This document shows, one piece after another, positions 1-64,000 of a stretch of DNA of 64,000 bases. The first letter of the stretch is position 1; the number at the start of each line of letters is the position of its first letter. The position numbers and the translations under genes are program-made. Under the pieces are notes generated by a model. That model made no database searches. It was not told where the DNA came from and saw nothing but the letters and a program-made list of their open reading frames with translations. The stretch comes from a candidate division LCP-89 bacterium B3_LCP (GTDB lineage Bacteria > Electryoneota > B3-LCP). The stretch is from assembly GCA_005223185.1 (NCBI GenBank), contig NJBN01000011.1, forward strand, positions 62,001-126,000. The letters run 5' to 3'.

Positions 1-1610
1 GTGTCGATACAAGGGGAGATTCGCTGCAAGTTCAAATCCCCGTTTTCCGGATCGACGAATTGGGGATCGAGACTGATGGAGCCCGAACCGGAGCCGAAGC
101 CGCCGCCATAGTTTCCTGAAGCATTGTTCCAGACATCACCATATTCAGGTGATGCCCCCAGCCACCCGGTAGTATACCAGCCGTACTCGCCGCAGGACGA
201 GATGATATTATTGACACCACAAAAGAGGATTTCCCCGGCACCACCAACGAGTAGTCGTATACCGTTACCTTCTGCTGAGTAAATGGAGTTGCTGTAGAAA
301 TCCAGAAAGCACGACCAGTTGGCATAACCATTCAGATCAAATAGAATTCCATCTTCATCACTGAGTGTAATGATGTTATTATTGCATGTCAGGGCACCAG
401 AATCCCTATAGGTATCAACGAAAACAATGCCATGCCCGCCGGCTCCGGATATGACATTGTTACATAAACTAACGTTATTGCCTCCTGAATCGATCCGAAT
501 TCCATCGGCCGGCGGATTGTTAATCTGGTTACCGCTCACCGATACACTATAATACGCATCGTTAAGAGTAATTTCAATTCCTCCCACGCAGAATTGATTG
601 TTACAGATAGAGAGGCTATAGGCCATACAGGATTGAGATCCCGATATTCCGCCTTGTACATCGTTGCCTCCAAAATTCACATTCCGGCAGCCTTCCAGGA
701 GAATGTCACCCTCGATCGTGCAGTTTTGAATGTGGGCATATATCCAGTCCCCTATCGTGATGTCTCCATTAATTATGCTGGCGAAAAGATCGATAACTCC
801 AGACTCATCTTCATTGGCCCAGTATACTCCGGAACCAATGTAACAGTTATCGATGTATGTCACATCAGCGCCGGATACATGACCGTCGATATGGCACTCA
901 GTTAAATAGCTGGTGCCTTCATTGCTGATAGGGACATCACCATCTACAGTTGTATTTGTAACCGTAAAGGTCGCGGCATAATCGAGTAGACGTAAATCGT
1001 CATTGATCGTACAGCTTTGGATGGTATAATTGACGCCCGGTCCCTCTTGAAAGTATAAGTATCCACTGAAAGCGCATTGATCTAAGACGAGATAACTCGC
1101 TCCATAGAAGGTTTGATTGACATTGACGTTACACCGCAGCATGGTCAGATGGGAAGGTTCCCCGCTGAGCGGAAACTCCAAAGTGCAGTCTGTCAATTGA
1201 AATGGATCGTTATAATAGGCATTGAACAGATCTCCGAATTCAAAAGAACAGAATTTCATATCTGCACTTCCGTATTCTGAAAGCTTGAAGCCATCCCAAT
1301 CGCCATACTGTGGATTCGGGAGGTTTGACGTAAAACGGATAGTATCTCCGACTCCGGGCCCTGTGGTGCCGTCAGCTTGCAGGTAACCACCTCTGATCCA
1401 CATTAGAACGTCCGGATCGAATCGGACCTCAACTTCTGGTTCCACGATTAGGGTATCACCACTTTGTATCGAAATATCCCCTTCGATGATATAGGGAGAA
1501 CCGGCCAAATTCCATGTTCCTGACACATCCCCGCCGGGAATAATAGTACTCCCTGAAGCGACCGAGATCGCCAGCAGGAATATCGTTAATGAAGCTATTA
1601 TATTCTTCAT
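1..1610 (-). CDS. Secreted right-handed beta-helix repeat protein (3' end beyond window)
   Basis: The frame is open from an ATG at 1610 to the window edge, about 536 residues with no stop, so the C-terminus is missing. The start has a GGAGG at 1617-1621, and the gene lies 13 bases after the stop of the upstream C25 peptidase gene, so the two are probably co-transcribed. The protein begins with a signal peptide (MKNIIASLTIFLLAISVASG). It then runs through many short turns of the type CNNNIIT / VSGNQI / LTDCTLEF, typical of parallel beta-helix (pectate-lyase-like, NosD-like) domains. The visible end reads DPQFVDPENGDLNLQRISPC followed by IDT, the usual closing motif of FCB-group beta-helix proteins that carry a T9SS tail. 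Substrate unknown; probably exported to the cell surface. Confidence 0.8.
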   Translation of the reverse strand, partial: MKNIIASLTIFLLAISVASGSTIIPGGDVSGTWNLAGSPYIIEGDISIQSGDTLIVEPEVEVRFDPDVLMWIRGGYLQADGTTGPGVGDTIRFTSNLPNPQYGDWDGFKLSEYGSADMKFCSFEFGDLFNAYYNDPFQLTDCTLEFPLSGEPSHLTMLRCNVNVNQTFYGASYLVLDQCAFSGYLYFQEGPGVNYTIQSCTINDDLRLLDYAATFTVTNTTVDGDVPISNEGTSYLTECHIDGHVSGADVTYIDNCYIGSGVYWANEDESGVIDLFASIINGDITIGDWIYAHIQNCTIEGDILLEGCRNVNFGGNDVQGGISGSQSCMAYSLSICNNQFCVGGIEITLNDAYYSVSVSGNQINNPPADGIRIDSGGNNVSLCNNVISGAGGHGIVFVDTYRDSGALTCNNNIITLSDEDGILFDLNGYANWSCFLDFYSNSIYSAEGNGIRLLVGGAGEILFCGVNNIISSCGEYGWYTTGWLGASPEYGDVWNNASGNYGGGFGSGSGSISLDPQFVDPENGDLNLQRISPCID

Positions 1611-1623
1611 TATTTGCCTCCAT

Positions 1624-4600
1624 CTATTTAAGGAGAATGATTTTTTGGGTATGATTAAAATCTCCTGCCTGCAACTTCGCGAAGTAGACTCCACTGGGCA
1701 GATCAGACCCATCAAACGTCACCTGATGCGCACCTGCATCCCTCCAGCCGTTGATCAAATCGGCGACCAGCCGTCCATTGACGTCATACACCGATAGATG
1801 TACACGGCTCGCATCTGGAAGCTTGTAACTGATAACTGTCGCTGGGTTAAAGGGATTGGGGTAGTTCTGTTCTAATGAATATGCATCGGGTATAACCTCA
1901 GCGGTGGTAGTCTGGAACCATTCCTCGAAAGGTTCACCGCTGTTGTACCATTCATCCACCGATGCACCGTCGCCTGTGATTAGCTTTTCGAAGGTGAAGT
2001 TGTCTTCAGCAAAAACCGTACTCGGATAGGTTCCCACATAACCGTTATAGGTATAGGTTCCCGATGGCGCTGAAGCGGGCACGTTCTGAGTACGGTCTCG
2101 GTCACCGAGGAAACCGGCTGAAAGAAGCACGTTTGCAGGTCCCAAAGTCGGCCCGAAAGAGGAACCGTTGGGCAGCGTAACATCACACCAGACGTCCACC
2201 TGAGTGCTCGAAGCTCCGTTATTGGCAACTTCGATGTTGTAATCGAAACTACCGCCGGTAGCGGGTATCTGTATCGGTGGATTGAAGGGAGTCATCGTCA
2301 CCACCAGATCCGGCCCTGAGGTCGGCGTGGAGAACAGTATCGCCATCTCATTCTCTATTGGGTGCATATACTGGTCATAAGCACCATCGAAGAGCACCTG
2401 CAGACCGATAGTCTGATTCTGGTTTTCTATGCCCACCGTTCCTTCAGATTGGACGCTGCCGGACATATCCTTGTACTGGAATAGGATGCGCCCATCATTG
2501 GTGGCGGTTGGGTAATGCACGGGATCCAGCAGTATCACCTGGAAAGTTTCAAAAGCGCCAGCAGGTGCGTACTGTTCGATGTGGTTGTATTCCACGATCA
2601 ACCTGTGATCGGTTTCATCGTACCAATACCAGACTTTACCGGAATTGGTGCGCTGTGGTGACAAATCTTCCCAATATGGCGCTATCATACTGGGCGGGCC
2701 GTCCCCGTCGGGAATACCGGAATTGGAGTAATCATCCTCGAGAATGTCGCCCATCCCCACCCAGCCGTTAGCGGCAATCGTATATCTGGTATATGCCTGC
2801 CCGTAGTAACCGAAGTTAAAGGGCAGATCATACTGGAAGGTCTGGTCATCCTGAGTGAAGTTCACCAGCGTACCGGGACCTCCAGAATCAGCGCATATTT
2901 CCACCCAGTCGTATTGGGGCGTTTCCGGCGCATCGAAGGGATCGTATGCTGTATAGCCGTAGACATCAGGACCTGTGGGCGCGTACAGAATATTACCCAC
3001 GACAGTGGAAAATTCATCGGTTGTTGCGTAACCGTTACTGCCCGTGATATCCAGGTTGAAAGTTACCCGATGTTCCTGTGGACAACTTGATGAAACCTCA
3101 ACCGATATCGTTCCAAATGCAGACCCACCCGGCGCTAACGAACCGACATTAGCGCTGGCTGAAGTGATTGTGATATAGGGATCGAAGCATGATGCCGTCA
3201 GCGAAACGTTATCAACTAACGACGATCCATTGTTGATCAGCGAGACGTCCAGATCAGCCGTTTCGCCAGGGTCTAAGTTCCCGTTCTGATTGCCGGTTTC
3301 ATCATGTATGACCAGCGCATCGAATTCCACCACCGGCGCATGACCAGGTATGGAGAAGTTGGTTACCCACTGAGTGACGCCGTCAGAAGCGCTCAGTTCG
3401 CAGAGTAACGCGTATTCATCGGGAAGTTCACTGGAAGCCTCTACGGTAAAGCCGTTGTTAGTACCAGCAATACCGCCAGCAGGTAGATCACCTAAATATT
3501 CCGTGCCATCTATTACGGTCAGCAGTGGGTCCAATGACGTAATGGTTAGCGTAACGCCTGTAGCTGTCGATATGCCGACATTTTCGACGAAAATGGACAT
3601 CTCAGTCGTTTCGGCATAATCTAATTGACCGTTATTATTCCCCAGCACAGAATCATCGATCACCAAGGATTCGAAGATGACGTACGGTCCCGACGGCGGG
3701 ATGATGCTGGCTGTTCCGTGGAATGGGTGGCAGTCATGACCGGTAACCCAGACGTGCAGATTCCCCGGAACCGTGAATCCTGTTCCTAAGTCAAATGTAA
3801 CGGTCCCATTGGTCACGTAACCGGTGAACTGCAAGTCCTCTGTATCAGAAAAGACGTTCACCATAGCCCAGTCAGGGTAACCGCTAACGGTAACGGTGAT
3901 ACTGCTTTCTCCAATTAGCACAGCGCCCGGGAAGTTTACGGATAGGATCTGCGGCACGTCCGTCCAGATATCCACACTGGGATCACCCAGAATATTGTAC
4001 ATCTCCATGTACCGGTGCGATAAGCCACCGCCCCCGTAGTATTGCCACATTTCCACTTTAGCGTAATCGGTCATGCCGGATATCCAGGTCAGATTTTGAT
4101 CTTCCTGGGCCCATTGAACGTCGAAGAAGCCTTCAAACATCCTCTTCTCCAGGATGTCATCTTCACCCCAGTAGGAACTCACCGACGCAGCCCAGAAAGC
4201 CAGCGCACCGTGTTCTACGCGGAGCCAGGTTTCTCCGAAACATTCCCCGCTCGAGAACTGACCTGTCAGACAAGCGTGACTGCAAACAAGGGGATAGACT
4301 TCGTTAACCAGAGCTTGAACGTTGGCTTGCGAAAATGGTGGCCCATCAGCCCAGGAGGTAACGCTGCCGTGTCCTGAATAGATCGCCAGTGAACGTCCCG
4401 CGTTGATGCTGTTGGTAACCTGCTGGGTCGTGGCGCTGTAGGAATGACTGTAGAGACGATCCACAGAATAGCCATCCGGCAACAGGTAGTTGTTTATCAC
4501 ATATTCGTGCGTTCCTTCTGAGACTCCCCAGTTATCGTTGGATGCCATGAAAACAGCGTATTTCTCCCAGGTGTCATTACCCGTCCATCCGACCTGTTCG

Positions 4601-5730
4601 TACTCCAGAGTCTTGTTGATCATATTTGCCAGGTTGCCGTCGTTCGAAGGAGAAAAGCGCCCGATACCGACGTCGGCGAAGAGATCGCCACCCTCTAATG
4701 TAGCGTAGTAGAGGTCTGTAGCAGGACTGCTTCCACCAGTGCCCACCCAGTGAGGAATCACGTCAGTATCACCGATTAAGAGAACAAAGTTTGGCGGAAT
4801 CGGCCAGGTATTGTATGCGTTCTGGATGTATGTTTGTATCTGATTAGTTGTCGAGCCTATCTGCTGGGTTGTGGCTACGGTTGTATGATAGCCTTTGTTC
4901 TCTTTCCATTCTACAAATTCATTCACGATCGGCAGAGAAGCATAGTGCTGGTTGGTGATAATCAGCAAACCCAGAGGCGGTGGAATCAGATCGGGATCAT
5001 CAAGCGATCCGGAATTGACGAAAAGACGATCAGACAACCTGTCAAACTGTGGGTCGGCATATCGTGCTCTAATCTGCCGGGTTAATCCCAAATCTGCACC
5101 GGCCAACTGAACATTAATTGTGATATTATTAACTATACGCAGTGTCTCTTCTGCCGGATTATAATCGAAAGGAAACACTTCCAGCATCACAAAACGGCGA
5201 CCGCGCAGATGATTTACTTCACCCATTCTGGCGAATTCACCTATGTAGAAACTGGACTCACCGTACGCCTCTTCATCCAACGTGAACTGTTGGGCTTGAA
5301 CAGCACCCGGAGTCTTCTCTACCGGAGGCTGTACCGGCATTATTCTATTAGATATGCTGAAGGCACCTGCATGATCCTGCCGCATGGTAGTTGCTCCTGT
5401 AACCAGAGTAAGCTCAGCACCGTATGGTATTTCCACCATACGCCGGATTACCGGCAACTGCGGTTGACCGATCTCGGTCGTATAGCCCTCGCCAGCAAGT
5501 GATATCATATCGAAAAAACCTGTCTCCGTTTCAACTGTCTGCAAGTTGAAACCGGATATCTGGAAATTCAGTTCTATCACCTGTTGATCGCTATGAAGGA
5601 GTTCAACAGTAGGCGCTTCGGGAACTGTCTGAACACCGTTTAACGGAATCCATTCTTCAGCGTAAGCACCATTCAGTCCGGAAAGGAGCAATACAGTTGC
5701 GATAAAGAGATAGCAAAGTTTGCGATTCAT
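1624..5730 (-). CDS. Gingipain-like C25 cysteine peptidase with T9SS sorting domain
   Basis: This is a secreted cysteine endopeptidase of about 1368 residues. The chosen start is the ATG at 5730, preceded by AGGAGG; a 12-codon upstream extension has no such site. Order: signal peptide (1-25), C25-type propeptide (about 55-240), catalytic domain (about 250-590), Ig-like and CARDB-like domains, a globular beta domain (about 930-1130), then a T9SS type A sorting domain (YPNPFNPATVISYKLP to KIILLK). The catalytic dyad is visible as His454 in YSGHGS and Cys487 in CSHACLTG. The last roughly 230 residues are clearly homologous to the end of the peptidase at 60760-63612. Family knowledge: such enzymes are exported by T9SS and degrade extracellular protein. 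First gene of a probable two-gene operon. Confidence 0.9.
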   Translation of the reverse strand: MNRKLCYLFIATVLLLSGLNGAYAEEWIPLNGVQTVPEAPTVELLHSDQQVIELNFQISGFNLQTVETETGFFDMISLAGEGYTTEIGQPQLPVIRRMVEIPYGAELTLVTGATTMRQDHAGAFSISNRIMPVQPPVEKTPGAVQAQQFTLDEEAYGESSFYIGEFARMGEVNHLRGRRFVMLEVFPFDYNPAEETLRIVNNITINVQLAGADLGLTRQIRARYADPQFDRLSDRLFVNSGSLDDPDLIPPPLGLLIITNQHYASLPIVNEFVEWKENKGYHTTVATTQQIGSTTNQIQTYIQNAYNTWPIPPNFVLLIGDTDVIPHWVGTGGSSPATDLYYATLEGGDLFADVGIGRFSPSNDGNLANMINKTLEYEQVGWTGNDTWEKYAVFMASNDNWGVSEGTHEYVINNYLLPDGYSVDRLYSHSYSATTQQVTNSINAGRSLAIYSGHGSVTSWADGPPFSQANVQALVNEVYPLVCSHACLTGQFSSGECFGETWLRVEHGALAFWAASVSSYWGEDDILEKRMFEGFFDVQWAQEDQNLTWISGMTDYAKVEMWQYYGGGGLSHRYMEMYNILGDPSVDIWTDVPQILSVNFPGAVLIGESSITVTVSGYPDWAMVNVFSDTEDLQFTGYVTNGTVTFDLGTGFTVPGNLHVWVTGHDCHPFHGTASIIPPSGPYVIFESLVIDDSVLGNNNGQLDYAETTEMSIFVENVGISTATGVTLTITSLDPLLTVIDGTEYLGDLPAGGIAGTNNGFTVEASSELPDEYALLCELSASDGVTQWVTNFSIPGHAPVVEFDALVIHDETGNQNGNLDPGETADLDVSLINNGSSLVDNVSLTASCFDPYITITSASANVGSLAPGGSAFGTISVEVSSSCPQEHRVTFNLDITGSNGYATTDEFSTVVGNILYAPTGPDVYGYTAYDPFDAPETPQYDWVEICADSGGPGTLVNFTQDDQTFQYDLPFNFGYYGQAYTRYTIAANGWVGMGDILEDDYSNSGIPDGDGPPSMIAPYWEDLSPQRTNSGKVWYWYDETDHRLIVEYNHIEQYAPAGAFETFQVILLDPVHYPTATNDGRILFQYKDMSGSVQSEGTVGIENQNQTIGLQVLFDGAYDQYMHPIENEMAILFSTPTSGPDLVVTMTPFNPPIQIPATGGSFDYNIEVANNGASSTQVDVWCDVTLPNGSSFGPTLGPANVLLSAGFLGDRDRTQNVPASAPSGTYTYNGYVGTYPSTVFAEDNFTFEKLITGDGASVDEWYNSGEPFEEWFQTTTAEVIPDAYSLEQNYPNPFNPATVISYKLPDASRVHLSVYDVNGRLVADLINGWRDAGAHQVTFDGSDLPSGVYFAKLQAGDFNHTQKIILLK

Positions 5731-5764
5731 GTTTTTATCCTCCTGTCTTAGATTTTTATCGATC

Positions 5765-5792
5765 ATTATAATATAATAAAAATTTCTGCCAA
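5765..5792 (-). promoter_or_regulatory. Promoter of the C25 peptidase operon
   Basis: On the minus strand TTGGCA (5787-5792) is followed after 16 bases by TATAAT (5765-5770), about 35 bases before the peptidase ATG. It is the only promoter in this window with a canonical TATAAT at near-optimal spacing. Confidence 0.55.
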
Positions 5793-5836
5793 TTCCAAGA
5801 GGAATTTTCCACCGCGTTGAATCTTATTCTAAGAGT

Positions 5837-7060
5837 TTACCGGCGCTGGCGAATTCCTTTCATCAGGAAGCCCAACAAACCACATAATCCTCCCGCGATT
5901 CCGATTACCAGGTAAACCTGCCTGACGCCGATTATTTCACATGCAATACCGGTCATCGCTGATGATAATGCCATCATTCCAATGACGGTGAGATTCACCA
6001 GTGAGAAGAAACGTCCCTGTAAACCGCTGGGAATCCCCTCTTGAATCAGGGACGTTCTCGATACCATAATCAGTGGAATTGCCAGCGAATGGAATACGAT
6101 CAGGATTCCTAACCAGGTCAGATTGGTAATGAACATTATAGGGATAAAAGTCAATCCATCGAAGACTATTGCTGCTAACAAAGTCTTTCCCTTGGGAAGT
6201 GATTTACCCAGAGATCCGAAGATAAAAGCACCAATCAACATCCCCACAGCATGACATCCCTGCACAGCGGCATAAGCTCCCGGACCCAATCCCAATTCTT
6301 CGCGGACCAATATGGGAATCCCTACTATTGCTGGCCCCATTATGAACAGATTATCCAGGGCAGTCAAAAGCAATAATTGTCCCGACCATTTCTCTCGGGC
6401 AGCATATCGCAGCGCCTCGAGTATGGATTTCAGCGGTTTGAAAGTGGATACTATGTTATCGCGAGACGGGATTCTCAGCAGGAAAATCGTAAAGAGAGAT
6501 ATTGCATAGGCAAAAGAGTTAAAGAAGAAAAGACCGGTTAAGTTGATTATCGTTAAAACTAATCCTGCGAACAACGGTCCAATGAGGAGTGAGGCATAGG
6601 AAGAAGTCTGTATCAGAGCATTAGCAGCTAAGAGATTCTTCTCATCGACCAACTGTGGAACTGACGAGTCTCTGGCAGGATTGAAGAGCGCGGCTCCTGT
6701 GGAGATAAAAAACGCGGCTGCTGCAAGCTGCCAGGGTGTGAGCCAGTTCCCTATAAATGCCAGGGGGATATAAAGAAGAACGATTGCCCTCAAGAGATCA
6801 GCGCCCATCATCAAACGACGACGGTCGCCAACGTCAACCAGGGCGCCCAGAAAAAGTCCCAGGAGCAGAGCTGGCAGGTATCCCACGGCGGCGATGTACC
6901 CCGCCAGTGACTTGGATCCGGTCATCTCCAGTATGAGCCACAACAGAGCTATCTGGTATATGGAATCACCAGTCCAGGCGATTACCTGACCTATCCACAG
7001 GAGGCGAAAGTTGCGCGCCCTTAAGGGACGGAGAAACGGACTGTGAAGAAGCTTTAGCAA
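5837..7060 (-). CDS. MFS transporter, MFS_3 / EntS-like exporter
   Basis: A 407-residue integral membrane protein with about twelve hydrophobic helices. After a short basic cytoplasmic start (PLRARNFRLLWIGQ) come the loop motif GALVDVGDRRR between helices 2 and 3 and the second-half FGSLGKSLPKGK loop. Length and the AGYIAAVGYLPALLLG and NPARDSSVPQL stretches fit the MFS_3 family, which includes enterobactin- and macrolide-type proton-driven exporters. The start is a TTG at 7060; no ATG is available further upstream in frame and the ribosome site is weak. The substrate cannot be told. It lies upstream of the C25 peptidase on the same strand, 106 bases away, with no clear functional link. Confidence 0.85.
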   Translation of the reverse strand: MLKLLHSPFLRPLRARNFRLLWIGQVIAWTGDSIYQIALLWLILEMTGSKSLAGYIAAVGYLPALLLGLFLGALVDVGDRRRLMMGADLLRAIVLLYIPLAFIGNWLTPWQLAAAAFFISTGAALFNPARDSSVPQLVDEKNLLAANALIQTSSYASLLIGPLFAGLVLTIINLTGLFFFNSFAYAISLFTIFLLRIPSRDNIVSTFKPLKSILEALRYAAREKWSGQLLLLTALDNLFIMGPAIVGIPILVREELGLGPGAYAAVQGCHAVGMLIGAFIFGSLGKSLPKGKTLLAAIVFDGLTFIPIMFITNLTWLGILIVFHSLAIPLIMVSRTSLIQEGIPSGLQGRFFSLVNLTVIGMMALSSAMTGIACEIIGVRQVYLVIGIAGGLCGLLGFLMKGIRQRR

Positions 7061-7088
7061 TTAGTCGTTTTATCCCCTATTGATTTGT

Positions 7089-7120
7089 GTAGGTTGGGTT
7101 AAGCACAGCGAAACCCAACA
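7089..7120. repeat. Dispersed GTTGGGTT...AACCCAAC palindrome
   Basis: An inverted repeat, GGTTGGGTT then GAAACCCAAC, separated by AAGCACAGC, fills most of the gap between the HAD phosphatase and the MFS gene. Related copies or halves are at about 33226-33242, 35047-35103, 49253-49282 and 49950-49973. Confidence 0.7.
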
Positions 7121-7129
7121 TTTAATTCT

Positions 7130-7774
7130 TTAAATCGGATTCTCGCTTAGATCATTCACTATATCATGAAGATTCTTAAACTCCACAACTTCCAGGTTCT
7201 TATCATGTAAATACTGCAGTAGATTCCCCTTGGCATAGCGCCGGTGTGCTGCTTCCGCCGGACAGAAATCGGTCAAACCATCCCCGATGTAAATGACCTT
7301 CGACCCGCGCTTAATAGCTTCTTCTAAATGCCACCGCTTGCAGTGATTGCAGAGGTTCTTGATCCGCGGTGTCACTGCTGAGATTACTTCAATGCAACCG
7401 TTGCTATCCCTCCGGTGATCATTGGCGTATAATGGCACATTCCCATATCCCCATTTGTCCCAGAGTGCCCCTGAAAATCGAATCAAACCGCCGGATAAGA
7501 CCGTCATGCGCCAACCTCTTTCCTGGACGAAAGACATAAACTCATCCAGACCGTCGGCAGGTTCGATCTCGTTGTCAATAACCTGCATCAATTGTTCATC
7601 TGGAGCACAGATCATTCCTAATTCTTCTCGAACGCCGTCCAGTTCAGTTATCGCCCCTGAAAGCATGCGTTCTTCTATGGCATACCAATCCCTATTAGCA
7701 AATCGGTGCAACAGTAGAACCAGCGTATCCTGATTTGTTAAAGTGCCGTCAAAATCACTGAAGACTTCAATCAT
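7130..7774 (-). CDS. HAD-superfamily phosphatase, MtnX / phosphoserine-phosphatase-like
   Basis: A cytoplasmic hydrolase of 214 residues. Motif I is at the N-terminus (FSDFDGTLTNQD, with the nucleophile and acid aspartates), motif II is the serine of MTVLSGG, and motif IV is YIGDGLTDFCPA. This layout matches the MtnX-like phosphatases of the HAD class IB group; small phosphorylated metabolites are the usual substrates. I place the start at the ATG at 7774, which overlaps the upstream TPR stop by eight bases (ATGATTGA) and suggests translational coupling; a GTG at 7810 would add 12 unrelated residues. The exact substrate is unknown; methionine-salvage phosphatase is one possibility, but no other salvage gene is nearby. 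Confidence 0.8.
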   Translation of the reverse strand: MIEVFSDFDGTLTNQDTLVLLLHRFANRDWYAIEERMLSGAITELDGVREELGMICAPDEQLMQVIDNEIEPADGLDEFMSFVQERGWRMTVLSGGLIRFSGALWDKWGYGNVPLYANDHRRDSNGCIEVISAVTPRIKNLCNHCKRWHLEEAIKRGSKVIYIGDGLTDFCPAEAAHRRYAKGNLLQYLHDKNLEVVEFKNLHDIVNDLSENPI

Positions 7775-8390
7775 CTGAAAGAATGGGAAGGTTCTTGCGG
7801 CGGTAATCACCTGGTTTTAAGAAGGGAGAGACAGCTTCACGCTTGCCCCTTTCGAGGATACCGCCGGAATGGAAGGAGAACTGTGGGGGTTTTGCCAGTT
7901 TGAAGTTGTCCTGCTTGAGCATACTGCGACAGGAGTCCCGCCCGACGCGGGCTTTGGGTAGGTCACCACCCAACTTCAACGCTTTGGCAAAGGCATCTTG
8001 AGCCTCTGAAATGATCTCAACGCGATGTTCGCGAATGAACAGTGGTTCCTTATCCGCTTTAATGAAAGCTAAGATCCCTTCCCCTAAGCCGCACCAGGTA
8101 TCAGGGTTCTTGGGATTTAATTCGATAGACCGTACATAGCAGGCCAGAGCCTCTTCGATTTTCTCTTCGTTAAAAAGTACCCTGCCTCGCCTATGCCAGG
8201 CTTCGGCGCTGTGGCCATCAATCTGCAGAGCTGATTCATAAGCCTCCATAGCACCTTTGTAATCTTCCGTGGTGAACATCTTGTCACCCAGAGTAACCAG
8301 CTCTTGTGCCCGCTGGTCAATTTCGACAACTTCCAGGTTGCGTGAAGGCTTTGGCTTCTGTGAAAAACGCGTTTTGAACCATTTCAACAT
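7767..8390 (-). CDS. Tetratricopeptide (TPR) repeat protein
   Basis: A 207-residue soluble protein with a basic N-terminus (MLKWFKTRFSQKPKPSR) and at least two to three TPR units. The clearest are AQELVTLGDKMFTTEDYKGA to ALQIDG and AWHRRGRVLFNEEKIEEALA to IELNPKN. TPR domains are protein-binding scaffolds. The gene overlaps the HAD phosphatase start by eight bases, so the two are likely translated together. A promoter lies about 30-55 bases upstream. The C-terminal 60 residues are not TPR-like and are basic. I cannot assign a partner. Confidence 0.8.
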   Translation of the reverse strand: MLKWFKTRFSQKPKPSRNLEVVEIDQRAQELVTLGDKMFTTEDYKGAMEAYESALQIDGHSAEAWHRRGRVLFNEEKIEEALACYVRSIELNPKNPDTWCGLGEGILAFIKADKEPLFIREHRVEIISEAQDAFAKALKLGGDLPKARVGRDSCRSMLKQDNFKLAKPPQFSFHSGGILERGKREAVSPFLKPGDYRRKNLPILSDD

Positions 8391-8418
8391 CCTAAAATCT
8401 CCGTAAACCGATTATATA

Positions 8419-8447
8419 ATGATACAAAATGGATTGCTCATTTTCAA
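8419..8447 (-). promoter_or_regulatory. Promoter of the TPR / HAD phosphatase pair
   Basis: Minus strand TTGAAA (8442-8447), 17 bases, TATCAT (8419-8424). A TATAAT also lies a few bases further downstream. Confidence 0.4.
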
Positions 8448-8496
8448 GCTTAAATTAGGATATTTCACGGCTTGTAGGCAAATAGTTTTTAAATGA

Positions 8497-8520
8497 AAAA
8501 CCGGCATACAGCCGGTTTTC
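8497..8520 (-). terminator. Rho-independent terminator after the RAYT gene
   Basis: A GAAAACCGGC / GCCGGTTTTTC hairpin with a five-base loop, followed on the minus strand by a T-rich stretch. It would stop transcripts from the transposase before the TPR gene promoter. Confidence 0.6.
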
Positions 8521-8524
8521 ATCA

Positions 8525-8731
8525 ATGAAATGATGATTTCAGGACATTGATGAATTATCTTAACGGGTAGCGCGGGGGCTTGCCCCCGCTGGCGGCAGAC
8601 AAGCTGTCACATTACCCTCGAATGTCAAGATATTCTGTTAAAGGGTCACCCGGGAATGTCCATAGGACTCCTATGGAGAATTCCCGGGCTATTAAATGTC
8701 TGTCCCTACGGGACGTATCAAAGACAACTAT
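8525..8731. repeat. Palindrome-rich gap with half REP element
   Basis: No gene is seen. It contains a perfect GC hairpin, GCGGGGGCTTGCCCCCGC (8572-8589, also at 28356-28373). It also holds a REP half-element at 8649-8725, whose head is a 40-base palindrome (8649-8688): CCCGGGAAT, an inner inverted TCCATAGGA/TCCTATGGA, then AATTCCCGGG. This head is followed by the GTCCCTACGGGAC hairpin, also present in the full elements at 28481 and 29623. Confidence 0.75.
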
Positions 8732-9163
8732 TTATTTGTTAATATCATGTTTACGTAAGAGTAACAGAAATTCATCCTCAGAAGTCATATTCTGATGATG
8801 TTCAGCCTGATTATTAATGTATGCTATTGTCCGGTCAAGTATAGAACGGCTAACAGTGAAAGCACCGTAACCCTCCTGCCACGCGAATTCCTGCAAGTCT
8901 GGAAATTTTTCGTGTATCCATCTGGAGGAAGATCCTTTGAATAATTTCATTGCTTCAGAGATTGACATCGTTGTAGGCATTGAGAACAACAGGTGGACAT
9001 GGTCACTCATCCCGCCCACGACCAAGAGTCCGATGCGATGTCGTTGTGCAATTCCACCGAAATAGGGATACAATTCATACTGTATATTTTGAGTCAAAAC
9101 GGGAGCGCGCTCTTTGGTGGAGAATATGCAATGGTAATAGCAACTAATGAAGGTGTGAGGCAA
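8732..9163 (-). CDS. REP-associated tyrosine transposase (IS200/IS605-type Y1 transposase)
   Basis: A 143-residue single-strand DNA transposase. The HUH metal motif is His55-Val-His57 (SDHVHLL). The family GYGAFTVS motif is near residue 100, and the nucleophile is Tyr115 with Gln119 in AYINNQAEHH. The opening ISCYYHCIFSTKER is typical. The gene begins with TTG at 9163. It is flanked by copies of one palindrome family (8649-8725 and 9190-9303) rather than by ordinary IS200 ends. In known systems such solitary RAYT genes mobilise or maintain REP elements, and further copies at 10535, 28481 and 29623 support that. No accessory TnpB-like gene is present. Confidence 0.85.
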   Translation of the reverse strand: MPHTFISCYYHCIFSTKERAPVLTQNIQYELYPYFGGIAQRHRIGLLVVGGMSDHVHLLFSMPTTMSISEAMKLFKGSSSRWIHEKFPDLQEFAWQEGYGAFTVSRSILDRTIAYINNQAEHHQNMTSEDEFLLLLRKHDINK

Positions 9164-9189
9164 ATTGTATCTCTACACGTTAGCAGAGC

Positions 9190-9303
9190 ACGGGAATGAA
9201 TTCCCGAGCTATTCTATTTCTATCCCGCTCAAGCGGGATGTAAAACTATAAGCGTCCCGTTTTGCGGGACAGCATTGTATTAGCCCGGGAATTCATTCCC
9301 GGG
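9190..9303. repeat. REP/BIME-type palindromic element, full copy 1
   Basis: Left head CGGGAATGAATTCCCG, a spacer, an imperfect ATCCCGCTCAAGCGGGAT hairpin, a GTCCCGTTTTGCGGGAC hairpin, an AGCATTGTATTAG spacer and right head CCCGGGAATTCATTCCCGGG. The two heads are themselves inverted copies of each other, so the whole element is a nested inverted repeat. The right head contains the stop codon of the neighbouring YaaC-like gene. Confidence 0.85.
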
Positions 9304-10471
9304 AGGTTATCACAGGAGAGGCATATGAGCTATTCAGGTGTTTAATATAGATTTCCTCACCTGTTATCCTTGCGAGCGATATCATTGGTACAACCTGATC
9401 GAATATTGAGATGTAATATTCGATCAGGGATCCAAGATGGTTTAAGTCATATTTTTGGATTTTGTGCCATGTATCAGGCATGTATCTCACAATTATACTC
9501 AGCGCGTAAGTTAGCATCAAGTTAATCAAGACTGGGTCATTAATGGTTTGGAAAATGGGTACAATATATGAGAATAAGCTATAATCTGAACGGTAGAAAA
9601 ACCTTGTGTAATCTAATACTGCGCCCTCATGATATAATCTACCCACAAAATATTTCTTTTTCTCAAATTCATTATAGTCTTCTAAAATACCGCTAAATGG
9701 CCAGGCATATGACCTTATTTTCTCCAAGGTTGTTGTTTTGGTTTGTGGATATATCTGGATATATTCACATCTTTTGTTTTTCGTATTATTTTCTGTCTGA
9801 GTAGAACCTGTAACTGTATCTATTTCTTTATTGAATCTATTTTTGAACTTCTGTGTATAAGGTTCACGTCGAATCAGAAAAGTAAGAGGTTCCATATCGA
9901 AATATTCAGGAATAACTTCCTTCAACTCTGGAATCCTCCTAAATAAGTCAAGTAGTGATACGTATTTCTTGTCATCCACCTTCTGGAATTTCCACTGTCT
10001 TCCCTCAAATGCAAATGAATTTACAGTTACATTTAACGACTTAGTATATTGGTAAAAATGACCTCTATTTACAATATGCACATAGAAGTTACTAGGGAAA
10101 TTCTTATCATCTTTCTTATTTCTAAAAGTCCCTAAACCATGTCCAGATTCTGTGTGTGTCTGAATCAAAGCCAGGTCATTCTTATTCTTGAGAGAACTAA
10201 CTTGTTCCGCAATAGTCAATTGCATCAGCCCATAATATCTTGATAGGACTTTTGAATTTAAATCCGATGTTTCTGTTTCTAAGTATCCCATGGCGCTATC
10301 AATAGCAGCTGATAATCCTTCTGCTTTTTTAATAAGAAGATTTTCATCAATGTCATTACCTGATTTTTGTGCTTTCTTCCTTAAAATTCGTTTGCATAGC
10401 TCAGAGCTTCTCATACGCCTCAATCTGAGACCAACGATCTTAGCACTGTCATTTCCTACAAGTCTTTCCAT
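9293..10471 (-). CDS. YaaC-like protein of unknown function
   Basis: A 392-residue AT-rich gene. Its central pattern (LSRYYGLMQLTIAEQV, then a histidine-glycine HGLGTF turn) and its C-terminal LMLTYALSIIVRYMPDTWHK resemble YaaC-family proteins as I remember them. The function of that family is not known. No signal peptide is seen; a few hydrophobic stretches occur near the end. The gene is bracketed by two near-identical REP elements in the same orientation. Its last three codons (TCC CGG GAA) and the TGA stop lie inside the right palindrome of the element at 9190-9303, so the present C-terminus was set by that insertion. Base composition differs from the Lon/GDH region, suggesting acquisition. 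Confidence 0.5.
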   Translation of the reverse strand: MERLVGNDSAKIVGLRLRRMRSSELCKRILRKKAQKSGNDIDENLLIKKAEGLSAAIDSAMGYLETETSDLNSKVLSRYYGLMQLTIAEQVSSLKNKNDLALIQTHTESGHGLGTFRNKKDDKNFPSNFYVHIVNRGHFYQYTKSLNVTVNSFAFEGRQWKFQKVDDKKYVSLLDLFRRIPELKEVIPEYFDMEPLTFLIRREPYTQKFKNRFNKEIDTVTGSTQTENNTKNKRCEYIQIYPQTKTTTLEKIRSYAWPFSGILEDYNEFEKKKYFVGRLYHEGAVLDYTRFFYRSDYSLFSYIVPIFQTINDPVLINLMLTYALSIIVRYMPDTWHKIQKYDLNHLGSLIEYYISIFDQVVPMISLARITGEEIYIKHLNSSYASPVITSRE

Positions 10472-10534
10472 AATCTTATCCTAGGGAATGATTACCTTTC
10501 ACTTATTACGTTCTTCATGGAACTCTCCAATCCA

Positions 10535-10652
10535 CTCGGGAATGAATTCCCGAGCTATTTTATTTCGGTCCGTCAGATGACGGACGTAAAAAACGCAGAG
10601 CGTCCCGCTTTGCGGGACAGCATTGTATTAGCCCGGGAATTCATTCCCGGGG
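10535..10652. repeat. REP/BIME-type palindromic element, full copy 2
   Basis: Same architecture as 9190-9303: CTCGGGAATGAATTCCCGAG head, GTCCGTCAGATGACGGAC hairpin, GTCCCGCTTTGCGGGAC hairpin and CCCGGGAATTCATTCCCGGG head. The left inner hairpin has different arm bases (GTCCGTC) from copy 1 (ATCCCGC), yet the pairing is kept. Confidence 0.85.
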
Positions 10653-10677
10653 AGAGATTAATGATGAAGAAACAAAA

Positions 10678-11088
10678 TCACCCCACAATTTCCACCCTAT
10701 AACTCACATTCACATTCGGTTTGATCATGTTTATTACCGAACAGTACCTTTCTTGCGATAATTTCACCGCTTTCTCGAGTTCTTGGGTAGTTATTCCATC
10801 TCCGCTCATGCGGTACGTAACCGTCACATACTCGAAGATTTTGGGATGCTCTGTTTTCTTCTCTGCCTCTACTTCTATCTCAAAAGAATCAACTTGCTTG
10901 CGTCTCTTCCTTATTATCGATATGACGTCCATCGCGCTGCAAGCTGCAACAGCCTGTAGTACAGCCTCCATAGGCGCCGGTCCTGAAGTTATGCTATCTC
11001 TGGGTCCACTATCCCAGTGCATGTCATGCCCACTTTCGGTCAGCCCTGAGAAATGCATGCCGTCTTGAAATTGGATCTTTGCTTTCAT
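10678..11088 (-). CDS. OsmC-family peroxiredoxin-like protein
   Basis: A cytoplasmic thiol-dependent protein of 136 residues. It has the OsmC fold signature: GPAPMEAVLQAVAACSAMDV with the first redox cysteine and ERYCSVINMIKPNV with the second. OsmC/Ohr enzymes reduce organic hydroperoxides using these two cysteines. The start is the ATG at 11088 with GGGAG further upstream; a GTG at 11109 would add seven residues. It is 58 bases downstream of lon on the same strand, so it may belong to a stress-related transcript. Several OsmC paralogues in bacteria have no proven substrate, so only the family is certain. Confidence 0.8.
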   Translation of the reverse strand: MKAKIQFQDGMHFSGLTESGHDMHWDSGPRDSITSGPAPMEAVLQAVAACSAMDVISIIRKRRKQVDSFEIEVEAEKKTEHPKIFEYVTVTYRMSGDGITTQELEKAVKLSQERYCSVINMIKPNVNVSYRVEIVG

Positions 11089-11146
11089 TATTTTATTTAA
11101 ATCTCCCACTCTGTTTTCTTTATCTAAAGTATCCTGGAATTCTAAA

Positions 11147-13492
11147 CTAAGAAGATTTCCCCGCTACCAAAGTGTGAGTTAACACCTCAGACATCTCCTT
11201 TATGAATATAAATTCCATTTCCTCGCGAACTTCTTGCGGGGTCTCTTCCAAATCCTTTTCATTCTTCCACGGCATAACCATACGTCGTATTCCACTGCGG
11301 TGTGCCGCCAGTACCTTTTCCTTTATGCCGCCAACAGGCAGCACCGCCCCCCGCAAAGTGATCTCGCCAGTCATTGCCATATCCGAATGAACCAGTTGCT
11401 TGGTCAATAGGCTGCAAATAGCCGTCAGGATGGTGACTCCTGCAGATGGTCCATCCTTGGGAATTGCGCCCGCAGGTACGTGAACGTGGATGTTCTCCTC
11501 CTCGAAATTCACGTTCTTGATGCCCAACTCTTTGGCTCGACTACGAATATAAGACAGCGCTGCCTGAGCCGATTCTTTCATAACGTCGCCTAATTGACCG
11601 GTCAAGATCAGGTTGCCTTTGCCCGGCATACGCGTTGCTTCCACGAACAGAATGTCCCCACCGGTGGCAGTCCAGGCGACACCTGTGGAAATTCCAGGGC
11701 GATTGATCCTCTCGGCCATCTCGCTGAAGAATTTTATGGGTCCCAGCACTTCTCGTACCTGATCATTATTAATTTCGGTTTTCTCTATTTCATCTCCGGC
11801 GATCTGCTTGGCAGCATTACGACAGATAGCCGCAATTTCACGCTCCAAGTTTCGCACTCCAGCTTCCCTGGTGTAAGACCTGCAGATCTCTCGCAGCGCA
11901 TCGTCGTGGAAGATAATCTGATCCGCACTAAGCCCGTGTTCTTCAATCTGCTTGGGAACTAAGAACTTACGTGCTATATGCAATTTCTCCTCTTCGATGT
12001 AACCGGGCAGTTCCTGTATCTCCATTCTGTCTTTAAGAGCCGGTGGAATGGGATCTGTGATGTTGGCTGTAGCGATGAACATGACCTTGGAGAGATCAAA
12101 ATCAACGTCTAAGTAGTGATCTGAAAAGCTGAAGTTCTGTTCAGGATCCAATACCTCCAGCAACGCAGAAGAAGGATCTCCGCGGAAGTCCATACCCACT
12201 TTGTCTATTTCATCCAGCATGAACACCGGATTATTAGTACTCGCTCGTTTAATTCCCTGGATGATACGCCCGGGCAGAGCTCCGATGTAGGTTCTACGAT
12301 GACCGCGAATTTCAGCTTCATCCCGCAATCCCCCCAAAGAGATGCGCACGAACTTCCGCCCCAAAGCGTTAGCGATTGATTTACCCAGCGAAGTCTTACC
12401 CACACCAGGAGGTCCCAAGAAGCAGAGTATCGGACCTTTCATGTTATCTTTCAACTTCCGGACAGCAAGATATTCTAAGATACGTTTCTTCACTTTATCC
12501 AACCCATAGTGATCGCCGTCCAGGCTCTCCTCAGCACCCTTTAAATCGAGGTTGTCCTCTGTCGATTCGTTCCAGGGTATATCCAGCAGCCAGTCAACAT
12601 AGGTGCGTGAAACAGTGTATTCCGCGGAAGCACTGGGCATACGGGAGAGCCGATCAATTTCCTTGGAAGCTACCTTTTCTGCATCCTCAGGAAGTTTGGC
12701 CTCTTCCAAACGTTCACGGAGTTCGGCAATCTCCACGCCCTCCTGATCGTCTCCAAGTTCCTTGTGAATAGCCTTCATCTGTTCCCGCAGGAAATATTCG
12801 CGCTGCGATTTGGATATTTCACCCTGGACTTCGTTCTGTATCTTGGATCCTATCTCCAGTTTTTGCAGATATTCGTTGAGGATAAAAGTTGCTCGCTCTA
12901 ACCTCTTGCTCACATCTATGTTTTCCAGGATCTCTTCCTTCTGGGGCGTATCCAGATTGAGTAGAGAAACGGCGGTATCCACTAATCTGCCGGGATCCTG
13001 GATGTTAGCCAGCATCATCATGTGTTCGCCGGTCAGGTTGGGAACGTATTCACTGATGGACTGTACTAAATTACGGATATTGAGGACTAAAGCTTCAGTT
13101 TGCAGATTTGAAGACGGGTTGTCTTCCTGCCGCTCGATAACCACCTTGATATAAGGATCTAACTGAGCAAAGTCGATCACTTTGAAGCGATGTAATCCCT
13201 GTACAATCACCGATTTGGAGTCATCAGGAAGATCGATCACTTTCAATACAGCGGCGATAGTTCCCCAACTGTACATATCCTCCGGATTGGGATCATCCAC
13301 CAGACCCTGTTTCTGAGCGATGACTCCTATATATTTGGTTTGTTCTTCAATGTCAGCCAACAGTTTGAGGGATTTCTCTCTACCAACTGCCAGAGGTATT
13401 ATCTGGTGCGGGAAAAGCACCGAATTCCGCAGTGGAATTATCGACAGAATTTCCGGCAGATCTTCAGTATTTATATTGTTCTCTTCGTGCAT
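11147..13492 (-). CDS. lon: ATP-dependent protease Lon
   Basis: The cytoplasmic AAA+ serine protease Lon, 781 residues and normal in length. Order: N-terminal substrate-binding LON domain (about 15-210), coiled coil, AAA+ module with Walker [13 protein letters not shown] and Walker B FMLDEIDK, then the protease domain. The catalytic dyad is Ser683 in KDGPSAGV and Lys726 in GGIKEK. Lon degrades misfolded and regulatory proteins. The ATG at 13492 ([11 protein letters not shown]) is chosen because the 23-residue upstream extension is not family-like. Confident assignment. Confidence 0.97.
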
Positions 13493-13686
13493 GGTAATCC
13501 GTTTCTCTTTAGAGGTAATATTACTTACTGTTAATGCGCAAATACTATACCTTAGGCTCAATACTAAGAAAGATAGTTACTTCAAGCGTAAAGCAAACTC
13601 CATTTGTGATAGTTCAAGCTAGCGTTATGCCATATTGTCATGGTTTATGTCAGCTTTCGCGTCAGTAACTATCCCTCTGACATTTG

Positions 13687-14997
13687 TTACGCGTAAAGCC
13701 CGCGAAGTTCACTTACCCTGGTTACTCTTTCAATGGCGATGATAAAAGCTGCGATGCGCATGTTTACCTTGTATTTCTTCGACGTCTCGTAAACGTCATT
13801 GAAAGCTTTAACCATATAGCGTTCGAGTTCAGACAGTACTCTTTCAGATTCCCAATAGTAACCCATGCGGTTCTGTACCCATTCGAAGTAGCTAACGGTA
13901 ACGCCGCCAGCGTTGCATAGAATATCCGGTATGATGAATACACCATTTCTTTCGAGAATAGCGTCCGCATCAAAGGTACAAGGACCGTTGGCGCATTCAG
14001 CGATTATCTTGGGCTTAACGCGAGGAGCATTCTTCTTCACAATCTGATTTTCCAAAGCTGCCGGTATTAATATATCAACCGGTTCTTCTAAAAGCACCAT
14101 CGGATCATCAAATCTGGAGACCTCAGCACTGCGTTCAAAGCCTTTGAGGTTCTTATGTTCACGCAAGAAATCTATAGCTTCATCCGGATTTATTCCTTGT
14201 TGACGGTTGTGAAAAGCGCCACCTATATCACTTATGGCAACAATCTTGCAGCCATCTTCGCGGAGCAGCTTGGCGGCAAATGAGCCAGCATTTCCGAAAC
14301 CCTGAACGGCAACGGTGGCTTTTTTTAGATCTATCTTCAGCTTTTGAGCGGCTTCGCGCACGCAGAATACCATTCCCTGTGCCGTTGCAGAAGCGCGGCC
14401 TCTGCTTCCGCCAAGTTCTAAAGGTTTACCCGTTATAACGGCGGGTACGTTATCGCGATGATGCATGGAATATGTATCCATCATCCATGCCATAATCATG
14501 GGCCCAGTGTTGACGTCAGGCGCCGGTATGTCACGATCCGGGCCGAAAAGATCGATCATTTCCGCCATGTACCGGCGGGCAACACGTTCCAGCTCACCCA
14601 GAGACAGATTGCTGGGATCAACCACAACACCGCCTTTGCCGCCACCCATGGGAATGTCCACCACTGCACACTTAAAGGTCATCCAGAAAGCTAATGCCTT
14701 AACTTCATCTATACTGACGTCAGGATGAAAACGGATACCACCCTTGGCAGGACCTCTGGCTATATTGTGCTGCACTCGAAATCCCTGAAAGACTTCAATT
14801 CGTCCGTCATCCATGCGCACCGGCAATTTTACTTCAGTAGTACGGCGCGGTTCCTTAATCATAGCAACCTGATCGTCAGTCAGTTTCATGGTTTTCGCCG
14901 CTGCTTCAAACTGCATTAACGCATTTTCAAACGCTGATGGATCCACAGGACCCATCATAGTGCCCATGTGCCTGGGGGGATATTTCTGTTGTGTCAT
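13687..14997 (-). CDS. gdhA: Glutamate dehydrogenase (Glu/Leu/Phe/Val dehydrogenase family)
   Basis: A hexameric NAD(P)-dependent oxidative deaminase interconverting glutamate and 2-oxoglutarate plus ammonia, 436 residues. The substrate-binding stretch PMGGGKGGVVVDP carries the catalytic lysine; GPDRDIPAPDVNTGPMIMAW and the Rossmann motif VQGFGNAGSFAA follow. The end KVNMRIAAFIIAIERV is typical. The start at the ATG at 14997 (MTQQKYPPRHMG) has an AAAGGA about ten bases upstream. Cofactor preference cannot be decided by eye. A promoter is visible at 15053-15081. With the secreted peptidases it would let the cell use amino acids. Confidence 0.93.
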   Translation of the reverse strand: MTQQKYPPRHMGTMMGPVDPSAFENALMQFEAAAKTMKLTDDQVAMIKEPRRTTEVKLPVRMDDGRIEVFQGFRVQHNIARGPAKGGIRFHPDVSIDEVKALAFWMTFKCAVVDIPMGGGKGGVVVDPSNLSLGELERVARRYMAEMIDLFGPDRDIPAPDVNTGPMIMAWMMDTYSMHHRDNVPAVITGKPLELGGSRGRASATAQGMVFCVREAAQKLKIDLKKATVAVQGFGNAGSFAAKLLREDGCKIVAISDIGGAFHNRQQGINPDEAIDFLREHKNLKGFERSAEVSRFDDPMVLLEEPVDILIPAALENQIVKKNAPRVKPKIIAECANGPCTFDADAILERNGVFIIPDILCNAGGVTVSYFEWVQNRMGYYWESERVLSELERYMVKAFNDVYETSKKYKVNMRIAAFIIAIERVTRVSELRGLYA

Positions 14998-15052
14998 GAT
15001 TCGATTATATCCTTTGGTAGAGAAATTATTATCTGATGAAATAAGGCGCATA

Positions 15053-15081
15053 AATTTAATCAATTCCCATGTCCAAGTCAA
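15053..15081 (-). promoter_or_regulatory. Promoter of glutamate dehydrogenase
   Basis: Minus strand TTGACT (15076-15081), 17 bases, TAAATT (15053-15058), 56 bases before the ATG. Confidence 0.5.
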
Positions 15082-15133
15082 GAATATAAGCCGCTAAAGC
15101 GTTTTAGAAAACAGTAAGCTTACCTGATTTATC

Positions 15134-15162
15134 TTGACAATCTCAGAAGATATTAGTATATT
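15134..15162 (+). promoter_or_regulatory. Promoter of the membrane glycosyltransferase
   Basis: TTGACA (15134-15139), exactly 17 bases, TATATT (15157-15162); the predicted transcript starts about 20 bases before the ATG at 15189. Confidence 0.65.
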
Positions 15163-15188
15163 AAGATAATCACCTAAACACTAAAGAT

Positions 15189-16757
15189 ATGACGTCAGCA
15201 GACAGAAGTAGGGATTATATTGGTTTAGCAGCGATTTTAATAATCACTGCTGCCACCCGTTTCATCGGTCTGGGATATAAGATCTTCTGGTTCGATGAAG
15301 GCGCAACAACATTTATCGTAAAAGGAGTAATAGATCAATATTTTCACCCACCAGCTTACTACTGCATAGTCCGTTTCGTAACGAACTTTATGGGGGAATC
15401 TGAATACACATACCGTTTTACATCCGCTTTCTTCGGATGGCTGACCGTGCTTTTTGTTTACCTTTTAGCAGGACATCTCTTCCGGAAAATAGAATCCGGT
15501 CGCAACCTTGCTCTTTTCGCAGGATTAATCACCGCTACCAGTCCTTACATGGTGGCAGTTTCTCAAGAAAACAGACCATATGCGTTAATAGCATTTGTCG
15601 CTGTCAGCTCCACCTATTGCCTTTTAAAAGCGTTGGAACTCCCTCGCAAAAAATCCCTTAGATGGTGGATCGCATACTTGCTGGTCATATCACTTGGCTG
15701 TTATAGCCACATTTTCGCCTTCACACTATTATTGGCAGGTAATTTTTATTTCCTTTTACTGAAGATAAGTAGAAAATCCGCTTTAACCTATCGCTATTAT
15801 CTCTTCGTACAGATAGCGGTTATTCTAATCTACCTGCCCCAGTTGACTCAAACCTTCGATCAGGTGGGAATGCGGAGTTACACGCTCAGCAAGGTCTTTG
15901 ACAGACTTGGTCCGATATATTATGCAGTCGGGACTATGCGAACATTCTACCGCTTTAGCGTCGGTTCCATTTTCGCCATGCCGGGTGTTGGTTTCGTAAA
16001 AATATTCAAGATAAATCCGCAAATGGCAGCACTGGGAATAGCAGGTTTATTAACGATGTTCGGTGGAATCCTCTGTGCCATTTGGGGACTGACCCGCCAC
16101 TTTGTAAGGCGAAGGCATACTGAGTTTGCGATCTTCGGATTTTCCTTTGTAATTCTTCTTCTGCTTGTATCCCTCACGCTTGATGATGCCAAGCCGCGGC
16201 AGTTAGCGCATGTGGCTCCATTTTTTATTGTTATGATAGCAGGCGGTGTTGGCTTGCTTGAGAAAAAGTGGAAAGTACTGGCAATTAGTCTGATTCTCAG
16301 CGGAACTATTGCGCTTCATATACCCTATGCCATGTCTGAAACCTACCCTTTTTCTACCTTCCGTTGGGATAATATCGCCGCTTATCTCAATGAGAACGTG
16401 GATGATGAAGACGTGGTGTTCATCAATGCCGGTACCAGAGAAGGCTATTACACGCTGAAATATTACGGATGCGACCGCAATTTGCGATTTGCGGGGAGGG
16501 AACACATGTCCGAAGACATGCCGGTGAGGTATTATTATGATGAAAAAGGCAGGATCCACGTGATGGGGGATAGTGCACTCGCTGCCAGGATTTTTAGAGA
16601 AACCTACTGCCGCCAGATCTGGTTCGTCAATTTAGAATATATCCGTTCCGATCTGCACGACCTTACGGACGTCGAAAAGGCAGAGGGTGATTTTGGGATG
16701 GGTGTAGAAGTTTTGGTAGTGAATGCTTCTAATTTCCATCTGGAAATAGTTAATTAG
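15189..16757 (+). CDS. GT39/ArnT-like membrane glycosyltransferase
   Basis: A 522-residue polytopic membrane enzyme of the PMT/ArnT class (GT-C fold). It has about eleven transmembrane helices, a first periplasmic loop with the acidic motif FWFDEGATTF, where the aspartate is expected to be catalytic, and the HPPAYYCIVR motif. The C-terminal 130 residues form a soluble periplasmic domain. Such enzymes transfer sugars from polyprenyl-phosphate donors to lipid, glycan or protein. The acceptor is unknown. The gene stands alone between divergent and convergent neighbours with its own promoter. Confidence 0.85.
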   Translation: MTSADRSRDYIGLAAILIITAATRFIGLGYKIFWFDEGATTFIVKGVIDQYFHPPAYYCIVRFVTNFMGESEYTYRFTSAFFGWLTVLFVYLLAGHLFRKIESGRNLALFAGLITATSPYMVAVSQENRPYALIAFVAVSSTYCLLKALELPRKKSLRWWIAYLLVISLGCYSHIFAFTLLLAGNFYFLLLKISRKSALTYRYYLFVQIAVILIYLPQLTQTFDQVGMRSYTLSKVFDRLGPIYYAVGTMRTFYRFSVGSIFAMPGVGFVKIFKINPQMAALGIAGLLTMFGGILCAIWGLTRHFVRRRHTEFAIFGFSFVILLLLVSLTLDDAKPRQLAHVAPFFIVMIAGGVGLLEKKWKVLAISLILSGTIALHIPYAMSETYPFSTFRWDNIAAYLNENVDDEDVVFINAGTREGYYTLKYYGCDRNLRFAGREHMSEDMPVRYYYDEKGRIHVMGDSALAARIFRETYCRQIWFVNLEYIRSDLHDLTDVEKAEGDFGMGVEVLVVNASNFHLEIVN

Positions 16758-16828
16758 CTATTCCGTTTATTATCCCGTAGTCGGAGTCGTTCCCGACCAC
16801 GACAATATCACTTTATCTTGCCCAATAA

Positions 16829-16860
16829 TAAAAACCGGAAACTCACAACAGTTTCCGGTT
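16829..16860 (-). terminator. Rho-independent terminator after the ferritin-like gene
   Basis: AACCGGAAAC and GTTTCCGGTT form a perfect 10-base stem with an eight-base loop, followed on the minus strand by TTTTATTATT. It closes the nfu-type/ferritin operon 30 bases after its last stop. Confidence 0.8.
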
Positions 16861-16889
16861 CTCAATTTCGGTTAGAAATTTATTACCTA

Positions 16890-17432
16890 TCACCCCTCGA
16901 AGATCGATCTCTCATAATCCTGGTACCACTGTTCAGGATTCTCCAGATATGACAATGAATCTGAAATCATCTGGTAGTGGTAATTCTCAAAGTGGAATAG
17001 CCAATCGAAGAACTTTCTAGCTCGTTCAAAGGGTGATGCATCCCGGCGCTGTTCGTAATATTTCGCAGCTTTGTCTTCGAGATCCATTGCATGGCGGTAA
17101 ACGCCCAATATGCCGGTGTCCGCGGGGACGTTATGATCGATTTCCTTCTTCGCTTCTTCGAAAATTGTCACCAGTGATTTGCGAGGATCGCCGGGCAGAT
17201 CAGGAAGTTGAACTTCACTGCCCTCCGGTGATTCCTGCATGGAAGCGTGAAATTCCTTTATTAAGCTGATGTGCTCCTTTTCATCGTCCGCCAGGGAAGC
17301 GAAGAACCTCTTTGCGACAGCATGATTCGTCCTTGAAGAAGCGTCGCTGTAGTAAGCGTATCCATCCTGTTCAGTCTTTAGGGCGAATTGTAATGCTTCT
17401 AATTCTTCTGCCAACGCTTTATTATCTACCAA
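16890..17432 (-). CDS. Ferritin-like (rubrerythrin-family) protein
   Basis: A 180-residue four-helix diiron protein. Carboxylate and histidine ligands are visible in helix 1 (LKTEQDGYAYY), helix 2 (DDEKEHISLI) and helix 3 (AMDLEDKAAKYYEQ), with a last group in WLFHFENYHYQMI. It lacks the C-terminal rubredoxin domain of classical rubrerythrin. Related proteins act in peroxide reduction or iron handling in anaerobes. The start is TTG at 17432 with a strong GGAGG five bases upstream. It is the second gene after a NifU-type scaffold, which fits an iron or oxidative-stress operon. Confidence 0.85.
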   Translation of the reverse strand: MVDNKALAEELEALQFALKTEQDGYAYYSDASSRTNHAVAKRFFASLADDEKEHISLIKEFHASMQESPEGSEVQLPDLPGDPRKSLVTIFEEAKKEIDHNVPADTGILGVYRHAMDLEDKAAKYYEQRRDASPFERARKFFDWLFHFENYHYQMISDSLSYLENPEQWYQDYERSIFEG

Positions 17433-17458
17433 GATTACCTCCAGATGTTAATGAGCGC

Positions 17459-17683
17459 CTAAACCGCTTCGACACTCTGAACTTCGGGGTGTTTCTCCTT
17501 CATGAATTGTTCGATCCCCTGTTTCAAAGTCATCTGGGACATGGGGCAGCCGCCACAGGCACCAGTCAAGCGTACTTTGATGATGCCCTCATCGGTAATC
17601 TCCACTAATTCCAGGTCGCCGCCATCAGCTTGAAGTGCGGGGCGTACCAAATCTAACGTTGTTTTAATTTTCTCTTTGTCCAT
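17459..17683 (-). CDS. NifU C-terminal-domain Fe-S carrier protein
   Basis: A 74-residue protein consisting only of the NifU C-terminal (Nfu) domain. The CxxC motif that binds a bridging 4Fe-4S cluster in such dimers is GACGGCPMS, preceded by the family hallmark VRPALQADGGDLELVEI. It is thought to carry clusters to target enzymes. The ATG at 17683 has AGGAG seven bases upstream; the longer 33-residue upstream reading is not conserved-looking. It is 26 bases before the ferritin-like gene and behind a good promoter. Confidence 0.9.
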   Translation of the reverse strand: MDKEKIKTTLDLVRPALQADGGDLELVEITDEGIIKVRLTGACGGCPMSQMTLKQGIEQFMKEKHPEVQSVEAV

Positions 17684-17763
17684 TATTAACTCCTGATCGG
17701 AATTCCCTGCCACCCTCTTATCTGATTTATATTGTGCCAGGAATTCTCTATTTTTTTCACCAT

Positions 17764-17792
17764 AGTATAACGTTACTTTCATAGGAAAGCAA
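17764..17792 (-). promoter_or_regulatory. Promoter of the nfu-type/ferritin operon
   Basis: Minus strand TTGCTT (17787-17792), 17 bases, TATACT (17764-17769). Confidence 0.5.
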
Positions 17793-17898
17793 CAGAAACT
17801 TCTAAGAATTTACAAGAATGAAGTTTGCTTTGGGTATAATTTTGCTTCATTACCAAGCTATACGGGAAGTACCGGAGCTGAGTTTGATATAATTTGGC

Positions 17899-19854
17899 TT
17901 ACCCTTCTTCGTATTTGGCTTTTAAATCATCTATCACAGCCGCATCTGCAAGAGTCGTGATGTTGCCCAGAGCCCTCCCTTCAGAAACGTCTCGCAGCAA
18001 GCGCCGCATGATCTTTCCCGAACGTGTTTTAGGAAGGTCTGCAGCGAAAATAATCCTTTCGGGAATGGCGAATTTCCCTATCTTTTTCACAACCCAGTGC
18101 TTTAGCTCACCCTCTAATTCCGGCGATGCTTTTACACCCTCTTTCAAGCTCACAAACGCCACCAAAGCCTGCCCCTTTACTTCATGTTTTATACCGATAA
18201 CTGCAGATTCGGCGATGGTTTCGTGTTCAACGAATATACTTTCCAGTTCCGCAGTTCCTATGCGGTGTCCGGAAACGTTTACCACATCATCCACCCTGCC
18301 TAAAATCCAGTAGTAGCCGTCACTGTCCTTCTTGGCGCCATCACCTGGAAAGTATACGTCCGGCCATTTCGACCAATACGTTTCCTTATAGCGTTTGGCA
18401 TCACTGTAGATACCCCTTAGCATACCCGGCCAGGGCTTTTTAATGGCTAAGAAACCCGCTTCGGTTTCTTCACCGGATTCATTCAATACAGTAACATCGA
18501 TCCCGAAGAATGGATATGTAGCGCTCCCCGGCTTGGTGTCCATACATCCCGGCAGCGGCGTAATCATGATTCCACCGGTTTCCGTCTGCCACCAGGTGTC
18601 CACAATTGGGCAATTCTCTCCTCCGATAATTTTATTATACCAGATCCACGCTTCAGGGTTGATCGGTTCACCTACTGTTCCCAGAAGGCGCAATGAAGAT
18701 AGATCATATTTCTCGGGCCATCTCTCTCCCCATTTCATGAAGGTCCTTATCGCAGTGGGAGCAGTGTAAAAGACCGTAACGCCGTATTTTTCGATGATAT
18801 TCCAGAATCTGCCTTTATCAGGCCAGTTTGGTGTTCCTTCATACATCAAACAGGTGGCTCCATTCGCCAGCGGTCCATACACTATATAGCTGTGTCCTGT
18901 GACCCAGCCAATATCCGCAGTGCACCAATAGACATCTTCCGGTCTTAAGTCGAAAACGTACTTTGCCGTCAGGTATGTAAACACCATATATCCGCCAGTG
19001 GTGTGAATAATTCCTTTGGGCTTGCCTGTAGTGCCGCTGGTATAGAGTAAGAACAGAAGGTCTTCACTATCTACCTCTGCCGGAGGACAAACTGCGGATA
19101 CCTCATCGATAATTCTGTGATACCAGTGATCGCGCCCCTCCTTAATATGACACGGAAAAGGGTCTCCATGTGCTCGTTTAACAACCACAACATCCTTAAC
19201 ACAGTCGCACTCCTGGATCGCTTCATCCACGATGTTTTTAAGCTGAAGAACGTTACCGCGCCGCCAGCCTCCATCAGCAGTGATGACCATCCTGGCATCA
19301 CAGTCCAACACACGGTCCCTGATCGATTCTGCGGAAAAACCGGCGAAGATAACGGTATGAATCGCTCCGATACGCGCGCAGGCCAACATTGCTATAGCCA
19401 GTTCAGGGATCATCGGCAGGTAGATCGCTATCCGATCACCATGCTTGATGCCCAAATTTCTCAGTGCATTGGCAAATTTGTTCACCTCACGAGCCAAATC
19501 CCAGTAGGTCAGGACGCGCTGTTCGCCGGGTTCTCCTTCCCAGATAATTGCGGCTTTATTGCGGACGCCCGTTTCCAGATGGCGGTCTAAGCAGTTGTAA
19601 GAGATGTTCGTCTTACCGTTCTCGAACCATTTGAAGAAGGGTGCATCTTCTTCATTCAGCACCCGGTCCCACTTCTTAAACCAGTGGAGTTCTTCGGCAA
19701 TTGACCCCCAGAATTTTTCCGGATCGTCAATACTCTTTCTATAGCGAGTAAAATATTCATCGAGTGATGAAATGTGCGCTCTCTTTTTGAACTCATCTGA
19801 CGGAACGAACTTTCTGTTTTCCATCAGGACCGTTTCTAGATTCTGCCTATCCAT
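17899..19854 (-). CDS. acs: Acetyl-CoA synthetase (AMP-forming)
   Basis: A 651-residue cytoplasmic acetate:CoA ligase that makes acetyl-CoA through acetyl-AMP. Full family length. Motifs: [19 protein letters not shown] (phosphate-binding loop), [10 protein letters not shown], the hinge region [18 protein letters not shown], and the C-terminal [11 protein letters not shown] whose lysine is the adenylation residue and the known acetylation switch in homologues. The start at 19854 has GGAG upstream; an in-frame ATG at 19824 is an alternative. A promoter lies at 19922-19950. Its likely role is acetate scavenging, linking to the beta-oxidation pair at 52-56 kb. Confidence 0.96.
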
Positions 19855-19921
19855 AAAAGCAAATCTCCAGATTGATTTGTTGTTAGCAAGGAAAACCTGG
19901 TGTTTCTATTCAAGCGGATAA

Positions 19922-19950
19922 AATATATATTAATACGAGGAAACATCCAA
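19922..19950 (-). promoter_or_regulatory. Promoter of acs
   Basis: Minus strand TTGGAT (19945-19950), 17 bases, TATATT (19922-19927). Confidence 0.5.
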
Positions 19951-19980
19951 GAAAAAAGGGTATTAATGGGAGTATCAGAT

Positions 19981-20010
19981 AAAAAGGGCTGACCTATTCA
20001 GGACAGCCCT
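19981..20010 (-). terminator. Rho-independent terminator after the T9SS cargo gene
   Basis: AGGGCTG and CAGCCCT stem (20004-20010 with 19985-19991), followed on the minus strand by a run of T, 30 bases after the stop at 20039. Confidence 0.7.
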
Positions 20011-20038
20011 CTACTTTTTCCTTTGCACTTTTTCCTTT

Positions 20039-21637
20039 TTACTTGAGAAGCACCATCTTCCCCGATGCAATAAATTCCGTAGTCGGGGTCGCCCCTGACC
20101 CCGACGCTTCGAGTCTATAAAGGTATATCCCCGACGCCAACTCAGATCCATCAAACACCACCTCATGCACCCCCGCATCCCTCCAACCGTTGACCAGTTG
20201 TAGGGGCGCACCTGTGTGTGCGCCCTTTATAGCACGACCGTTTATATCAAACACTTCCAGTTTAACCAAACTTGCATTTGGTAGAGTGAAACTGATAGTT
20301 GTCATCGGATTAAACGGGTTGGGATAAGCACTGATGACTTCAAACTTGCTCGGCACTGAGTGATTGACACGGTTCATACCGATGTCCTCGAAAGGATCGG
20401 AAGCGTTCAGCGGCAGGTTGGCTTCGAAGTCGTAGTCCAAATCAACCGAACCGGATTTCGACCAGGAAAAGGCGTCCGTATGCCACACATCGTATTCCGG
20501 ATGCCAGCCCGAGTAAATCCTGAATTCATAGTTGCCGCCGGGCCAGTTTGAAGGTACCGGAAACCAGGCGTCTGGACGGTTGATCTGCCAGCCGGGCTGG
20601 TAGTTGGTGATCTCACGTATAATCAACGTGGTAGTGTCGGTGCTTTCGTAGGTCTTATCAATCCAGATGTCGTAGTCTAGAGGCACTAAACCCTGATTTT
20701 CTCCCCAGATGCTGTAGTACAATGTTCCGCCGCCGGCAGGTACCGGAGAACCCGACACGTAGGTCAATTCCACGATCATTTCCGGTGGAGGTGGTGGAGC
20801 TCCGATGCCGTCATCTATTACCCAGATAACGCCTTCGGCGCCATAAGCTGAATTATGCCAAATATCCGCACCATCGTGCGTCAATCCTTCAGCGTAATCC
20901 GGGAAGCTCACGGGAGATGTGAACTGATCAATCACGCTGACGATACCTCCCGATACGTGCAGCCGCTTGACGGCTCCTCCCAAATTATCGCAGACGATTA
21001 TGTTTGAATCTACCCCAGCTTCGGCTGCGATATCGCCGTCCATGTACCAACCTACCGAAGAGTTGGTATTGTACTCCTCTAAGATCGTTCCATCCGTCGC
21101 CATCTCATACAGTTTCGTATCGTTGCCGTTTCTATTGGCTCCAACCCAGAGATTCCCGTCATCGTATGCCACCATACGGCAGGAATAATCCTCCGTAGAT
21201 GGGGTAAACTGACTGATCAGACTCCCATCCAGACCGATTTTGTAAATCACATTCTGCGGGTGCCATTTCACCACCCAGATACCATCATCAGCAAAGGATG
21301 CACCCATCACCCAACCATCGAACGGCAGGACAACCTCATCTAAGACCGTACCATCGGCAGGATCTATCTTATAGAATTTGGATAGTTCGGTGTAGGGATC
21401 TACATTCTCGAAGACTATCAGCGTATCTTCCACCCAGCACGATCCCACCAGAGTATTCAATCCCTGCGGCTGGGGTGCAGGAATTGTTCTTATGATATCC
21501 CCAATTTCATCCAGGTTTTGCGTTTCATGATCGGTGCAAATCCCGGCAGGTGAAATGGGATAATCGTTATCAGCAGCATAACCAGTTGTAATCACCATTA
21601 CAAAGGCGAACAAAAGCGCGAACCACGTCTTAAGCAT
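20039..21637 (-). CDS. Secreted beta-propeller-like protein with T9SS sorting domain
   Basis: A secreted protein of 532 residues. The start is the ATG at 21637 with GGAG six bases upstream, followed by a signal peptide (MLKTWFALLFAFVMVITTGYA). Residues about 30-280 show repeated strand-turn blocks (DDGIWVVKWHPQNVIYKIGL, DGNLWVGANR), suggesting a propeller. A proline-rich linker, a beta domain and a type A sorting domain (YPNPFNPMTTISFTLP to KMVLLK) follow. The sorting domain is longer than its paralogues. It carries two in-frame insertions, each encoded by a perfect DNA palindrome (20202-20227 and 20082-20105) of families otherwise found between genes. Molecular function unknown. Confidence 0.8.
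   Translation of the reverse strand: MLKTWFALLFAFVMVITTGYAADNDYPISPAGICTDHETQNLDEIGDIIRTIPAPQPQGLNTLVGSCWVEDTLIVFENVDPYTELSKFYKIDPADGTVLDEVVLPFDGWVMGASFADDGIWVVKWHPQNVIYKIGLDGSLISQFTPSTEDYSCRMVAYDDGNLWVGANRNGNDTKLYEMATDGTILEEYNTNSSVGWYMDGDIAAEAGVDSNIIVCDNLGGAVKRLHVSGGIVSVIDQFTSPVSFPDYAEGLTHDGADIWHNSAYGAEGVIWVIDDGIGAPPPPPEMIVELTYVSGSPVPAGGGTLYYSIWGENQGLVPLDYDIWIDKTYESTDTTTLIIREITNYQPGWQINRPDAWFPVPSNWPGGNYEFRIYSGWHPEYDVWHTDAFSWSKSGSVDLDYDFEANLPLNASDPFEDIGMNRVNHSVPSKFEVISAYPNPFNPMTTISFTLPNASLVKLEVFDINGRAIKGAHTGAPLQLVNGWRDAGVHEVVFDGSELASGIYLYRLEASGSGATPTTEFIASGKMVLLK
20082..20105. repeat. Dispersed GTCGGGGTC/GACCCCGAC palindrome inside a CDS
   Basis: A nine-base perfect arm, GTCGGGGTC (20082-20090) and GACCCCGAC (20097-20105). 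It lies in frame in the T9SS sorting domain and encodes the extra SGSGATPTTE of that protein. Intergenic relatives: 16777-16803, 50661-50705 and 52430-52462. Confidence 0.8.
20202..20227. repeat. Dispersed GGGCGCAC/GTGCGCCC palindrome inside a CDS
   Basis: Perfect arms GGGCGCAC (20204-20211) and GTGCGCCC (20218-20225). It encodes the extra KGAHTGAP residues of the sorting domain. Related gtaggggcg...gcccctac sequences lie between genes at 36736-36760, 58307-58335 and 60713-60737. Confidence 0.75.
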
Positions 21638-21683
21638 AGCAGTCTCCATCAGATAGAAGTTCTCATTAAAATCTATTCTTACC

Positions 21684-21712
21684 AATATAACAAATTTATC
21701 GCCGTTAATCAA
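21684..21712 (-). promoter_or_regulatory. Promoter of the T9SS propeller-like gene
   Basis: Minus strand TTGATT (21707-21712), 17 bases, TATATT (21684-21689), 46 bases before the ATG. Confidence 0.6.
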
Positions 21713-21775
21713 GCCCTATATAAAAAACAGCGCAATCTCCCCATCCTAAATTGAGAAAAAAAGCGCATAAAGTGA

Positions 21776-21804
21776 TTGATTTAAACCGGTTAAATTTTTA
21801 TCTT
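21776..21804 (+). promoter_or_regulatory. Promoter upstream of nuoJ
   Basis: TTGATT (21776-21781), 17 bases, TATCTT (21799-21804), 37 bases before the nuoJ ATG. It is the only promoter I can point to ahead of the complex I cluster. Confidence 0.4.
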
Positions 21805-21841
21805 TTTTAGATTGAATAACCGCATTATCTTAAGAGTCAAA

Positions 21842-22342
21842 ATGGAAGCAATTTTCTTCATCATACTGTCCATCATAATCATCTTTTCCAGTATGATGGT
21901 CATCCTGAAAAAGAATCCCATCGCCTCGGTGCTCTTTCTCATCCTGGCGCTTTTCAGTACCGCAGCCATGTACGTGATGCTGATGGCGCCCTTTATCGCA
22001 GCCATACAGATCATCGTTTATGCCGGAGCCATCATGGTGCTGTTCCTCTTCGTGATCATGCTGCTTAATCTGAAAAAGATCAACGAAGGCGGTGCAGTAA
22101 CGCTGAAAATTCTGGGCGTCATCGTGGCGGGTTTGATGATGGTGGTTACTGCCGTGGTACTCCGGTCGGTGGCGATTCCTGCTGATTCAGGATTCCTGCG
22201 CAGTTCCCCGGAAGGTTTCGGAACGGTGGAAAATGTGGGCATGACTCTCTTCACCACCTACCTGCTGCCCTTCGAAATCGCCAGTTTCCTTTTACTGGCA
22301 GCCATCATCGGCGCGGTCGTGCTGGCGAAGAAGAAGTTGTGA
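21842..22342 (+). CDS. nuoJ: NADH-quinone oxidoreductase subunit J
   Basis: A membrane subunit of complex I, 166 residues with five helices. The family signature AAIQIIVYAGAIMVLFLFVI includes the pi-bulge helix 3 that couples quinone chemistry to proton pumping. The ATG at 21842 with AAGAG upstream is preferred to a TTG at 21812. It is the first gene of a nuoJKLMN series on one strand. No nuoA-I genes precede it; the upstream gene is an unrelated T9SS protein on the opposite strand. Confidence 0.93.
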   Translation: MEAIFFIILSIIIIFSSMMVILKKNPIASVLFLILALFSTAAMYVMLMAPFIAAIQIIVYAGAIMVLFLFVIMLLNLKKINEGGAVTLKILGVIVAGLMMVVTAVVLRSVAIPADSGFLRSSPEGFGTVENVGMTLFTTYLLPFEIASFLLLAAIIGAVVLAKKKL

Positions 22343-22351
22343 TGAGTAGTC

Positions 22352-22379
22352 GGGAGCCAGAAGTCAGGAGTCAGAATAA
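22352..22379 (+). repeat. Degenerate AGAAGTC heptamer repeats after nuoJ
   Basis: Four in-phase seven-base units: GGGAGCC, AGAAGTC, AGGAGTC, AGAATAA. They begin nine bases after the nuoJ stop codon. Confidence 0.7.
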
Positions 22380-22384
22380 AAAAA

Positions 22385-22426
22385 GTAGGGTGGACTAAGT
22401 CCCGCCCAAGCGGGACGCAGTCCACC
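22385..22426. repeat. Dispersed GGTGGACT...AGTCCACC palindrome
   Basis: Outer arms GGTGGACT / AGTCCACC enclose a GTCCCGC / GCGGGAC hairpin. Relatives are at 25446-25474, 28390-28430 and 34778-34867. Confidence 0.7.
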
Positions 22427-22436
22427 AAGCTACAAA

Positions 22437-22471
22437 GCCAACAGCTAACAACTAACTGCCAACAGCCAACT
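22437..22471 (+). repeat. Degenerate GCTAACA heptamer repeats before nuoK
   Basis: Five in-phase units: GCCAACA, GCTAACA, ACTAACT, GCCAACA, GCCAACT, ending 15 bases before the nuoK start. Confidence 0.75.
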
Positions 22472-22486
22472 GCTACAGGAAAATAA

Positions 22487-22792
22487 ATGATAATTTCCCT
22501 AAATCACTACCTGGTTCTATCGGCGTTTCTCTTCTGCATCGGCGTGGCGGGAGTCTTAACGCGCAAGAACGCCATCATCATCTTTGCATCTATAGAACTG
22601 ATGCTGAATGCCGTCAATCTTTCCTTTATCGCCTTCGCCCGCCATTGGGGTGACGCCGGAGGGCAGATATTCGTCTTCTTCTCGTTGGTAGTCGCAGCCG
22701 CAGAAGTTGCTGTAGGTCTGGCAATCATCGTGGTCCTGTTCAGACACAAGGAAACAATCAATATTGATGACGTGAATTTGATGAGGTGGTGA
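22487..22792 (+). CDS. nuoK: NADH-quinone oxidoreductase subunit K
   Basis: A complex I membrane subunit, 101 residues and three helices, the normal family size. Both conserved glutamates of the proton path are visible, in [13 protein letters not shown] (helix 2) and [13 protein letters not shown] (helix 3). It is separated from nuoJ by 144 bases of repeats rather than the usual short or overlapping junction. Only a weak AGGAAA lies ahead of the ATG. After its stop come more heptamer repeats and the first MNT/HEPN module. Confidence 0.95.
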
Positions 22793-22805
22793 GAAATAAT
22801 AATAT

Positions 22806-22840
22806 AGAAGACAGAAGATAGAAGTCGGAATACAGAATAA
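22806..22840 (+). repeat. Degenerate AGAAGTC heptamer repeats after nuoK
   Basis: Five units: AGAAGAC, AGAAGAT, AGAAGTC, GGAATAC, AGAATAA. They are in the same position relative to the stop codon as the set after nuoJ. Confidence 0.75.
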
Positions 22841-22845
22841 AACGT

Positions 22846-22934
22846 TCTGTCAGGTCCTGTGCCGAAGACGCATGACCTGACAGTAAAGACTGGCGTCAGG
22901 TCACATCAGTCAGTTGACTGACAAGACCTAACGC
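22846..22934. repeat. Dispersed GTCAGGTC palindromes
   Basis: Nested inverted repeats TGTCAGGTC / GACCTGACA and GTCAGTTGACTGAC. The same family recurs at 50752-50803, 51326-51372 and 56068-56113. Confidence 0.65.
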
Positions 22935-22954
22935 AACAGAAAAAGGAATATCCA

Positions 22955-23245
22955 ATGAAACGCAATGAAATCTTGCGTGCTCTGGCAAGTTTTCGAAATT
23001 CTAACGAAGATGAATTTGGTATCATTCGCATCGGTGTGTTTGGTTCATGTGCCAGAGAAGAAAATACTGATACCAGCGATGTAGATGTAGTGGTTGAGCT
23101 TGCCAAACCCGATCTACTTACCCTGGTCGGAATAAAGCAGGAGTTGGAAGCGTTATTGCACAAACCGGTAGATGTCGTCCGTTACCGGGAAAGAATGAAT
23201 ACTTTTCTCAAACGGCGAATCGAACAGGAAGCCGTCTATGTATGA
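22955..23245 (+). CDS. mntA: MNT-domain nucleotidyltransferase (antitoxin), module 1
   Basis: A 96-residue minimal nucleotidyltransferase. The active site is FGSCAREENTDTSDVDVVVE, i.e. GS then Asp-x-Asp. In characterised MntA/HepT pairs this protein AMPylates a tyrosine of the HEPN RNase and so silences it. The ATG has AAGGAA upstream. It overlaps the following HEPN gene by eight bases, the usual coupling for this module. It sits in the nuoK-nuoL gap on the same strand as nuo. Confidence 0.85.
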   Translation: MKRNEILRALASFRNSNEDEFGIIRIGVFGSCAREENTDTSDVDVVVELAKPDLLTLVGIKQELEALLHKPVDVVRYRERMNTFLKRRIEQEAVYV

Positions 23246-23615
23246 TGTTGAATTGGTCAGGGAAATACTGAACCAGATCCTATTATCTACTAAGACTGTC
23301 GCCAAGCGCTTCGCTTCGATTGCATCACCTGAAGATTTCACGATTTCCGAAAAAGGGCTGGAAAAACTTGATGCTATTTGCATGCAACTGATCGCTATTG
23401 GCGAAAGCGTCAAGAACCTTGATAAAGTAACAGAAGGTAAACTGTTATCTCAGTATCCACAAGTCACATGGAATCGAGTTAAGGGGATGCGAGATATACT
23501 CACACATCATTATTTCGATCTTGATGCTGAAGTTGTATACTCAGTTTGTGACACCCACATCGAAGAGCTAGCTCAGACGATACAGCGCATGATTACGGAT
23601 TTAGAAGATTGCTGA
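23238..23615 (+). CDS. hepT: HEPN-domain RNase toxin (DUF86/HepT), module 1
   Basis: A 125-residue all-helical HEPN protein of the DUF86 family. The Rx4HxY motif is RDILTHHY, holding the RNase arginine and histidine and the tyrosine that MNT partners modify. It begins inside the end of its MNT partner. In this family the dimer cleaves RNA unless AMPylated. It is read in the same direction as nuo genes, so it may share their transcript. Confidence 0.85.
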   Translation: MYDVELVREILNQILLSTKTVAKRFASIASPEDFTISEKGLEKLDAICMQLIAIGESVKNLDKVTEGKLLSQYPQVTWNRVKGMRDILTHHYFDLDAEVVYSVCDTHIEELAQTIQRMITDLEDC

Positions 23616-23740
23616 TATAAATATAGCCTGGGGGACATGCTTCGTCTCGCCTGCAACGATCCGGGTACATGACAACTGTCGGGAGCATACTTCACGGCGA
23701 TTTTTACAGATTGCATAATCATTGTTGGGGTAACAATAAT

Positions 23741-24427
23741 ATGAAACAAAAACGCATATTTGTACCAACAGAAGGTTTTAACACTTGGAAACAGTTTCTC
23801 ACTGAACCTGACAAGCACTGGAAACAAGGATTTTCCGCTATGTCCACGGCTTTGTCTTGGGAAAAATCAGATGAACTTCCTCCAGAAATCAAAGCAATCT
23901 TTACTTCAGCAGAGGACGAGAACCTCAGAGATGCGCAACTTGTACTTGCTATTCCAGAGTATAAAGTGGTCCTCGATGGTGGTCCGCCCCCATCTCAAAA
24001 CGATGTTTTTGCTCTTGTAACATCATCTGGTGGTCTAATTGCGATGATGGTAGAAGGCAAAGCGCGTGAGGATTTCGACGTTCCGCTTGAGAAGTGGCGT
24101 CAAAGGACATCTATAAAAGGTGTCCATGAAAGGATGGCTCAAATATCAGAGAATATTGGCCTATCAGAACCTATACCAAACCATATTCGCTATCAATTCC
24201 TACACAGAACAGCCTCGGCGGTCATTGAAACCAAGCGATTTTTCGCAAGGTATGCCATAATGCTTGTACAATCATTTGTCGAAAATGATGATGAAAACCA
24301 CTTTGATGATTTCATAGCTTTTATTGAACTATACGGAAAGAAGGCAAAGAAGGGAACTCTGATTAGGCTCTATGAAAACACCAAATATCAGCTTTATGCT
24401 GCCTGGGTCCAATGCAAAATAGAATGA
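23741..24427 (+). CDS. Unknown protein with possible PD-(D/E)xK-like core
   Basis: A 228-residue soluble protein that I do not firmly recognise. It resembles what I recall as the DUF6946 family: IFVPTEGFNTWKQFLTEPDKHW at the start, then GGPPPSQNDVFALV and a strand with Glu-x-Lys (MMVEGKARE). The acid-then-ExK arrangement would suit a restriction-like nuclease fold, but that is inference. The start is ATG at 23741 (MKQKRIF); an earlier in-frame ATG at 23669 adds 24 residues of poor character. It lies directly after MNT/HEPN module 1 in the nuoK-L gap and is AT-rich compared with nuo. Confidence 0.5.
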   Translation: MKQKRIFVPTEGFNTWKQFLTEPDKHWKQGFSAMSTALSWEKSDELPPEIKAIFTSAEDENLRDAQLVLAIPEYKVVLDGGPPPSQNDVFALVTSSGGLIAMMVEGKAREDFDVPLEKWRQRTSIKGVHERMAQISENIGLSEPIPNHIRYQFLHRTASAVIETKRFFARYAIMLVQSFVENDDENHFDDFIAFIELYGKKAKKGTLIRLYENTKYQLYAAWVQCKIE

Positions 24428-24514
24428 AAACAACCCGAATATGGGTATTCACAAGATCCCAAAAGCCATTCGGTTTTTGGTCCAGGTGATGCTCACCGTT
24501 ATGTATAACAAATT

Positions 24515-25366
24515 ATGAATAGAGACAAAGCTATACAGACTTTGGTTGAAAATGCCCGAAAAATTTCCATTCAATATCAGTCAATCGTGGAAAGTTTTGG
24601 TGGTATCGTTAAAGCAAAAAAAAATAACAAAGAAATGTTCATACCCGGCTATATTCCCTATATCGGGGAAGAATATTTTGAAGCATCCACGAAAATATTC
24701 ATTTATGCTTTGAGTCAAAATCTTTCTCCAACAGATGACATTTCAATAAAATGGGCGATAAAATGGCGAGATGGGGATAAGGAAAATTATGCGATCAATC
24801 GTCAAAATATCAATTTTAAAAATCATGGCAAGGTAATGATGCAACCATTTGATACGGGCCATTTACCAGTAATTGCAGGTATATTGAATTATTTATCAAA
24901 TCCTACAACTCAAAGCAATCAGAATATTTATAAGTCTATTTCAGCAACAAACCTTTCCAAATTTTCGTTTCGGGACGGCAATAAAACAACTGATAATTCT
25001 GAAAGCTTAAAAAAATGTTTTAGATGGTTTTCCATCAAAGAGATTGAACTTCTGCAACCTGATTATATTATTTGTGCCGGAGATAAAGTTTATGATGTCG
25101 TAAAAGATAGTTTAGAAAGCACTAGCGGGCCACATCCATCTGTTATCAGAGTACGCTTTCCAAGTTTACTAGTTATTAATTCAAAGTTCAAAAAAATGCT
25201 TAAAAATGATGATGATAAAAGAGTCAAAATAATTCTATCAATATTTTCTAATTCCGTACTAAATAAAGAATCATCATACAGAAATAGAAAGAGCATACGA
25301 GAAATCATTGAAAGAGATAAAAATTACTTTGTTGCTATGTTTGATTGTATTAAAAAACAAATATGA
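24515..25366 (+). CDS. Unknown AT-rich protein, possibly uracil-DNA-glycosylase-like fold
   Basis: A 283-residue soluble protein, strikingly AT-rich beside nuoL. No sure family. Two stretches recall the UDG superfamily: an early IPGYIPYIGEEYFEASTKIF block, and LLQPDYIICAGDKVYDVV, which resembles the strand before motif 2 (LKPDVIICFG type), followed by GPHPSVIRVRFPS, where HPS is the motif-2-like turn. If so it could be a DNA-repair or defence glycosylase; this is a guess from pattern alone. No ribosome site is visible. Its ATG follows closely a CGTTATGTATAAC sequence (see findings). Confidence 0.4.
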   Translation: MNRDKAIQTLVENARKISIQYQSIVESFGGIVKAKKNNKEMFIPGYIPYIGEEYFEASTKIFIYALSQNLSPTDDISIKWAIKWRDGDKENYAINRQNINFKNHGKVMMQPFDTGHLPVIAGILNYLSNPTTQSNQNIYKSISATNLSKFSFRDGNKTTDNSESLKKCFRWFSIKEIELLQPDYIICAGDKVYDVVKDSLESTSGPHPSVIRVRFPSLLVINSKFKKMLKNDDDKRVKIILSIFSNSVLNKESSYRNRKSIREIIERDKNYFVAMFDCIKKQI

Positions 25367-25501
25367 CATATAGCAATCGCATCCACACGGTGGGTGGCAT
25401 ACATAGGCGCTACAGGAACGAAGCATGCTTGGATACTAAAATAAAATGGTGGACTAATCTTCACTAATCCACCTTTCAAATAACTTAACAAACCAAAATC
25501 A
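25367..25501. other. Short gap before nuoL with a partial palindrome
   Basis: No gene. It holds a GGTGGACTAATC / ACTAATCCACC inverted pair (25449-25474) related to the palindrome at 22385-22426, then an A/C-rich leader without a ribosome site before the nuoL ATG. Confidence 0.5.
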
Positions 25502-27481
25502 ATGCACCACGAAACCATAACTACAACACACAGCGCCCTCCTCTGGCTGATCCCCGCATTTCCATTTTTAGGAATGCTGATAAACGGCTTGCTGGGGAAG
25601 AAACAATCACCCGGCGCTGCCGGCATCTTAGCCAGCGGAGCCATGTTTCTGTCCTTCATCGTATCGGCTGTCGTCTTCTTCCAACTGCTGGGAATGCACG
25701 CCGAAGAACGCTCGCTGACCCAGACCCTTTACACCTGGATGCATGTCGGGGATTTCAGCGCCAATATCAGTTTCCTGATTGACCCCCTATCTGCCGTGAT
25801 GATCCTGGTGGTTACCGGAGTAGGATTCTTGATCCACGTCTATTCCATCGGTTACATGAAGGGTGATCCCGGAGTAGTACGCTACTTCACCCAGTTGAAC
25901 CTGTTTGCTTTTTTCATGCTTCTGCTGGTCATGGCGGACAACTACCTGCTGATGTTCGTAGGCTGGGAAGGCGTGGGGCTGTGCAGCTACCTGCTGATCG
26001 GTTTCTGGTGGGATGACATGGACAAAGCCATCGCTGGAAAGAAAGCTTTCATTGTCAACCGCATTGGAGATTTCGGCTTTCTGCTGGCTATGTTTCTGAT
26101 ATTCGTCGCCTTCGGGTCACTGGATTTCGAAACCGTCTTCGCCCGAGCGACGGGCATGCCTTACGGTTCGGGAGTGGTTACGGCTATCACGCTGCTGCTT
26201 TTTCTTGGTGCTTGTGGCAAATCGGCGCAACTGCCCCTTTACGTCTGGTTGCCCGATGCTATGGCTGGTCCGACGCCCGTTTCAGCCTTGATTCACGCCG
26301 CCACCATGGTTACCGCTGGCGTCTATATGGTTGCAAGATCGAATATTCTCTATACGTTAGCGCCGGTTTCGATGGCGGTAGTCGCCGGAATAGGCGCGGC
26401 GACAGCAATTTTCGCTGCTACTATAGGGTTGGCTCAATTTGACATCAAAAAGGTGCTGGCTTATTCCACCGTCTCGCAGTTGGGTTACATGTTCTTAGCC
26501 TGCGGAGTGGGAGCTTTCGGAGCGGGCATATTCCACCTGATGACGCACGCTTTTTTCAAAGCGCTACTGTTCATGGGATCGGGTTCCATCATCCATGCTA
26601 TGCATCATTACATGGAAAAAACCGGCAGCCACGATGATCCTCAGGACATGCGCAATATGGGTGGATTGAGAAAACACATGCCTAAAACCTATTGGACTTT
26701 CCTGCTGGCGACGCTGGCTATCGCTGGTATCCCCGGCTTCTCAGGATTCTTCTCGAAAGATGAGATATTATGGAAAGCATTTTCCAGCGGAAACATCGCC
26801 GTCTGGGTAATCGGAGCGATCGCTGCGGGTTTGACAGCCTTCTACATGTTCCGACTGGTATATATGACCTTCTTCGGAGAATTTAAACCTGCACAGAGTG
26901 GCGAACACCCCCACGAATCACCGTCAGTGATGACTGTACCTTTGATGATTTTAGCGGTTCTTTCCATCATTGGAGGCTGGGTGGGTATCCCTCACGTTTT
27001 AGGCGGCGGCAACCATATCGAGCACTGGTTCCATCCGGTTTTCGCAGGATCTGAACACATTTCGACTCTACACCAGGGGCACGGCATACATAGTTCAGGA
27101 ATTGAAATGACAGTCATGATCGTCAGTGTTTTGATCGCTCTTGCTGGAATCGGTATCGCTTACCTGTTTTACATAAAGAAGACAGACATTCCGGGTAAGA
27201 TAGTAAGCGCCATCGGACCGCTGCACAAACTGGTCTATAACAAATATTTCGTGGATGAAATTTACGAAGCTGGCGTCGTGACGCCTATTGAGAAAACCTC
27301 CGACTTCTTCCTCTGGCGCTTCTTCGACGTCAAGATCGTGGATGGTATGGTAAACGGGGCAGCAACGGTGGTTGATTTCATCGCCGGTCATCTGCGCAAA
27401 GTGCAGACCGGTTTCGTGCAGAACTACGCCCTCATCATGGGCGCGGCGGTGCTGGTGATTGTGCTGGTGTTTGTGTGGTAG
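25502..27481 (+). CDS. nuoL: NADH-quinone oxidoreductase subunit L
   Basis: The large antiporter-like subunit of complex I, 659 residues and about sixteen helices. Conserved motifs include GWEGVGLCSYLLIGFWW (with the key helix-5 glutamate), GACGKSAQLPLYVWLPDAM and HAATMVTAGVYMVAR. The C-terminal part carries the long amphipathic lateral helix followed by the last membrane helix. It pumps protons at the distal end of the membrane arm. The ATG at 25502 has no Shine-Dalgarno. Normally nuoL follows nuoK directly; here 2.7 kb of other genes separate them. Confidence 0.96.
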   Translation: MHHETITTTHSALLWLIPAFPFLGMLINGLLGKKQSPGAAGILASGAMFLSFIVSAVVFFQLLGMHAEERSLTQTLYTWMHVGDFSANISFLIDPLSAVMILVVTGVGFLIHVYSIGYMKGDPGVVRYFTQLNLFAFFMLLLVMADNYLLMFVGWEGVGLCSYLLIGFWWDDMDKAIAGKKAFIVNRIGDFGFLLAMFLIFVAFGSLDFETVFARATGMPYGSGVVTAITLLLFLGACGKSAQLPLYVWLPDAMAGPTPVSALIHAATMVTAGVYMVARSNILYTLAPVSMAVVAGIGAATAIFAATIGLAQFDIKKVLAYSTVSQLGYMFLACGVGAFGAGIFHLMTHAFFKALLFMGSGSIIHAMHHYMEKTGSHDDPQDMRNMGGLRKHMPKTYWTFLLATLAIAGIPGFSGFFSKDEILWKAFSSGNIAVWVIGAIAAGLTAFYMFRLVYMTFFGEFKPAQSGEHPHESPSVMTVPLMILAVLSIIGGWVGIPHVLGGGNHIEHWFHPVFAGSEHISTLHQGHGIHSSGIEMTVMIVSVLIALAGIGIAYLFYIKKTDIPGKIVSAIGPLHKLVYNKYFVDEIYEAGVVTPIEKTSDFFLWRFFDVKIVDGMVNGAATVVDFIAGHLRKVQTGFVQNYALIMGAAVLVIVLVFVW

Positions 27482-27495
27482 AAAGAAAAGTAATT

Positions 27496-27516
27496 CCTAA
27501 CCCCTAACAACTAACT
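27496..27516 (+). repeat. Degenerate CTAACA heptamer repeats after nuoL
   Basis: Three in-phase units: CCTAACC, CCTAACA, ACTAACT, ending 14 bases before the next start codon. Confidence 0.7.
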
Positions 27517-27530
27517 ATCAAGAGACTCAT

Positions 27531-28340
27531 ATGAGAATAATCACACTGACTATAACCATCCTCCTAATCCTCGCCTGCACCTGCAGCGCTGGAGTTCTGA
27601 TCGTAAGTAAAACCGGAGCACCGAACGAATCCGAAAGCGAGAAGAGCCAACAGCGCGCTTATCTGCAAAGCAAAGGCATGCGTATGGAATTTGAAGACGG
27701 AGATGAAGTTCACGTTGCTATTTTCCGAGCTGATAAGGACCTACTTTGGGTAATTGACAAGGATAACGGAAGCTACTTTGAGATGACCCGGGAGGATCTG
27801 CAAAAATTGAAGAAACAATTAGATGCAATGTTCAAGGAATTAGATGAGCAGATGCAGTCGATGCCTCCCGCACAGCGTGACATGATGATGCAGATGATGG
27901 GCGATAAAATACCCACCAAAGAACCCGAAATGTCCTTTAAAAAGATTGCCTCTAGCGTCAAGGTTCTTTCCTGGGTCTGCGATCATTATGAAGGGTACGC
28001 CGACGGTAAAAAGAAGGCGGAATTCTGGACTGTGAACTTTGACAAGGTTGGCATCGATAAAGACGAGTTCAAGGTGTTACAGGATATGGGTGAGTTCTTC
28101 TCAGAGATCATCCCCAATCAGTCATCCTTCTTTGGAATGTTCACAGGAGAATCCGCTGGTGGGGATAAACAGGGGATGGATTTCGGCTTACCGGTAAAGA
28201 TCGAAACCTTTGGTGACAACGGCAAAGAGTATTCAACCAATATAACTGAAGTCACCAAACACGATTGCCCGGCGTCGCTCTTCGATCTGCCGAAGGGTTT
28301 GAAAAAGGACGAAATGCCGCAGGAAACGTTTGGATTGTGA
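27531..28340 (+). CDS. Exported DUF4412-like protein
   Basis: A 269-residue protein with a signal peptide (MRIITLTITILLILACTCSA; the cysteines could make it a lipoprotein, uncertain). The body has the pattern of DUF4412/LolA-like outer proteins: AYLQSKGMRMEFEDGDEVHV, then ADKDLLWVIDKDNGSYFEMT, a methionine-rich helix MPPAQRDMMMQMMG, and VCDHYEGYADGKKKAEFW. Such proteins are periplasmic and of unknown function; a lipoprotein-carrier-type beta sheet is likely. It follows nuoL by 49 bases behind heptamer repeats. Only a weak AGAGA lies upstream. Confidence 0.6.
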   Translation: MRIITLTITILLILACTCSAGVLIVSKTGAPNESESEKSQQRAYLQSKGMRMEFEDGDEVHVAIFRADKDLLWVIDKDNGSYFEMTREDLQKLKKQLDAMFKELDEQMQSMPPAQRDMMMQMMGDKIPTKEPEMSFKKIASSVKVLSWVCDHYEGYADGKKKAEFWTVNFDKVGIDKDEFKVLQDMGEFFSEIIPNQSSFFGMFTGESAGGDKQGMDFGLPVKIETFGDNGKEYSTNITEVTKHDCPASLFDLPKGLKKDEMPQETFGL

Positions 28341-28748
28341 AACCTGTTGTGTAGCGCGGGGGCTTGCCCCCGCTGGCAATAGGCAGCAGTAGGGTGGACT
28401 AAACGAAGACGAATCGAAGTGCAGTCCACCAAAAGATAAACCCACAGCAGAGCTGTGGGGCACCAAATTACACCAAAAGCACGGGAATGAATTCCCGAGC
28501 TATTCAATTTCTGTCCCTACGGGACGTAAAGGTTTTTGAGCGCCCCGCTTAAGCGGGACAGCATAAAATTAGCCTGGAAATTCATTTCCGGGCGGATTAA
28601 AGACATTTAATTAGTGTCCGAAACCGTTGGAGGCTTAGAAAACACACCAGTCGTTTCAACGACTTTGTAGCAAATAAATTGAGCACCGGAACTTTCCCGA
28701 AGGGACTCCCTTGGAGCAGTCCGGTGCATGTACAAAGGCTAATAACAA
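28341..28748. other. Repeat-filled gap between the DUF4412-like gene and HEPN/MNT module 2
   Basis: No gene. In order: GCGGGGGCTTGCCCCCGC (28356-28373), the GGTGGACT palindrome (28390-28430), CCCACAGCAGAGCTGTGGG (28441-28459), a REP/BIME-type element (28481-28595), a GTCGTTTCAACGAC hairpin (about 28658) and a CACCGGA...TCCGGTG palindrome (28684-28727). Confidence 0.7.
28451..28729. repeat. 279-base direct repeat, copy 1
   Basis: Nearly identical to 29593-29871, with a constant offset of 1142 bases at both ends. It contains a full REP-type element (28481-28595) and ends 19 bases before the HEPN gene of module 2. Confidence 0.85.
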
Positions 28749-29153
28749 ATGCGCTTAGATTTCACATCTCTGAAAAAAGCCATAGCCAGCTTAGATCGCG
28801 CCATCCAGCGGTCTCAGACGGCTCGTGAAGACGAGGAGCTGCGTGATGCCGTCATCCAGCGCTTCGAATACACCTACGAACTCTGCTGGAAGATGCTTAA
28901 GCGTCAGCTTGAACTGGAATCGCCGAATCCAGCGCTTATAGATACTCTCTCATTCCGTGATCTCCTTCGCGAAGCTGCACAGGTTGGCATCCTGAAAGAC
29001 ATCGAAAGCTGGATGGATTATCGCCAGATGCGCAACATTACCTCGCACACTTACGATGATGCGAAAGCCCGGTCTGTATATAAAGCTGCTATTGAATTCT
29101 TCGATGATGCTTCTGCTCTTTTAAAGGCTCTGGAAACGAGAGATCATGATTAA
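28749..29153 (+). CDS. HEPN-domain protein (HI0074-like), module 2
   Basis: A 134-residue helical protein of the nucleotidyltransferase-substrate-binding (HI0074/TIGR01987-type) HEPN group. Conserved features: IQRFEYTYELCWKMLKRQLE, SFRDLLREAAQVGIL and the Rx4HxY motif RNITSHTY. In such pairs it is the RNase/toxin or the target of the nucleotidyltransferase. The gene order is the reverse of modules 1 and 3: HEPN first, MNT second, overlapping by eight bases. It lies in the nuoL-M gap between the two 279-base repeats. Confidence 0.85.
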   Translation: MRLDFTSLKKAIASLDRAIQRSQTAREDEELRDAVIQRFEYTYELCWKMLKRQLELESPNPALIDTLSFRDLLREAAQVGILKDIESWMDYRQMRNITSHTYDDAKARSVYKAAIEFFDDASALLKALETRDHD

Positions 29154-29448
29154 CCTGGATCAGGGTCACCTGGAAACTGTCAAGCGCATCTTAGCTGAAC
29201 ATGTGCCGGAGTTTGACGTGCTGGCTTTCGGTTCACGGGTTACTGAAACCGTGAAGGAGTTTTCCGATCTCGATCTAGTGATCATGACGGAAGAACCGCT
29301 GCCCCTCAGGCGCTACACTCGCCTGCTGAACGCCTTCTCTGAATCGAACTTACCCATCAAAGTGGATGTGGTGGACTGGTCGACCACAGATGAGAGCTTT
29401 CGGGTTATTATAAATAGAGGAACGGAGGTGGTGCATTCTGCCAAGTAA
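29146..29448 (+). CDS. MNT-domain nucleotidyltransferase (HI0073-like), module 2
   Basis: A 100-residue minimal nucleotidyltransferase. The active site is FGSRVTETVKEFSDLDLVIM, with GS and the Asp-x-Asp pair; a third acidic strand is KVDVVDW. It starts within the last codons of the HEPN gene (ATG at 29146). By analogy with MntA it would AMPylate and neutralise the HEPN partner. Its sequence is not close to the MNT of modules 1 or 3, so the three modules are not simple duplicates. Confidence 0.85.
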   Translation: MINLDQGHLETVKRILAEHVPEFDVLAFGSRVTETVKEFSDLDLVIMTEEPLPLRRYTRLLNAFSESNLPIKVDVVDWSTTDESFRVIINRGTEVVHSAK

Positions 29449-29922
29449 GCCTCCCGAATAAATTTCGGGAGCTCACAATATATATCCAAGTCTCTGAAGA
29501 GACTGAGAATATCCATGCTCATTGACTTCAGTCAATTGAATACCAAATGTGAGCACCGGAACTTCAGTCCGGTGCAGACTAATCCACCACAAAGCTGTGG
29601 GGCACCAGACTGCACCAAACGCACGGGAATGAATTCCCGAGCTATTCAATTTCTGTCCCTACGGGACGTAAAGGTTTTTGAGCGCCCCGCTTAAGCGGGA
29701 CAGCATTAAATTAGCCTGGAAATTCATTTCCGGGCGGATTAAAGATATTTAATTAGTGTCCGAAACCGTTGGAGACTTGGAAAATCCACCAGTCGTTTCA
29801 ACGACTTTGTAGCAATAAATTTGAGCACCGGAACTTTCCCGAAGGGACTCCCTTGGAGCAGTCCGGTGCATCAGCAAACCAAACCACAGCAGAGCTGTGG
29901 GACACCGTGCAAAGAGACAATC
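29449..29922. other. Repeat-filled gap after HEPN/MNT module 2
   Basis: No gene. It is a chain of different hairpins: CTCCCGAATAAATTTCGGGAG (29452-29472), GTCTCTGAAGAGAC (29492-29505), TTGACTTCAGTCAA (29522-29535), CACCGGA..TCCGGTG (about 29553-29575), the second 279-base repeat, and CCACAGCAGAGCTGTGG (29884-29900). Confidence 0.7.
29593..29871. repeat. 279-base direct repeat, copy 2
   Basis: Second copy of 28451-28729, with only scattered substitutions. It includes a REP-type element at 29623-29737 and GTCGTTTCAACGAC. The pair brackets the HEPN/MNT module 2 genes like the ends of a cassette. Confidence 0.85.
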
Positions 29923-30732
29923 ATGACTATCAGAAAGATTTTTTATCTAGTCGTACTCCTTCAGATATTTCAAATCAAGCTGTATGCACAATCTGATGAG
30001 ATTTACGCAAGTTACAAATATGTGATGGGGGATAACGACACTAAGAATGACGCGAAAAGAATCTGTTTTCTTGAGGCAAAACGATTGTGCATAGAAAAGG
30101 CAGGTACATATATTGAAAGCCAAACTGATGTTACTAATTGGAAGCTTACTAGAGATGAAATAAAAACCTATGCCGCTGCATTATTGAAGGTTGAAATTGT
30201 CTCCGAGGAATTGGATTTTAAAGGTGAAAGTATCTCTATATCAATGACCGTGAAAGCGGAAATTGAAAAAAACTATATTGAAGAAAAAATACGAGAGATA
30301 AAGGAGAACGACGATCTACAAATAAAGATAAAAGACCAACAAGAGAAGATAGATGAACTAGAATCTGAAATAAGAAACATACAAAATCAATTATCTACAG
30401 ATGATGTAGATGAAGTTGTAAAATTGAGAAAAAAAAGAAAAGATGCCTTTGAGAATATTGACGAATTAGAAGCGATAAAATACGAAATTAAGAAGAAAAC
30501 AAAATTAGCAGTTGAAAATATAGAACTTGGAATGACGCCGAGTGAAGTAGTTAGGCTTATTGGAGAACCTAGAGCTATTGAATCCTACGACGGTCCGAAA
30601 TACAACTATGGAAATGTCTGGGTTGTGTTCGAAAGCGGAGTTGTCTCCTGTATGATTCGTGCAAAGTATTATAATAGTGCATATAACGGGAGTTTTTATC
30701 GAGATTATAAACCGCAAGCAATTATTAAGTAG
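29923..30732 (+). CDS. Exported coiled-coil protein with BamE/SmpA-like C-terminal domain
   Basis: A 269-residue AT-rich gene. The start is ATG at 29923 (AAGAGA upstream), giving a signal peptide (MTIRKIFYLVVLLQIFQIKL) that ends near YAQ. Residues about 25-110 form an alpha-beta domain (DAKRICFLEAKRLCIEKAG) similar in style to LPP20/FlgT N-domains. Residues about 115-180 are a strong coiled coil. The last 75 carry LGMTPSEVVRLIGEPRAIE and YNYGNVWVVFESG, the usual shape of the SmpA/OmlA (BamE-like) fold. Probably periplasmic; role unknown. It lies between the second 279-base repeat and nuoM. Confidence 0.55.
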   Translation: MTIRKIFYLVVLLQIFQIKLYAQSDEIYASYKYVMGDNDTKNDAKRICFLEAKRLCIEKAGTYIESQTDVTNWKLTRDEIKTYAAALLKVEIVSEELDFKGESISISMTVKAEIEKNYIEEKIREIKENDDLQIKIKDQQEKIDELESEIRNIQNQLSTDDVDEVVKLRKKRKDAFENIDELEAIKYEIKKKTKLAVENIELGMTPSEVVRLIGEPRAIESYDGPKYNYGNVWVVFESGVVSCMIRAKYYNSAYNGSFYRDYKPQAIIK

Positions 30733-30789
30733 ACTGATTTCCAGATTTTCCATACTGTCCGGTCTTCACACCCGACAACAAAACGAATA

Positions 30790-30824
30790 ACCAATCCCTA
30801 ACCCCTAACAACTAAAACCTAACT
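30790..30824 (+). repeat. Degenerate CTAACA heptamer repeats before nuoM
   Basis: Five in-phase units: ACCAATC, CCTAACC, CCTAACA, ACTAAAA, CCTAACT, ending two bases before the nuoM ATG where a ribosome site would normally be. Confidence 0.75.
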
Positions 30825-30826
30825 TC

Positions 30827-32302
30827 ATGCTATCCTGGATAATCTTCATACCCCTGATCGCGGCGAGCGTGATCCTGCTGCTGCCGAGGGACAATAAAAG
30901 CGCCATACGCGGCGTGGCTCTAATCGCCACCCTGATTGATTTCGTCATCTGCATTCCGCTGTACTTCAGGTTCGATCCAAATACAGCAGCCATGCAGTTC
31001 GAGGAGGTCGTCAGCTGGATTCCCACAATCGGGTCCAGTTACCACTTGGGTATTGACGGCATCAGCTTCTGGCTGATCCTGCTGACTACCTTCCTGGGAC
31101 CGCTGTGCATCATCGGTTCCTGGTCATCCATCCAGAAGCGGGTCAAGGAATATCACTTCAGCTTCCTGTTTCTGCAGACCGGTATGCTGGGCGTCTTCTG
31201 CAGCCTCGATTTAGTGCTATTCTACGTCTTCTGGGAAGTGATGCTGGTACCCATGTACCTGCTGATAGGAATCTGGGGCGGACCTCAGCGGATTTACGCC
31301 GCGGTCAAGTTCTTCCTGTTCACCATGTTCGGTTCCGTACTCATGTTAGTGGCGATTCTGTGGCTCTACTTCCACAGTGCCGATCCAGTCACTGGCTTGC
31401 GCACCTTCGACCTGATGCAGATCTACGCTATGGGTAAACCTGCCGTGCAGGCGCAGTTATGGCTGTTCGCTGCTTTCGCGCTGGCGTTTGCGATCAAGGT
31501 GCCCATGTTCCCCTTCCATACGTGGCTGCCTGATGCTCACGTGGAAGCGCCCACCGCCGGATCGGTCATCCTTGCCGGCGTACTGCTGAAGATGGGAACC
31601 TACGGTTTTCTGCGTTTTGCTATGCCCTTGTTCCCCGATGCAGTGGCGCATTTTGTTCCGGTGATTTCCGTACTGGCGATTATCGGCATCATATATGGAG
31701 CCTTGGTTGCCATGGTGCAACCGGACATGAAGAAACTGGTGGCTTATTCTTCAGTTTCCCATTTGGGCTTCGTGATGCTGGGTATGTTCGCTTTGAACCA
31801 GCAGGGAGTATCCGGCAGCATCATGCAGATGTTGAATCACGGCATATCCACCGGAGCGCTCTTCTTCTTAGTGGGAGTAATCTATGAACGCCGTCACACC
31901 CGCATGATCGCTGATTACGGCGGCATCGCCAAGGTGATGCCCAAATACGCTACGGTGTTTATCATCATCGCTCTGTCATCCATCGGTCTGCCCGGCTTAA
32001 ACGGTTTCATTGGTGAATATCTGATACTATTGGGCACTTTCAAAGCGAACTGGGTGTATGCAGCATTCGCGGCTACGGGAGTCATCTTCGCGGCTGTGTA
32101 CCTGTTATGGATGATCCAGAGGGTGTTCTACGGTAAGTTGGACAAGGATGAGAACAAGGAACTGCAAGACCTCACCCTGCGCGAAAAAATTGTGCTCTAT
32201 CCGCTGGTCGCCATGACCGTGATAATGGGCGTCTATCCGCAGATGTTCCTTTCCAAGATGGAGACGTCGGTGAGAGTGTTTTTGGAGAATCTGCCGAAGT
32301 AG
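30827..32302 (+). CDS. nuoM: NADH-quinone oxidoreductase subunit M
   Basis: An antiporter-like complex I subunit, 491 residues and about fourteen helices. Key stretches are [20 protein letters not shown] (helix-5 glutamate), [19 protein letters not shown] and [18 protein letters not shown] (conserved lysine). It pumps one proton channel's worth in the membrane arm. No Shine-Dalgarno precedes the ATG, which instead directly follows the heptamer repeat. Separated from nuoL by 3.3 kb of accessory genes. Confidence 0.96.
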
Positions 32303-32406
32303 TTGTTAAGCGGAGGACGGACATTCTTGTCTGTCACTACCCAATAACTTAAAGGATGCCCCCAGCCCTGCTGTGGGATGGTTAGCTTAAACCGAAATGA
32401 AAATTC

Positions 32407-32736
32407 ATGACAAACAAAAAGACGAAAGAATTAATAGCGAAGAAAATCCGTGAGGAGTTTAACAAGCGTGGCTTGGAAGTCAGGAAATTGATCCTCTTCG
32501 GTAGCCGCGTGCGGGATGAAGAACACAAGCACAGCGATTGGGATTTTCTGGCCATAACCGATCGCGAAGTAGATTGGTCGGAAAAACGGGAGATTTGGTA
32601 TTCGCTTTCCTTGTATCTGGCACAAAAGGACATCTCAGCAGATATCTTAATAAAATCTGAAGAGGAATTCAACCGCGATAAAGTTGACAAAGGTAAAGTG
32701 ACCTATTATGCCAACAAAGAAGGGGCGCGCGTATGA
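32407..32736 (+). CDS. MNT-domain nucleotidyltransferase, module 3
   Basis: A 109-residue minimal nucleotidyltransferase. The active site is LFGSRVRDEEHKHSDWDFLA (GS, then Asp-x-Asp), with DISADILIK as the third acidic strand. It overlaps the next HEPN gene by four bases (ATGA). The N-terminal KKIREEFNKRGLEVRKLIL helix-strand is typical. It lies in the nuoM-N gap. As with the other modules, its probable role is to modify and restrain the HEPN partner. Confidence 0.83.
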   Translation: MTNKKTKELIAKKIREEFNKRGLEVRKLILFGSRVRDEEHKHSDWDFLAITDREVDWSEKREIWYSLSLYLAQKDISADILIKSEEEFNRDKVDKGKVTYYANKEGARV

Positions 32737-33140
32737 ACCCGGATACCATACGGAATTGGACGATCAAAGCCGAGCATGATTATAAAATAGGATTAAACGA
32801 ATTCCGTTCGGAGAAGCCTGTCACTGACATGATCTGTTTTCATATGCAGCAGTGTGCAGAAAAGTATTTGAAGGCTTATCTCGCGTATAACGATATTGAA
32901 ATAAATAAAACCCACGACCTTGCTGTGCTATTGAAGGATTGTATGGCGGTGGATGATTCTTTCAGAGTTTTATTAGATAGGAAAGTCCCGATGCTGACGC
33001 CTTACGGTACTGTCATCCGTTATCCTGACGATTTCTATATGCCGACTTTGAAAGAAACAGAAGAAGCTATCTCCTTAGCTGAAGTAGTTAGGGATTTTGT
33101 ACGTGAAAAGTTCAAATCCACCGGATTTAAGTTGGAATAG
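32733..33140 (+). CDS. HEPN-domain protein, module 3
   Basis: A 135-residue classical HEPN-domain protein: FHMQQCAEKYLKAYLAYNDI followed by KTHDLAVLLKDC, then IRYPDDFYMP. This is the Pfam HEPN subgroup rather than the DUF86 (module 1) or HI0074 (module 2) subgroups. I do not see a clean Rx4HxY motif, so RNase activity is less certain than for the other two. It shares a four-base overlap with its MNT partner. Confidence 0.8.
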   Translation: MNPDTIRNWTIKAEHDYKIGLNEFRSEKPVTDMICFHMQQCAEKYLKAYLAYNDIEINKTHDLAVLLKDCMAVDDSFRVLLDRKVPMLTPYGTVIRYPDDFYMPTLKETEEAISLAEVVRDFVREKFKSTGFKLE

Positions 33141-33260
33141 AACTCTTTAATACGTCAATGACACCGGCATGACAATACCGAGTGTCATCCCGGCGGAACA
33201 GCCGGAATCCAGGTTTGTTTTGTATAGGTTGGGTTAAGCACAGAAACCTGTGAGGAGAGG
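33141..33260. repeat. Short gap with dispersed palindromes
   Basis: Contains a GTGTCATCCCGGCGGAACAG / CCGGAATCCAGG-type repeat (about 33180-33213) and a half copy of the GGTTGGGTTAAGCACAG repeat (33226-33242). Confidence 0.5.
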
Positions 33261-33845
33261 ATGTATCAAATACGAATTAGTGTATTCATCATATTTATGA
33301 TTTCTTTGACTTCGTACGCTGCGGAATATGAGCTTGATCAGAATTCAGTCGAGATCAGTGGCATGGGGTATTTCACCTATACTAAAAGTGAAGGCTCTAT
33401 GTACGGAATTACCGATAATGAAAATCATACTGAATTTTATCTATCACCCAGCGTCCATTATTTCATAATTGAGAAGCTTACTTTAGGGGGTACATTAGAA
33501 TTCTATTCTGATGATGTCAGCAACGGCAGTCATCAATCAGCAATAGGATTTGGGCCCACAGTGCAATATTTTTTCGGGAATAAAAACATCAAACAGTATC
33601 CCTTCGTTGGAACGACGGTAAGCTTTAAACTTACATCCTTGACGGCAACTGATTTATCTAAATACAGCGCATCCGAGGTTAGTTATAAAATATTTGGCGG
33701 ATACTTTCTCAAGTTAATTGATCATTTTGGAATTAAAATAGCTCCTTTCTATAAAGCAGAGCGTCATACTTCTGGAGAAACCGATGAAACTGCCACCAAT
33801 ACATCTTATGGTATTGAATTTGGTTTCTCAGGGTTTATTTACTGA
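33261..33845 (+). CDS. Outer-membrane beta-barrel protein, about 8 strands
   Basis: A 194-residue protein with a signal peptide (IRISVFIIFMISLTSYA) and alternating amphipathic strands (FYLSPSVHYFIIEKLTLGGT, AIGFGPTVQYFFG, FPFVGTTVS-like). The final strand ends in an aromatic, GIEFGFSGFIY, as needed for BAM-dependent insertion. The size suits a small eight-stranded barrel of the OmpW/OmpA-barrel type. It is AT-rich, has a GAGGAGAGG ribosome site, and lies alone after HEPN/MNT module 3 in the nuoM-N gap. Function unknown. Confidence 0.65.
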   Translation: MYQIRISVFIIFMISLTSYAAEYELDQNSVEISGMGYFTYTKSEGSMYGITDNENHTEFYLSPSVHYFIIEKLTLGGTLEFYSDDVSNGSHQSAIGFGPTVQYFFGNKNIKQYPFVGTTVSFKLTSLTATDLSKYSASEVSYKIFGGYFLKLIDHFGIKIAPFYKAERHTSGETDETATNTSYGIEFGFSGFIY

Positions 33846-34059
33846 ATTTGCCCTGGTGCCCCACAGCTCTGCTGTGGGTAAGGTAAATTACAAGTGTTGT
33901 TGACTCCCCGCAGTCAACAGCCGGGATTATCCCAGTAATGTCATTCTGGCATTGTCCAGAATCTGACATTGCGCCGTCAGATTCCCGACGTAGCGGGAAT
34001 GACGGCTATTATGAAAAGGGCAGAAAATCCTACCGCATAAAAACGGGAGGAGGAAAACC
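33846..34059. repeat. Gap with dispersed palindromes
   Basis: Contains CCCACAGCTCTGCTGTGGG (33861-33879), the TTGACTCCCCGCAGTCAA-type hairpin (about 33900-33917) and ATTCCCGACGTAGCGGGAAT (33982-34001). Confidence 0.6.
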
Positions 34060-34734
34060 TTGAAAAGATCATTAATTATAAAAGCTTTGCTGCTGGGTAT
34101 AGCCATTGCCGTGCCCGCGCTCTATCTGTCAAGACTTACGCCACTGAATTCTACCAGCTTTCCCCCCAAGTCATTGGTGACGCACAGCATCATGGCATTG
34201 GCGGCGATCATCCTGGCGTATCGCTTTAGCAAGGGCAAGCTGGCAGATTACGGCTTCACCCGGGGCTCTTTTCGCCTGAAGCCGACGATTTTCCTGTGGG
34301 CTTTGCCAACAGCCTGCCTTTCAGTTTTGCGCTATGTCGGTGTGGGTTCAGAAGAAACAAGCTTCTCCACTATAATCCATGACATCCTGTTCATCTGGAT
34401 TTGGGCCAGCACCTGCGAGGAGATCCTGACCAGAGGCTTATTGCAGAGCTACTTAGCACCGCTGAGAGACCGCCGGGTGCGTATTTTCTGGAAGTGGCCC
34501 ACCAGCATACCGGTCATTTTCAGCGCGCTGTTCTTCGGATCTATGCATATTGTGCTCGTAACGAAAATAGGACCAGCCGTGATTGGTCCGATGGTATTCG
34601 CCACGGGTCTGGGGTTTGTGGCTGGTCATTACCGGGAGAAGACCGGTAGTTTAATTCCGGCGATACTCATACACGCTTTGTTCAACGTGGGCGGGATGCT
34701 GCCATTCTGGATTTTGTGTGGAGTTTTGGGGTAG
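34060..34734 (+). CDS. CPBP-family intramembrane metalloprotease
   Basis: A 224-residue membrane protease of the CAAX/Abi (CPBP) family with about seven helices. The metal and catalytic motifs are present in order: CEEILTRG (EExxxR-type), FFGSMHIV (FxxxH) and HALFNVGG (HxxxN-type). Bacterial members process or protect membrane peptides, and some give immunity to bacteriocins. The start is a TTG at 34060 with a strong GGGAGGAGG six bases upstream. Substrate unknown; the genes on both sides are unrelated. Confidence 0.85.
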   Translation: MKRSLIIKALLLGIAIAVPALYLSRLTPLNSTSFPPKSLVTHSIMALAAIILAYRFSKGKLADYGFTRGSFRLKPTIFLWALPTACLSVLRYVGVGSEETSFSTIIHDILFIWIWASTCEEILTRGLLQSYLAPLRDRRVRIFWKWPTSIPVIFSALFFGSMHIVLVTKIGPAVIGPMVFATGLGFVAGHYREKTGSLIPAILIHALFNVGGMLPFWILCGVLG

Positions 34735-35146
34735 GATTGCAGAATGTAGAATGTGGGTTGGGTTTAGTATAGTGGCGTAGGGTGGACTAAGTCCTGGCTT
34801 GTCGGGATGCAGTCCACCGAGTAAATAATTCTAATTGGTGGACTGCGCTACGCTTTAGTCCACCCTACTTAAACTGATGACACTAATTAGGTAATCTGTG
34901 CAATCAGCGTAATCAGCGGTTAAGACAAGAATACACCAAAGCATAAAACCCACAGCAGAGATATGGGGCACCGGAACGCACCAGTCGTTTTAACGACTTT
35001 GTAGGAATAAAACTGAGCACCGGAACTTTAGCCCGGTGCGTAATAAAATGTTGGGTTGTCCCGAAGGGACGGCTTCGCCGCACTTTGCTTAACCCAACCT
35101 ACGGGACTGGACTAAGGAGGCTTACGCCCATTCCACCCGTTGCCCA
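34735..35146. other. Repeat-filled gap after the CPBP gene
   Basis: No gene. It contains two AGAATGT heptamer units (about 34738-34752), a long GGTGGACT / AGTCCACC inverted array (34778-34867), CCCACAGCAGAGATATGGGG (34948-34967), GTCGTTTTAACGAC (about 34984), CACCGGA...CCCGGTG (35018-35038) and a GTTGGGTT...AACCCAAC palindrome (35050-35100). Confidence 0.65.
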
Positions 35147-35887
35147 ATGATAGGTATTGAAATGATTGAATTGATAGGACTCATTGCATCAATAATTGCG
35201 ATAATCGGTGCATGTATCACAGCAATCAGAAAAGGATTATTTAGCGCTACTATACGACAATCTCGAGATTATAAAAGGATTTGGGATGACATTGAAGATT
35301 CCTATATTTTATGGCGTGAACGTGGTTTCTCTGGAAAAAGCGATGCATTTATTACACGTTTAGAAAAATTAGATAAAATCAACGAATTTCGATACAAGTT
35401 ATGTAAAGAAGTTGCCCCAAAAACTCTATCGTTCATTATGAGAAACGCAATTCAAAACGGAAAACGTGGGAATTGGGGTTTCTGGTTAGAGCAGAACAAT
35501 AATAATATATATGCCCTTCCAACAGTCTTTACTGCTCTTGACGGTGCAGGTTACGAGAGACCCAAATGGAGAGCAGGGCTAATCCTGCAATTCCTAGGAA
35601 AGCAAAATTGCACAATAGTATTTAACCATCTCGATGGTTTAATCGATTTAAATCCAGAATTCAAAGCCCTATTATTAACAGGTAACGTTGCTTCGGTGAC
35701 AGTATTTATTAAAAATCGCATAAATGATGCTGATGTAAATTTGACTACAAAGGAAAACGCGATTGAAGTACTGCGTGAATATGATATTTATGAATCTCAG
35801 ATAAAAATATTTATAGATTCTCAAGTTAAATTGATAAATATGAATCGAATCAGATATCAATTTCTCAATAAAGATTTTAATAATTGA
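35147..35887 (+). CDS. Unknown AT-rich protein with N-terminal membrane helix
   Basis: A 246-residue protein I do not recognise. One hydrophobic helix (LIGLIASIIAIIGACITAI) at the N-terminus is followed by a soluble, largely helical body with a tryptophan-rich patch (GKRGNWGFWLEQNNNNIYAL) and a long repeated-helix C-terminal half. The topology suggests an inner-membrane anchor with a cytoplasmic domain. There is no Shine-Dalgarno, and a second ATG 15 bases later is an alternative start. It is visibly more AT-rich than nuoM and nuoN on either side, which suggests import. Confidence 0.5.
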   Translation: MIGIEMIELIGLIASIIAIIGACITAIRKGLFSATIRQSRDYKRIWDDIEDSYILWRERGFSGKSDAFITRLEKLDKINEFRYKLCKEVAPKTLSFIMRNAIQNGKRGNWGFWLEQNNNNIYALPTVFTALDGAGYERPKWRAGLILQFLGKQNCTIVFNHLDGLIDLNPEFKALLLTGNVASVTVFIKNRINDADVNLTTKENAIEVLREYDIYESQIKIFIDSQVKLINMNRIRYQFLNKDFNN

Positions 35888-36081
35888 TATTAATATGCCA
35901 TCTAGCCCCCGCACTCGATTGGTAGAACACCCGCACTGTCAGGTTCGGAGACTTGTTAGCACGTTCAATCATCGTAATCAGTAGTTAAGACAAGAAAAAC
36001 ACCAAAGCATAAAACCCACAGCAGAGCTGTGGGGCACCCTACAATGGCCTTGACAGTAAATGTAGGCGAGAGGAGATTCTC
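35888..36081. other. Gap with dispersed palindromes and a cassette-like boundary
   Basis: No gene. It has CTAGCCCCCGCACT...GGAGACTTGTTAGCACG (35911-35964), loosely like an integron attC end, and CCCACAGCAGAGCTGTGGG (36014-36032). Confidence 0.4.
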
Positions 36082-36678
36082 ATGGAAAATAATATCAATC
36101 TCACAAAACTCATTGAGGAATTCAAAGAGATCAAGAAAGAACATCGTAGATTAATTATTCAAAAATCTGCATTAGTTGTGCCTGGCTCTTCTGTAATTAG
36201 GGTATTTGAGAAGGAGACAAAAGATGATATAGTAAGTGTTTTGCAGAAAATTCCAATGGATAAATTAAGAAACTTAGATAATGAAACAGGCTTTAAATCA
36301 TGGTTTGAAGAGCAATTGGATAAGATTACACGCGCTCTTAAGAAAAGGAATAGAAAGAATACGCGTGTTAATCCAGGAATAAAATGGGGTCACGCCGCTA
36401 AAATACTGAATTTATCTTTACGTGATCTTGTGGTTGATTTAAGAATTTTCGATACGAAAACTACCAAACGGCTAATACCCTGGTTATATTGTCCCATAGA
36501 TGGAATTATTATGCGGAAAATTCAAGGGCTTGGGTATTCTCTGCCTTACAAAGGGATTAAGAATATCGATAAGAAGTTTTTTTATAACATACAAAATCTT
36601 CTAGGGGAAGCTGCTAAACAAGCAAATTTTCATCGTGTATACTTCGATTATAATTGGATACAGCAGCGTGAAAAATAA
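36082..36678 (+). CDS. Unknown AT-rich protein
   Basis: A 198-residue soluble, basic, mostly helical protein without a family I can name. Visible features are a charged N-terminal helix (KLIEEFKEIKKEHRRLIIQK), a basic stretch (ALKKRNRKNTRVNPGIKWGH) and HAAKILNLSLRDLVVDLRIF. The second half has YCPIDGIIMRKIQGLGYSLP, which could be a small nucleic-acid-binding fold. It has a good GAGGAG ribosome site. It sits in the nuoM-N gap and its AT-rich composition resembles the genes at 24515 and 35147. Confidence 0.5.
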   Translation: MENNINLTKLIEEFKEIKKEHRRLIIQKSALVVPGSSVIRVFEKETKDDIVSVLQKIPMDKLRNLDNETGFKSWFEEQLDKITRALKKRNRKNTRVNPGIKWGHAAKILNLSLRDLVVDLRIFDTKTTKRLIPWLYCPIDGIIMRKIQGLGYSLPYKGIKNIDKKFFYNIQNLLGEAAKQANFHRVYFDYNWIQQREK

Positions 36679-36767
36679 TCACCTAAAGTATCATCCAGCA
36701 GGGTGCCCCACCGCTTGTGGTGGGATAGATAAACGGGTCGGCACAAGACCGACCCCTACGCGAATAA

Positions 36768-36795
36768 ACTAACAGCTAACTGCTAACAACCAACT
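36768..36795 (+). repeat. Degenerate CTAACA heptamer repeats before nuoN
   Basis: Four in-phase units: ACTAACA, GCTAACT, GCTAACA, ACCAACT, ending ten bases before the nuoN ATG. Confidence 0.75.
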
Positions 36796-36805
36796 ACTAT
36801 AAACC

Positions 36806-38248
36806 ATGAACATCACCTACAACCTACCCGCCATTGGAACCCAGTTAGTGCTGGGGGCAGGCGTCATCTTAGTCCTGCTGGCGGATTTACTGACCGGTAA
36901 GAAGAACAGGGACGTTGCTTACCAGACCACCTTAACCGTACTGGTGTTAGCCGGTATCATCTGCGTCATGAAATGGGGATCGGCGGGCGCCGGTTTCGGA
37001 GGACAGGTCTTCGGAGACGGCTTCGCCTCCTTCTTCAACTTGGCGTTTCTGGCTATCGCCTTCTTAGTGGTCTTCAACAGCCCCAACTACCTGAAACGCA
37101 ACGAAATCGATCACGGCGAATACTACATGCTGATCCTCATCGCTGTGTTGGGCATGACCTTCATGTCGTCCGCCGGCGATCTGCTGATCTTCTTCTTAGG
37201 CTTGGAAACCATGTCAATTTCGCTGTACGTGCTGGCAGGTTTCCACAAATCGCGAGCCCGTTCCAACGAATCATCGCTGAAGTATCTCCTGCTGGGAGCG
37301 TTCTTCACCGGATTCCTGCTGTACGGCATCGCCTTGATCTACGGCCAGGTGGGCAGCACTAACTTAGCTGACATTACCTCCTATCTGGCGGGATCAGCTA
37401 ACCCGCTGGGCGGATACATGGGCGTGGGATTAGCGCTGCTGTTAGTGGGATTGCTGTTCAAAATGGCGGTAGTGCCCTTCCACTTCTGGTCGCCGGACGT
37501 CTATGACGGCGCGCCCACTCCGGTGACGGCATTCATGTCGGCAGCGCCGAAGGCTGCGGCATTTGCAGCGGCTCTGCGCATCTTCTACGATCCTGCCATT
37601 TCTCTGGGTCTGCCCTGGGATAAGACCCTGTGGATTGCAGCCGCCCTGACCATTACCCTGGGTAACTTCGCCGCGCTGGCGCAGTCCAGCATCAAACGAA
37701 TGCTGGCATATTCATCCATAACTCACGCAGGTTACCTGATGATCGGTTTAGCGGCTGGCAACGAACTGGGCGCATCGGGGATGCTCTACTACCTGTTCAC
37801 CTACGGTTTCATGAACGTGGGCGCTTTCACCATCGCCTGGCTGGTCAACCGGCGAGGGGAAGGCAATTACCTCCTGTCGGACTTCGCTCAGTTGGGATCG
37901 CGCAACCCGGTTATGGCACTGCTGATGTCCATCTTCATGCTGTCCCTGACCGGCATTCCGCCTCTGGCTGGATTTTTCGGCAAGCTATACGTCTTTTCCG
38001 CGGGCGTCAAAGCCGGACTGATCTGGCTGGTTGTCATCGCGGTTTTAAACAGCGTGGTGTCGGTATTCTACTACCTGCGCGTCATGGTCATCATGTACAT
38101 GCGCGAAGAAGAAGGTCTGAAAGATTTAGAAAAGGCACCAACCGTAGCCATAACTGCCATCCTCTGCGGATTGGTTATCCTGTTGCTGGGTCTTTTCCCG
38201 GGACCATTGCTGGATCTGGCGAGGGAATCGGTGCTGTCTTTGCTTTAG
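36806..38248 (+). CDS. nuoN: NADH-quinone oxidoreductase subunit N
   Basis: An antiporter-like complex I subunit, 480 residues and about fourteen helices. Motifs: IFFLGLETMSISLYVLAGF (helix-5 glutamate), PFHFWSPDVYDGAPTPVTAF and AYSSITHAGYLMIGL. It is the last gene of the J-K-L-M-N series and is followed by a terminator. No Shine-Dalgarno is visible; the heptamer repeat stands upstream. It is separated from nuoM by 4.5 kb of accessory genes. Confidence 0.96.
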   Translation: MNITYNLPAIGTQLVLGAGVILVLLADLLTGKKNRDVAYQTTLTVLVLAGIICVMKWGSAGAGFGGQVFGDGFASFFNLAFLAIAFLVVFNSPNYLKRNEIDHGEYYMLILIAVLGMTFMSSAGDLLIFFLGLETMSISLYVLAGFHKSRARSNESSLKYLLLGAFFTGFLLYGIALIYGQVGSTNLADITSYLAGSANPLGGYMGVGLALLLVGLLFKMAVVPFHFWSPDVYDGAPTPVTAFMSAAPKAAAFAAALRIFYDPAISLGLPWDKTLWIAAALTITLGNFAALAQSSIKRMLAYSSITHAGYLMIGLAAGNELGASGMLYYLFTYGFMNVGAFTIAWLVNRRGEGNYLLSDFAQLGSRNPVMALLMSIFMLSLTGIPPLAGFFGKLYVFSAGVKAGLIWLVVIAVLNSVVSVFYYLRVMVIMYMREEEGLKDLEKAPTVAITAILCGLVILLLGLFPGPLLDLARESVLSLL

Positions 38249-38271
38249 GACATACGAACAGATGAAGACTT

Positions 38272-38303
38272 AAAAACGCCGGTTTCTACTGGCGCTTTTT
38301 TTG
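38272..38303 (+). terminator. Terminator after nuoN
   Basis: AAAAACGCC and GGCGCTTTTTTT arms around GGTTTCTACT, ending in seven T, 24 bases after the nuoN stop. Confidence 0.65.
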
Positions 38304-38338
38304 AAGTAAACTACCTTACCGCTAATTCATTAGACACA

Positions 38339-38770
38339 ATGGACAAGCTACACATAAGACCGTATCAGAGTCAGGACGAAGGTCAGGTTATTGATCTCTG
38401 GCACAGATGCGGTCTGGTCGTACCCTGGAACGATCCGAAGAAAGACATCGACCGGCAGTTGCAGGTCAATCCTGAACTGTTTTTAGTGGGATTGGTGAAT
38501 GATACTATCGTGGCTTCAGTTATGGGTGGATACGAAGGGCATCGCGGCTGGGTGCATTATCTCGCCGTATTACCCGAATATCAGCGGCGCGGTTTCGCAC
38601 GAGACATAATGGAAGTTATAGAAAATATGCTAAAGAAACAGGGATGCCCCAAGATCAACCTGCAGGTTAGAACCAGTAATATGCAGGCGGTCGGTTTCTA
38701 CCAAAGCATCGGCTACAAACTCGACGACGTCGTCAGTATGGGTAAGCGGTTGGAAGATGATGAAATTTAG
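38339..38770 (+). CDS. GNAT-family N-acetyltransferase
   Basis: A 143-residue GNAT acetyltransferase. The acetyl-CoA-binding motif is LAVLPEYQRRGFARDIMEVI (V-x-P-x-x-Q-x-x-G-x-A), followed by INLQVRTSNMQAVGFYQSIG. Such enzymes transfer an acetyl group to an amine of a small molecule or protein. It most resembles the YpeA/RimI-like branch; the substrate is not inferable. It lies behind the nuoN terminator and nine bases ahead of a methyltransferase, so the two form a small operon. Confidence 0.85.
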   Translation: MDKLHIRPYQSQDEGQVIDLWHRCGLVVPWNDPKKDIDRQLQVNPELFLVGLVNDTIVASVMGGYEGHRGWVHYLAVLPEYQRRGFARDIMEVIENMLKKQGCPKINLQVRTSNMQAVGFYQSIGYKLDDVVSMGKRLEDDEI

Positions 38771-38779
38771 GAGAACATA

Positions 38780-39346
38780 ATGCCTGAGGAAAGTATGGGG
38801 CACGTCTGCCCTCCATCGGTGATAAAATGGCTGAATAGCCCCCTGCGAAGATTATTGCAGAATCCCAGAAAAATCTTTGGTACCTATGTTAATCCGGGAA
38901 ATACGGTCATAGACTTGGGCTGTGGAGGAGGATTATTCACAGTGGCGTTAGCCGAAATGGTCGGGAAGAGCGGCCGTGTAATCGCCGTTGACCTGCAGGA
39001 AGAAATGCTTAGGATAACCCGCAATTTCGCCACAAAGAAGGGAGTAATGGACAGAATCACCCTGCACCAATGCAGTGAAAAAGACATCGGGTTAACTGAT
39101 CAAAATGTTGATTTCGCGCTGGCATTCTACGTGGTTCACGAAGTCCCGGATAGAAAGGGGTTCTTAAGTCAGGTTGCTGCTCTGCTGAAACCTGATGCAA
39201 CCTTCATGCTGATCGAACCAAAGCACCACGTCAAAGCTGAACAGTTCGATCAGATATTGGGTGAGGCGAAATTGGCAGGATTGGATTATCACACGCAGAT
39301 CAAAATGGCAATGAGCCGGGGGATGGTGTTCACAGTGGGCTCTTGA
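38780..39346 (+). CDS. Class I SAM-dependent methyltransferase
   Basis: A 188-residue Rossmann methyltransferase. SAM-binding motif I is VIDLGCGGGLFTVALAE; motif II is AVDLQEEMLRI; a later ALAFYVVHEVPDRKGFL loop fits the UbiE/arsenite-methyltransferase-like Methyltransf_11 group. The N-terminal RLLQNPRKIFGTYVNPGNTV is family-like. Good GGAGAA ribosome site. The substrate is unknown; quinone or small-metabolite methylation is possible but unproven. Confidence 0.8.
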   Translation: MPEESMGHVCPPSVIKWLNSPLRRLLQNPRKIFGTYVNPGNTVIDLGCGGGLFTVALAEMVGKSGRVIAVDLQEEMLRITRNFATKKGVMDRITLHQCSEKDIGLTDQNVDFALAFYVVHEVPDRKGFLSQVAALLKPDATFMLIEPKHHVKAEQFDQILGEAKLAGLDYHTQIKMAMSRGMVFTVGS

Positions 39347-39440
39347 AGATAAACATGCGTGAATCCTGCAGGATGGAGAAGAGTATTCGGGATGGTGGGG
39401 GAGTGGAAGACTATAATGAATCTTAACTTAATAGCTTAAC

Positions 39441-39494
39441 GCCGCCCGTAAATCAATTTCCGGGCTTATTTTATGCTGTCCCGCAAAGCGGGAC
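39441..39494. repeat. REP element remnant
   Basis: GCCCGTAAATCAATTTCCGGGC head, then TTATTTTATGCT and a GTCCCGCAAAGCGGGAC hairpin: one half of the RAYT-family element in opposite orientation, between convergent genes. Confidence 0.7.
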
Positions 39495-39513
39495 GCTCTA
39501 AATGCATGATATT

Positions 39514-40785
39514 CTACTTAACCTTGTCTCTTTCTATTTGCTTGATTTTGACGATGACCAAAGCCATAAGAACGATTGTAACCAATGTAAACAGGATAAA
39601 CCCTTTTCTGCGGTTCTTAACCTCCACTACGGCTGAAATACCTGCCTGGTGCACCTCATCGGCAGCCTCCATGGCACGTTCAGCAGATGAAATAAGGGTA
39701 TCCGGATTGAATGCGTGGACTAACTTACGCACGTTAATAAGAGAATGCCGTACGTCCAAAAGTGCGAATTGTTCATCTGATACGCCAACACCCTTCCTCT
39801 CCGCTTCGTCGATCAGTTCTCTGGCTTCCATATACGTTTCGCTCAAATCCACTAATGCTTGCTTCATCGCTTTGGCTGCTTCGTAGCCAGCATCATCCTC
39901 GCTGTGACAGGTGGCGCATAAAGATTCATCTCCGACGCCAACTTGCTCATCCGTCAGCGGCCTGATGGAATGATTCCCATGACATGAAGAGCATTCCGCT
40001 TCGCCCAAATCATCGAAGGCAGTTTTGTGCGGGCTGACATTGAACAGCTCACCTTCAGCCAGATGGCATTGATAGCAAACCCTGCCGATGGAAGCTACTC
40101 CTGGTGGAGTTGCGGCGTGATTACCATGGCAATCATTGCATGCAGGAGCGCCCGTATCTTTATGTTTCAGCAATGCAATCCCGTGAACGCTTTCCTGGTA
40201 ATCAGCATGTTGGTCCGTGGCGATTGGGTAAGACGCCATGTAATCTGCATCCGAATGGCAGGACGAACAGGTCTGGGGAACATTCAGATCGTAAACAGGA
40301 GACCGCGGATCGCTGGTCTTGCGGATATCGTGGACGCTGTGGCAGGATATGCACTGGGCTACATTTTTGTCGCCCTGCTTTATCTTTTGACCGTGCTGCG
40401 ATGTCCAGTACTTACCCAACTGATCTGTAGGCAAAGCAGGATTGTATTTCCGCATATATGCCGGGTCTGAATGGCACTGTCCGCAGAACTGTGGTATTTC
40501 TCTTATTGACGGTACTGCTCGAAAACCATTTTTCTCACTCATCGCCAGTTCAGCATCTTCTTCGGTTGGATCGCCGCCATGGCAGCCTGCGCAGGATATC
40601 CCCTCCTTGTTGTGAACGTCCTCAGCAAATTTTATCGCCGGATCTAAAAGTTCATCATCGAGTTCCAAATGGCATTCTATACAGGTATTTACCTGGTTCT
40701 GAGCTAGTGATTCTACCTGTAGTGAGATGAGGAAAATAACTGCAGTAATTAAAATGAGAAATGCTCTTGCCGATTTCATTTTCAT
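39514..40785 (-). CDS. Membrane-anchored nonaheme c-type cytochrome
   Basis: A 423-residue protein with an N-terminal signal or anchor helix (ARAFLILITAVIFLISLQ) and a C-terminal membrane helix (FILFTLVTIVLMALVIVKIK). Nine CxxCH heme motifs lie between residues about 35 and 300: CIECH, CAGCH, CGQCH, CISCH, CSSCH, CNDCH, CYQCH, CSSCH, CATCH. A long helical stem then precedes the anchor. It starts two bases after the cytochrome b stop, so it is the last gene of the Rieske/b operon. Its position suggests it replaces cytochrome c1 as electron acceptor from the Rieske protein. Confidence 0.88.
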   Translation of the reverse strand: MKMKSARAFLILITAVIFLISLQVESLAQNQVNTCIECHLELDDELLDPAIKFAEDVHNKEGISCAGCHGGDPTEEDAELAMSEKNGFRAVPSIREIPQFCGQCHSDPAYMRKYNPALPTDQLGKYWTSQHGQKIKQGDKNVAQCISCHSVHDIRKTSDPRSPVYDLNVPQTCSSCHSDADYMASYPIATDQHADYQESVHGIALLKHKDTGAPACNDCHGNHAATPPGVASIGRVCYQCHLAEGELFNVSPHKTAFDDLGEAECSSCHGNHSIRPLTDEQVGVGDESLCATCHSEDDAGYEAAKAMKQALVDLSETYMEARELIDEAERKGVGVSDEQFALLDVRHSLINVRKLVHAFNPDTLISSAERAMEAADEVHQAGISAVVEVKNRRKGFILFTLVTIVLMALVIVKIKQIERDKVK

Positions 40786-40787
40786 CC

Positions 40788-41852
40788 CTATTCTATTGTG
40801 TATCCGACGATGGTCATGGCAATGATAAACAACACAGCTAAGACGCCTAATATCGTTACCAATGGATGCTTTATCCCGCGGCTGCTTTTACGATCGATGA
40901 AGGGCAGTAAAACTACCAAAATGCCGGCTAAAGAGAACCCGCCTATTCCCACAAGTTCACCCTCTATGAAAAACACTTCAGCAGGAAGAAATTTCAACGT
41001 TTGAAACATGAACATGAAGTACCATTCAGGCTTGATACCGGCTGGAGCTGCTTGAAAAGCATCGGCTTTAACGCCCAGTTCCCAGGGGAAAAATACAGCC
41101 AGCAGAGCCACCACATTAAGAACGCCTATCCACACCACTAAGTCTCTTAACATGAAGTTGGGAAAAAAGGGCATCTTGCGCTTTATTTTGCCTTCAAGGT
41201 GCAGTGGGGTACTCATTCCCTGGAACTGAATTATGGCTAAATGGGCAGCCAGGAACAGTGTGAAGATCCCCGGTAGAACCGCCACGTGAAAGCCGAAGAA
41301 CCGCGATAACGTTCCTCCCGTTACGTCCTGTCCACCACGCAGGAAAACCAGCATGTACTCTCCTATTATGGGTACTGCACCGGCGATATCCGTACCCACC
41401 TTCGTGGCGAAAAATGCCAGTTCGTTCCAGGGCAGTAAATAGCCGGAGAAACCAAAACCCATCGACAGAAAGAAGAGAAACATTCCGCTAATCCAGGTCA
41501 ACTCACGTGGTTTGCGGTACGTTCTGGCGAAAAGATTGGAGAACATATGAATGAACGCAGCCAGCACCATCAGGTTGGCAGACCAACTGTGAATGGACCT
41601 GATCAACCAGCCGTACTTCACCTTTGTGACGATAAACTGCACCGATTCAAATGCTGTATCTGCACCGGGTTTGTAATACAGAAGCAGCAGGATTCCCGTA
41701 AACACCTGTATTATAAAGAGGAAAAGCGCGATACCACCGAAGTAATACCAAACGAATTCCTTGTGGATGGGAACGTCCTTCTTTTTCGCAAAGGAGAGCA
41801 GTTGATCAATTTGGTATCTCTCAGCTAACCAGTTAATTAAGCCCCGCATCAA
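40788..41852 (-). CDS. b6-type cytochrome b of a Rieske/cytochrome b complex
   Basis: A 354-residue membrane protein combining cytochrome b6 and subunit IV parts. Helix B carries the first histidine pair ([19 protein letters not shown], 13 residues between). Helix D carries the second ([19 protein letters not shown], 14 residues between, the b6f-type spacing). The Qo-site motif PEWY is in [17 protein letters not shown]. It oxidises quinol and bifurcates electrons to the Rieske centre and the b hemes. It lies six bases after the Rieske gene and two before the nonaheme cytochrome. Confidence 0.93.
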
Positions 41853-41858
41853 CTCCTC

Positions 41859-42302
41859 CTAAGCTTTCGGTGAAACAAATATGGCATCATCTTTGATATG
41901 TACTTCTAAGGGCGTGAGTGGACGTGGCGGCGGACCTGCAACATTCAACCCGTTCAGATCATACTGTCCATTATGGCAGGCGCACCAGATGATCTTCATG
42001 TCACTCCGGTACTGCACCGTGCAATCCAGATGGGTACAGGTGGCAATAAACGCTTTGAATTCACCTTCAGACGTCCGAATCAATAACCCGGGCTGTCTTC
42101 CGAATTTAAAGAGCTTGCTCTGGTCGGGTTTAAGATCGGTGATCTTACCAACGGCAACGCTGGATATGTCTGCTTCCGGGAGTTTCGGCGGTTCCATCAA
42201 ACGGATAACAGGATAAATTACCATGCCGAAAAACGTAGCCAGCGTTCCTCCTAACAATACATTCAGAAAACCACGGCGGCTATTAGTTTTGTTACCTTCC
42301 AT
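41859..42302 (-). CDS. Rieske [2Fe-2S] protein
   Basis: A 147-residue Rieske subunit. The N-terminus has a twin-arginine-like SRRGFLNVLLGGTLATFFGM signal-anchor, as in quinol-oxidising Rieske proteins. The cluster is bound by CTHLDC and CACHNG, each giving a Cys and a His; the remaining cysteines form the stabilising disulfide. It accepts one electron from quinol at cytochrome b. Second gene of the operon, 96 bases after the tetraheme cytochrome. Confidence 0.93.
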   Translation of the reverse strand: MEGNKTNSRRGFLNVLLGGTLATFFGMVIYPVIRLMEPPKLPEADISSVAVGKITDLKPDQSKLFKFGRQPGLLIRTSEGEFKAFIATCTHLDCTVQYRSDMKIIWCACHNGQYDLNGLNVAGPPPRPLTPLEVHIKDDAIFVSPKA

Positions 42303-42398
42303 CGTTCATTTCACCGTAAGGATTGATGTAACTCCATTCCCATAATATACTGCTGGATCAAAATGAGTTCACCCAGCTAAGTCGATATCTTTCAATTT

Positions 42399-42917
42399 CT
42401 ATTCAGTGGATTCTTCAGTTTTCTCGGGGACCTTGTGTTCGATCAGGAGCCAACGTTCCGCGTAATCGAACTCGGAGTCTTCATGATAAGAATCATTGTG
42501 ACAACCAATGCAGGTCTTCTCGTCCGGAACGATTAAACCGGCTGCGATTGCCGCATCATGGTCCTTCATTATACTGCTCTCCTTATAATCCTTACCAGGT
42601 CCGTGACACGCTTCGCACCCAACGCCTGCAAATTTCTCCCTGTTTTCTGCAGAGGGGTCGTAACCTCCGGCACCATAACCGGTGGAATGGCATTTCAAAC
42701 AGAGCTCGTTTTCACCTTCACCCTCAGCCTTGATAATTTCTGTTGCTTGAGCGTGTTTGCTGCTCGCCCACTTCTCGTAGATCATCCCCTTCTTCTCACC
42801 CTTATGACACATCTTACAAGACTTGATGCCCGTATAGCTATGCTGGGCAAAACTTAGAGATGCTGCCGACAGTGAAACTGCCAGGCATAGAATCACAACT
42901 GAGATTATACGTTTCAT
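42399..42917 (-). CDS. Secreted tetraheme c-type cytochrome
   Basis: A 172-residue periplasmic cytochrome with a signal peptide (ISVVILCLAVSLSAASLSFA) and four CxxCH motifs: CKMCH, CLKCH, CEACH and CIGCH. It is of the cytochrome c554-like type, in which the heme protein relays electrons between a hydroxylamine- or nitrite-related enzyme and quinone-linked complexes. First gene of the Rieske/b operon, with a promoter at 42960-42988. A mobile electron shuttle between the b complex and the octaheme enzymes nearby is a reasonable inference. Confidence 0.88.
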   Translation of the reverse strand: MKRIISVVILCLAVSLSAASLSFAQHSYTGIKSCKMCHKGEKKGMIYEKWASSKHAQATEIIKAEGEGENELCLKCHSTGYGAGGYDPSAENREKFAGVGCEACHGPGKDYKESSIMKDHDAAIAAGLIVPDEKTCIGCHNDSYHEDSEFDYAERWLLIEHKVPEKTEESTE

Positions 42918-42959
42918 TTCTTTATACTTCAGTTATTTTTAAGGTGCTAATTCCTTCTA

Positions 42960-42988
42960 AATTTAATCAGATCCCCGTATTTATCCAA
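42960..42988 (-). promoter_or_regulatory. Promoter of the tetraheme/Rieske/cytochrome b operon
   Basis: Minus strand TTGGAT (42983-42988), 17 bases, TAAATT (42960-42965), 42 bases before the ATG. Confidence 0.5.
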
Positions 42989-43053
42989 GAAAATTTTCAC
43001 ATATTCCATATTAAAACCGATAGAACAAACAGATCAGTTCCCCAAAAAAATGC

Positions 43054-43082
43054 TTGACAAGCGTTGTCTTTATACTTATATT
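43054..43082 (+). promoter_or_regulatory. Upstream promoter of the octaheme cytochrome region
   Basis: TTGACA (43054-43059), exactly 17 bases, TATATT (43077-43082). It is followed at once by the GGATAAA/TTTATCC inverted repeat. It would give a leader of more than 300 bases to the cytochrome gene. Confidence 0.6.
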
Positions 43083-43346
43083 AGGATAAAAGGATTTATA
43101 TATCGGTTTATCCATAATGTAATCCTTAATGTAACCCATGTCAAGCAGAAATCAGCTTTTTGAACGTTCCCCTGAATGTATGCAACTCATCATAGCGCTG
43201 CCCGGTTAATGTTCTTGGTCTATGGCGAAAATTCCCAGAACATGCCTTGACAAAATCACTTTTCTAATCACATTTACCTTAGGAGTCTATTTCAATTACA
43301 ATAAAATCTGTTTCAGCTACTTTGTGATAAATACCGCAAAATTACA

Positions 43347-43376
43347 TTGACAGTAAATCTAAAGCATCATTATATT
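43347..43376 (+). promoter_or_regulatory. Proximal promoter of the first octaheme cytochrome
   Basis: TTGACA (43347-43352), 18 bases, TATATT (43371-43376), 45 bases before the ATG at 43422. Confidence 0.6.
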
Positions 43377-43421
43377 CAATAGTTCATAGCTTGTCATCAA
43401 TTTCAACTTAAGGAGATACGA

Positions 43422-44780
43422 ATGCGAAAACAGACAATGCGATTTGTCATTCCGGCGATTTTAGCCCTGTTTCTGGTTATGCCAGTAGCAAGCGCTGATG
43501 TGGAAGACGATTGCATGAGCTGCCACAAGGAGAATACTGCGGGCATCTATCACCAATGGGCAAATTCCGAGCATGGGAAAAACGACGTAACTTGTCTCAA
43601 TTGTCATGAAGCAGAAAAAGGTGATGTGGACGCCTTTAAACATGAAGGTGCTCTTATCGCCACTCTGGTGACGCCAAAAGACTGCGGTGAGTGTCACGCA
43701 GATCAGGCGGAAGAGGTGCAGAATTCCTATCACGCTACTGCTGGATTGATCCTAGAGTCGAAGGATGCTTATCTGGCTCACGTAGCAGGTGGACATCCTG
43801 CCGCTATCACCGGTTGCGAAAGCTGCCATGGGACAAAAGTGAAGATCGATCACTCATCCCCCAACAAGCTTTCCATGCAAAGCTGGCCCAATTCCGGTGT
43901 GGGTCGCTTGAATCCCGACGGATCAAAAGGGAGTTGTACTGCCTGTCATATGAGGCATTCCTTTTCCAAGGAACAGGTAAGACAACCGGAAGTCTGCGGG
44001 AAATGTCACTTGGGACCTGACCATCCACAGAAAGAGATCTATGAAGAATCAAAGCACGGTATCGCATACTACGGCAACATTGACAAGATGAACTTAGACT
44101 CGGATAAATGGGTCGTGGGAGAGGATTATTCAGAAGCTCCGACTTGCGCTACCTGCCATATCTCTGCTTCCAAGACACAACCCGTCAATCACGACGTCGG
44201 TTCCAGAATTTCCTGGACGCTTCGTCCCCCGGTATCCAAAATGAAGGATAATTGGGAGGAGAAACGCGGTAACATGAAGGAGGTTTGCAGCGCTTGTCAT
44301 AGTCCGGCATTTGTCGATGGTCATTATTACCAGTTCGACGGCTTGGTGAATTTGTACAATGAGAAGTTTGCCAAACCCGCCGGTAAGATCATCAAGATTC
44401 TGAAGAAGAACCATGCAATGGAACATCAGGCCGCCTTCTCAAATGAAGTTGAATGGGCTTACTGGGAACTTTGGCATCATGAAGGACGCAGGGCTCGCCA
44501 CGGCGCTTCCATGATGGGACCGGATTATACTTGGTGGCACGGAATATACGAAGTAGCGCATAACTTCTATTTCGAACTCATTCCAGCCGCTTTAGAGCTG
44601 GATGACAAAGAAGCTACCGCGTATATCGAGAAATTGCTCAAAGACGATCCTATGCATTCCTGGATGAACCGTCCGACAAAGGAACTGAAGGAAGAGATTC
44701 GTTCTGGTAAAATGAAGGAGATCTACAAGGATCTATTCCAGACCGTACAGGATCCTAAGGCTGTTGGCGGCGGCCACTAG
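43422..44780 (+). CDS. Octaheme hydroxylamine-oxidoreductase-like cytochrome c, paralogue 1
   Basis: A secreted cytochrome of 452 residues with a signal peptide (FVIPAILALFLVMPVASA) and eight CxxCH motifs (CMSCH, CLNCH, CGECH, CESCH, CTACH, CGKCH, CATCH, CSACH). The middle block ACHMRHSFSKEQVRQPEVCG to GPDHPQKEIYEESKHG is the HAO-family signature. A C-terminal helical region with MMGPDYTWWHGIYEVAH follows. Related soluble octaheme proteins oxidise hydroxylamine or hydrazine, or reduce nitrite or NO. The direction here cannot be told from sequence. Strong AAGGAG start and its own promoter. No P460 crosslinking tyrosine can be assigned by eye. Confidence 0.88.
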   Translation: MRKQTMRFVIPAILALFLVMPVASADVEDDCMSCHKENTAGIYHQWANSEHGKNDVTCLNCHEAEKGDVDAFKHEGALIATLVTPKDCGECHADQAEEVQNSYHATAGLILESKDAYLAHVAGGHPAAITGCESCHGTKVKIDHSSPNKLSMQSWPNSGVGRLNPDGSKGSCTACHMRHSFSKEQVRQPEVCGKCHLGPDHPQKEIYEESKHGIAYYGNIDKMNLDSDKWVVGEDYSEAPTCATCHISASKTQPVNHDVGSRISWTLRPPVSKMKDNWEEKRGNMKEVCSACHSPAFVDGHYYQFDGLVNLYNEKFAKPAGKIIKILKKNHAMEHQAAFSNEVEWAYWELWHHEGRRARHGASMMGPDYTWWHGIYEVAHNFYFELIPAALELDDKEATAYIEKLLKDDPMHSWMNRPTKELKEEIRSGKMKEIYKDLFQTVQDPKAVGGGH

Positions 44781-44822
44781 GATTTATACAGGAATAATTC
44801 GGAATAAAGCTTACCATTCCAT

Positions 44823-44851
44823 CCGAGGGGCTCTGTACAGGAGTCCCTCGG
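44823..44851 (+). terminator. Hairpin after the first octaheme cytochrome
   Basis: CCGAGGGGCTC and GAGTCCCTCGG form an 11-base stem with one wobble pair around TGTACAG, 42 bases after the stop. No T run follows, so it may be a stability element rather than a true terminator. Confidence 0.5.
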
Positions 44852-44892
44852 TGTGTCTGTATATCCAGTTGTATTATGTGCGCAATAAACGC

Positions 44893-44921
44893 TTGACATT
44901 TTAAGGTAGATTTCTTATATT
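44893..44921 (+). promoter_or_regulatory. Promoter of the Rrf2-family regulator
   Basis: TTGACA (44893-44898), exactly 17 bases, TATATT (44916-44921), 36 bases before the ATG. No obvious Rrf2 dyad could be picked out. Confidence 0.65.
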
Positions 44922-44956
44922 AATAAAAAAGACATTCTGATCTAATTATCTGTAAT

Positions 44957-45376
44957 ATGATATTCTCAAAAGCCTGGAGTTACGCAGTTAGATCGTTGCT
45001 TTATCTCGATCTTCACCGGGATGAAGGGTCTATCTTAAGCTCACAAGTTGCCAAGGAAGAAGACATCCCCAATCCTTTCCTTGCCAAGGTTTTAAGCACC
45101 CTGGTTGCTGCAGGATATGTGCAGTCAACTCGAGGCCGCAATGGCGGTTTTATGCTGAGCAGATCACTTGAATCAATCTCTCTCTACGACATTCTAATGC
45201 TGTTCGAGCATAACTCTAAAATCGATGACTGTATCTTAAGGAAAGGAAAATGCAAGGATGAAGATCTCTGCCCGGTTCATCGATATTGGGCTGAACCACA
45301 GAAACAAATTGCGCATTTTCTGGTGGACACCAAATTAGCTGATCTTCGCAGTGCCTTTCCAAAAGAACAAAACTGA
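44957..45376 (+). CDS. Rrf2-family Fe-S transcription regulator (IscR/NsrR-like)
   Basis: A 139-residue winged-helix regulator. The N-terminal HTH spans residues 8-65 (YAVRSLLYLDLH, then STRGRNGGFMLSR, the Rrf2 wing). The cluster-binding loop has Cys92, Cys99 and Cys105 followed by His108, closely matching the Cys/Cys/Cys/His ligand set of IscR. NsrR and RsrR use similar clusters to sense NO or redox state. Sitting between two octaheme HAO-like genes, an NO- or redox-sensing role over nitrogen-oxide chemistry is a fair inference. It has its own promoter and no ribosome site. Confidence 0.87.
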   Translation: MIFSKAWSYAVRSLLYLDLHRDEGSILSSQVAKEEDIPNPFLAKVLSTLVAAGYVQSTRGRNGGFMLSRSLESISLYDILMLFEHNSKIDDCILRKGKCKDEDLCPVHRYWAEPQKQIAHFLVDTKLADLRSAFPKEQN

Positions 45377-45508
45377 AGTCTTGCAGAAGTCTCTGGTGAG
45401 AAATCCCGGTACTTATCTTAATATCGAGCTGATTCATACGGATTAGCGTTAAAAATAGAACACTTAAACTAAAAAAATACAATTCGCTCAGTTTTAAGGA
45501 GGAAACTA

Positions 45509-46741
45509 ATGAAAAGCAGGTTTGTACTATCCATCTTTCTGGCAATTTTCTTGTTCGGAAGTGCATGGGCGGACAAATGCGTGAAGTGTCACAGTTCAAT
45601 TACTCCCAATACCGTCAAGGATTGGGAAATGAGCAAGCACGCTGTCAATGACGTTTCCTGTTCTGCCTGTCATGGCGATCAACACAAATCGTCGAAAGAT
45701 CTGGATAAAGTCCTGATCCCCACACCGGAAACTTGTGCTGAATGCCACCAGGATCAGGTGGATCAGTTTTCCAAGGGCAAACATGCTATGGCGTGGGCAG
45801 CCATTAAAGCCATGCCCACAATTCACTGGCAACCTATGGAGTTGATTGATGGGATGAAGGGATGCGGTTCCTGTCACAAGATCGGTCTTAAGAGCCCAGA
45901 ACAGATTAAGACGTTGAAGGAAGAAGGACAGGATTATGGCATAGCGTCATGCGATGCCTGTCATACGCGCCACCTATTTTCTGCTGAAGAAGCGAGGCAG
46001 CCCCAGGCTTGCCAGACCTGCCACATGGGATTTGATCATCCCCAGTGGGAGATGTACTCTTCTTCAAAACACGGTGTCCGCTACCTGTTGAAGCAGAATG
46101 GTACGCTTCCCGAAAATACGGTCGCTCCCACCTGCCAGACCTGCCACATGCAGGATGGTAACCATGAAGTAATGACTGCCTGGGGATTCCTGGCAGTAAG
46201 GCTTCCCATGCCCGAGGATGAACAATGGACGGCTGACCGAACTGCAATTTTGCAGGCACTCGGAGTACTGGATCCTGACGGCAACCCCACGGGAAGGTTG
46301 GACGTCGTCAAAGCCGCCAATGTGGCTCGTCTCGATGAGGAAAGCTGGCAGAAAGAACGGGACAAGATGATTAAAACCTGCGGTGACTGCCATTCGGAGA
46401 AATTCGCCAAGGGCGAACTCGAGAAGGGTGATGAGATGATCCGGCAGGCTGATCATCTGATGGCTGAGGCAATCCGGGAGATAGCATCTCTGTACAAGGA
46501 TGACGTCATTGAAAAACCGGAAAGCTATGCTTATGCTTTCCCTGATCTGCTCACTTTTCACGATGCTCCCAGACCCATCGAACAGAGGCTGCACAAAATG
46601 TTCCTGAAGCATCGCATGAGAACCTTCCAGGGGACATTCCACGCCAACCCTGATTATGCCCTTTGGTATGGTTGGTCTGAAATGGTGCAGGATCTATCTG
46701 AGATCAAAGAGATGGCTGTTGATATAAGGAGAAACCACTAA
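45509..46741 (+). CDS. Octaheme hydroxylamine-oxidoreductase-like cytochrome c, paralogue 2
   Basis: A secreted cytochrome of 410 residues with a signal peptide (FVLSIFLAIFLFGSAWA) and eight CxxCH motifs (CVKCH, CSACH, CAECH, CGSCH, CDACH, CQTCH, CQTCH, CGDCH). It shares the HAO block ACHTRHLFSAEEARQPQACQ and GFDHPQWEMYSSSKHG with paralogue 1. The heme 7 to 8 segment is longer and the C-terminus ends NPDYALWYGWSEMVQDL. A strong AAGGAGG precedes the ATG. No membrane anchor. Possible activity: hydroxylamine or nitrite turnover with electrons exchanged through the tetraheme cytochrome. Followed by a strong terminator. Confidence 0.88.
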   Translation: MKSRFVLSIFLAIFLFGSAWADKCVKCHSSITPNTVKDWEMSKHAVNDVSCSACHGDQHKSSKDLDKVLIPTPETCAECHQDQVDQFSKGKHAMAWAAIKAMPTIHWQPMELIDGMKGCGSCHKIGLKSPEQIKTLKEEGQDYGIASCDACHTRHLFSAEEARQPQACQTCHMGFDHPQWEMYSSSKHGVRYLLKQNGTLPENTVAPTCQTCHMQDGNHEVMTAWGFLAVRLPMPEDEQWTADRTAILQALGVLDPDGNPTGRLDVVKAANVARLDEESWQKERDKMIKTCGDCHSEKFAKGELEKGDEMIRQADHLMAEAIREIASLYKDDVIEKPESYAYAFPDLLTFHDAPRPIEQRLHKMFLKHRMRTFQGTFHANPDYALWYGWSEMVQDLSEIKEMAVDIRRNH

Positions 46742-46769
46742 CTTAACTGGAACACCGAATACAGGTTTA

Positions 46770-46800
46770 AAAACCCCGCAATCGCGGGGTTTTAATTTTT
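46770..46800 (+). terminator. Strong terminator after the second octaheme cytochrome
   Basis: AAAACCCCGC / GCGGGGTTTT, a 10-base stem with a four-base loop and a following T-rich tract, 28 bases after the stop. Confidence 0.9.
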
Positions 46801-47093
46801 ATTGCATATCATATACAAATTCCTGTGTTGATCTCTCACACACAAATCACTGAAACAACGGTAGTAGATCAAGCTCATTGACTTTAGTCAATTGGATGCC
46901 TTGAGCGAGCACTGGAACTTTAGTCCGGTGCGAGGAATTAAGTTCCCATATTATTTTCCTAAATACAGTAAAAATATACTTGACTGTTGTTGGAATAATG
47001 TTAAATTTGACATGACATGAGAGTAAAAGCTGATTCTGAGTACCCTCATTTTACGTTGCGTTGAATAACTTTCCAGAATGAAAGGAGAAACAG
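46801..47093. other. Gap with palindromes and a weak promoter
   Basis: No gene. It contains TTGACTTTAGTCAA (46880-46893), CACTGGA...TCCGGTG (46917-46932), and TTGACT (46980-46985), 16 bases, TAAATT (47002-47007) as a possible promoter for the next gene. Confidence 0.5.
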
Positions 47094-47477
47094 ATGTACG
47101 CTAAGAGATTTTGGTTATGCCTGATTTTAGGTTTTATAGCCGGTTTGATCTGTGCTACTGTAGGGAACGCACAGATCCCTAAAGACATCAGAACAATGGT
47201 CTTTATTTCAGTTGTGCTCAACCGGGCGATGATCGGATTCGTGCTGGGTATATCCGCCTGGAAGACTAATTGGGCAGTGCATGGCATTGTCATAGGTATA
47301 ATCGGATCGCTGCCATTGTCGATACCATTGATCTGGAATCCAGAGGCGGGATTCTGTGTTTGTGGGGCTTATACATTAGGCGGTGCGATATGGGGCTTCG
47401 TTATCGAGCTGTTGACTTCGGTGGTGTTTAAAGCGAAGATGGTTCAGGAAGCGTCGCCAACGGCGGCGGCGGAATAG
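47094..47477 (+). CDS. Small four-helix membrane protein of unknown function
   Basis: A 127-residue integral membrane protein with four hydrophobic helices (LCLILGFIAGLICATVG, MVFISVVLNRAMIGFVLGIS, VHGIVIGIIGSLPLSIPL, YTLGGAIWGFVIELLTSVVF) and short loops. Strong AAGGAG ribosome site seven bases upstream. I do not recognise a named family. It stands alone behind the octaheme terminator. Confidence 0.6.
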   Translation: MYAKRFWLCLILGFIAGLICATVGNAQIPKDIRTMVFISVVLNRAMIGFVLGISAWKTNWAVHGIVIGIIGSLPLSIPLIWNPEAGFCVCGAYTLGGAIWGFVIELLTSVVFKAKMVQEASPTAAAE

Positions 47478-47722
47478 ATACCTAAATACGAAGGTAAATA
47501 AGGGCAACAGAAGCTCCTTAGGAGTCCTTACGGACACCGCCGCCCTACGGAACTTTGTACTCGAGGTCGCCTGTGCCTATGGTGCTGCTGACTCCGATAT
47601 TGATTGCGCCGCTGACTCTCCGAGAAGTAAGCGGCTGTTACAACCGCAGAGTACGGAGACTCGGCGGCACGGATCATTCTCCCGTTATTCTATGGTACAT
47701 GTTCGTTGAGGAAAGCATCCAT
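47478..47722. repeat. Gap with palindromic repeats
   Basis: No gene. It has GAAGCTCCTTAGGAGTCC-type sequence, a CCGCCGCCCTACGG...GGTCGCCTGTGCCTATGGT block shared with 50643-50695, and CGCCGCTGACTC...AGTAAGCGGC (about 47608-47636), related to the palindrome near 50713. Confidence 0.5.
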
Positions 47723-48907
47723 ATGGAAAAGCAACAGAGTCATCGTATTGAATCCATAGATCTTCTACGTGGTCTGGTTATGATACTTATGGTACTTGAT
47801 CATGCCAGGAAGTATTTCGGCTATGGATCATTCTTTGCCAATCCTGAAGATTTGAGTACTACTACACCGCTACTCTTTCTCACGCGCTGGATTACCCACT
47901 TCTGCGCACCTGTTTTCGTATTTTTAGCTGGAACTGCCGCCTTTCTGTACGGTTCCAGGACTGAAAAAACCAGCCAGGTCTCCTGGTTTCTTCTAACGCG
48001 CGGGCTCTGGTTAATTCTCCTCGAATTGACCATAGTCAATTTCGGTTGGACCTTTGACATCACCCTGGGCTTACATATTCTGCAGGTAATCTGGGCAATC
48101 GGTTTCAGCATGGTCTGTCTATCAGCGCTAGTTTACTTGCCTAAATGGGCATTGGTTGGGCTTGGATTCATTCTAGTTGCAGGGCACAATCTACTGGATT
48201 CGGTTATCTTCGAAGAGGGAGTATTCGCTTGGATATGGTCTGCACTACATTTTAGAAATGTCCTATTGATCGGTTCTGAAAGAGCTGTAGTTTTTGCCTA
48301 TCCTCTCATCCCCTGGATCGGCCTGATGGTTTTGGGCTATGCTTTTGGCAATCTTTATAAAAAGGGGTTCGATGCAAATAAGAGAAAAAAGCTGCTACTG
48401 ATATTGGGTACCAGCGCAATCGCTGCATTCGTTGTGTTGCGTCTTTTCAATATCTATGGTGATTCATCCTCCTGGAATAACCAAGGGAACCACATATATT
48501 CGGTTATGTCCTTCTTCAACACGACAAAATACCCGCCCTCACTGCTGTTTCTCCTGATGACGATCGGACCCTCACTGCTTTTCCTCTACTTTACTGAGGA
48601 CATTCACAACAAAGTGACAAAAGCTGTCATTGTGCTGGGCCGCGTCCCGCTGTTTTTCTATGTCATCCACATCTACGTCCTTCATTTTCTGGCTATTTTT
48701 GGATTGATCGCCGCTGGAAGAGCTTGGACAGAATATATTATGACAATCCAAGTTTTCTCCAATACGACGCTGGCAGATTTCGGCTTTGGACTGCCAGTTG
48801 TATACCTGATATGGATCATCGTTACGGTCGCACTATTCCCAGTCTGCAAACGTTATATGGAATACAAAGCTAACAATCGAGCTAAGTGGTGGCTGAGCTA
48901 CTTATAA
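47723..48907 (+). CDS. DUF1624 / heparan-alpha-glucosaminide N-acetyltransferase-like membrane protein
   Basis: A 394-residue membrane protein with about ten helices. The first helix motif IDLLRGLVMILMVLDHARKY is the family signature of DUF1624/HGSNAT-like acyltransferases, whose conserved aspartate-histidine pair sits here. The members that are understood move acetyl groups across a membrane onto glucosamine residues; for the bacterial group no substrate is known. I chose the ATG at 47723 with GAGGA upstream; 56 more in-frame codons before it come from intergenic repeat sequence. Confidence 0.75.
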   Translation: MEKQQSHRIESIDLLRGLVMILMVLDHARKYFGYGSFFANPEDLSTTTPLLFLTRWITHFCAPVFVFLAGTAAFLYGSRTEKTSQVSWFLLTRGLWLILLELTIVNFGWTFDITLGLHILQVIWAIGFSMVCLSALVYLPKWALVGLGFILVAGHNLLDSVIFEEGVFAWIWSALHFRNVLLIGSERAVVFAYPLIPWIGLMVLGYAFGNLYKKGFDANKRKKLLLILGTSAIAAFVVLRLFNIYGDSSSWNNQGNHIYSVMSFFNTTKYPPSLLFLLMTIGPSLLFLYFTEDIHNKVTKAVIVLGRVPLFFYVIHIYVLHFLAIFGLIAAGRAWTEYIMTIQVFSNTTLADFGFGLPVVYLIWIIVTVALFPVCKRYMEYKANNRAKWWLSYL

Positions 48908-48964
48908 TGCTAACTTGTGTAATAGCTGTAGATATCGTAGTTAAATAATTTCAAGGATACAATC

Positions 48965-49237
48965 ATGAGCACAGTCAAAATCGAGAGAAATCCATCCGAA
49001 GATAGACTGGATGAATTGGGCGTGTTTGACTGGGGTATCTGGACCAAGGAAGTATCGAAATTTCCCTGGCACTATGATGAAGCTGAGACCTGCTATTTCC
49101 TGGAAGGAGAAGTGGTAGTGACTCCCAATGAGGGTGAGGAAGTAACGGTGGGCAAAGGTGATTTAGTTACCTTCCCCAGAGGCATGTCCTGCACCTGGGA
49201 CGTCAGAAAACCGGTACGGAAGCATTTTCGGTTTTAG
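48965..49237 (+). CDS. Small cupin-domain protein (Cupin_3 / DUF861)
   Basis: A 90-residue single beta-barrel cupin of the Cupin_3 type. Motif 1 is KFPWHYDEAETCYFLEGE and motif 2 GKGDLVTFPRGMSCTWDV; the histidine and glutamate of motif 1 could bind a metal, while motif 2 lacks the usual histidine. Its best-known relatives are EutQ- and ureidoglycolate-type proteins. Likely cytoplasmic. AAGGA ribosome site. Function unknown. Confidence 0.83.
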   Translation: MSTVKIERNPSEDRLDELGVFDWGIWTKEVSKFPWHYDEAETCYFLEGEVVVTPNEGEEVTVGKGDLVTFPRGMSCTWDVRKPVRKHFRF

Positions 49238-49341
49238 TGAAGGAAATAAGCTTGTTGGGTTGCGCCTACGTTTAACCCAACCTTCTCGGCTGCCGCAACA
49301 ATAATACCTTTCTATGCTAGAAGTAGTGAAGGAGATAGGGA

Positions 49342-49905
49342 ATGAATGCTGAGTTTTATGAGAAAGATCACAATGCTAGCGAAAATCGGAGAACTGAATA
49401 TAGGTCACTGCGTGATGAGATATATCGATCTGACAGAACCTGTGTTATTATTATGGGTTTTCTTGCAACAGCAACAGGTACAGCAGGCGCCGCCTTCATA
49501 GAAGGTTTATCACCATTCGTTGGCTGGATACTATCTCCTATCTGGCTTCTTGGTTTCTGGTATTTTACTGAGAAGCGTTTCGTTATAGTCCGTAACGCTG
49601 CTTTTATTCGCTCAAAGATTGAACCGAAGGAAGAAGGTCTGGAGTGGGAGCATGAAATTAGCAATCTTGCAGATCATGGGCAAATGCGACGAGCGATTCC
49701 TCTTGATCCCTATCATCTAGAAATAGTCAGTAGTTTTTTAGTCATAGGTGTTATACCCTGGTTTGGAATATATTTAGGAAAATGGAGCTTTTTAGGTGTA
49801 TATTTTATAAGCTCAATAATATTGTTTTTGCTCTTTCTTTATCTTGCGTTTCGGTCTTTACGGGAATACGGAAATCCCCAGAAATTTAAATTTGCCAATG
49901 ATTAG
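49342..49905 (+). CDS. Hypothetical membrane protein
   Basis: A 187-residue protein. A charged N-terminus (NRRTEYRSLRDEIYRSDR) precedes two hydrophobic helices (CVIIMGFLATATGTAGAAFI, FVGWILSPIWLLGFWYF), a cytoplasmic loop of 60 residues, and two more helices near the C-terminus. This resembles SLATT or other two-plus-two helix membrane proteins, but I cannot name the family. Strong AAGGAGATAG site. It is more AT-rich than its neighbours. Confidence 0.6.
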   Translation: MNAEFYEKDHNASENRRTEYRSLRDEIYRSDRTCVIIMGFLATATGTAGAAFIEGLSPFVGWILSPIWLLGFWYFTEKRFVIVRNAAFIRSKIEPKEEGLEWEHEISNLADHGQMRRAIPLDPYHLEIVSSFLVIGVIPWFGIYLGKWSFLGVYFISSIILFLLFLYLAFRSLREYGNPQKFKFAND

Positions 49906-49988
49906 ATTGCTAGATTGTTGAGGTACTCCGCAAGGGAAAGCTTCGCCGCACTGCGCTTAACCCAACCTATAAATTACATTTATCAACC

Positions 49989-50453
49989 TCAATCCCTCTG
50001 CCAGATACCTAAACCCTTTCTCTTCGCTTCACTTTCCAGATCTCTAAAATATTCCAACTCCTCAGGCAGGAACTTGGTATTTACCTTCGCATAACCCTTC
50101 TTGAGAAGCAGCTCGTTCAGGCTAGTAGAGTATCCTTCTCCATATTTGATTTGCACAAAGGGGAGGCTATCTTTGCCGTACACAATTCCTGCAGCGGTAT
50201 TATCGGTAGTGTAGGTGAAAACCTGAACTCTCTTACCTTCGACAGCTCGTTTGGTGAAATCGAATGCTTTATAACCAACTTGTGTATTAGGGGAAGGCAC
50301 CTTAATGCCTGTCAGGTGAGCAGTAAATCCCCCTTCAAATTCTATGGTATCCCCATTTTGAACACTCTTGATTACCAGCGTGTTACCACCTGCATGGGCT
50401 GGTAAGAGAAGAAGTGCCATAATAAGAATCGCTATACAACCTGCGAATTTCAT
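49989..50453 (-). CDS. Secreted staphylococcal-nuclease-fold protein, catalytic residues apparently lost
   Basis: A 154-residue exported protein. Start at ATG 50453 with GGAGGA, then a signal peptide (IAILIMALLLLPAHA). The rest fits the SNase fold: VKNGDT-like start (SVQNGDTIEF), AHLTGIKVPSP, a central NELLLKKGYAKVN and the closing AKRKGLGIWQRD. In active nucleases the second block reads R-L-x-G-I-D-x-P-E; here it is H-L-T-G-I-K-V-P-S, so the arginine, aspartate and glutamate of the site are all changed. It probably binds rather than cuts. It stands alone. Confidence 0.7.
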   Translation of the reverse strand: MKFAGCIAILIMALLLLPAHAGGNTLVIKSVQNGDTIEFEGGFTAHLTGIKVPSPNTQVGYKAFDFTKRAVEGKRVQVFTYTTDNTAAGIVYGKDSLPFVQIKYGEGYSTSLNELLLKKGYAKVNTKFLPEELEYFRDLESEAKRKGLGIWQRD

Positions 50454-50926
50454 TTTACTATCCTCCATCCGTTATTATTTCCAGGAGTCAAACTCAATCA
50501 ATTGCAACATCGGTGCCATAAGAGTTCAAATTTCTTCAAGCTGGAGGTGACCCGGCTCTTCCGTAAAACTGTAGCGAAGTGCAACATGGGGTAGCGCGAG
50601 GAATAAAAAAACCGCCCCATCCCGGAGCGGGTTTCTACAATCACTGCCGCCCTACGAAAATCCGTAGTCGGGGTCGCCTGCGCCTATGGTACCCCTGACC
50701 CCGACATTATTTCTGCCGCTGACTCCCTGTAGTCAGCGGTACAATCAATAAAGCGTCAGGTCTCATCCCGCCGGGGCGGAACAGGACCTGACGCAACAAT
50801 CAAGGTCTTACCATTCCTGAATTGTTCAGCCATATTCCGGTTTCCACCTTCAGATATTAACGTATTCAGCCGATAAACAAATATAAGGATAGCTCGAGAC
50901 TGAAATCGTTAAAGAAGGCAATATAA
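50454..50926. other. Long gap with several palindromic families
   Basis: No gene. It has an AAACCGC...GCGGGTTT hairpin with flanking A and T (50608-50635), GTAGTCGGGGTC ... GACCCCGAC (50661-50705), GCCGCTGACT...AGTCAGCGG (50713-50738) and GCGTCAGGTCTC...GACCTGACGC (50752-50797). Confidence 0.6.
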
Positions 50927-51232
50927 ATGAAAATCGACGCAATTTCTACCGATCAGCTTAACCAAATAGCACCACAACCACAGAATAATATAGTAGAAGA
51001 ACCTAATGTTGCCATAGCTGAAGAACCAGGCAACTCGGGTGCAGCCAAGAACAAAGAAAAAAATCACCTCCGAGGTGAGAACGGTGTATTACGGCTCCTC
51101 CAGGAAGGTCATTTCAAACCCAACGCGGAGATGGTTTTGAGACAGGTTTTCCATACAGAACTCGCTATACTTGCAGGGCAAAACAAGGAAAGTGAGGAGC
51201 AGGAAGAGACAGAAGTTACTAATACTGAGTGA
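50927..51232 (+). CDS. Hypothetical small acidic protein
   Basis: A 101-residue soluble protein, glutamate- and asparagine-rich at both ends (ISTDQLNQIAPQPQNNIVEE; ESEEQEETEVTNTE). The middle block, NGVLRLLQEGHFKPNAEMVL, is helical. It has no family I recognise, no signal peptide and no transmembrane helix. It starts at an ATG with AAGAAGG upstream and is followed by a clear terminator, so it is likely a real gene. The layout, with disordered ends and one helical core, suggests a small adaptor or structural protein. Confidence 0.55.
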   Translation: MKIDAISTDQLNQIAPQPQNNIVEEPNVAIAEEPGNSGAAKNKEKNHLRGENGVLRLLQEGHFKPNAEMVLRQVFHTELAILAGQNKESEEQEETEVTNTE

Positions 51233-51250
51233 CGCATTCCTCGATAGTAT

Positions 51251-51284
51251 TAAAAAAAGCGGGCTTTTAGTCCGCTTTTTGTGC
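51251..51284 (+). terminator. Terminator after the small acidic protein
   Basis: AAAAAAAGCGGG and CCGCTTTTT arms around CTTTTAGT, ending in a T run, 19 bases after the stop. Confidence 0.8.
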
Positions 51285-51495
51285 ATCTGTGCCGCTGGCT
51301 CCCCGAAGTCGGCGGCAATAAAAAAGCGTTAGGTCTCATCCCGCTGGAGCGGGACAGGACCTGACGCAACAATTATAACAATCGCCGAGTACGGGGACTC
51401 GGCGGCACGGCCTAATCAAAGGGGAGGATGGACATTCCTGTCTGTCATCTCTTAAGGCAATGACTTTCTCTAAACTCAACGGTATGGATGATGTT

Positions 51496-51810
51496 CTACT
51501 GAAGCAATTTTCTTATGCTATCTAGCTTTTTCTGATTACTCTTGTGATTTTCATAAAGTTTCCAAACAAGATCACTTATTTCATTAGTAATTTTCTTTCT
51601 TTCAGCTTTATTCGAATTATCCAAAGCCTTAAGCCTATTTGAAACCGCTCGCTTAAGTCCACGGCTACTCATCTCACCAGCGCTATATACTACCTCATAT
51701 ATCTCCCAATATTCTTTATCGGGAAAATCCTCTGCACATATCTTTGAAATAATTTTGCCTTCCTTCACAAGGCCTATCATCTTCTTTTTGTCTTTTTCAC
51801 TAATTGGCAT
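51496..51810 (-). CDS. Unknown small helical protein downstream of the ParE-type toxin
   Basis: A 104-residue charged, helical protein (MPISEKDKKKMIGLVKEGKI at the start, RLKALDNSNKAERKKITNEI later). The beginning could be a helix-turn-helix, with ICAEDFPDKEYWEIYEVVYS as a linker. Start at ATG 51810 with GGAGG five bases upstream. It follows the toxin gene by 22 bases in the same direction, giving a three-gene unit antitoxin, toxin, unknown. No clear family. Confidence 0.6.
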   Translation of the reverse strand: MPISEKDKKKMIGLVKEGKIISKICAEDFPDKEYWEIYEVVYSAGEMSSRGLKRAVSNRLKALDNSNKAERKKITNEISDLVWKLYENHKSNQKKLDSIRKLLQ

Positions 51811-51832
51811 CTTTCCTCCAATGCTGTTATTG

Positions 51833-52138
51833 TCATTTCTGCCTATGTTTCCGCCTCTTCCAATAACCCGGGCGTCGTCGCAGGTGCATAACGGCAATAA
51901 TTACAATTTCTTCAGGATCAATCCGGTAGAGGATTCCGAATGGAAATCTTCGGATCAGGTAACGTCTTATTTCCCCTCTAACGATCTTTCCTGATCGCGG
52001 ATTCTCAGCGATTCTGTGTACAACACTCTCTACTTTAGCTATAAAATCATCTCCCAAACCATCTGCTTGAGCATTATAATACGACGCAGCATCGAACAAC
52101 TCCTCTTCAGCAGGCGCAAGGAAAACGATCTTTTTCAT
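51833..52138 (-). CDS. RelE/ParE-family toxin
   Basis: A 101-residue type II toxin. The family pattern is IVFLAPAEEELFDAASYYNA near the start, then IAENPRSGKIVRGEIRRYLI and RRFPFGILYRIDPEEIVIIA before the C-terminal MHLRRRPGYW. Members inhibit ribosomes (RelE) or gyrase (ParE); the pairing with a short addiction-module component of this kind is usual for ParE-type proteins. It overlaps its antitoxin by four bases. Confidence 0.88.
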   Translation of the reverse strand: MKKIVFLAPAEEELFDAASYYNAQADGLGDDFIAKVESVVHRIAENPRSGKIVRGEIRRYLIRRFPFGILYRIDPEEIVIIAVMHLRRRPGYWKRRKHRQK

Positions 52139-52365
52139 TTCAACCTATCTCTCACACTGGCAAAGACTCTGTCTGATGGCTTAGCCTTAACTTTGCCTGA
52201 GCGATAAGCATCATACCTCTTCTCTGCCTCATCCAACCATAGTTCTTCAACATCCTCGTCTTCGCCTGTATCTAACGTAGAGATAAGCTGTTCGATCAGC
52301 TTTGCACGATCTTTGGGTGGTAACCCTAACGCATCATTTTCAATTTGGCTTAAGGTGCGTGCCAT
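52135..52365 (-). CDS. Addiction-module antitoxin component (TIGR02574-like)
   Basis: A 76-residue acidic protein of the addiction-module component family: IENDALGLPPKDRAKLIEQL, a helix with the PPxxRAxLIxxLxxSL-type motif, then ELWLDEAEKRYDAYRSGKVK ending in a basic tail. It neutralises the adjacent RelE/ParE-type toxin and binds its own promoter in characterised examples. Its start at 52365 is followed by an 8-residue leader (ARTLSQIE). Confidence 0.85.
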   Translation of the reverse strand: MARTLSQIENDALGLPPKDRAKLIEQLISTLDTGEDEDVEELWLDEAEKRYDAYRSGKVKAKPSDRVFASVRDRLK

Positions 52366-52513
52366 AATTGTGTTCTCTTAATTAGTGTTATTGCAAGAGG
52401 CGGGGGAAACACCCCCGCCCTACAAAATCCGTAGTCGGGGTCGTCCCTGACCCCGATATGAGACTCTTCGCTACGCTCAGAGTGACATTTCGGGACAACC
52501 CCTTAATTTCTTT
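52366..52513. repeat. Gap with GTCGGGGTC-family palindrome
   Basis: No gene. It contains GGCGGGGGAAACACCCCCGCC (52399-52419) and GTAGTCGGGGTCGTCCCTGA then CCCCGA (52430-52458), the same family found inside the T9SS gene at 20082-20105. Confidence 0.6.
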
Positions 52514-54580
52514 CTATATATCCATCATCTTCTTAGCGCTGGAACCGATGGCACCCTTCTGACAGAGCTTATTCAGCATGAAGCCGGCTGAATGTTTCGC
52601 CTGTACGTCCAGTGCTTGTGCTAGCGTGGTTCCACAGGATGCCTGAATGCAGTCCATCAAAGCTTTTCGTGCTGCTTCTAAGGCAGGATCGCCAGCAGGC
52701 AGACCTTTAACAGTCTTGGGAACCTTCAAAGCGCTGTCCTTAACCTTGCGGAGCTTCAATCCGTGCTTGCCACCCGAAGCGATCTGCCAGGCTTTCTTCA
52801 GCGCAGGTTCCATCTTTCCGGTGTAATCGACCAACCAGCCGGAAGCATCCTTTGCCCGCACTGATTTTCCGCTAAGCAACAGTCCTAAAATCTTCTGGTA
52901 ATCGCCTGATCCAGCCTTGCGCAGCGCCCAGTGACAGCCTTCCATACCTGGGACTACCGGTAGAGTTACTTCAGGCATTCCCAGTTGGGCGTCGTCAACC
53001 GAAACCAGATAGTGGCAATGCATCATAAGTTCTAGCATACCGCCTAAGCAACGTTTGCCGTCGATGAATCCGACCGAAACGTCAAATTCATTGTGGAAGC
53101 GGCGCGCCATCTTCGACCAGTTTTTCGCAACCTTGAATCCCGCTTTTTCATCAGCCAACGCCGGGTAGAATTCAGTGGTATCCGCACCCACCAATTGCGT
53201 GGACATGTGAAAATCACCGGTCAGAATGACCTTCTTGATCTTCTCCGATTTCAGCCAGTTAACGGCTCGGTTCAGTTCATCCACCACGTCCCAGTTCAAG
53301 GATTCGCGGCTGATGGTGATAACGCCAACGGAACCATCGTGTTCGGCATTGACGTAGAGCTGCTGCCATTCGGGGCTGTCCATCTTGGCAAAGACTTTAG
53401 GATACCAGCAGCTACCTTTGGCTTCCGGATGCAGCTTGTGGTACGCTTTAACAGTCTTTATGACTTTATCAGCACCGTAGCTGCGCACGAAAGCATTTAT
53501 TCCCTTGGTGAACTGAGCGCACAATTCGCCAATGGCGTTCATGTGCGAAAGAGGCGCACGGTTTTCATGCAGCATCAAACTAGTCATCTGGAAGATGGGA
53601 CCGAGCACCCAGCTATTAAGGAGCTCTTCGTCATCCAGACCCCAATCGACCACGGGACGGTTGCTGGAATACCAGCTTTCACCACTGTTCTTGCGGCGTA
53701 CCAGTTCCGGTGATGGACGGAAAACCTCGCCGTAAGTTTCCGCTAAGTGATGCAGACAGGACCAGGTCAGGAAACTGGCGCCCGGCCCGATGGCGTCATG
53801 TGCTCGCACCGGATTGGGTCCAATCAACCTTCTGACGTACTTGTCAACCTTCCAGTAAGGCATGTTGGTCGCTTCGTGGTAGCGGATAGCTGCCTGAGTG
53901 ATCCCGCAGAAGAGGACGTCCAGAATGAATGACCAGTGGTCACCGACCATGATGGGAACCAGTCCCAACGCCAAGAGCATCCTGGTTATGTCCGAAGGCG
54001 TATCTTCCACCACTTCCCAGACTTTATTGATCGGATGCGGAAAGGATGGGTGCAGAATACCGACGCCCAATTCCTTATTTGGAAAACCGGAAGTGACCGA
54101 CCTGATTTCGATATCTTCGAAGTGTTTGCGCATCAAGCCGTAGTGAGATTTCTTCAGTTTAAGGATTTCCGGAATGGCTTCCAGTAAAAAGCGCGGCTTG
54201 AAACTGGCTAAGGCTTCAGGCAATGAGGCACCATCATAGTTCAACTTGACTATATTAGCCATGATTTCATTGGCGGTTTTGGCGCCGAAAGAGCCCTTCA
54301 ATCCGCCGAACTGCTGTCCGATTCCGTCAGGAGCATCGGGAAGATCTAAGGTAACTATGGGCACGTCGTACGGAAGCAGACGCGCTCCCAACTGCATGGC
54401 TTTACCGGAACCGACGATACCGTTACCTCCGGAAATCACCAGCGAACCGCGGTTTTTCGCAGGTCCGAATACCTTGTCAACCAGACTCTTTTCATCAGCA
54501 GGCAGCTTGCCCTTACTGAAGATATCTATAACCGGACCCAGTCCCAGGGTCTCCAGTGTAGTTTGTCTCATTGATTTCAT
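52514..54580 (-). CDS. 3-hydroxyacyl-CoA dehydrogenase-like / enoyl-CoA hydratase fusion
   Basis: A 688-residue two-domain protein. Residues about 45-400 form a Rossmann-type dehydrogenase half (LVISGGNGIVGSGKAMQLGA, then GPNPVRAHDAIGPGASFL). Residues about 410-600 are a crotonase fold with GKRCLGGMLELMMHCHYLVS and the QLGMPEVTLPVVPG block, keeping both acidic residues of enoyl-CoA hydratases. The order (dehydrogenase first, hydratase second) is the reverse of FadB/FadJ and resembles archaeal-type bifunctional enzymes. It lies two bases after a thiolase gene, giving the last steps of beta-oxidation. A strict dehydrogenase signature is not evident, so this half may be divergent. Confidence 0.75.
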   Translation of the reverse strand: MKSMRQTTLETLGLGPVIDIFSKGKLPADEKSLVDKVFGPAKNRGSLVISGGNGIVGSGKAMQLGARLLPYDVPIVTLDLPDAPDGIGQQFGGLKGSFGAKTANEIMANIVKLNYDGASLPEALASFKPRFLLEAIPEILKLKKSHYGLMRKHFEDIEIRSVTSGFPNKELGVGILHPSFPHPINKVWEVVEDTPSDITRMLLALGLVPIMVGDHWSFILDVLFCGITQAAIRYHEATNMPYWKVDKYVRRLIGPNPVRAHDAIGPGASFLTWSCLHHLAETYGEVFRPSPELVRRKNSGESWYSSNRPVVDWGLDDEELLNSWVLGPIFQMTSLMLHENRAPLSHMNAIGELCAQFTKGINAFVRSYGADKVIKTVKAYHKLHPEAKGSCWYPKVFAKMDSPEWQQLYVNAEHDGSVGVITISRESLNWDVVDELNRAVNWLKSEKIKKVILTGDFHMSTQLVGADTTEFYPALADEKAGFKVAKNWSKMARRFHNEFDVSVGFIDGKRCLGGMLELMMHCHYLVSVDDAQLGMPEVTLPVVPGMEGCHWALRKAGSGDYQKILGLLLSGKSVRAKDASGWLVDYTGKMEPALKKAWQIASGGKHGLKLRKVKDSALKVPKTVKGLPAGDPALEAARKALMDCIQASCGTTLAQALDVQAKHSAGFMLNKLCQKGAIGSSAKKMMDI

Positions 54581-54582
54581 TA

Positions 54583-55830
54583 TTACTTACCTCCTTTGCT
54601 GTCGGTAACCTTGAAAATTGCGGCGATACCAACGTCTCCGGCGGCACAGCCAAAAATGAGTACATAGCCGCCGCCCAAAGAAACGGCTCTTTCCAATGCC
54701 TCTACGGTAACTCTCACCAGAGTCGGTCCCTGCGGGTGACCGTAAATCATGGGACAGCCTGTGTTGTTCATATTGTGCCAATCGTAATCCATAACCTTGG
54801 AAAAGACAGCGTCGTTCACGGCAAATGGATTGTGATCGTAAACGGTAACCATGTCTTTCATGGTTAAGCCGGTTTGTTTCAGCAGTTGTTGTACAGTCAA
54901 CCCCGTCGCTTCCGGCATGAAACCGGCTTGAGTTCTGTATTCATTAGCAGCGATCAGTTGAATGCTGATTCCGGGTTCTGGGCTAAGTTCACGGGCTTTT
55001 GCCTTCGTCGTTACCAGCATGGTGAACATCCCATCAGATGCGTGCGTCTGGCCACCAGCCGCCACACAGGTATCCAACTGCCTTTCCGCTTTGAACTGAT
55101 CCACGGAAGTGTATCTGCGCACACCGTAATCGCCATCGACTACGCCGATCTCTTGACCACGCACGTCTAAAATCTTCATCGGGAAGAGGATTTTATCCAA
55201 TACACCAGAATCTTTCGCCTCAAAGTATTGTTGATAGCGGTAGAAGGAAAGTTCTGCGACTTCATTATAGTCCAATTTGTACTTGCGAGCCGCTCTGCCA
55301 GCGCAGGCTATCATCGAAGTTTCCCCGGTCGCCTGGTTGAAACCGGACTGACCAGTTGAGGGATCGTAGCCGAAATTATCCCATATATCGCTGATAACTT
55401 CGGTGCGGCGGTAGGTTCCCTGGTTGGGGAATACCCCTGCCGGAGAATTACTGGTCTTGTCAAACGTAAGAACGCCAACAGTGTTGTGCGATCCACTCTG
55501 CACCTGAGCTGACGCCTTAGCGATAACTTGAAGTCCCGTCGCACATGCCTGTTCGAGGTGAAAACCCGGGAGACGGTGTCCGAAACTGTGGGATAGGTAG
55601 GGCGAATTCCAGAACTTGAAGAGCCAGGGTATGGTTGATCCACTTACCAAATAATCTAATTGATCGGTGGAAACGTTCCTCTTTCCCAGAACGAAAGACA
55701 TTGCTTCCGCGGCGAACCTGGCAATGTCAACCTCAGCCAGAGCACTGGTGTGCCAGGCTGGAAACCAACTGCCACCCCAGGTACCGTAAGGAATAAAGGC
55801 ATTCGGGTAGCATGCTGTTACATTTTTCAT
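54583..55830 (-). CDS. Thiolase-family acyl-CoA acyltransferase
   Basis: A 415-residue thiolase-fold enzyme. The nucleophile cysteine is in HLEQACATGLQVIAKASAQV, the histidine region is TVYDHNPFAVNDAVF, and the second cysteine is in LIFGCAAGDVGIAAIF. The family GHPQGPTLVRVTVEAL block is present. It would cleave 3-oxoacyl-CoA or condense acetyl-CoA. The motifs are off the classical consensus (NPF instead of NEAF, GCAAGD in place of CxGGG), so it is a divergent thiolase. First gene of the two-gene operon, with a promoter at 56002-56030. Confidence 0.82.
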   Translation of the reverse strand: MKNVTACYPNAFIPYGTWGGSWFPAWHTSALAEVDIARFAAEAMSFVLGKRNVSTDQLDYLVSGSTIPWLFKFWNSPYLSHSFGHRLPGFHLEQACATGLQVIAKASAQVQSGSHNTVGVLTFDKTSNSPAGVFPNQGTYRRTEVISDIWDNFGYDPSTGQSGFNQATGETSMIACAGRAARKYKLDYNEVAELSFYRYQQYFEAKDSGVLDKILFPMKILDVRGQEIGVVDGDYGVRRYTSVDQFKAERQLDTCVAAGGQTHASDGMFTMLVTTKAKARELSPEPGISIQLIAANEYRTQAGFMPEATGLTVQQLLKQTGLTMKDMVTVYDHNPFAVNDAVFSKVMDYDWHNMNNTGCPMIYGHPQGPTLVRVTVEALERAVSLGGGYVLIFGCAAGDVGIAAIFKVTDSKGGK

Positions 55831-56001
55831 TTATAACTCCTTCCTAAAATAAAAAAAGGCGCAATCTGGTCCCCAAATGGTGGAACGGATTATAGCCTCA
55901 CAATTACAGGATTTTATTCTAAACTGCGGCATAGTTGCATGGACGTATTTGTGTACGGTGTGGTTGCAAGGATTTTACTGGTTGGACAATGAGTGATCGG
56001 T

Positions 56002-56030
56002 AATATAAACAGAAAGTTTGTAAAAGTCAA
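56002..56030 (-). promoter_or_regulatory. Promoter of the thiolase operon
   Basis: Minus strand TTGACT (56025-56030), exactly 17 bases, TATATT (56002-56007). It gives a leader of about 165 bases before the thiolase start. Confidence 0.6.
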
Positions 56031-56477
56031 GTATTTCTCCCCTTAAAAGGTTTGGAAATTCTGAACGGCGTCAGGTCTCCGGTACACAAAGGACCCCGAA
56101 GGCAAACTTGACGCCACTCTAAAGTGACAGATGTGGCGGACAAAATCCAGTGTCGGACAATTATGGCGGTGATATCACGCACGATTGGAACCGCGCAGCG
56201 ACATTATTGACGCTAAAGTGAGATGGCAGTAAAAGGATGTGATACATTGTCAGGATATGTTTTGGGGGAGATTTCAGGGATAAAGAATTGCGGGGATATT
56301 AGGGCTCTTGTATATAATATACAACAATTCGTGGGAAAAAGCAAGGATTATTTTGGGGTTTTTAAGGTGGGGGTAGGGTAGGGTGGAGGGAAGTAGTGTG
56401 GATTAATTTCTTTACGGCGCCATGAAGTGACTCCTGCAGGGTGTTCCTTTTAAGTTTCCACGATAAAAATATACCGC

Positions 56478-56506
56478 TTGACTTTCAGGAAAGTAAACAC
56501 TATATT
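56478..56506 (+). promoter_or_regulatory. Promoter of the M14 peptidase gene
   Basis: TTGACT (56478-56483), exactly 17 bases, TATATT (56501-56506), 42 bases before the ATG. Confidence 0.65.
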
Positions 56507-56548
56507 GTATAATATGAATTCACTGTTTATGAATAAATGGGGTTTATA

Positions 56549-58300
56549 ATGAAAAAGCTAACATTTCTCCTGTTAATTGCGATTGCCTTGCCCTGTCAGG
56601 CACAACAAATGGTAGGCAGAGTCGAGATCTCTTCGCCAGATGAAATCATTTCCTTGAGAGAATCAGGATTCAGCATCTACCATGATGAATTGGAAGGTGT
56701 GGTTGACCTGGTTGTCACGGAAGCTGATATCGATCTTCTGGAAGAGATGGGATACCCGTTATCGGACCTTGTACCTCTGCCAGGTGGTGGATTTCTGGAT
56801 TTAGATCCAGAATATCACACCTATGAAGAATTCAGTGATGAATTGCAGCAGATTGCATCTCTATATCCAGATTTAACACGGCTGGATTCCATCGGTCACG
56901 CTACACAGTTTCCACGTACTATCTGGAGTATGAAAATATCCGACAATGCCGCCACAGAAGAGGATGAACTGGCTCTGTTTTATATAGGCATTCATCACGC
57001 CTGCGAAGCTGTCGGTGGTGAGACACTGCTCTATATGATGAATCATCTGTTGGAGAATTATGGTATCGATCCTGAAATAACTTCATGGCTGGACAATTAC
57101 GAGATATTCTTCATACCCCTGCTCAATCCCGATGGGCATTTTGCGGTAACCTCCGGTATCAACGAATTCTGGCGCAAGAATGCCCGGGACATCAACAATA
57201 ACGGCATCTATTATGAATTCACCGGTGGCACTTGGTGGACCGATGATCATGAAGGAGTGGATCTAAACCGCAACTACAACTGGTACTGGGAACTGGGTGG
57301 ATCGAACTATATCTGGGATCACGATTACAGGGGAACGGAACCTTTTTCCGAAGATGAGACGCAGGCTATGGAGGTTTTAGCCAGAGAGCAGCGTTTCGTC
57401 TGCGGGATCACCTTTCACAGTTACGGCGAGGTAATCATCTATCCCTGGCTCTTCAACGGTCAACCAGCACCTGACCAGGATGTTTTAGACGTCATGGCGA
57501 TTGAGATGGCGCAATGTTTCATCAAAGATAATGGTTCACCGTATGATTACGAAGATTATAACGGGCGTAATGGGCAGTGCCGTAACTGGTTCTACGGCTT
57601 CGGTGGAGCTCTGGCTTTCTGCGTAGAACTTAATCCTTATCCCATGTTTCTGCCGCCGGGATCGCAATTACAGGAGAGAACTCAGCGGTATTATGAGGGT
57701 GCTAAATATCTCCTGGAAAGGTTGGATGGACCGGGAATAACCGGTCATGTTAAGGATGCGGTTACGGGGCTGCCCTTGGCTGCTCGCGTGGAAATTCAAG
57801 GGAGAATATCAGAGCAGGTACGTTCCAGATTCACAGAACCCGAATATGGGCGGTTCACCAGACTATTGAACTACGGGACCTATACCGTTTTCGCGGGCAA
57901 ACCAGGCTATCAGACGGTGAGGATTGAAAATGTGATGGTCAGTGGCGGCAACATGACCGAACTTGTAATAGAGTTATCTCCCATTACACTGGATGTTGCA
58001 GAACAAACCCGATCTAACGAAACGCAAAAGCCCGAGATCCGCATCGATCGCACTTCAGGTTCTCTCGTTCATTTTACTCTGGAACTGCCGCAGAGATCAC
58101 ATATCAAGATAGAGTTGTTTAACGTCTCCGGTAGGAACTTAGGCACCATCTACGAAGGTATAAAAGAGGCAGGCTGGCCCAAGGTGCATTATAACGCTGC
58201 ACATCTAGCCTCTGGTATGTACTTCTACAAGATAACTGCTGAAGGTTTAGAGCGAGGTGGCAATTTTGTGGATGCTGGCAAAATGCTGCTGCTTAAATAA
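56549..58300 (+). CDS. Secreted M14 zinc carboxypeptidase with T9SS sorting domain
   Basis: A 583-residue secreted metallopeptidase. Start at ATG 56549 (MKKLTFLLLIAIALPCQAQQ). The catalytic domain spans about 85-395: zinc ligands His150 and Glu153 (HHACE) and His290 (TFHSYGE), substrate-binding Arg241 in DLNRNYNWYWE, and the general-base Glu360 in FCVELNPYP. A carboxypeptidase-regulatory-like domain (GPGITGHVKDAVTGLPLAA) follows at 396-475, then a type A sorting domain ending SGMYFYKITAEG to KMLLLK. It removes C-terminal residues from extracellular peptides, complementing the C25 endopeptidases. Confidence 0.9.
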   Translation: MKKLTFLLLIAIALPCQAQQMVGRVEISSPDEIISLRESGFSIYHDELEGVVDLVVTEADIDLLEEMGYPLSDLVPLPGGGFLDLDPEYHTYEEFSDELQQIASLYPDLTRLDSIGHATQFPRTIWSMKISDNAATEEDELALFYIGIHHACEAVGGETLLYMMNHLLENYGIDPEITSWLDNYEIFFIPLLNPDGHFAVTSGINEFWRKNARDINNNGIYYEFTGGTWWTDDHEGVDLNRNYNWYWELGGSNYIWDHDYRGTEPFSEDETQAMEVLAREQRFVCGITFHSYGEVIIYPWLFNGQPAPDQDVLDVMAIEMAQCFIKDNGSPYDYEDYNGRNGQCRNWFYGFGGALAFCVELNPYPMFLPPGSQLQERTQRYYEGAKYLLERLDGPGITGHVKDAVTGLPLAARVEIQGRISEQVRSRFTEPEYGRFTRLLNYGTYTVFAGKPGYQTVRIENVMVSGGNMTELVIELSPITLDVAEQTRSNETQKPEIRIDRTSGSLVHFTLELPQRSHIKIELFNVSGRNLGTIYEGIKEAGWPKVHYNAAHLASGMYFYKITAEGLERGGNFVDAGKMLLLK

Positions 58301-58344
58301 AATAAAACCGTAGGGGCGGGAGTGCTTCCCCCGCCTCTGCAATG

Positions 58345-58403
58345 ATCCCCCCTTTGTCCCCCCTTAATAAGGGGGGTGGCACGGCTTGCCGGGACGGGGG
58401 GAT
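58345..58403. repeat. Nested palindrome in the leader of the FG-GAP gene
   Basis: An outer AATCCCCCC-like / GGGGGGATT pair encloses CCCCCCTTAATAAGGGGGG. It lies just before the start of the FG-GAP protein, within the M14-FG-GAP transcript. Confidence 0.6.
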
Positions 58404-58419
58404 TTATAAGGACAAAGCC

Positions 58420-60456
58420 ATGAAAACTACACTAATTCTATTCCTTCTCCCCGCCCTTCTCTTCGCCCAGGAATTTGAATTCGTACAGGAATTTGATACT
58501 ATTCCAGTTGAAGTTGAAGGTTGGCAGATATTTATACCCTGGGGAGGAGGGGGGACTCAAGGCACCCCGGAATTCTGCGATATCGATTCGGATAGCGATT
58601 TGGATATTTTTGCTGGAGACTTTTCCGGGCGAGTTAAATTTTCTCAAAACGATGGTACAATTGCTAGTCCTTATTTTGAGGAGGTAGTCCGTGATTTTGA
58701 AGGGATTAATCTGTCAGGTACATACGCTGGAAGAACAACCCCAGAATTTTGCGATCTTGATGGAGATGGGGATTATGACCTGTTTTCCGGCGATGGCAGA
58801 GGTTTAATTCACTACTGGGAGAATATTGGCACTACACAGTCTCCAGACTTTGTTTTCATAACCGATTCATTGGATTACATCGAAGTCGTTGGACAAAACA
58901 CTTTAGAATTTAGAGACATTGATGTTGATGATGACTATGACCTATTTATTGGCGATTATTATGGAAATATCTGGTACTACAAAAATGAGGGGAGCGCAAC
59001 ATCTCGTGTTTTGATCTTTGTGACAGATGAATTCGCCAATATTGACGTAGGACAAAACGCATCTCCCTGCTTTGTTGACATTGATGATGATGATGACTAT
59101 GACCTGTTCATCGGCGAAAAATACGGTAAGATCTGGTATTATTTAAATGAAGGTGATTCATTAAACTACAACTTTGTCTATCAGACGAATTACTTCGGCA
59201 GTATCGATGTAGGTGACTACGCTTCCCCCGAATTCGCTGACATCGACGGGGATGGCGATTATGATCTGTTTGTAGGTTCGGAAGATTATGGGCCCTTTTT
59301 TTACGAAAACACGGGTTCTCCACAAACACCAGAATTCAGACAGGTCAATGAATATTATCTTACACTGGATCTTGGTAGCGGGAAATCCACACCCCAGCTA
59401 GTTGACATCAATGGCGATAGTGTACTCGATCTGTTTGCTGATGCATCAACAGTACTTGATTATTTTGAAAACATTGGCACAACAGGAAATCCAAATTTCC
59501 AGTTCGTTGAAGAAGGATGGCAGGGCATTTCACATAGTGCAATTCAACCTTATTTCGTCGATATTGACGCTGATGCTGATTATGATCTTTTCTGTGGTGA
59601 GAATGCAGTTCCTGCAATACCCTCAATATCACTCTATATAAATACAGGTACACCCACTAATCCTCAAATGATCCTTTACGACCCGGACTATATAACAAAC
59701 GATGACTTTCTCGCTATTGTTTTACCCGTCCTTGCAGACATTGATGCTGATAACGATTTCGATTTGTTCATAACAGACAATGATGGTCACTTCTTCTACT
59801 ATGAGAATGAAGGAAATTCCCTCTCACCGAACTTCAGTCTCATAGATACTTTTTGGCAGGGGATACAGTTTGCATATCCGCACAGTGGGCATAAAGGTTT
59901 CACATTTGGTGATCTTGATGAGGATGGGGATCTGGATATGTTACTACAGAGTCCCTGGCAGAACAATCTCTTTTTTTACCGTAATATCGGTACCCCACAA
60001 GTACCAAATATGTACCTTGAATCCGAAGAGTTTTTCGATTATTCTGTTGACTTCATTTACAGACCCTACTTAGCAGATATTGATTCAGATGATGACCTGG
60101 ATCTGTTTGTAGGTGACGAAGCTGGCGGCATCTTTTTCTTCCGCAACGTCACCGGTCAGAACGAGGTCGGGCCCAGAAGACCGGACGTGCCCTTCCCCAG
60201 GTTAGATTTCAGCATCGGGCCTAATCCTGCTAATCCCATCACCTGGATCTCGTTTACCCTGCCTTCCCCACAAGAAGCAACGCTCGCCGTTTACAACATC
60301 TTAGGCGCCAAGGTCACTACCCTCACCTCAGGGATCCAACCTCCCGGCACCCATTCCTTTATTTGGAATGCTGCGGACTATTCCAGTGGGGTGTATATTA
60401 TTCAGCTTGAGACACCTCAGCAGAGGTCGGCTGAGAGGGTTACGGTGGTAAAGTAG
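58420..60456 (+). CDS. Secreted FG-GAP/VCBS-repeat propeller protein with T9SS sorting domain
   Basis: A 678-residue secreted protein. The start is ATG 58420 with AAGGA seven bases upstream, giving a signal peptide (MKTTLILFLLPALLFAQ). About ten repeats of the form D[IL]D.D.DYDLF.G (for example CDIDSDSDLDIFAGD, CDLDGDGDYDLFSGD) occur roughly every 60 residues, each followed by YYENIGT-type strands. This is the FG-GAP/VCBS beta-propeller, whose acidic loops bind calcium. The end has the sorting domain ILGAKVTTLTSGIQ to RVTVVK. It follows the M14 gene by 119 bases; likely surface adhesion or carbohydrate binding. Confidence 0.88.
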   Translation: MKTTLILFLLPALLFAQEFEFVQEFDTIPVEVEGWQIFIPWGGGGTQGTPEFCDIDSDSDLDIFAGDFSGRVKFSQNDGTIASPYFEEVVRDFEGINLSGTYAGRTTPEFCDLDGDGDYDLFSGDGRGLIHYWENIGTTQSPDFVFITDSLDYIEVVGQNTLEFRDIDVDDDYDLFIGDYYGNIWYYKNEGSATSRVLIFVTDEFANIDVGQNASPCFVDIDDDDDYDLFIGEKYGKIWYYLNEGDSLNYNFVYQTNYFGSIDVGDYASPEFADIDGDGDYDLFVGSEDYGPFFYENTGSPQTPEFRQVNEYYLTLDLGSGKSTPQLVDINGDSVLDLFADASTVLDYFENIGTTGNPNFQFVEEGWQGISHSAIQPYFVDIDADADYDLFCGENAVPAIPSISLYINTGTPTNPQMILYDPDYITNDDFLAIVLPVLADIDADNDFDLFITDNDGHFFYYENEGNSLSPNFSLIDTFWQGIQFAYPHSGHKGFTFGDLDEDGDLDMLLQSPWQNNLFFYRNIGTPQVPNMYLESEEFFDYSVDFIYRPYLADIDSDDDLDLFVGDEAGGIFFFRNVTGQNEVGPRRPDVPFPRLDFSIGPNPANPITWISFTLPSPQEATLAVYNILGAKVTTLTSGIQPPGTHSFIWNAADYSSGVYIIQLETPQQRSAERVTVVK

Positions 60457-60759
60457 GGGAAATGTCATTCCTGCGGACGCAGGAATCCAGAGAAGTTGAA
60501 ATGCAAAAATAACATCATCACCCCGAATCCGTATTTCGTTTATATATTGGCAAGCCAGAGAAACGGCACGCTTTATGTCGATGTAAATACTGAAACCCAT
60601 AGATCAATTCAATCCTGAATGGGAAGACTTGTATAACAGTTTGAACACCTCTGGATCCCTGCGTCCGCCCCGTAGGGGCAGGCAGGGATGACAGGATGGT
60701 TAGAGTAGAAAGGGCGGACACAGAGGTCCGCCCCTACAATTGTTGATTGTTTTATACAG
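60457..60759. other. Gap with dispersed palindromes between convergent genes
   Basis: No gene. It contains GTCATTCCTGCGGACGCAGG-type sequence (60463-60482), CTGGATCCCTGCGTCCGCCC (60651-60670) and a GGCGGACACAGAGGTCCGCC palindrome (60714-60733), all of dispersed types. Confidence 0.6.
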
Positions 60760-63612
60760 TTACTTCATCAACACCATCTTTCCGGTAGTGCTGAAGTCAC
60801 CTGCTTCTACACGATACAGGTAAATACCTGAGGACAGGTCAGAAGCATCGAAGGTTACTTCATGTACGCCTGCATCCCGCCAACCGTTGACGAGATCTGC
60901 GACCTTCCGCCCTGACAGATCATATACTGCCAGATGAACCAGATTTGCACCTGGCAACTGGTAACTGATTACTGTCGAAGGATTGAAGGGATTGGGGAAG
61001 TTCTGACTTAGCAGATGTGTTTCCGGTACAATCTCTTCAGATGCAGAAACCCAATTCTCAAAGAGTTCACCAGTGTTCTGCCAGGTTTCCACCCAGTCGC
61101 CATCACCACTGCTAAGTTTCTCGAAGTCAAAGTGATCTTCAGTGAAAGTATAGTCCGGATAGACCCCGATATAAGCATTGTAGGTGTAAGTTCCCTCCGG
61201 GGCTCCTCCCGGAACACTCTGCGTACGGTCACGGTTGACAGACGAACTACCCGCAAAAGTGTAATCACCAACGGGACCAACCGTAGGTCCAAAGGTAGTA
61301 CCATTGGGAAGGGTAACGTCGCACCAAATATCGGCAGTCACTGCCGATGAACCATTATTTGTGCCCTCGATGTTGTAATCGAAGCTGCCACCTGATACTG
61401 GAATCTGTATGGGAGTACCATCCGGTGTCAAGGTAACAACGATATCCGGCGGCGTTCCTTCAACTGTGACTTCGCCGGTGTAGCGGTAGTAGTTGGCTTT
61501 GGTTACCGTAACCAGCATGGGGACGCCTGGGATCAGAGTTGAAAGGGTTACGTCAACTGCTGATCCTGTGCCTTCGGCGCTTCCGACCACGCTACCCATC
61601 TGGCTTAATCCTATCAGGGAAGCATCATCCGCAGTAACGGAGAATGTCGTCGCACTCGTAGAGACCGTGCTGCCATGACTGACCGTCAGATTCTCCGGGA
61701 TCTCCGAATAAAGCGTCATGAAAGCATCGCCATGATGATGGAATAGGTAGTAGGTTACGCTCTTGCTCCCGGGGTTAGACGGCCAGGAAGACGCCTGCAG
61801 ATAATACTTGCCGCTGGCATTTCCGAAAGCGGGGCGCAGATTATCTTCACCGTAGGGATCAGCTCCGTAACCGGGATCGAAATCGGGCCACATCGAATCG
61901 TAGATTCCCCAGACGAAGGTATCATTTACAAACGAGTACGAAGTGGCACTTGCTGCCAGGACACCCAGCGCTCTGTTCGGATAACGGTGGAAGGCTTCGG
62001 CAAAACACTCACTACCACTATTGAACTTACCAGTGCTGCAGTTAATCGAGAACACGTAGGGGTACATATCGTTGTTAAGTCCATTCATATCATATATCTG
62101 ATAATCAGGCTCACCCCATCCAGTCACGGAACCGTGATCTCTGTGCTGAACGATAAAAGCACCGCTATTTATGGCGTTATTTATTCCTGCTGCGTTTCCA
62201 CCCCAATTTGTCAAATGGTCGGGCGTTGCTGGAATGTATCCTAAGCCCGTAGGACCGAAGTAATTCACTACCATCCAGGTATTAGAGTTAGAAGACCAAG
62301 AACCACTTGGATAACCGGAATAAAGAGCGTATTGACGTGCTGGTCTTTTATCATGGACGTTGGCCATGTATCCGTAAATTACCTCACAACATAGGATGAA
62401 CCAGCGTTCTGTCTGCCAGCCGCCGGCGATGAGAGGTTGATCGTAGAAGTTAGGATCAGTGTAGGGATAACGCTCATATTCCAGCATCTTGGAGATAGTA
62501 TTCTGTAGATGAGTGTTGTTCTGTGCACAAATACGACCAATCGCCAGATCCGGCAGTTGATCGCCATTGACGTCAGCGTAGAAGTTATCCGATACACAGC
62601 TACCAAAACTCGGGGCAGTAATTCCATAAGTATCTCCTGACCACTCATAGTCGGACAGAAGCAGCACTGCCACCGGAGGTATATCCCATTGATAGTAAGC
62701 AGTGGTTATGTAGGTTTGAATAGCAGTTGAATTATTGCCGCCTATTTCCGAAAGAGTTACCACATCGGTGCGGATTCCCTGTTCGTTGCGCCATTGTTTG
62801 AGGGTATCTGCCCAGGCGACGAATTCGGGATCGTCAGGTGTGATAATAATGTATTCAACGTTCGTTTCATCAGTCTGGGAATTGCGATGGAATTCAACTT
62901 CCGGAAGGGATTGGTAATTGAAGATATTCTGGCGCAGTACCGGTTCCCACCAGCGGCTGCGCAGGCGGTCTTCACCGAAATGACCGTTACCACCGTGGAA
63001 GTTCACACGCACCAAGATATCGGTATATACGATCAAATCCTGTGTTATGGGATTGTATTGGAAGGGTGTAACGCCCACTGTAACAATATCCACGCCACGA
63101 ATTTCAGTAACTTCACTTAATAGTACCGGGTTTTGCGGGTAATTGGCATTCGCGCCGTATATCTCCGGGTTCTTCTGGTATTTCAGAGGTGAATCGTCAT
63201 TCTCAAGGGGTATTTCGAATGCCGGAACAAGGTTAAGTCCATGCATTACTTCCGTTCGATATTCGACGATTTCCAGCTCTGCGGTAGCGCCCTCTGGAAT
63301 CGCAATAAAGCGACCAGTTCCCGGCAGATCGGGCGCTCCGGCATCGTTAGGCAACAACACGCCCGGGATGTTGATCTTCTGCATTAGTTCGCCAGCGATC
63401 ATCATGTCCAGAATCTGCATGTCTGTTACAGAGAAGATGATTTCAACTCCTGAAGCGTTCTGATTCATGAGGTTGAATCCATTCTCAGCCCAATTATTCT
63501 CAAAGGAAATCTCGGCAGCGTAAGACGTAGAAGTCGCAAACGCTAAGACCAATCCTAAGATAATTGTTAGCCCAAGCTTCTGGGGCTTTGTTTTTCCATT
63601 TTTTCTGTTCAT
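60760..63612 (-). CDS. Second gingipain-like C25 cysteine peptidase with T9SS sorting domain
   Basis: A 950-residue secreted cysteine endopeptidase. The start is ATG 63612 with GAGGAAGG, then a signal peptide (LTIILGLVLAFATSTSYA). A C25 propeptide (about 35-230) is followed by the catalytic domain (245-610), with His493 in QHRDHGSVTGW and Cys525 in FSINCSTGKF. An Ig-like domain and a roughly 230-residue C-terminal module then follow, homologous to the end of the peptidase at 1624-5730. It finishes in a type A sorting domain (FPNPFNPSTVISYQLP to KMVLMK). It is a paralogue rather than a copy of that first peptidase. Confidence 0.92.
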   Translation of the reverse strand: MNRKNGKTKPQKLGLTIILGLVLAFATSTSYAAEISFENNWAENGFNLMNQNASGVEIIFSVTDMQILDMMIAGELMQKINIPGVLLPNDAGAPDLPGTGRFIAIPEGATAELEIVEYRTEVMHGLNLVPAFEIPLENDDSPLKYQKNPEIYGANANYPQNPVLLSEVTEIRGVDIVTVGVTPFQYNPITQDLIVYTDILVRVNFHGGNGHFGEDRLRSRWWEPVLRQNIFNYQSLPEVEFHRNSQTDETNVEYIIITPDDPEFVAWADTLKQWRNEQGIRTDVVTLSEIGGNNSTAIQTYITTAYYQWDIPPVAVLLLSDYEWSGDTYGITAPSFGSCVSDNFYADVNGDQLPDLAIGRICAQNNTHLQNTISKMLEYERYPYTDPNFYDQPLIAGGWQTERWFILCCEVIYGYMANVHDKRPARQYALYSGYPSGSWSSNSNTWMVVNYFGPTGLGYIPATPDHLTNWGGNAAGINNAINSGAFIVQHRDHGSVTGWGEPDYQIYDMNGLNNDMYPYVFSINCSTGKFNSGSECFAEAFHRYPNRALGVLAASATSYSFVNDTFVWGIYDSMWPDFDPGYGADPYGEDNLRPAFGNASGKYYLQASSWPSNPGSKSVTYYLFHHHGDAFMTLYSEIPENLTVSHGSTVSTSATTFSVTADDASLIGLSQMGSVVGSAEGTGSAVDVTLSTLIPGVPMLVTVTKANYYRYTGEVTVEGTPPDIVVTLTPDGTPIQIPVSGGSFDYNIEGTNNGSSAVTADIWCDVTLPNGTTFGPTVGPVGDYTFAGSSSVNRDRTQSVPGGAPEGTYTYNAYIGVYPDYTFTEDHFDFEKLSSGDGDWVETWQNTGELFENWVSASEEIVPETHLLSQNFPNPFNPSTVISYQLPGANLVHLAVYDLSGRKVADLVNGWRDAGVHEVTFDASDLSSGIYLYRVEAGDFSTTGKMVLMK

Positions 63613-63700
63613 GTTGCCTTCCTCAAAGTTAATTAGTTTCTAATTCGGAATTTTCCGTATTTATATCTTTTTCTTAATTCCCGATAAAATCGCACACAAT

Positions 63701-63729
63701 AATATACAAAATTATTCTCTAATAAACAA
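63701..63729 (-). promoter_or_regulatory. Promoter of the second C25 peptidase
   Basis: Minus strand TTGTTT (63724-63729), 17 bases, TATATT (63701-63706), 88 bases before the ATG. Confidence 0.45.
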
Positions 63730-63906
63730 GCTCTAAAAAAAAGAAAATGTTTTTGTCATTTCTTTTTTTATTATGGGGATCTGGGACACCATAGACGCAG
63801 GCGATCCCGATTTACACGGCTGTCAGATTCCCGTGGCGTTTCGCTTCTTCCAAAGGAACCACTACGTGGCCAGAAGCATGTATTTTCCCTAAAAATATCT
63901 CCCCTC

Positions 63907-64000
63907 TTGACTTTTGATGATTTATTTTGTATATTGATTATCATCACTCTTTTCCAGTTTGAAAATTTGCAATTTGTATTTTGCAATTGGAGGATACTAT
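63907..64000 (+). promoter_or_regulatory. Promoter and ribosome site of a gene starting beyond the window
   Basis: TTGACT (63907-63912), exactly 17 bases, TATATT (63930-63935). GGAGGA at 63989-63994 is followed by TACTAT at the very end, so a plus-strand gene should start at or just after base 64000. Two TTGCAATT direct repeats (63967-63974 and 63981-63988) lie between. Confidence 0.6.

Follow-up and report, generated by a model that had tools for sequence, protein, structure and literature searches.

Introduction

Most descriptions of toxin-antitoxin modules concern plasmids, islands or dispersed sites on chromosomes. The pairs closest to those treated here combine a HEPN protein with a nucleotidyltransferase (MNT): HepT/MntA of Shewanella oneidensis (SO_3166/SO_3165) joins PF01934 to a PF01909 MNT and displays the motifs RX4HXY and GSX10DXD, and the class II pairs (PF05168/PF01909) are reported to be devoid of RX4HXY (PMC7641770). 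A further type is represented by HI0074/HI0073 and by the HEPN-MNT pair of Legionella. With regard to position, an MNT-HEPN pair is located inside the lysine operon of Thermus thermophilus HB8 and is missing from HB27 (PMC2701414); a literature search on toxin-antitoxin genes located in nuo or in housekeeping operons retrieved nothing relevant beyond that report.

The locus presented here resembles the HB8 case in the kind of module and in strain-specific insertion within a housekeeping operon, but whereas one operon is concerned in HB8, the insertions recur here across many operons, toxin-antitoxin types and related families. It lies in a 64-kb stretch of DNA (the window) from the candidate division LCP-89 bacterium B3_LCP, in which the complex I genes nuoJ-K-L-M-N (21812-38248, + strand) are interrupted by three HEPN/MNT pairs, each from a different subfamily (Table 1). 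This arrangement is best read as a habit that runs through the lineage and is enriched in complex I, and not as a nuo-specific control system, because other operons also carry such modules.

Gene order and modules of the nuo cluster

The first-pass annotation had reported five nuo genes in one direction and in the usual order, with one nucleotidyltransferase/HEPN pair in each of the K-L, L-M and M-N gaps, and Pfam matches bear this out for the nuo genes, for the coordinates of the pairs and for the subfamily labels of the modules (PF01934; PF08780, in reversed gene order; PF05168). Overlooked at that time were eight more accessory genes within the nuo gaps. An Rfam search of the window gave no match.

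Table 1. Features of the nuoJ-N cluster (positions within the window).
Feature	Position	Strand	Match or remark
nuoJ, complex I membrane subunit	21812..22342	+	PF00499 E 2e-38
nuoK	22487..22792	+	PF00420 E 1e-30
MNT1, MntA-like nucleotidyltransferase antitoxin (predicted)	22955..23245	+	PF01909 E 7e-14; PADLOC PDC-S09
HepT1, HEPN toxin (predicted)	23238..23615	+	PF01934 E 3e-19
Accessory gene, DUF6946	23669..24427	+	PF22187 E 9e-71
Accessory gene, weakly uracil-DNA-glycosylase (UDG)-like, GC 31%	24515..25366	+	PF03167 E 0.0016, under cut-off
nuoL	25502..27481	+	PF00361/PF00662
23-nt direct repeat bracketing the L-M insert, left copy	27492..27514	+	22/23 identical to 30793-30815
Accessory gene, DUF4412	27531..28340	+	PF14371 E 2e-8
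300-nt composite of REP-like palindromes, copy 1	28434..28733	+	93% identical to copy 2
HEPN2, HI0074-type HEPN toxin (predicted)	28749..29153	+	PF08780 E 7e-42; PDB 1JOG E 4e-25
MNT2, nucleotidyltransferase antitoxin (predicted)	29146..29448	+	PF18765/PF01909
300-nt composite of REP-like palindromes, copy 2	29576..29875	+	93% identical to copy 1
Accessory gene, 303 aa, GC 36%	29821..30732	+	Weak BamE-like match; codon model prefers start 29923
23-nt direct repeat, right copy	30793..30815	+	Immediately upstream of nuoM
nuoM	30827..32302	+	PF00361 E 5e-79
MNT3, nucleotidyltransferase antitoxin (predicted)	32407..32736	+	PF18765 E 2e-11
HEPN3, PF05168-type HEPN (class II)	32733..33140	+	PF05168 E 3e-21
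Accessory gene, outer-membrane barrel-like	33261..33845	+	PF13557 E 9e-7
Accessory gene, CPBP/Rce1-like protease	34060..34734	+	PF02517 E 4e-16
Accessory gene, 246 aa, GC 34%	35147..35887	+	No family above cut-off
Accessory gene, 198 aa, GC 33%	36082..36678	+	No family above cut-off
nuoN	36806..38248	+	PF00361 E 3e-75
Terminator-like stem-loop downstream of nuoN	38277..38294	+	Only strong + strand one in the cluster's intergenic spaces

Module 1, with genes overlapping by 8 nt, is assigned to class I HepT/MntA (type VII), as a PF01934 protein adjoins a PF01909 MNT and both motifs are intact (GSX10DXD as GSCAREENTDTSDVD; RX4HXY as RDILTHHY), just as in S. oneidensis. Unlike that pair it is placed between nuoK and nuoL, and since it stays under the NCBIfam equivalog cut-offs of HepT_toxin and MntA_antitoxin (33.0 and 43.3 bits versus 60 bits), it is regarded as a divergent member. 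Module 2 is likewise assigned to class I (type VII), with a PF08780 HEPN adjoining a PF01909 MNT and with RX4HXY (RNITSHTY) and GSX10DXD (GSRVTETVKEFSDLD) intact; its toxin gene comes first and overlaps the MNT gene by 8 nt. HEPN2 exceeds the curated cut-off of TIGR01987, the HI0074 family (110.5 versus 55.8 bits), and module 2 matches the solved structures 1JOG and 8XDJ (E 4e-14), in line with HI0074/HI0073 and the Legionella pair, from which it differs in its place between nuoL and nuoM and in the REP composites on both flanks. Module 3 is assigned to class II, a PF05168 protein adjoining an MNT with intact GSX10DXD, and RX4HXY is absent from HEPN3, as described for this class (PMC7641770), so that its toxicity is less certain; its solved relative is only distant (1WOL, E 3e-4). 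By extension from what has been characterised in Shewanella and Legionella, the HEPN proteins are predicted to be RNases or RNA-binding toxins, and the MNT partner would adenylylate a HEPN tyrosine and thereby keep the toxin silent.

All nuo and module genes are co-directional, and as no strong + strand terminator precedes the one after nuoN, transcription may read through from nuo into the modules. Promoter-like sites were no more frequent than in shuffles. In relatives, gap genes were co-oriented with the operon throughout (60/60), which is weaker than it appears, since 85% of neighbours lie on one strand in this genome and interior genes are opposed in only 4-10%; co-orientation was for this reason rejected as strong proof of co-transcription. 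Modules expressed along with a core operon might be difficult to lose cleanly, which would account for their retention.

Clustering and age of the modules

Three of the six HEPN-MNT pairs in the 3.79 Mb genome lie within 10.2 kb. The probability of any such three-pair cluster is about 5e-4, and would be 1e-6 had this cluster been named beforehand; the former is the fairer figure, because the locus was picked for looking odd. Chance alone is thus an unlikely cause of the clustering, and tandem duplication of one module was rejected, as the three stem from different families.

The modules differ in age. The K-L site is without insert in five relatives and its module is low in GC; this insert is recent. 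The M-N module is low in GC as well and absent at that site in relatives. The L-M pair is shared with genus G001 (80/71% identity, dN/dS about 0.085-0.09) and resembles the host in GC; it is old, predating the split from G001, and has been held under purifying selection between the two genera.

Such constancy of place, together with an enrichment of HEPN genes at complex I loci of families f1 and f2, would suit modules that serve complex I alone, for addiction or for regulation, with the three pairs controlling nuo mRNA or stabilising the operon, as the first-pass annotation had proposed. This is nevertheless very unlikely: the K-L and M-N modules are missing at those sites in relatives, the three modules are not conserved as a set (just one of them is common to one relative), and the homologue of the L-M pair in G004 lies away from nuo, flanked by an MFS gene and a dedA-like gene. 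Moreover, the HEPN toxins described so far act broadly, on tRNA, rRNA or mRNA (PMC11586414), and the operon of a core enzyme such as complex I would hardly need an addiction module.

The L-M insert also invites an explanation by cassette exchange, in which dispersed REP palindromes, together with RAYT-like transposases, would supply the homology by which modules pass from one intergenic site to another. The pair lies between two REP composites, of which about 45 partial copies occur genome-wide, copies of a 23-nt direct repeat flank the entire insert (0/500 shuffles gave an equally good pair), and G001, G004 and G015 have Y1 transposase-like genes in their L-M or M-N gaps. However, a bracketing repeat was sought at the other two gaps and in relatives and was found solely at the L-M gap of this genome, wherefore direct repeats were rejected as a general insertion signature, and since the pair predates the split from G001, the REP repeats may be later duplications; exchange of this kind is considered improbable.

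Comparison with relatives and other operons

The nuoL|M junction is interrupted in every measurable genome of families f1, f2 and f7, with differing cargo that elsewhere comprises HicBA, DarTG, DNA methyltransferases or transposase-like genes, and is compact in f3-f6, f8 and all of about 78-80 outside loci. It thus has the properties of an insertion hot spot, namely one site, variable cargo and an empty state in outgroups. Of 78 HEPN hits, nine fall in complex I loci, where about 0.9 would be expected from length, an approximately tenfold enrichment that represents six independent events (P about 2e-4), these events being few and the operon lengths approximate. HicA is likewise recurrent and over-represented there relative to genome length. 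The preferred landing place suggested earlier therefore holds in modified form, for the nuoL|M gap and for complex I at large. Of the pattern that would have made the clustering incidental, uninterrupted relatives with modules elsewhere at equal density, half is observed: relatives have an uninterrupted K-L site and the modules are scattered, but their density is not equal.

Modules of these types also occur in a second complex I, at nuoC|D, in atp, and at porA|B, gyrB|A and rsmI|lgt, the last site being empty in G001, and HicBA and DarTG occupy nuo slots, all of which speaks against a nuo-specific role. In f1, the S10-spc ribosomal operon is compact and ribosomal operons are without such modules. 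Inserts are found in nuoA-I and atp too, many gap genes are not of the toxin-antitoxin class (membrane proteins, a MurU/AmgK-like pair, methyltransferases, barrels), and dispersed REP-like elements abound in intergenic space. These facts would agree with a neutral loosening of the operon, in which any insertion between nuo genes is tolerated and toxin-antitoxin pairs are common cargo that derives no benefit from the site. The over-representation of HEPN and HicA in complex I loci and the purifying selection on the L-M pair count against it, although both are compatible with a neutral position; as a full account it is unlikely. Also very unlikely is that recurrent placement in nuo and atp was selected because HEPN-MNT pairs serve as energy-coupled growth switches, where the MNT, made only alongside the respiratory operon, would need ATP to silence the HEPN protein, and failure of the operon or of the ATP supply would free the RNase.

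Discussion

It is probable that the cluster comprises three independently acquired, ordinary type VII HEPN/MNT modules and accessory genes, residing as co-directional cistrons in an insertion-tolerant nuoJ-N operon as part of a lineage-wide habit. The sequences themselves show the domains, motifs, gene order, recurrence, differences in age and purifying selection on the L-M pair. The lineage repeatedly takes such modules, which are probably mobile, into core operons, complex I above all; control of nuo by the modules forms no part of this explanation, and neither a mobile element nor an integration site accounts for their arrival.

Diverse modules lie within core energy operons, between their genes, in several families of a single phylum. 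Together, a long-established resident held by purifying selection and recent arrivals beside sites that are empty in relatives form a natural series, which bears on a possible coupling of host and module and lets one ask whether nesting in a core operon retains a toxin-antitoxin module in the genome.

The nuo cluster and its gaps

The complex I genes nuoJ, nuoK, nuoL, nuoM and nuoN were recovered by Pfam in the usual order and orientation, and the K-L, L-M and M-N gaps (2.7, 3.3 and 4.5 kb) each contain one pair of a HEPN toxin and an MNT nucleotidyltransferase antitoxin of differing subfamilies, as the first-pass annotation had described. The sighting proved richer than described, since eight more genes occupy the gaps, and the modules are thus just part of the inserted load. 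In total the genome (G000) possesses six HEPN-MNT pairs, plus a single MNT-like match without a partner; the chance of three pairs lying within 10.2 kb is ~5e-4.

Coordinates of features in the window and in extracted loci (own coordinates)
Feature	Coordinates	Remarks
nuoJ-nuoN	21812-38248	+ strand
MNT1/HepT1		K-L gap; PF01909/PF01934 (Pfam)
HEPN2/MNT2		L-M gap; PF08780/PF01909 (Pfam)
MNT3/HEPN3		M-N gap; PF18765/PF05168 (Pfam)
23-nt direct repeat	27492-27514, 30793-30815	brackets L-M insert
Heptamer-like arrays CTAACAACTAAC	22437-22475, 27492-27514, 30793-30815, 36753-36794	just upstream of nuoK, gene after nuoL, nuoM, nuoN
REP-like palindromes	22384-22440, 28388-28464, 34776-34832, 34926-35046, 35992-36038	intergenic
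246-aa and 198-aa genes	35147-35887, 36082-36678	low GC, no family match; candidate accessory or defence genes
Terminator candidate	38277	+ strand, after nuoN
IS200/RAYT (Y1) transposase-like gene	8732-9163	by reading
DUF6036-like genes	L317 5003-5461; L044 7341-7790	nuoD-E of G003; nuoL-M of G001
Extra genes, second complex I of G000	L067 (G000:C7:612000-628000) 3906-4409, 6923-8422	K-L and L-M

GSX10DXD is present in 3/3 MNT proteins and RX4HXY in HepT1 and HEPN2, the latter motif being absent from HEPN3. By family and motif the modules fit the definitions of class I (PF01934 or PF08780) and class II (PF05168) HEPN/MNT pairs (PMC7641770). HEPN2 belongs to the HI0074 family, with 1JOG and the Legionella HEPN toxin 8XDJ (PMC11586414) among its relatives. 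MntA of Shewanella modifies a HepT tyrosine by adenylylation (PMC7641770), and by analogy with these characterised Shewanella and Legionella pairs toxin and antitoxin activity may be ascribed to the modules of the window.

Gaps and cargo in relatives

Comparison of the nuo locus across relatives, as the first-pass annotation had proposed, showed the L-M junction to be interrupted in all measurable genomes of family f1 (G000-G005; 0.9-4.4 kb, 5/5), in family f2 (3.3-8.2 kb where measured) and in G015 of family f7 (1.2 kb, occupied by HicBA plus a Y1 transposase-like gene). Within f1 the K-L gap is 31-280 bp in five relatives and enlarged (2.7 kb) in G000 only. M-N spans 1.8-5.5 kb in 4/4 measurable f1 genomes, inserts are also present within nuoA-I of f1, G015 carries a 2.0 kb K-L insert with a DNA methyltransferase, and in G025 (f2) at least 5.9 kb follow nuoL up to the contig end, with no nuoM in that stretch. 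The locus is compact in families f3-f6 and f8, with L-M gaps <0.5 kb, and so are nearly all of ~78 outside loci, two M-N gaps of ~2 kb being the exceptions.

Cargo of nuo gaps comprises HicBA (G001, G004), YbjQ (G001, G003), DarTG with a PD-(D/E)XK protein (G031), methyltransferase-like genes (G011, G031) and Y1 transposase-like genes (G001, G004, G015), the last similar to the transposase-like gene of the window. Being varied, yet with several items common to different genera at 50-79% identity, this cargo argues for the L-M slot as a long-lived accessory site with turnover. A MurU/AmgK-like pair (sugar nucleotidyltransferase and kinase, by reading) was also seen in the L-M slot of several f2 genomes (loci L057, L059, L061). 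The two DUF6036-like nucleotidyltransferases, 56% identical, represent a second kind moving among complex I sites.

Ages and borders of the inserts

In the NuoM tree f1, branching as (G002,(G004,(G000,(G001,G003)))), and f2 each form a clade, without a firm placement of one relative to the other, so the tree is compatible with one or several origins of the loose operon. HEPN2/MNT2 is found at the same site in G000 and G001 (80/71% identity), and a G004 homologue (70/70%) is flanked by an MFS gene and a dedA-like gene. The GC of HEPN2/MNT2 is host-like, and dN/dS is ~0.085 for HEPN2 against 0.10 for nuoN, both rough values at high dS. In GC, HepT1, HEPN3 and the DUF6946, UDG-like, 303-aa, barrel, 246-aa and 198-aa genes rank under the host 5th percentile (0.422), while MNT1 and MNT3 (0.44) lie under the host mean of 0.474, within the host range. 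On these grounds the operon houses both an old resident and newer arrivals.

On either side of HEPN2/MNT2 stands a 300-nt composite of REP-like palindromes; the two composites are 93% identical, and ~45 partial copies exist in the genome. The 23-nt repeat bracketing the whole L-M insert matches at 22/23 positions (0/500 shuffles as good), and its core motif CTAACNNCTAAC was seen at four sites of the cluster, against a single occurrence in 400 kb of background; no bracket of this type was seen in relatives. The heptamer motif of the arrays is almost missing from the 400 kb background, and the nuoK-L spacers of relatives contain similar heptamers.

Transcription

All gap genes of the window and 60/60 called gap genes in relatives are co-directional with nuo, which alone is modest evidence, since 85% of neighbours share a strand and 4-10% of interior genes are opposed. 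In a consensus scan, intergenic terminator-like stems of the cluster nearly all faced the minus strand, and the single strong + strand candidate follows nuoN, a pattern compatible with read-through across nuo and gap genes. Dispersed REP-like palindromes of several families fill the intergenic spaces, most of them being minus-strand terminator-like stems.

Modules in other operons

The proposal that the modules are dedicated to the respiratory operon found no support, as further HEPN-MNT pairs were located between atpB and atpE (G005), atpH and atpA (G025), porA and porB (G002), gyrB and gyrA (G005), and rsmI and lgt (G004; adjacent in G001). Within complex I, pairs were located between nuoC and nuoD (G031), after nuoC and before nuoM (both G025), and between L and M of a second complex I (G022, G025; a HepT in G031). 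Names of flanking genes were Pfam-checked for nuo, atp and NuoD, and otherwise given by reading of translated sequences without family search. The two second-complex-I types, in G022 and in the others, are just 31-37% identical, pointing to repeated acquisition at this junction. What separates gyrB from gyrA in G005 (L311, G005:C41; genes named by reading) is a nucleotidyltransferase-like gene, an MNT-HepT pair and another MNT; one extra gene of the second complex I of G000 (220 aa) is HEPN-like by eye, without Pfam match.

Across 12 genomes, complex I loci hold 9/78 HEPN matches against ~0.9 expected from length (operon lengths being estimates, inserts included); treating them as six independent events gives P ~2e-4. 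HicA matches recur there as well (~7/91), and in compact families 0/17 PF05168 matches fall in the main nuo cluster. Of two control operons, S10-spc shows no loosening in any f1 genome and hardly any in f2, and atp is intermediate.

A dedicated role of the modules in respiration, though conceivable, finds no support, and the interpretation shifts accordingly from that of the first-pass annotation. A precedent published for Thermus (PMC2701414) concerns one operon, whereas here nesting recurs over core operons; the best reading is that ordinary toxin-antitoxin modules have repeatedly become nested in insertion-tolerant core operons across these lineages, most strongly in complex I.
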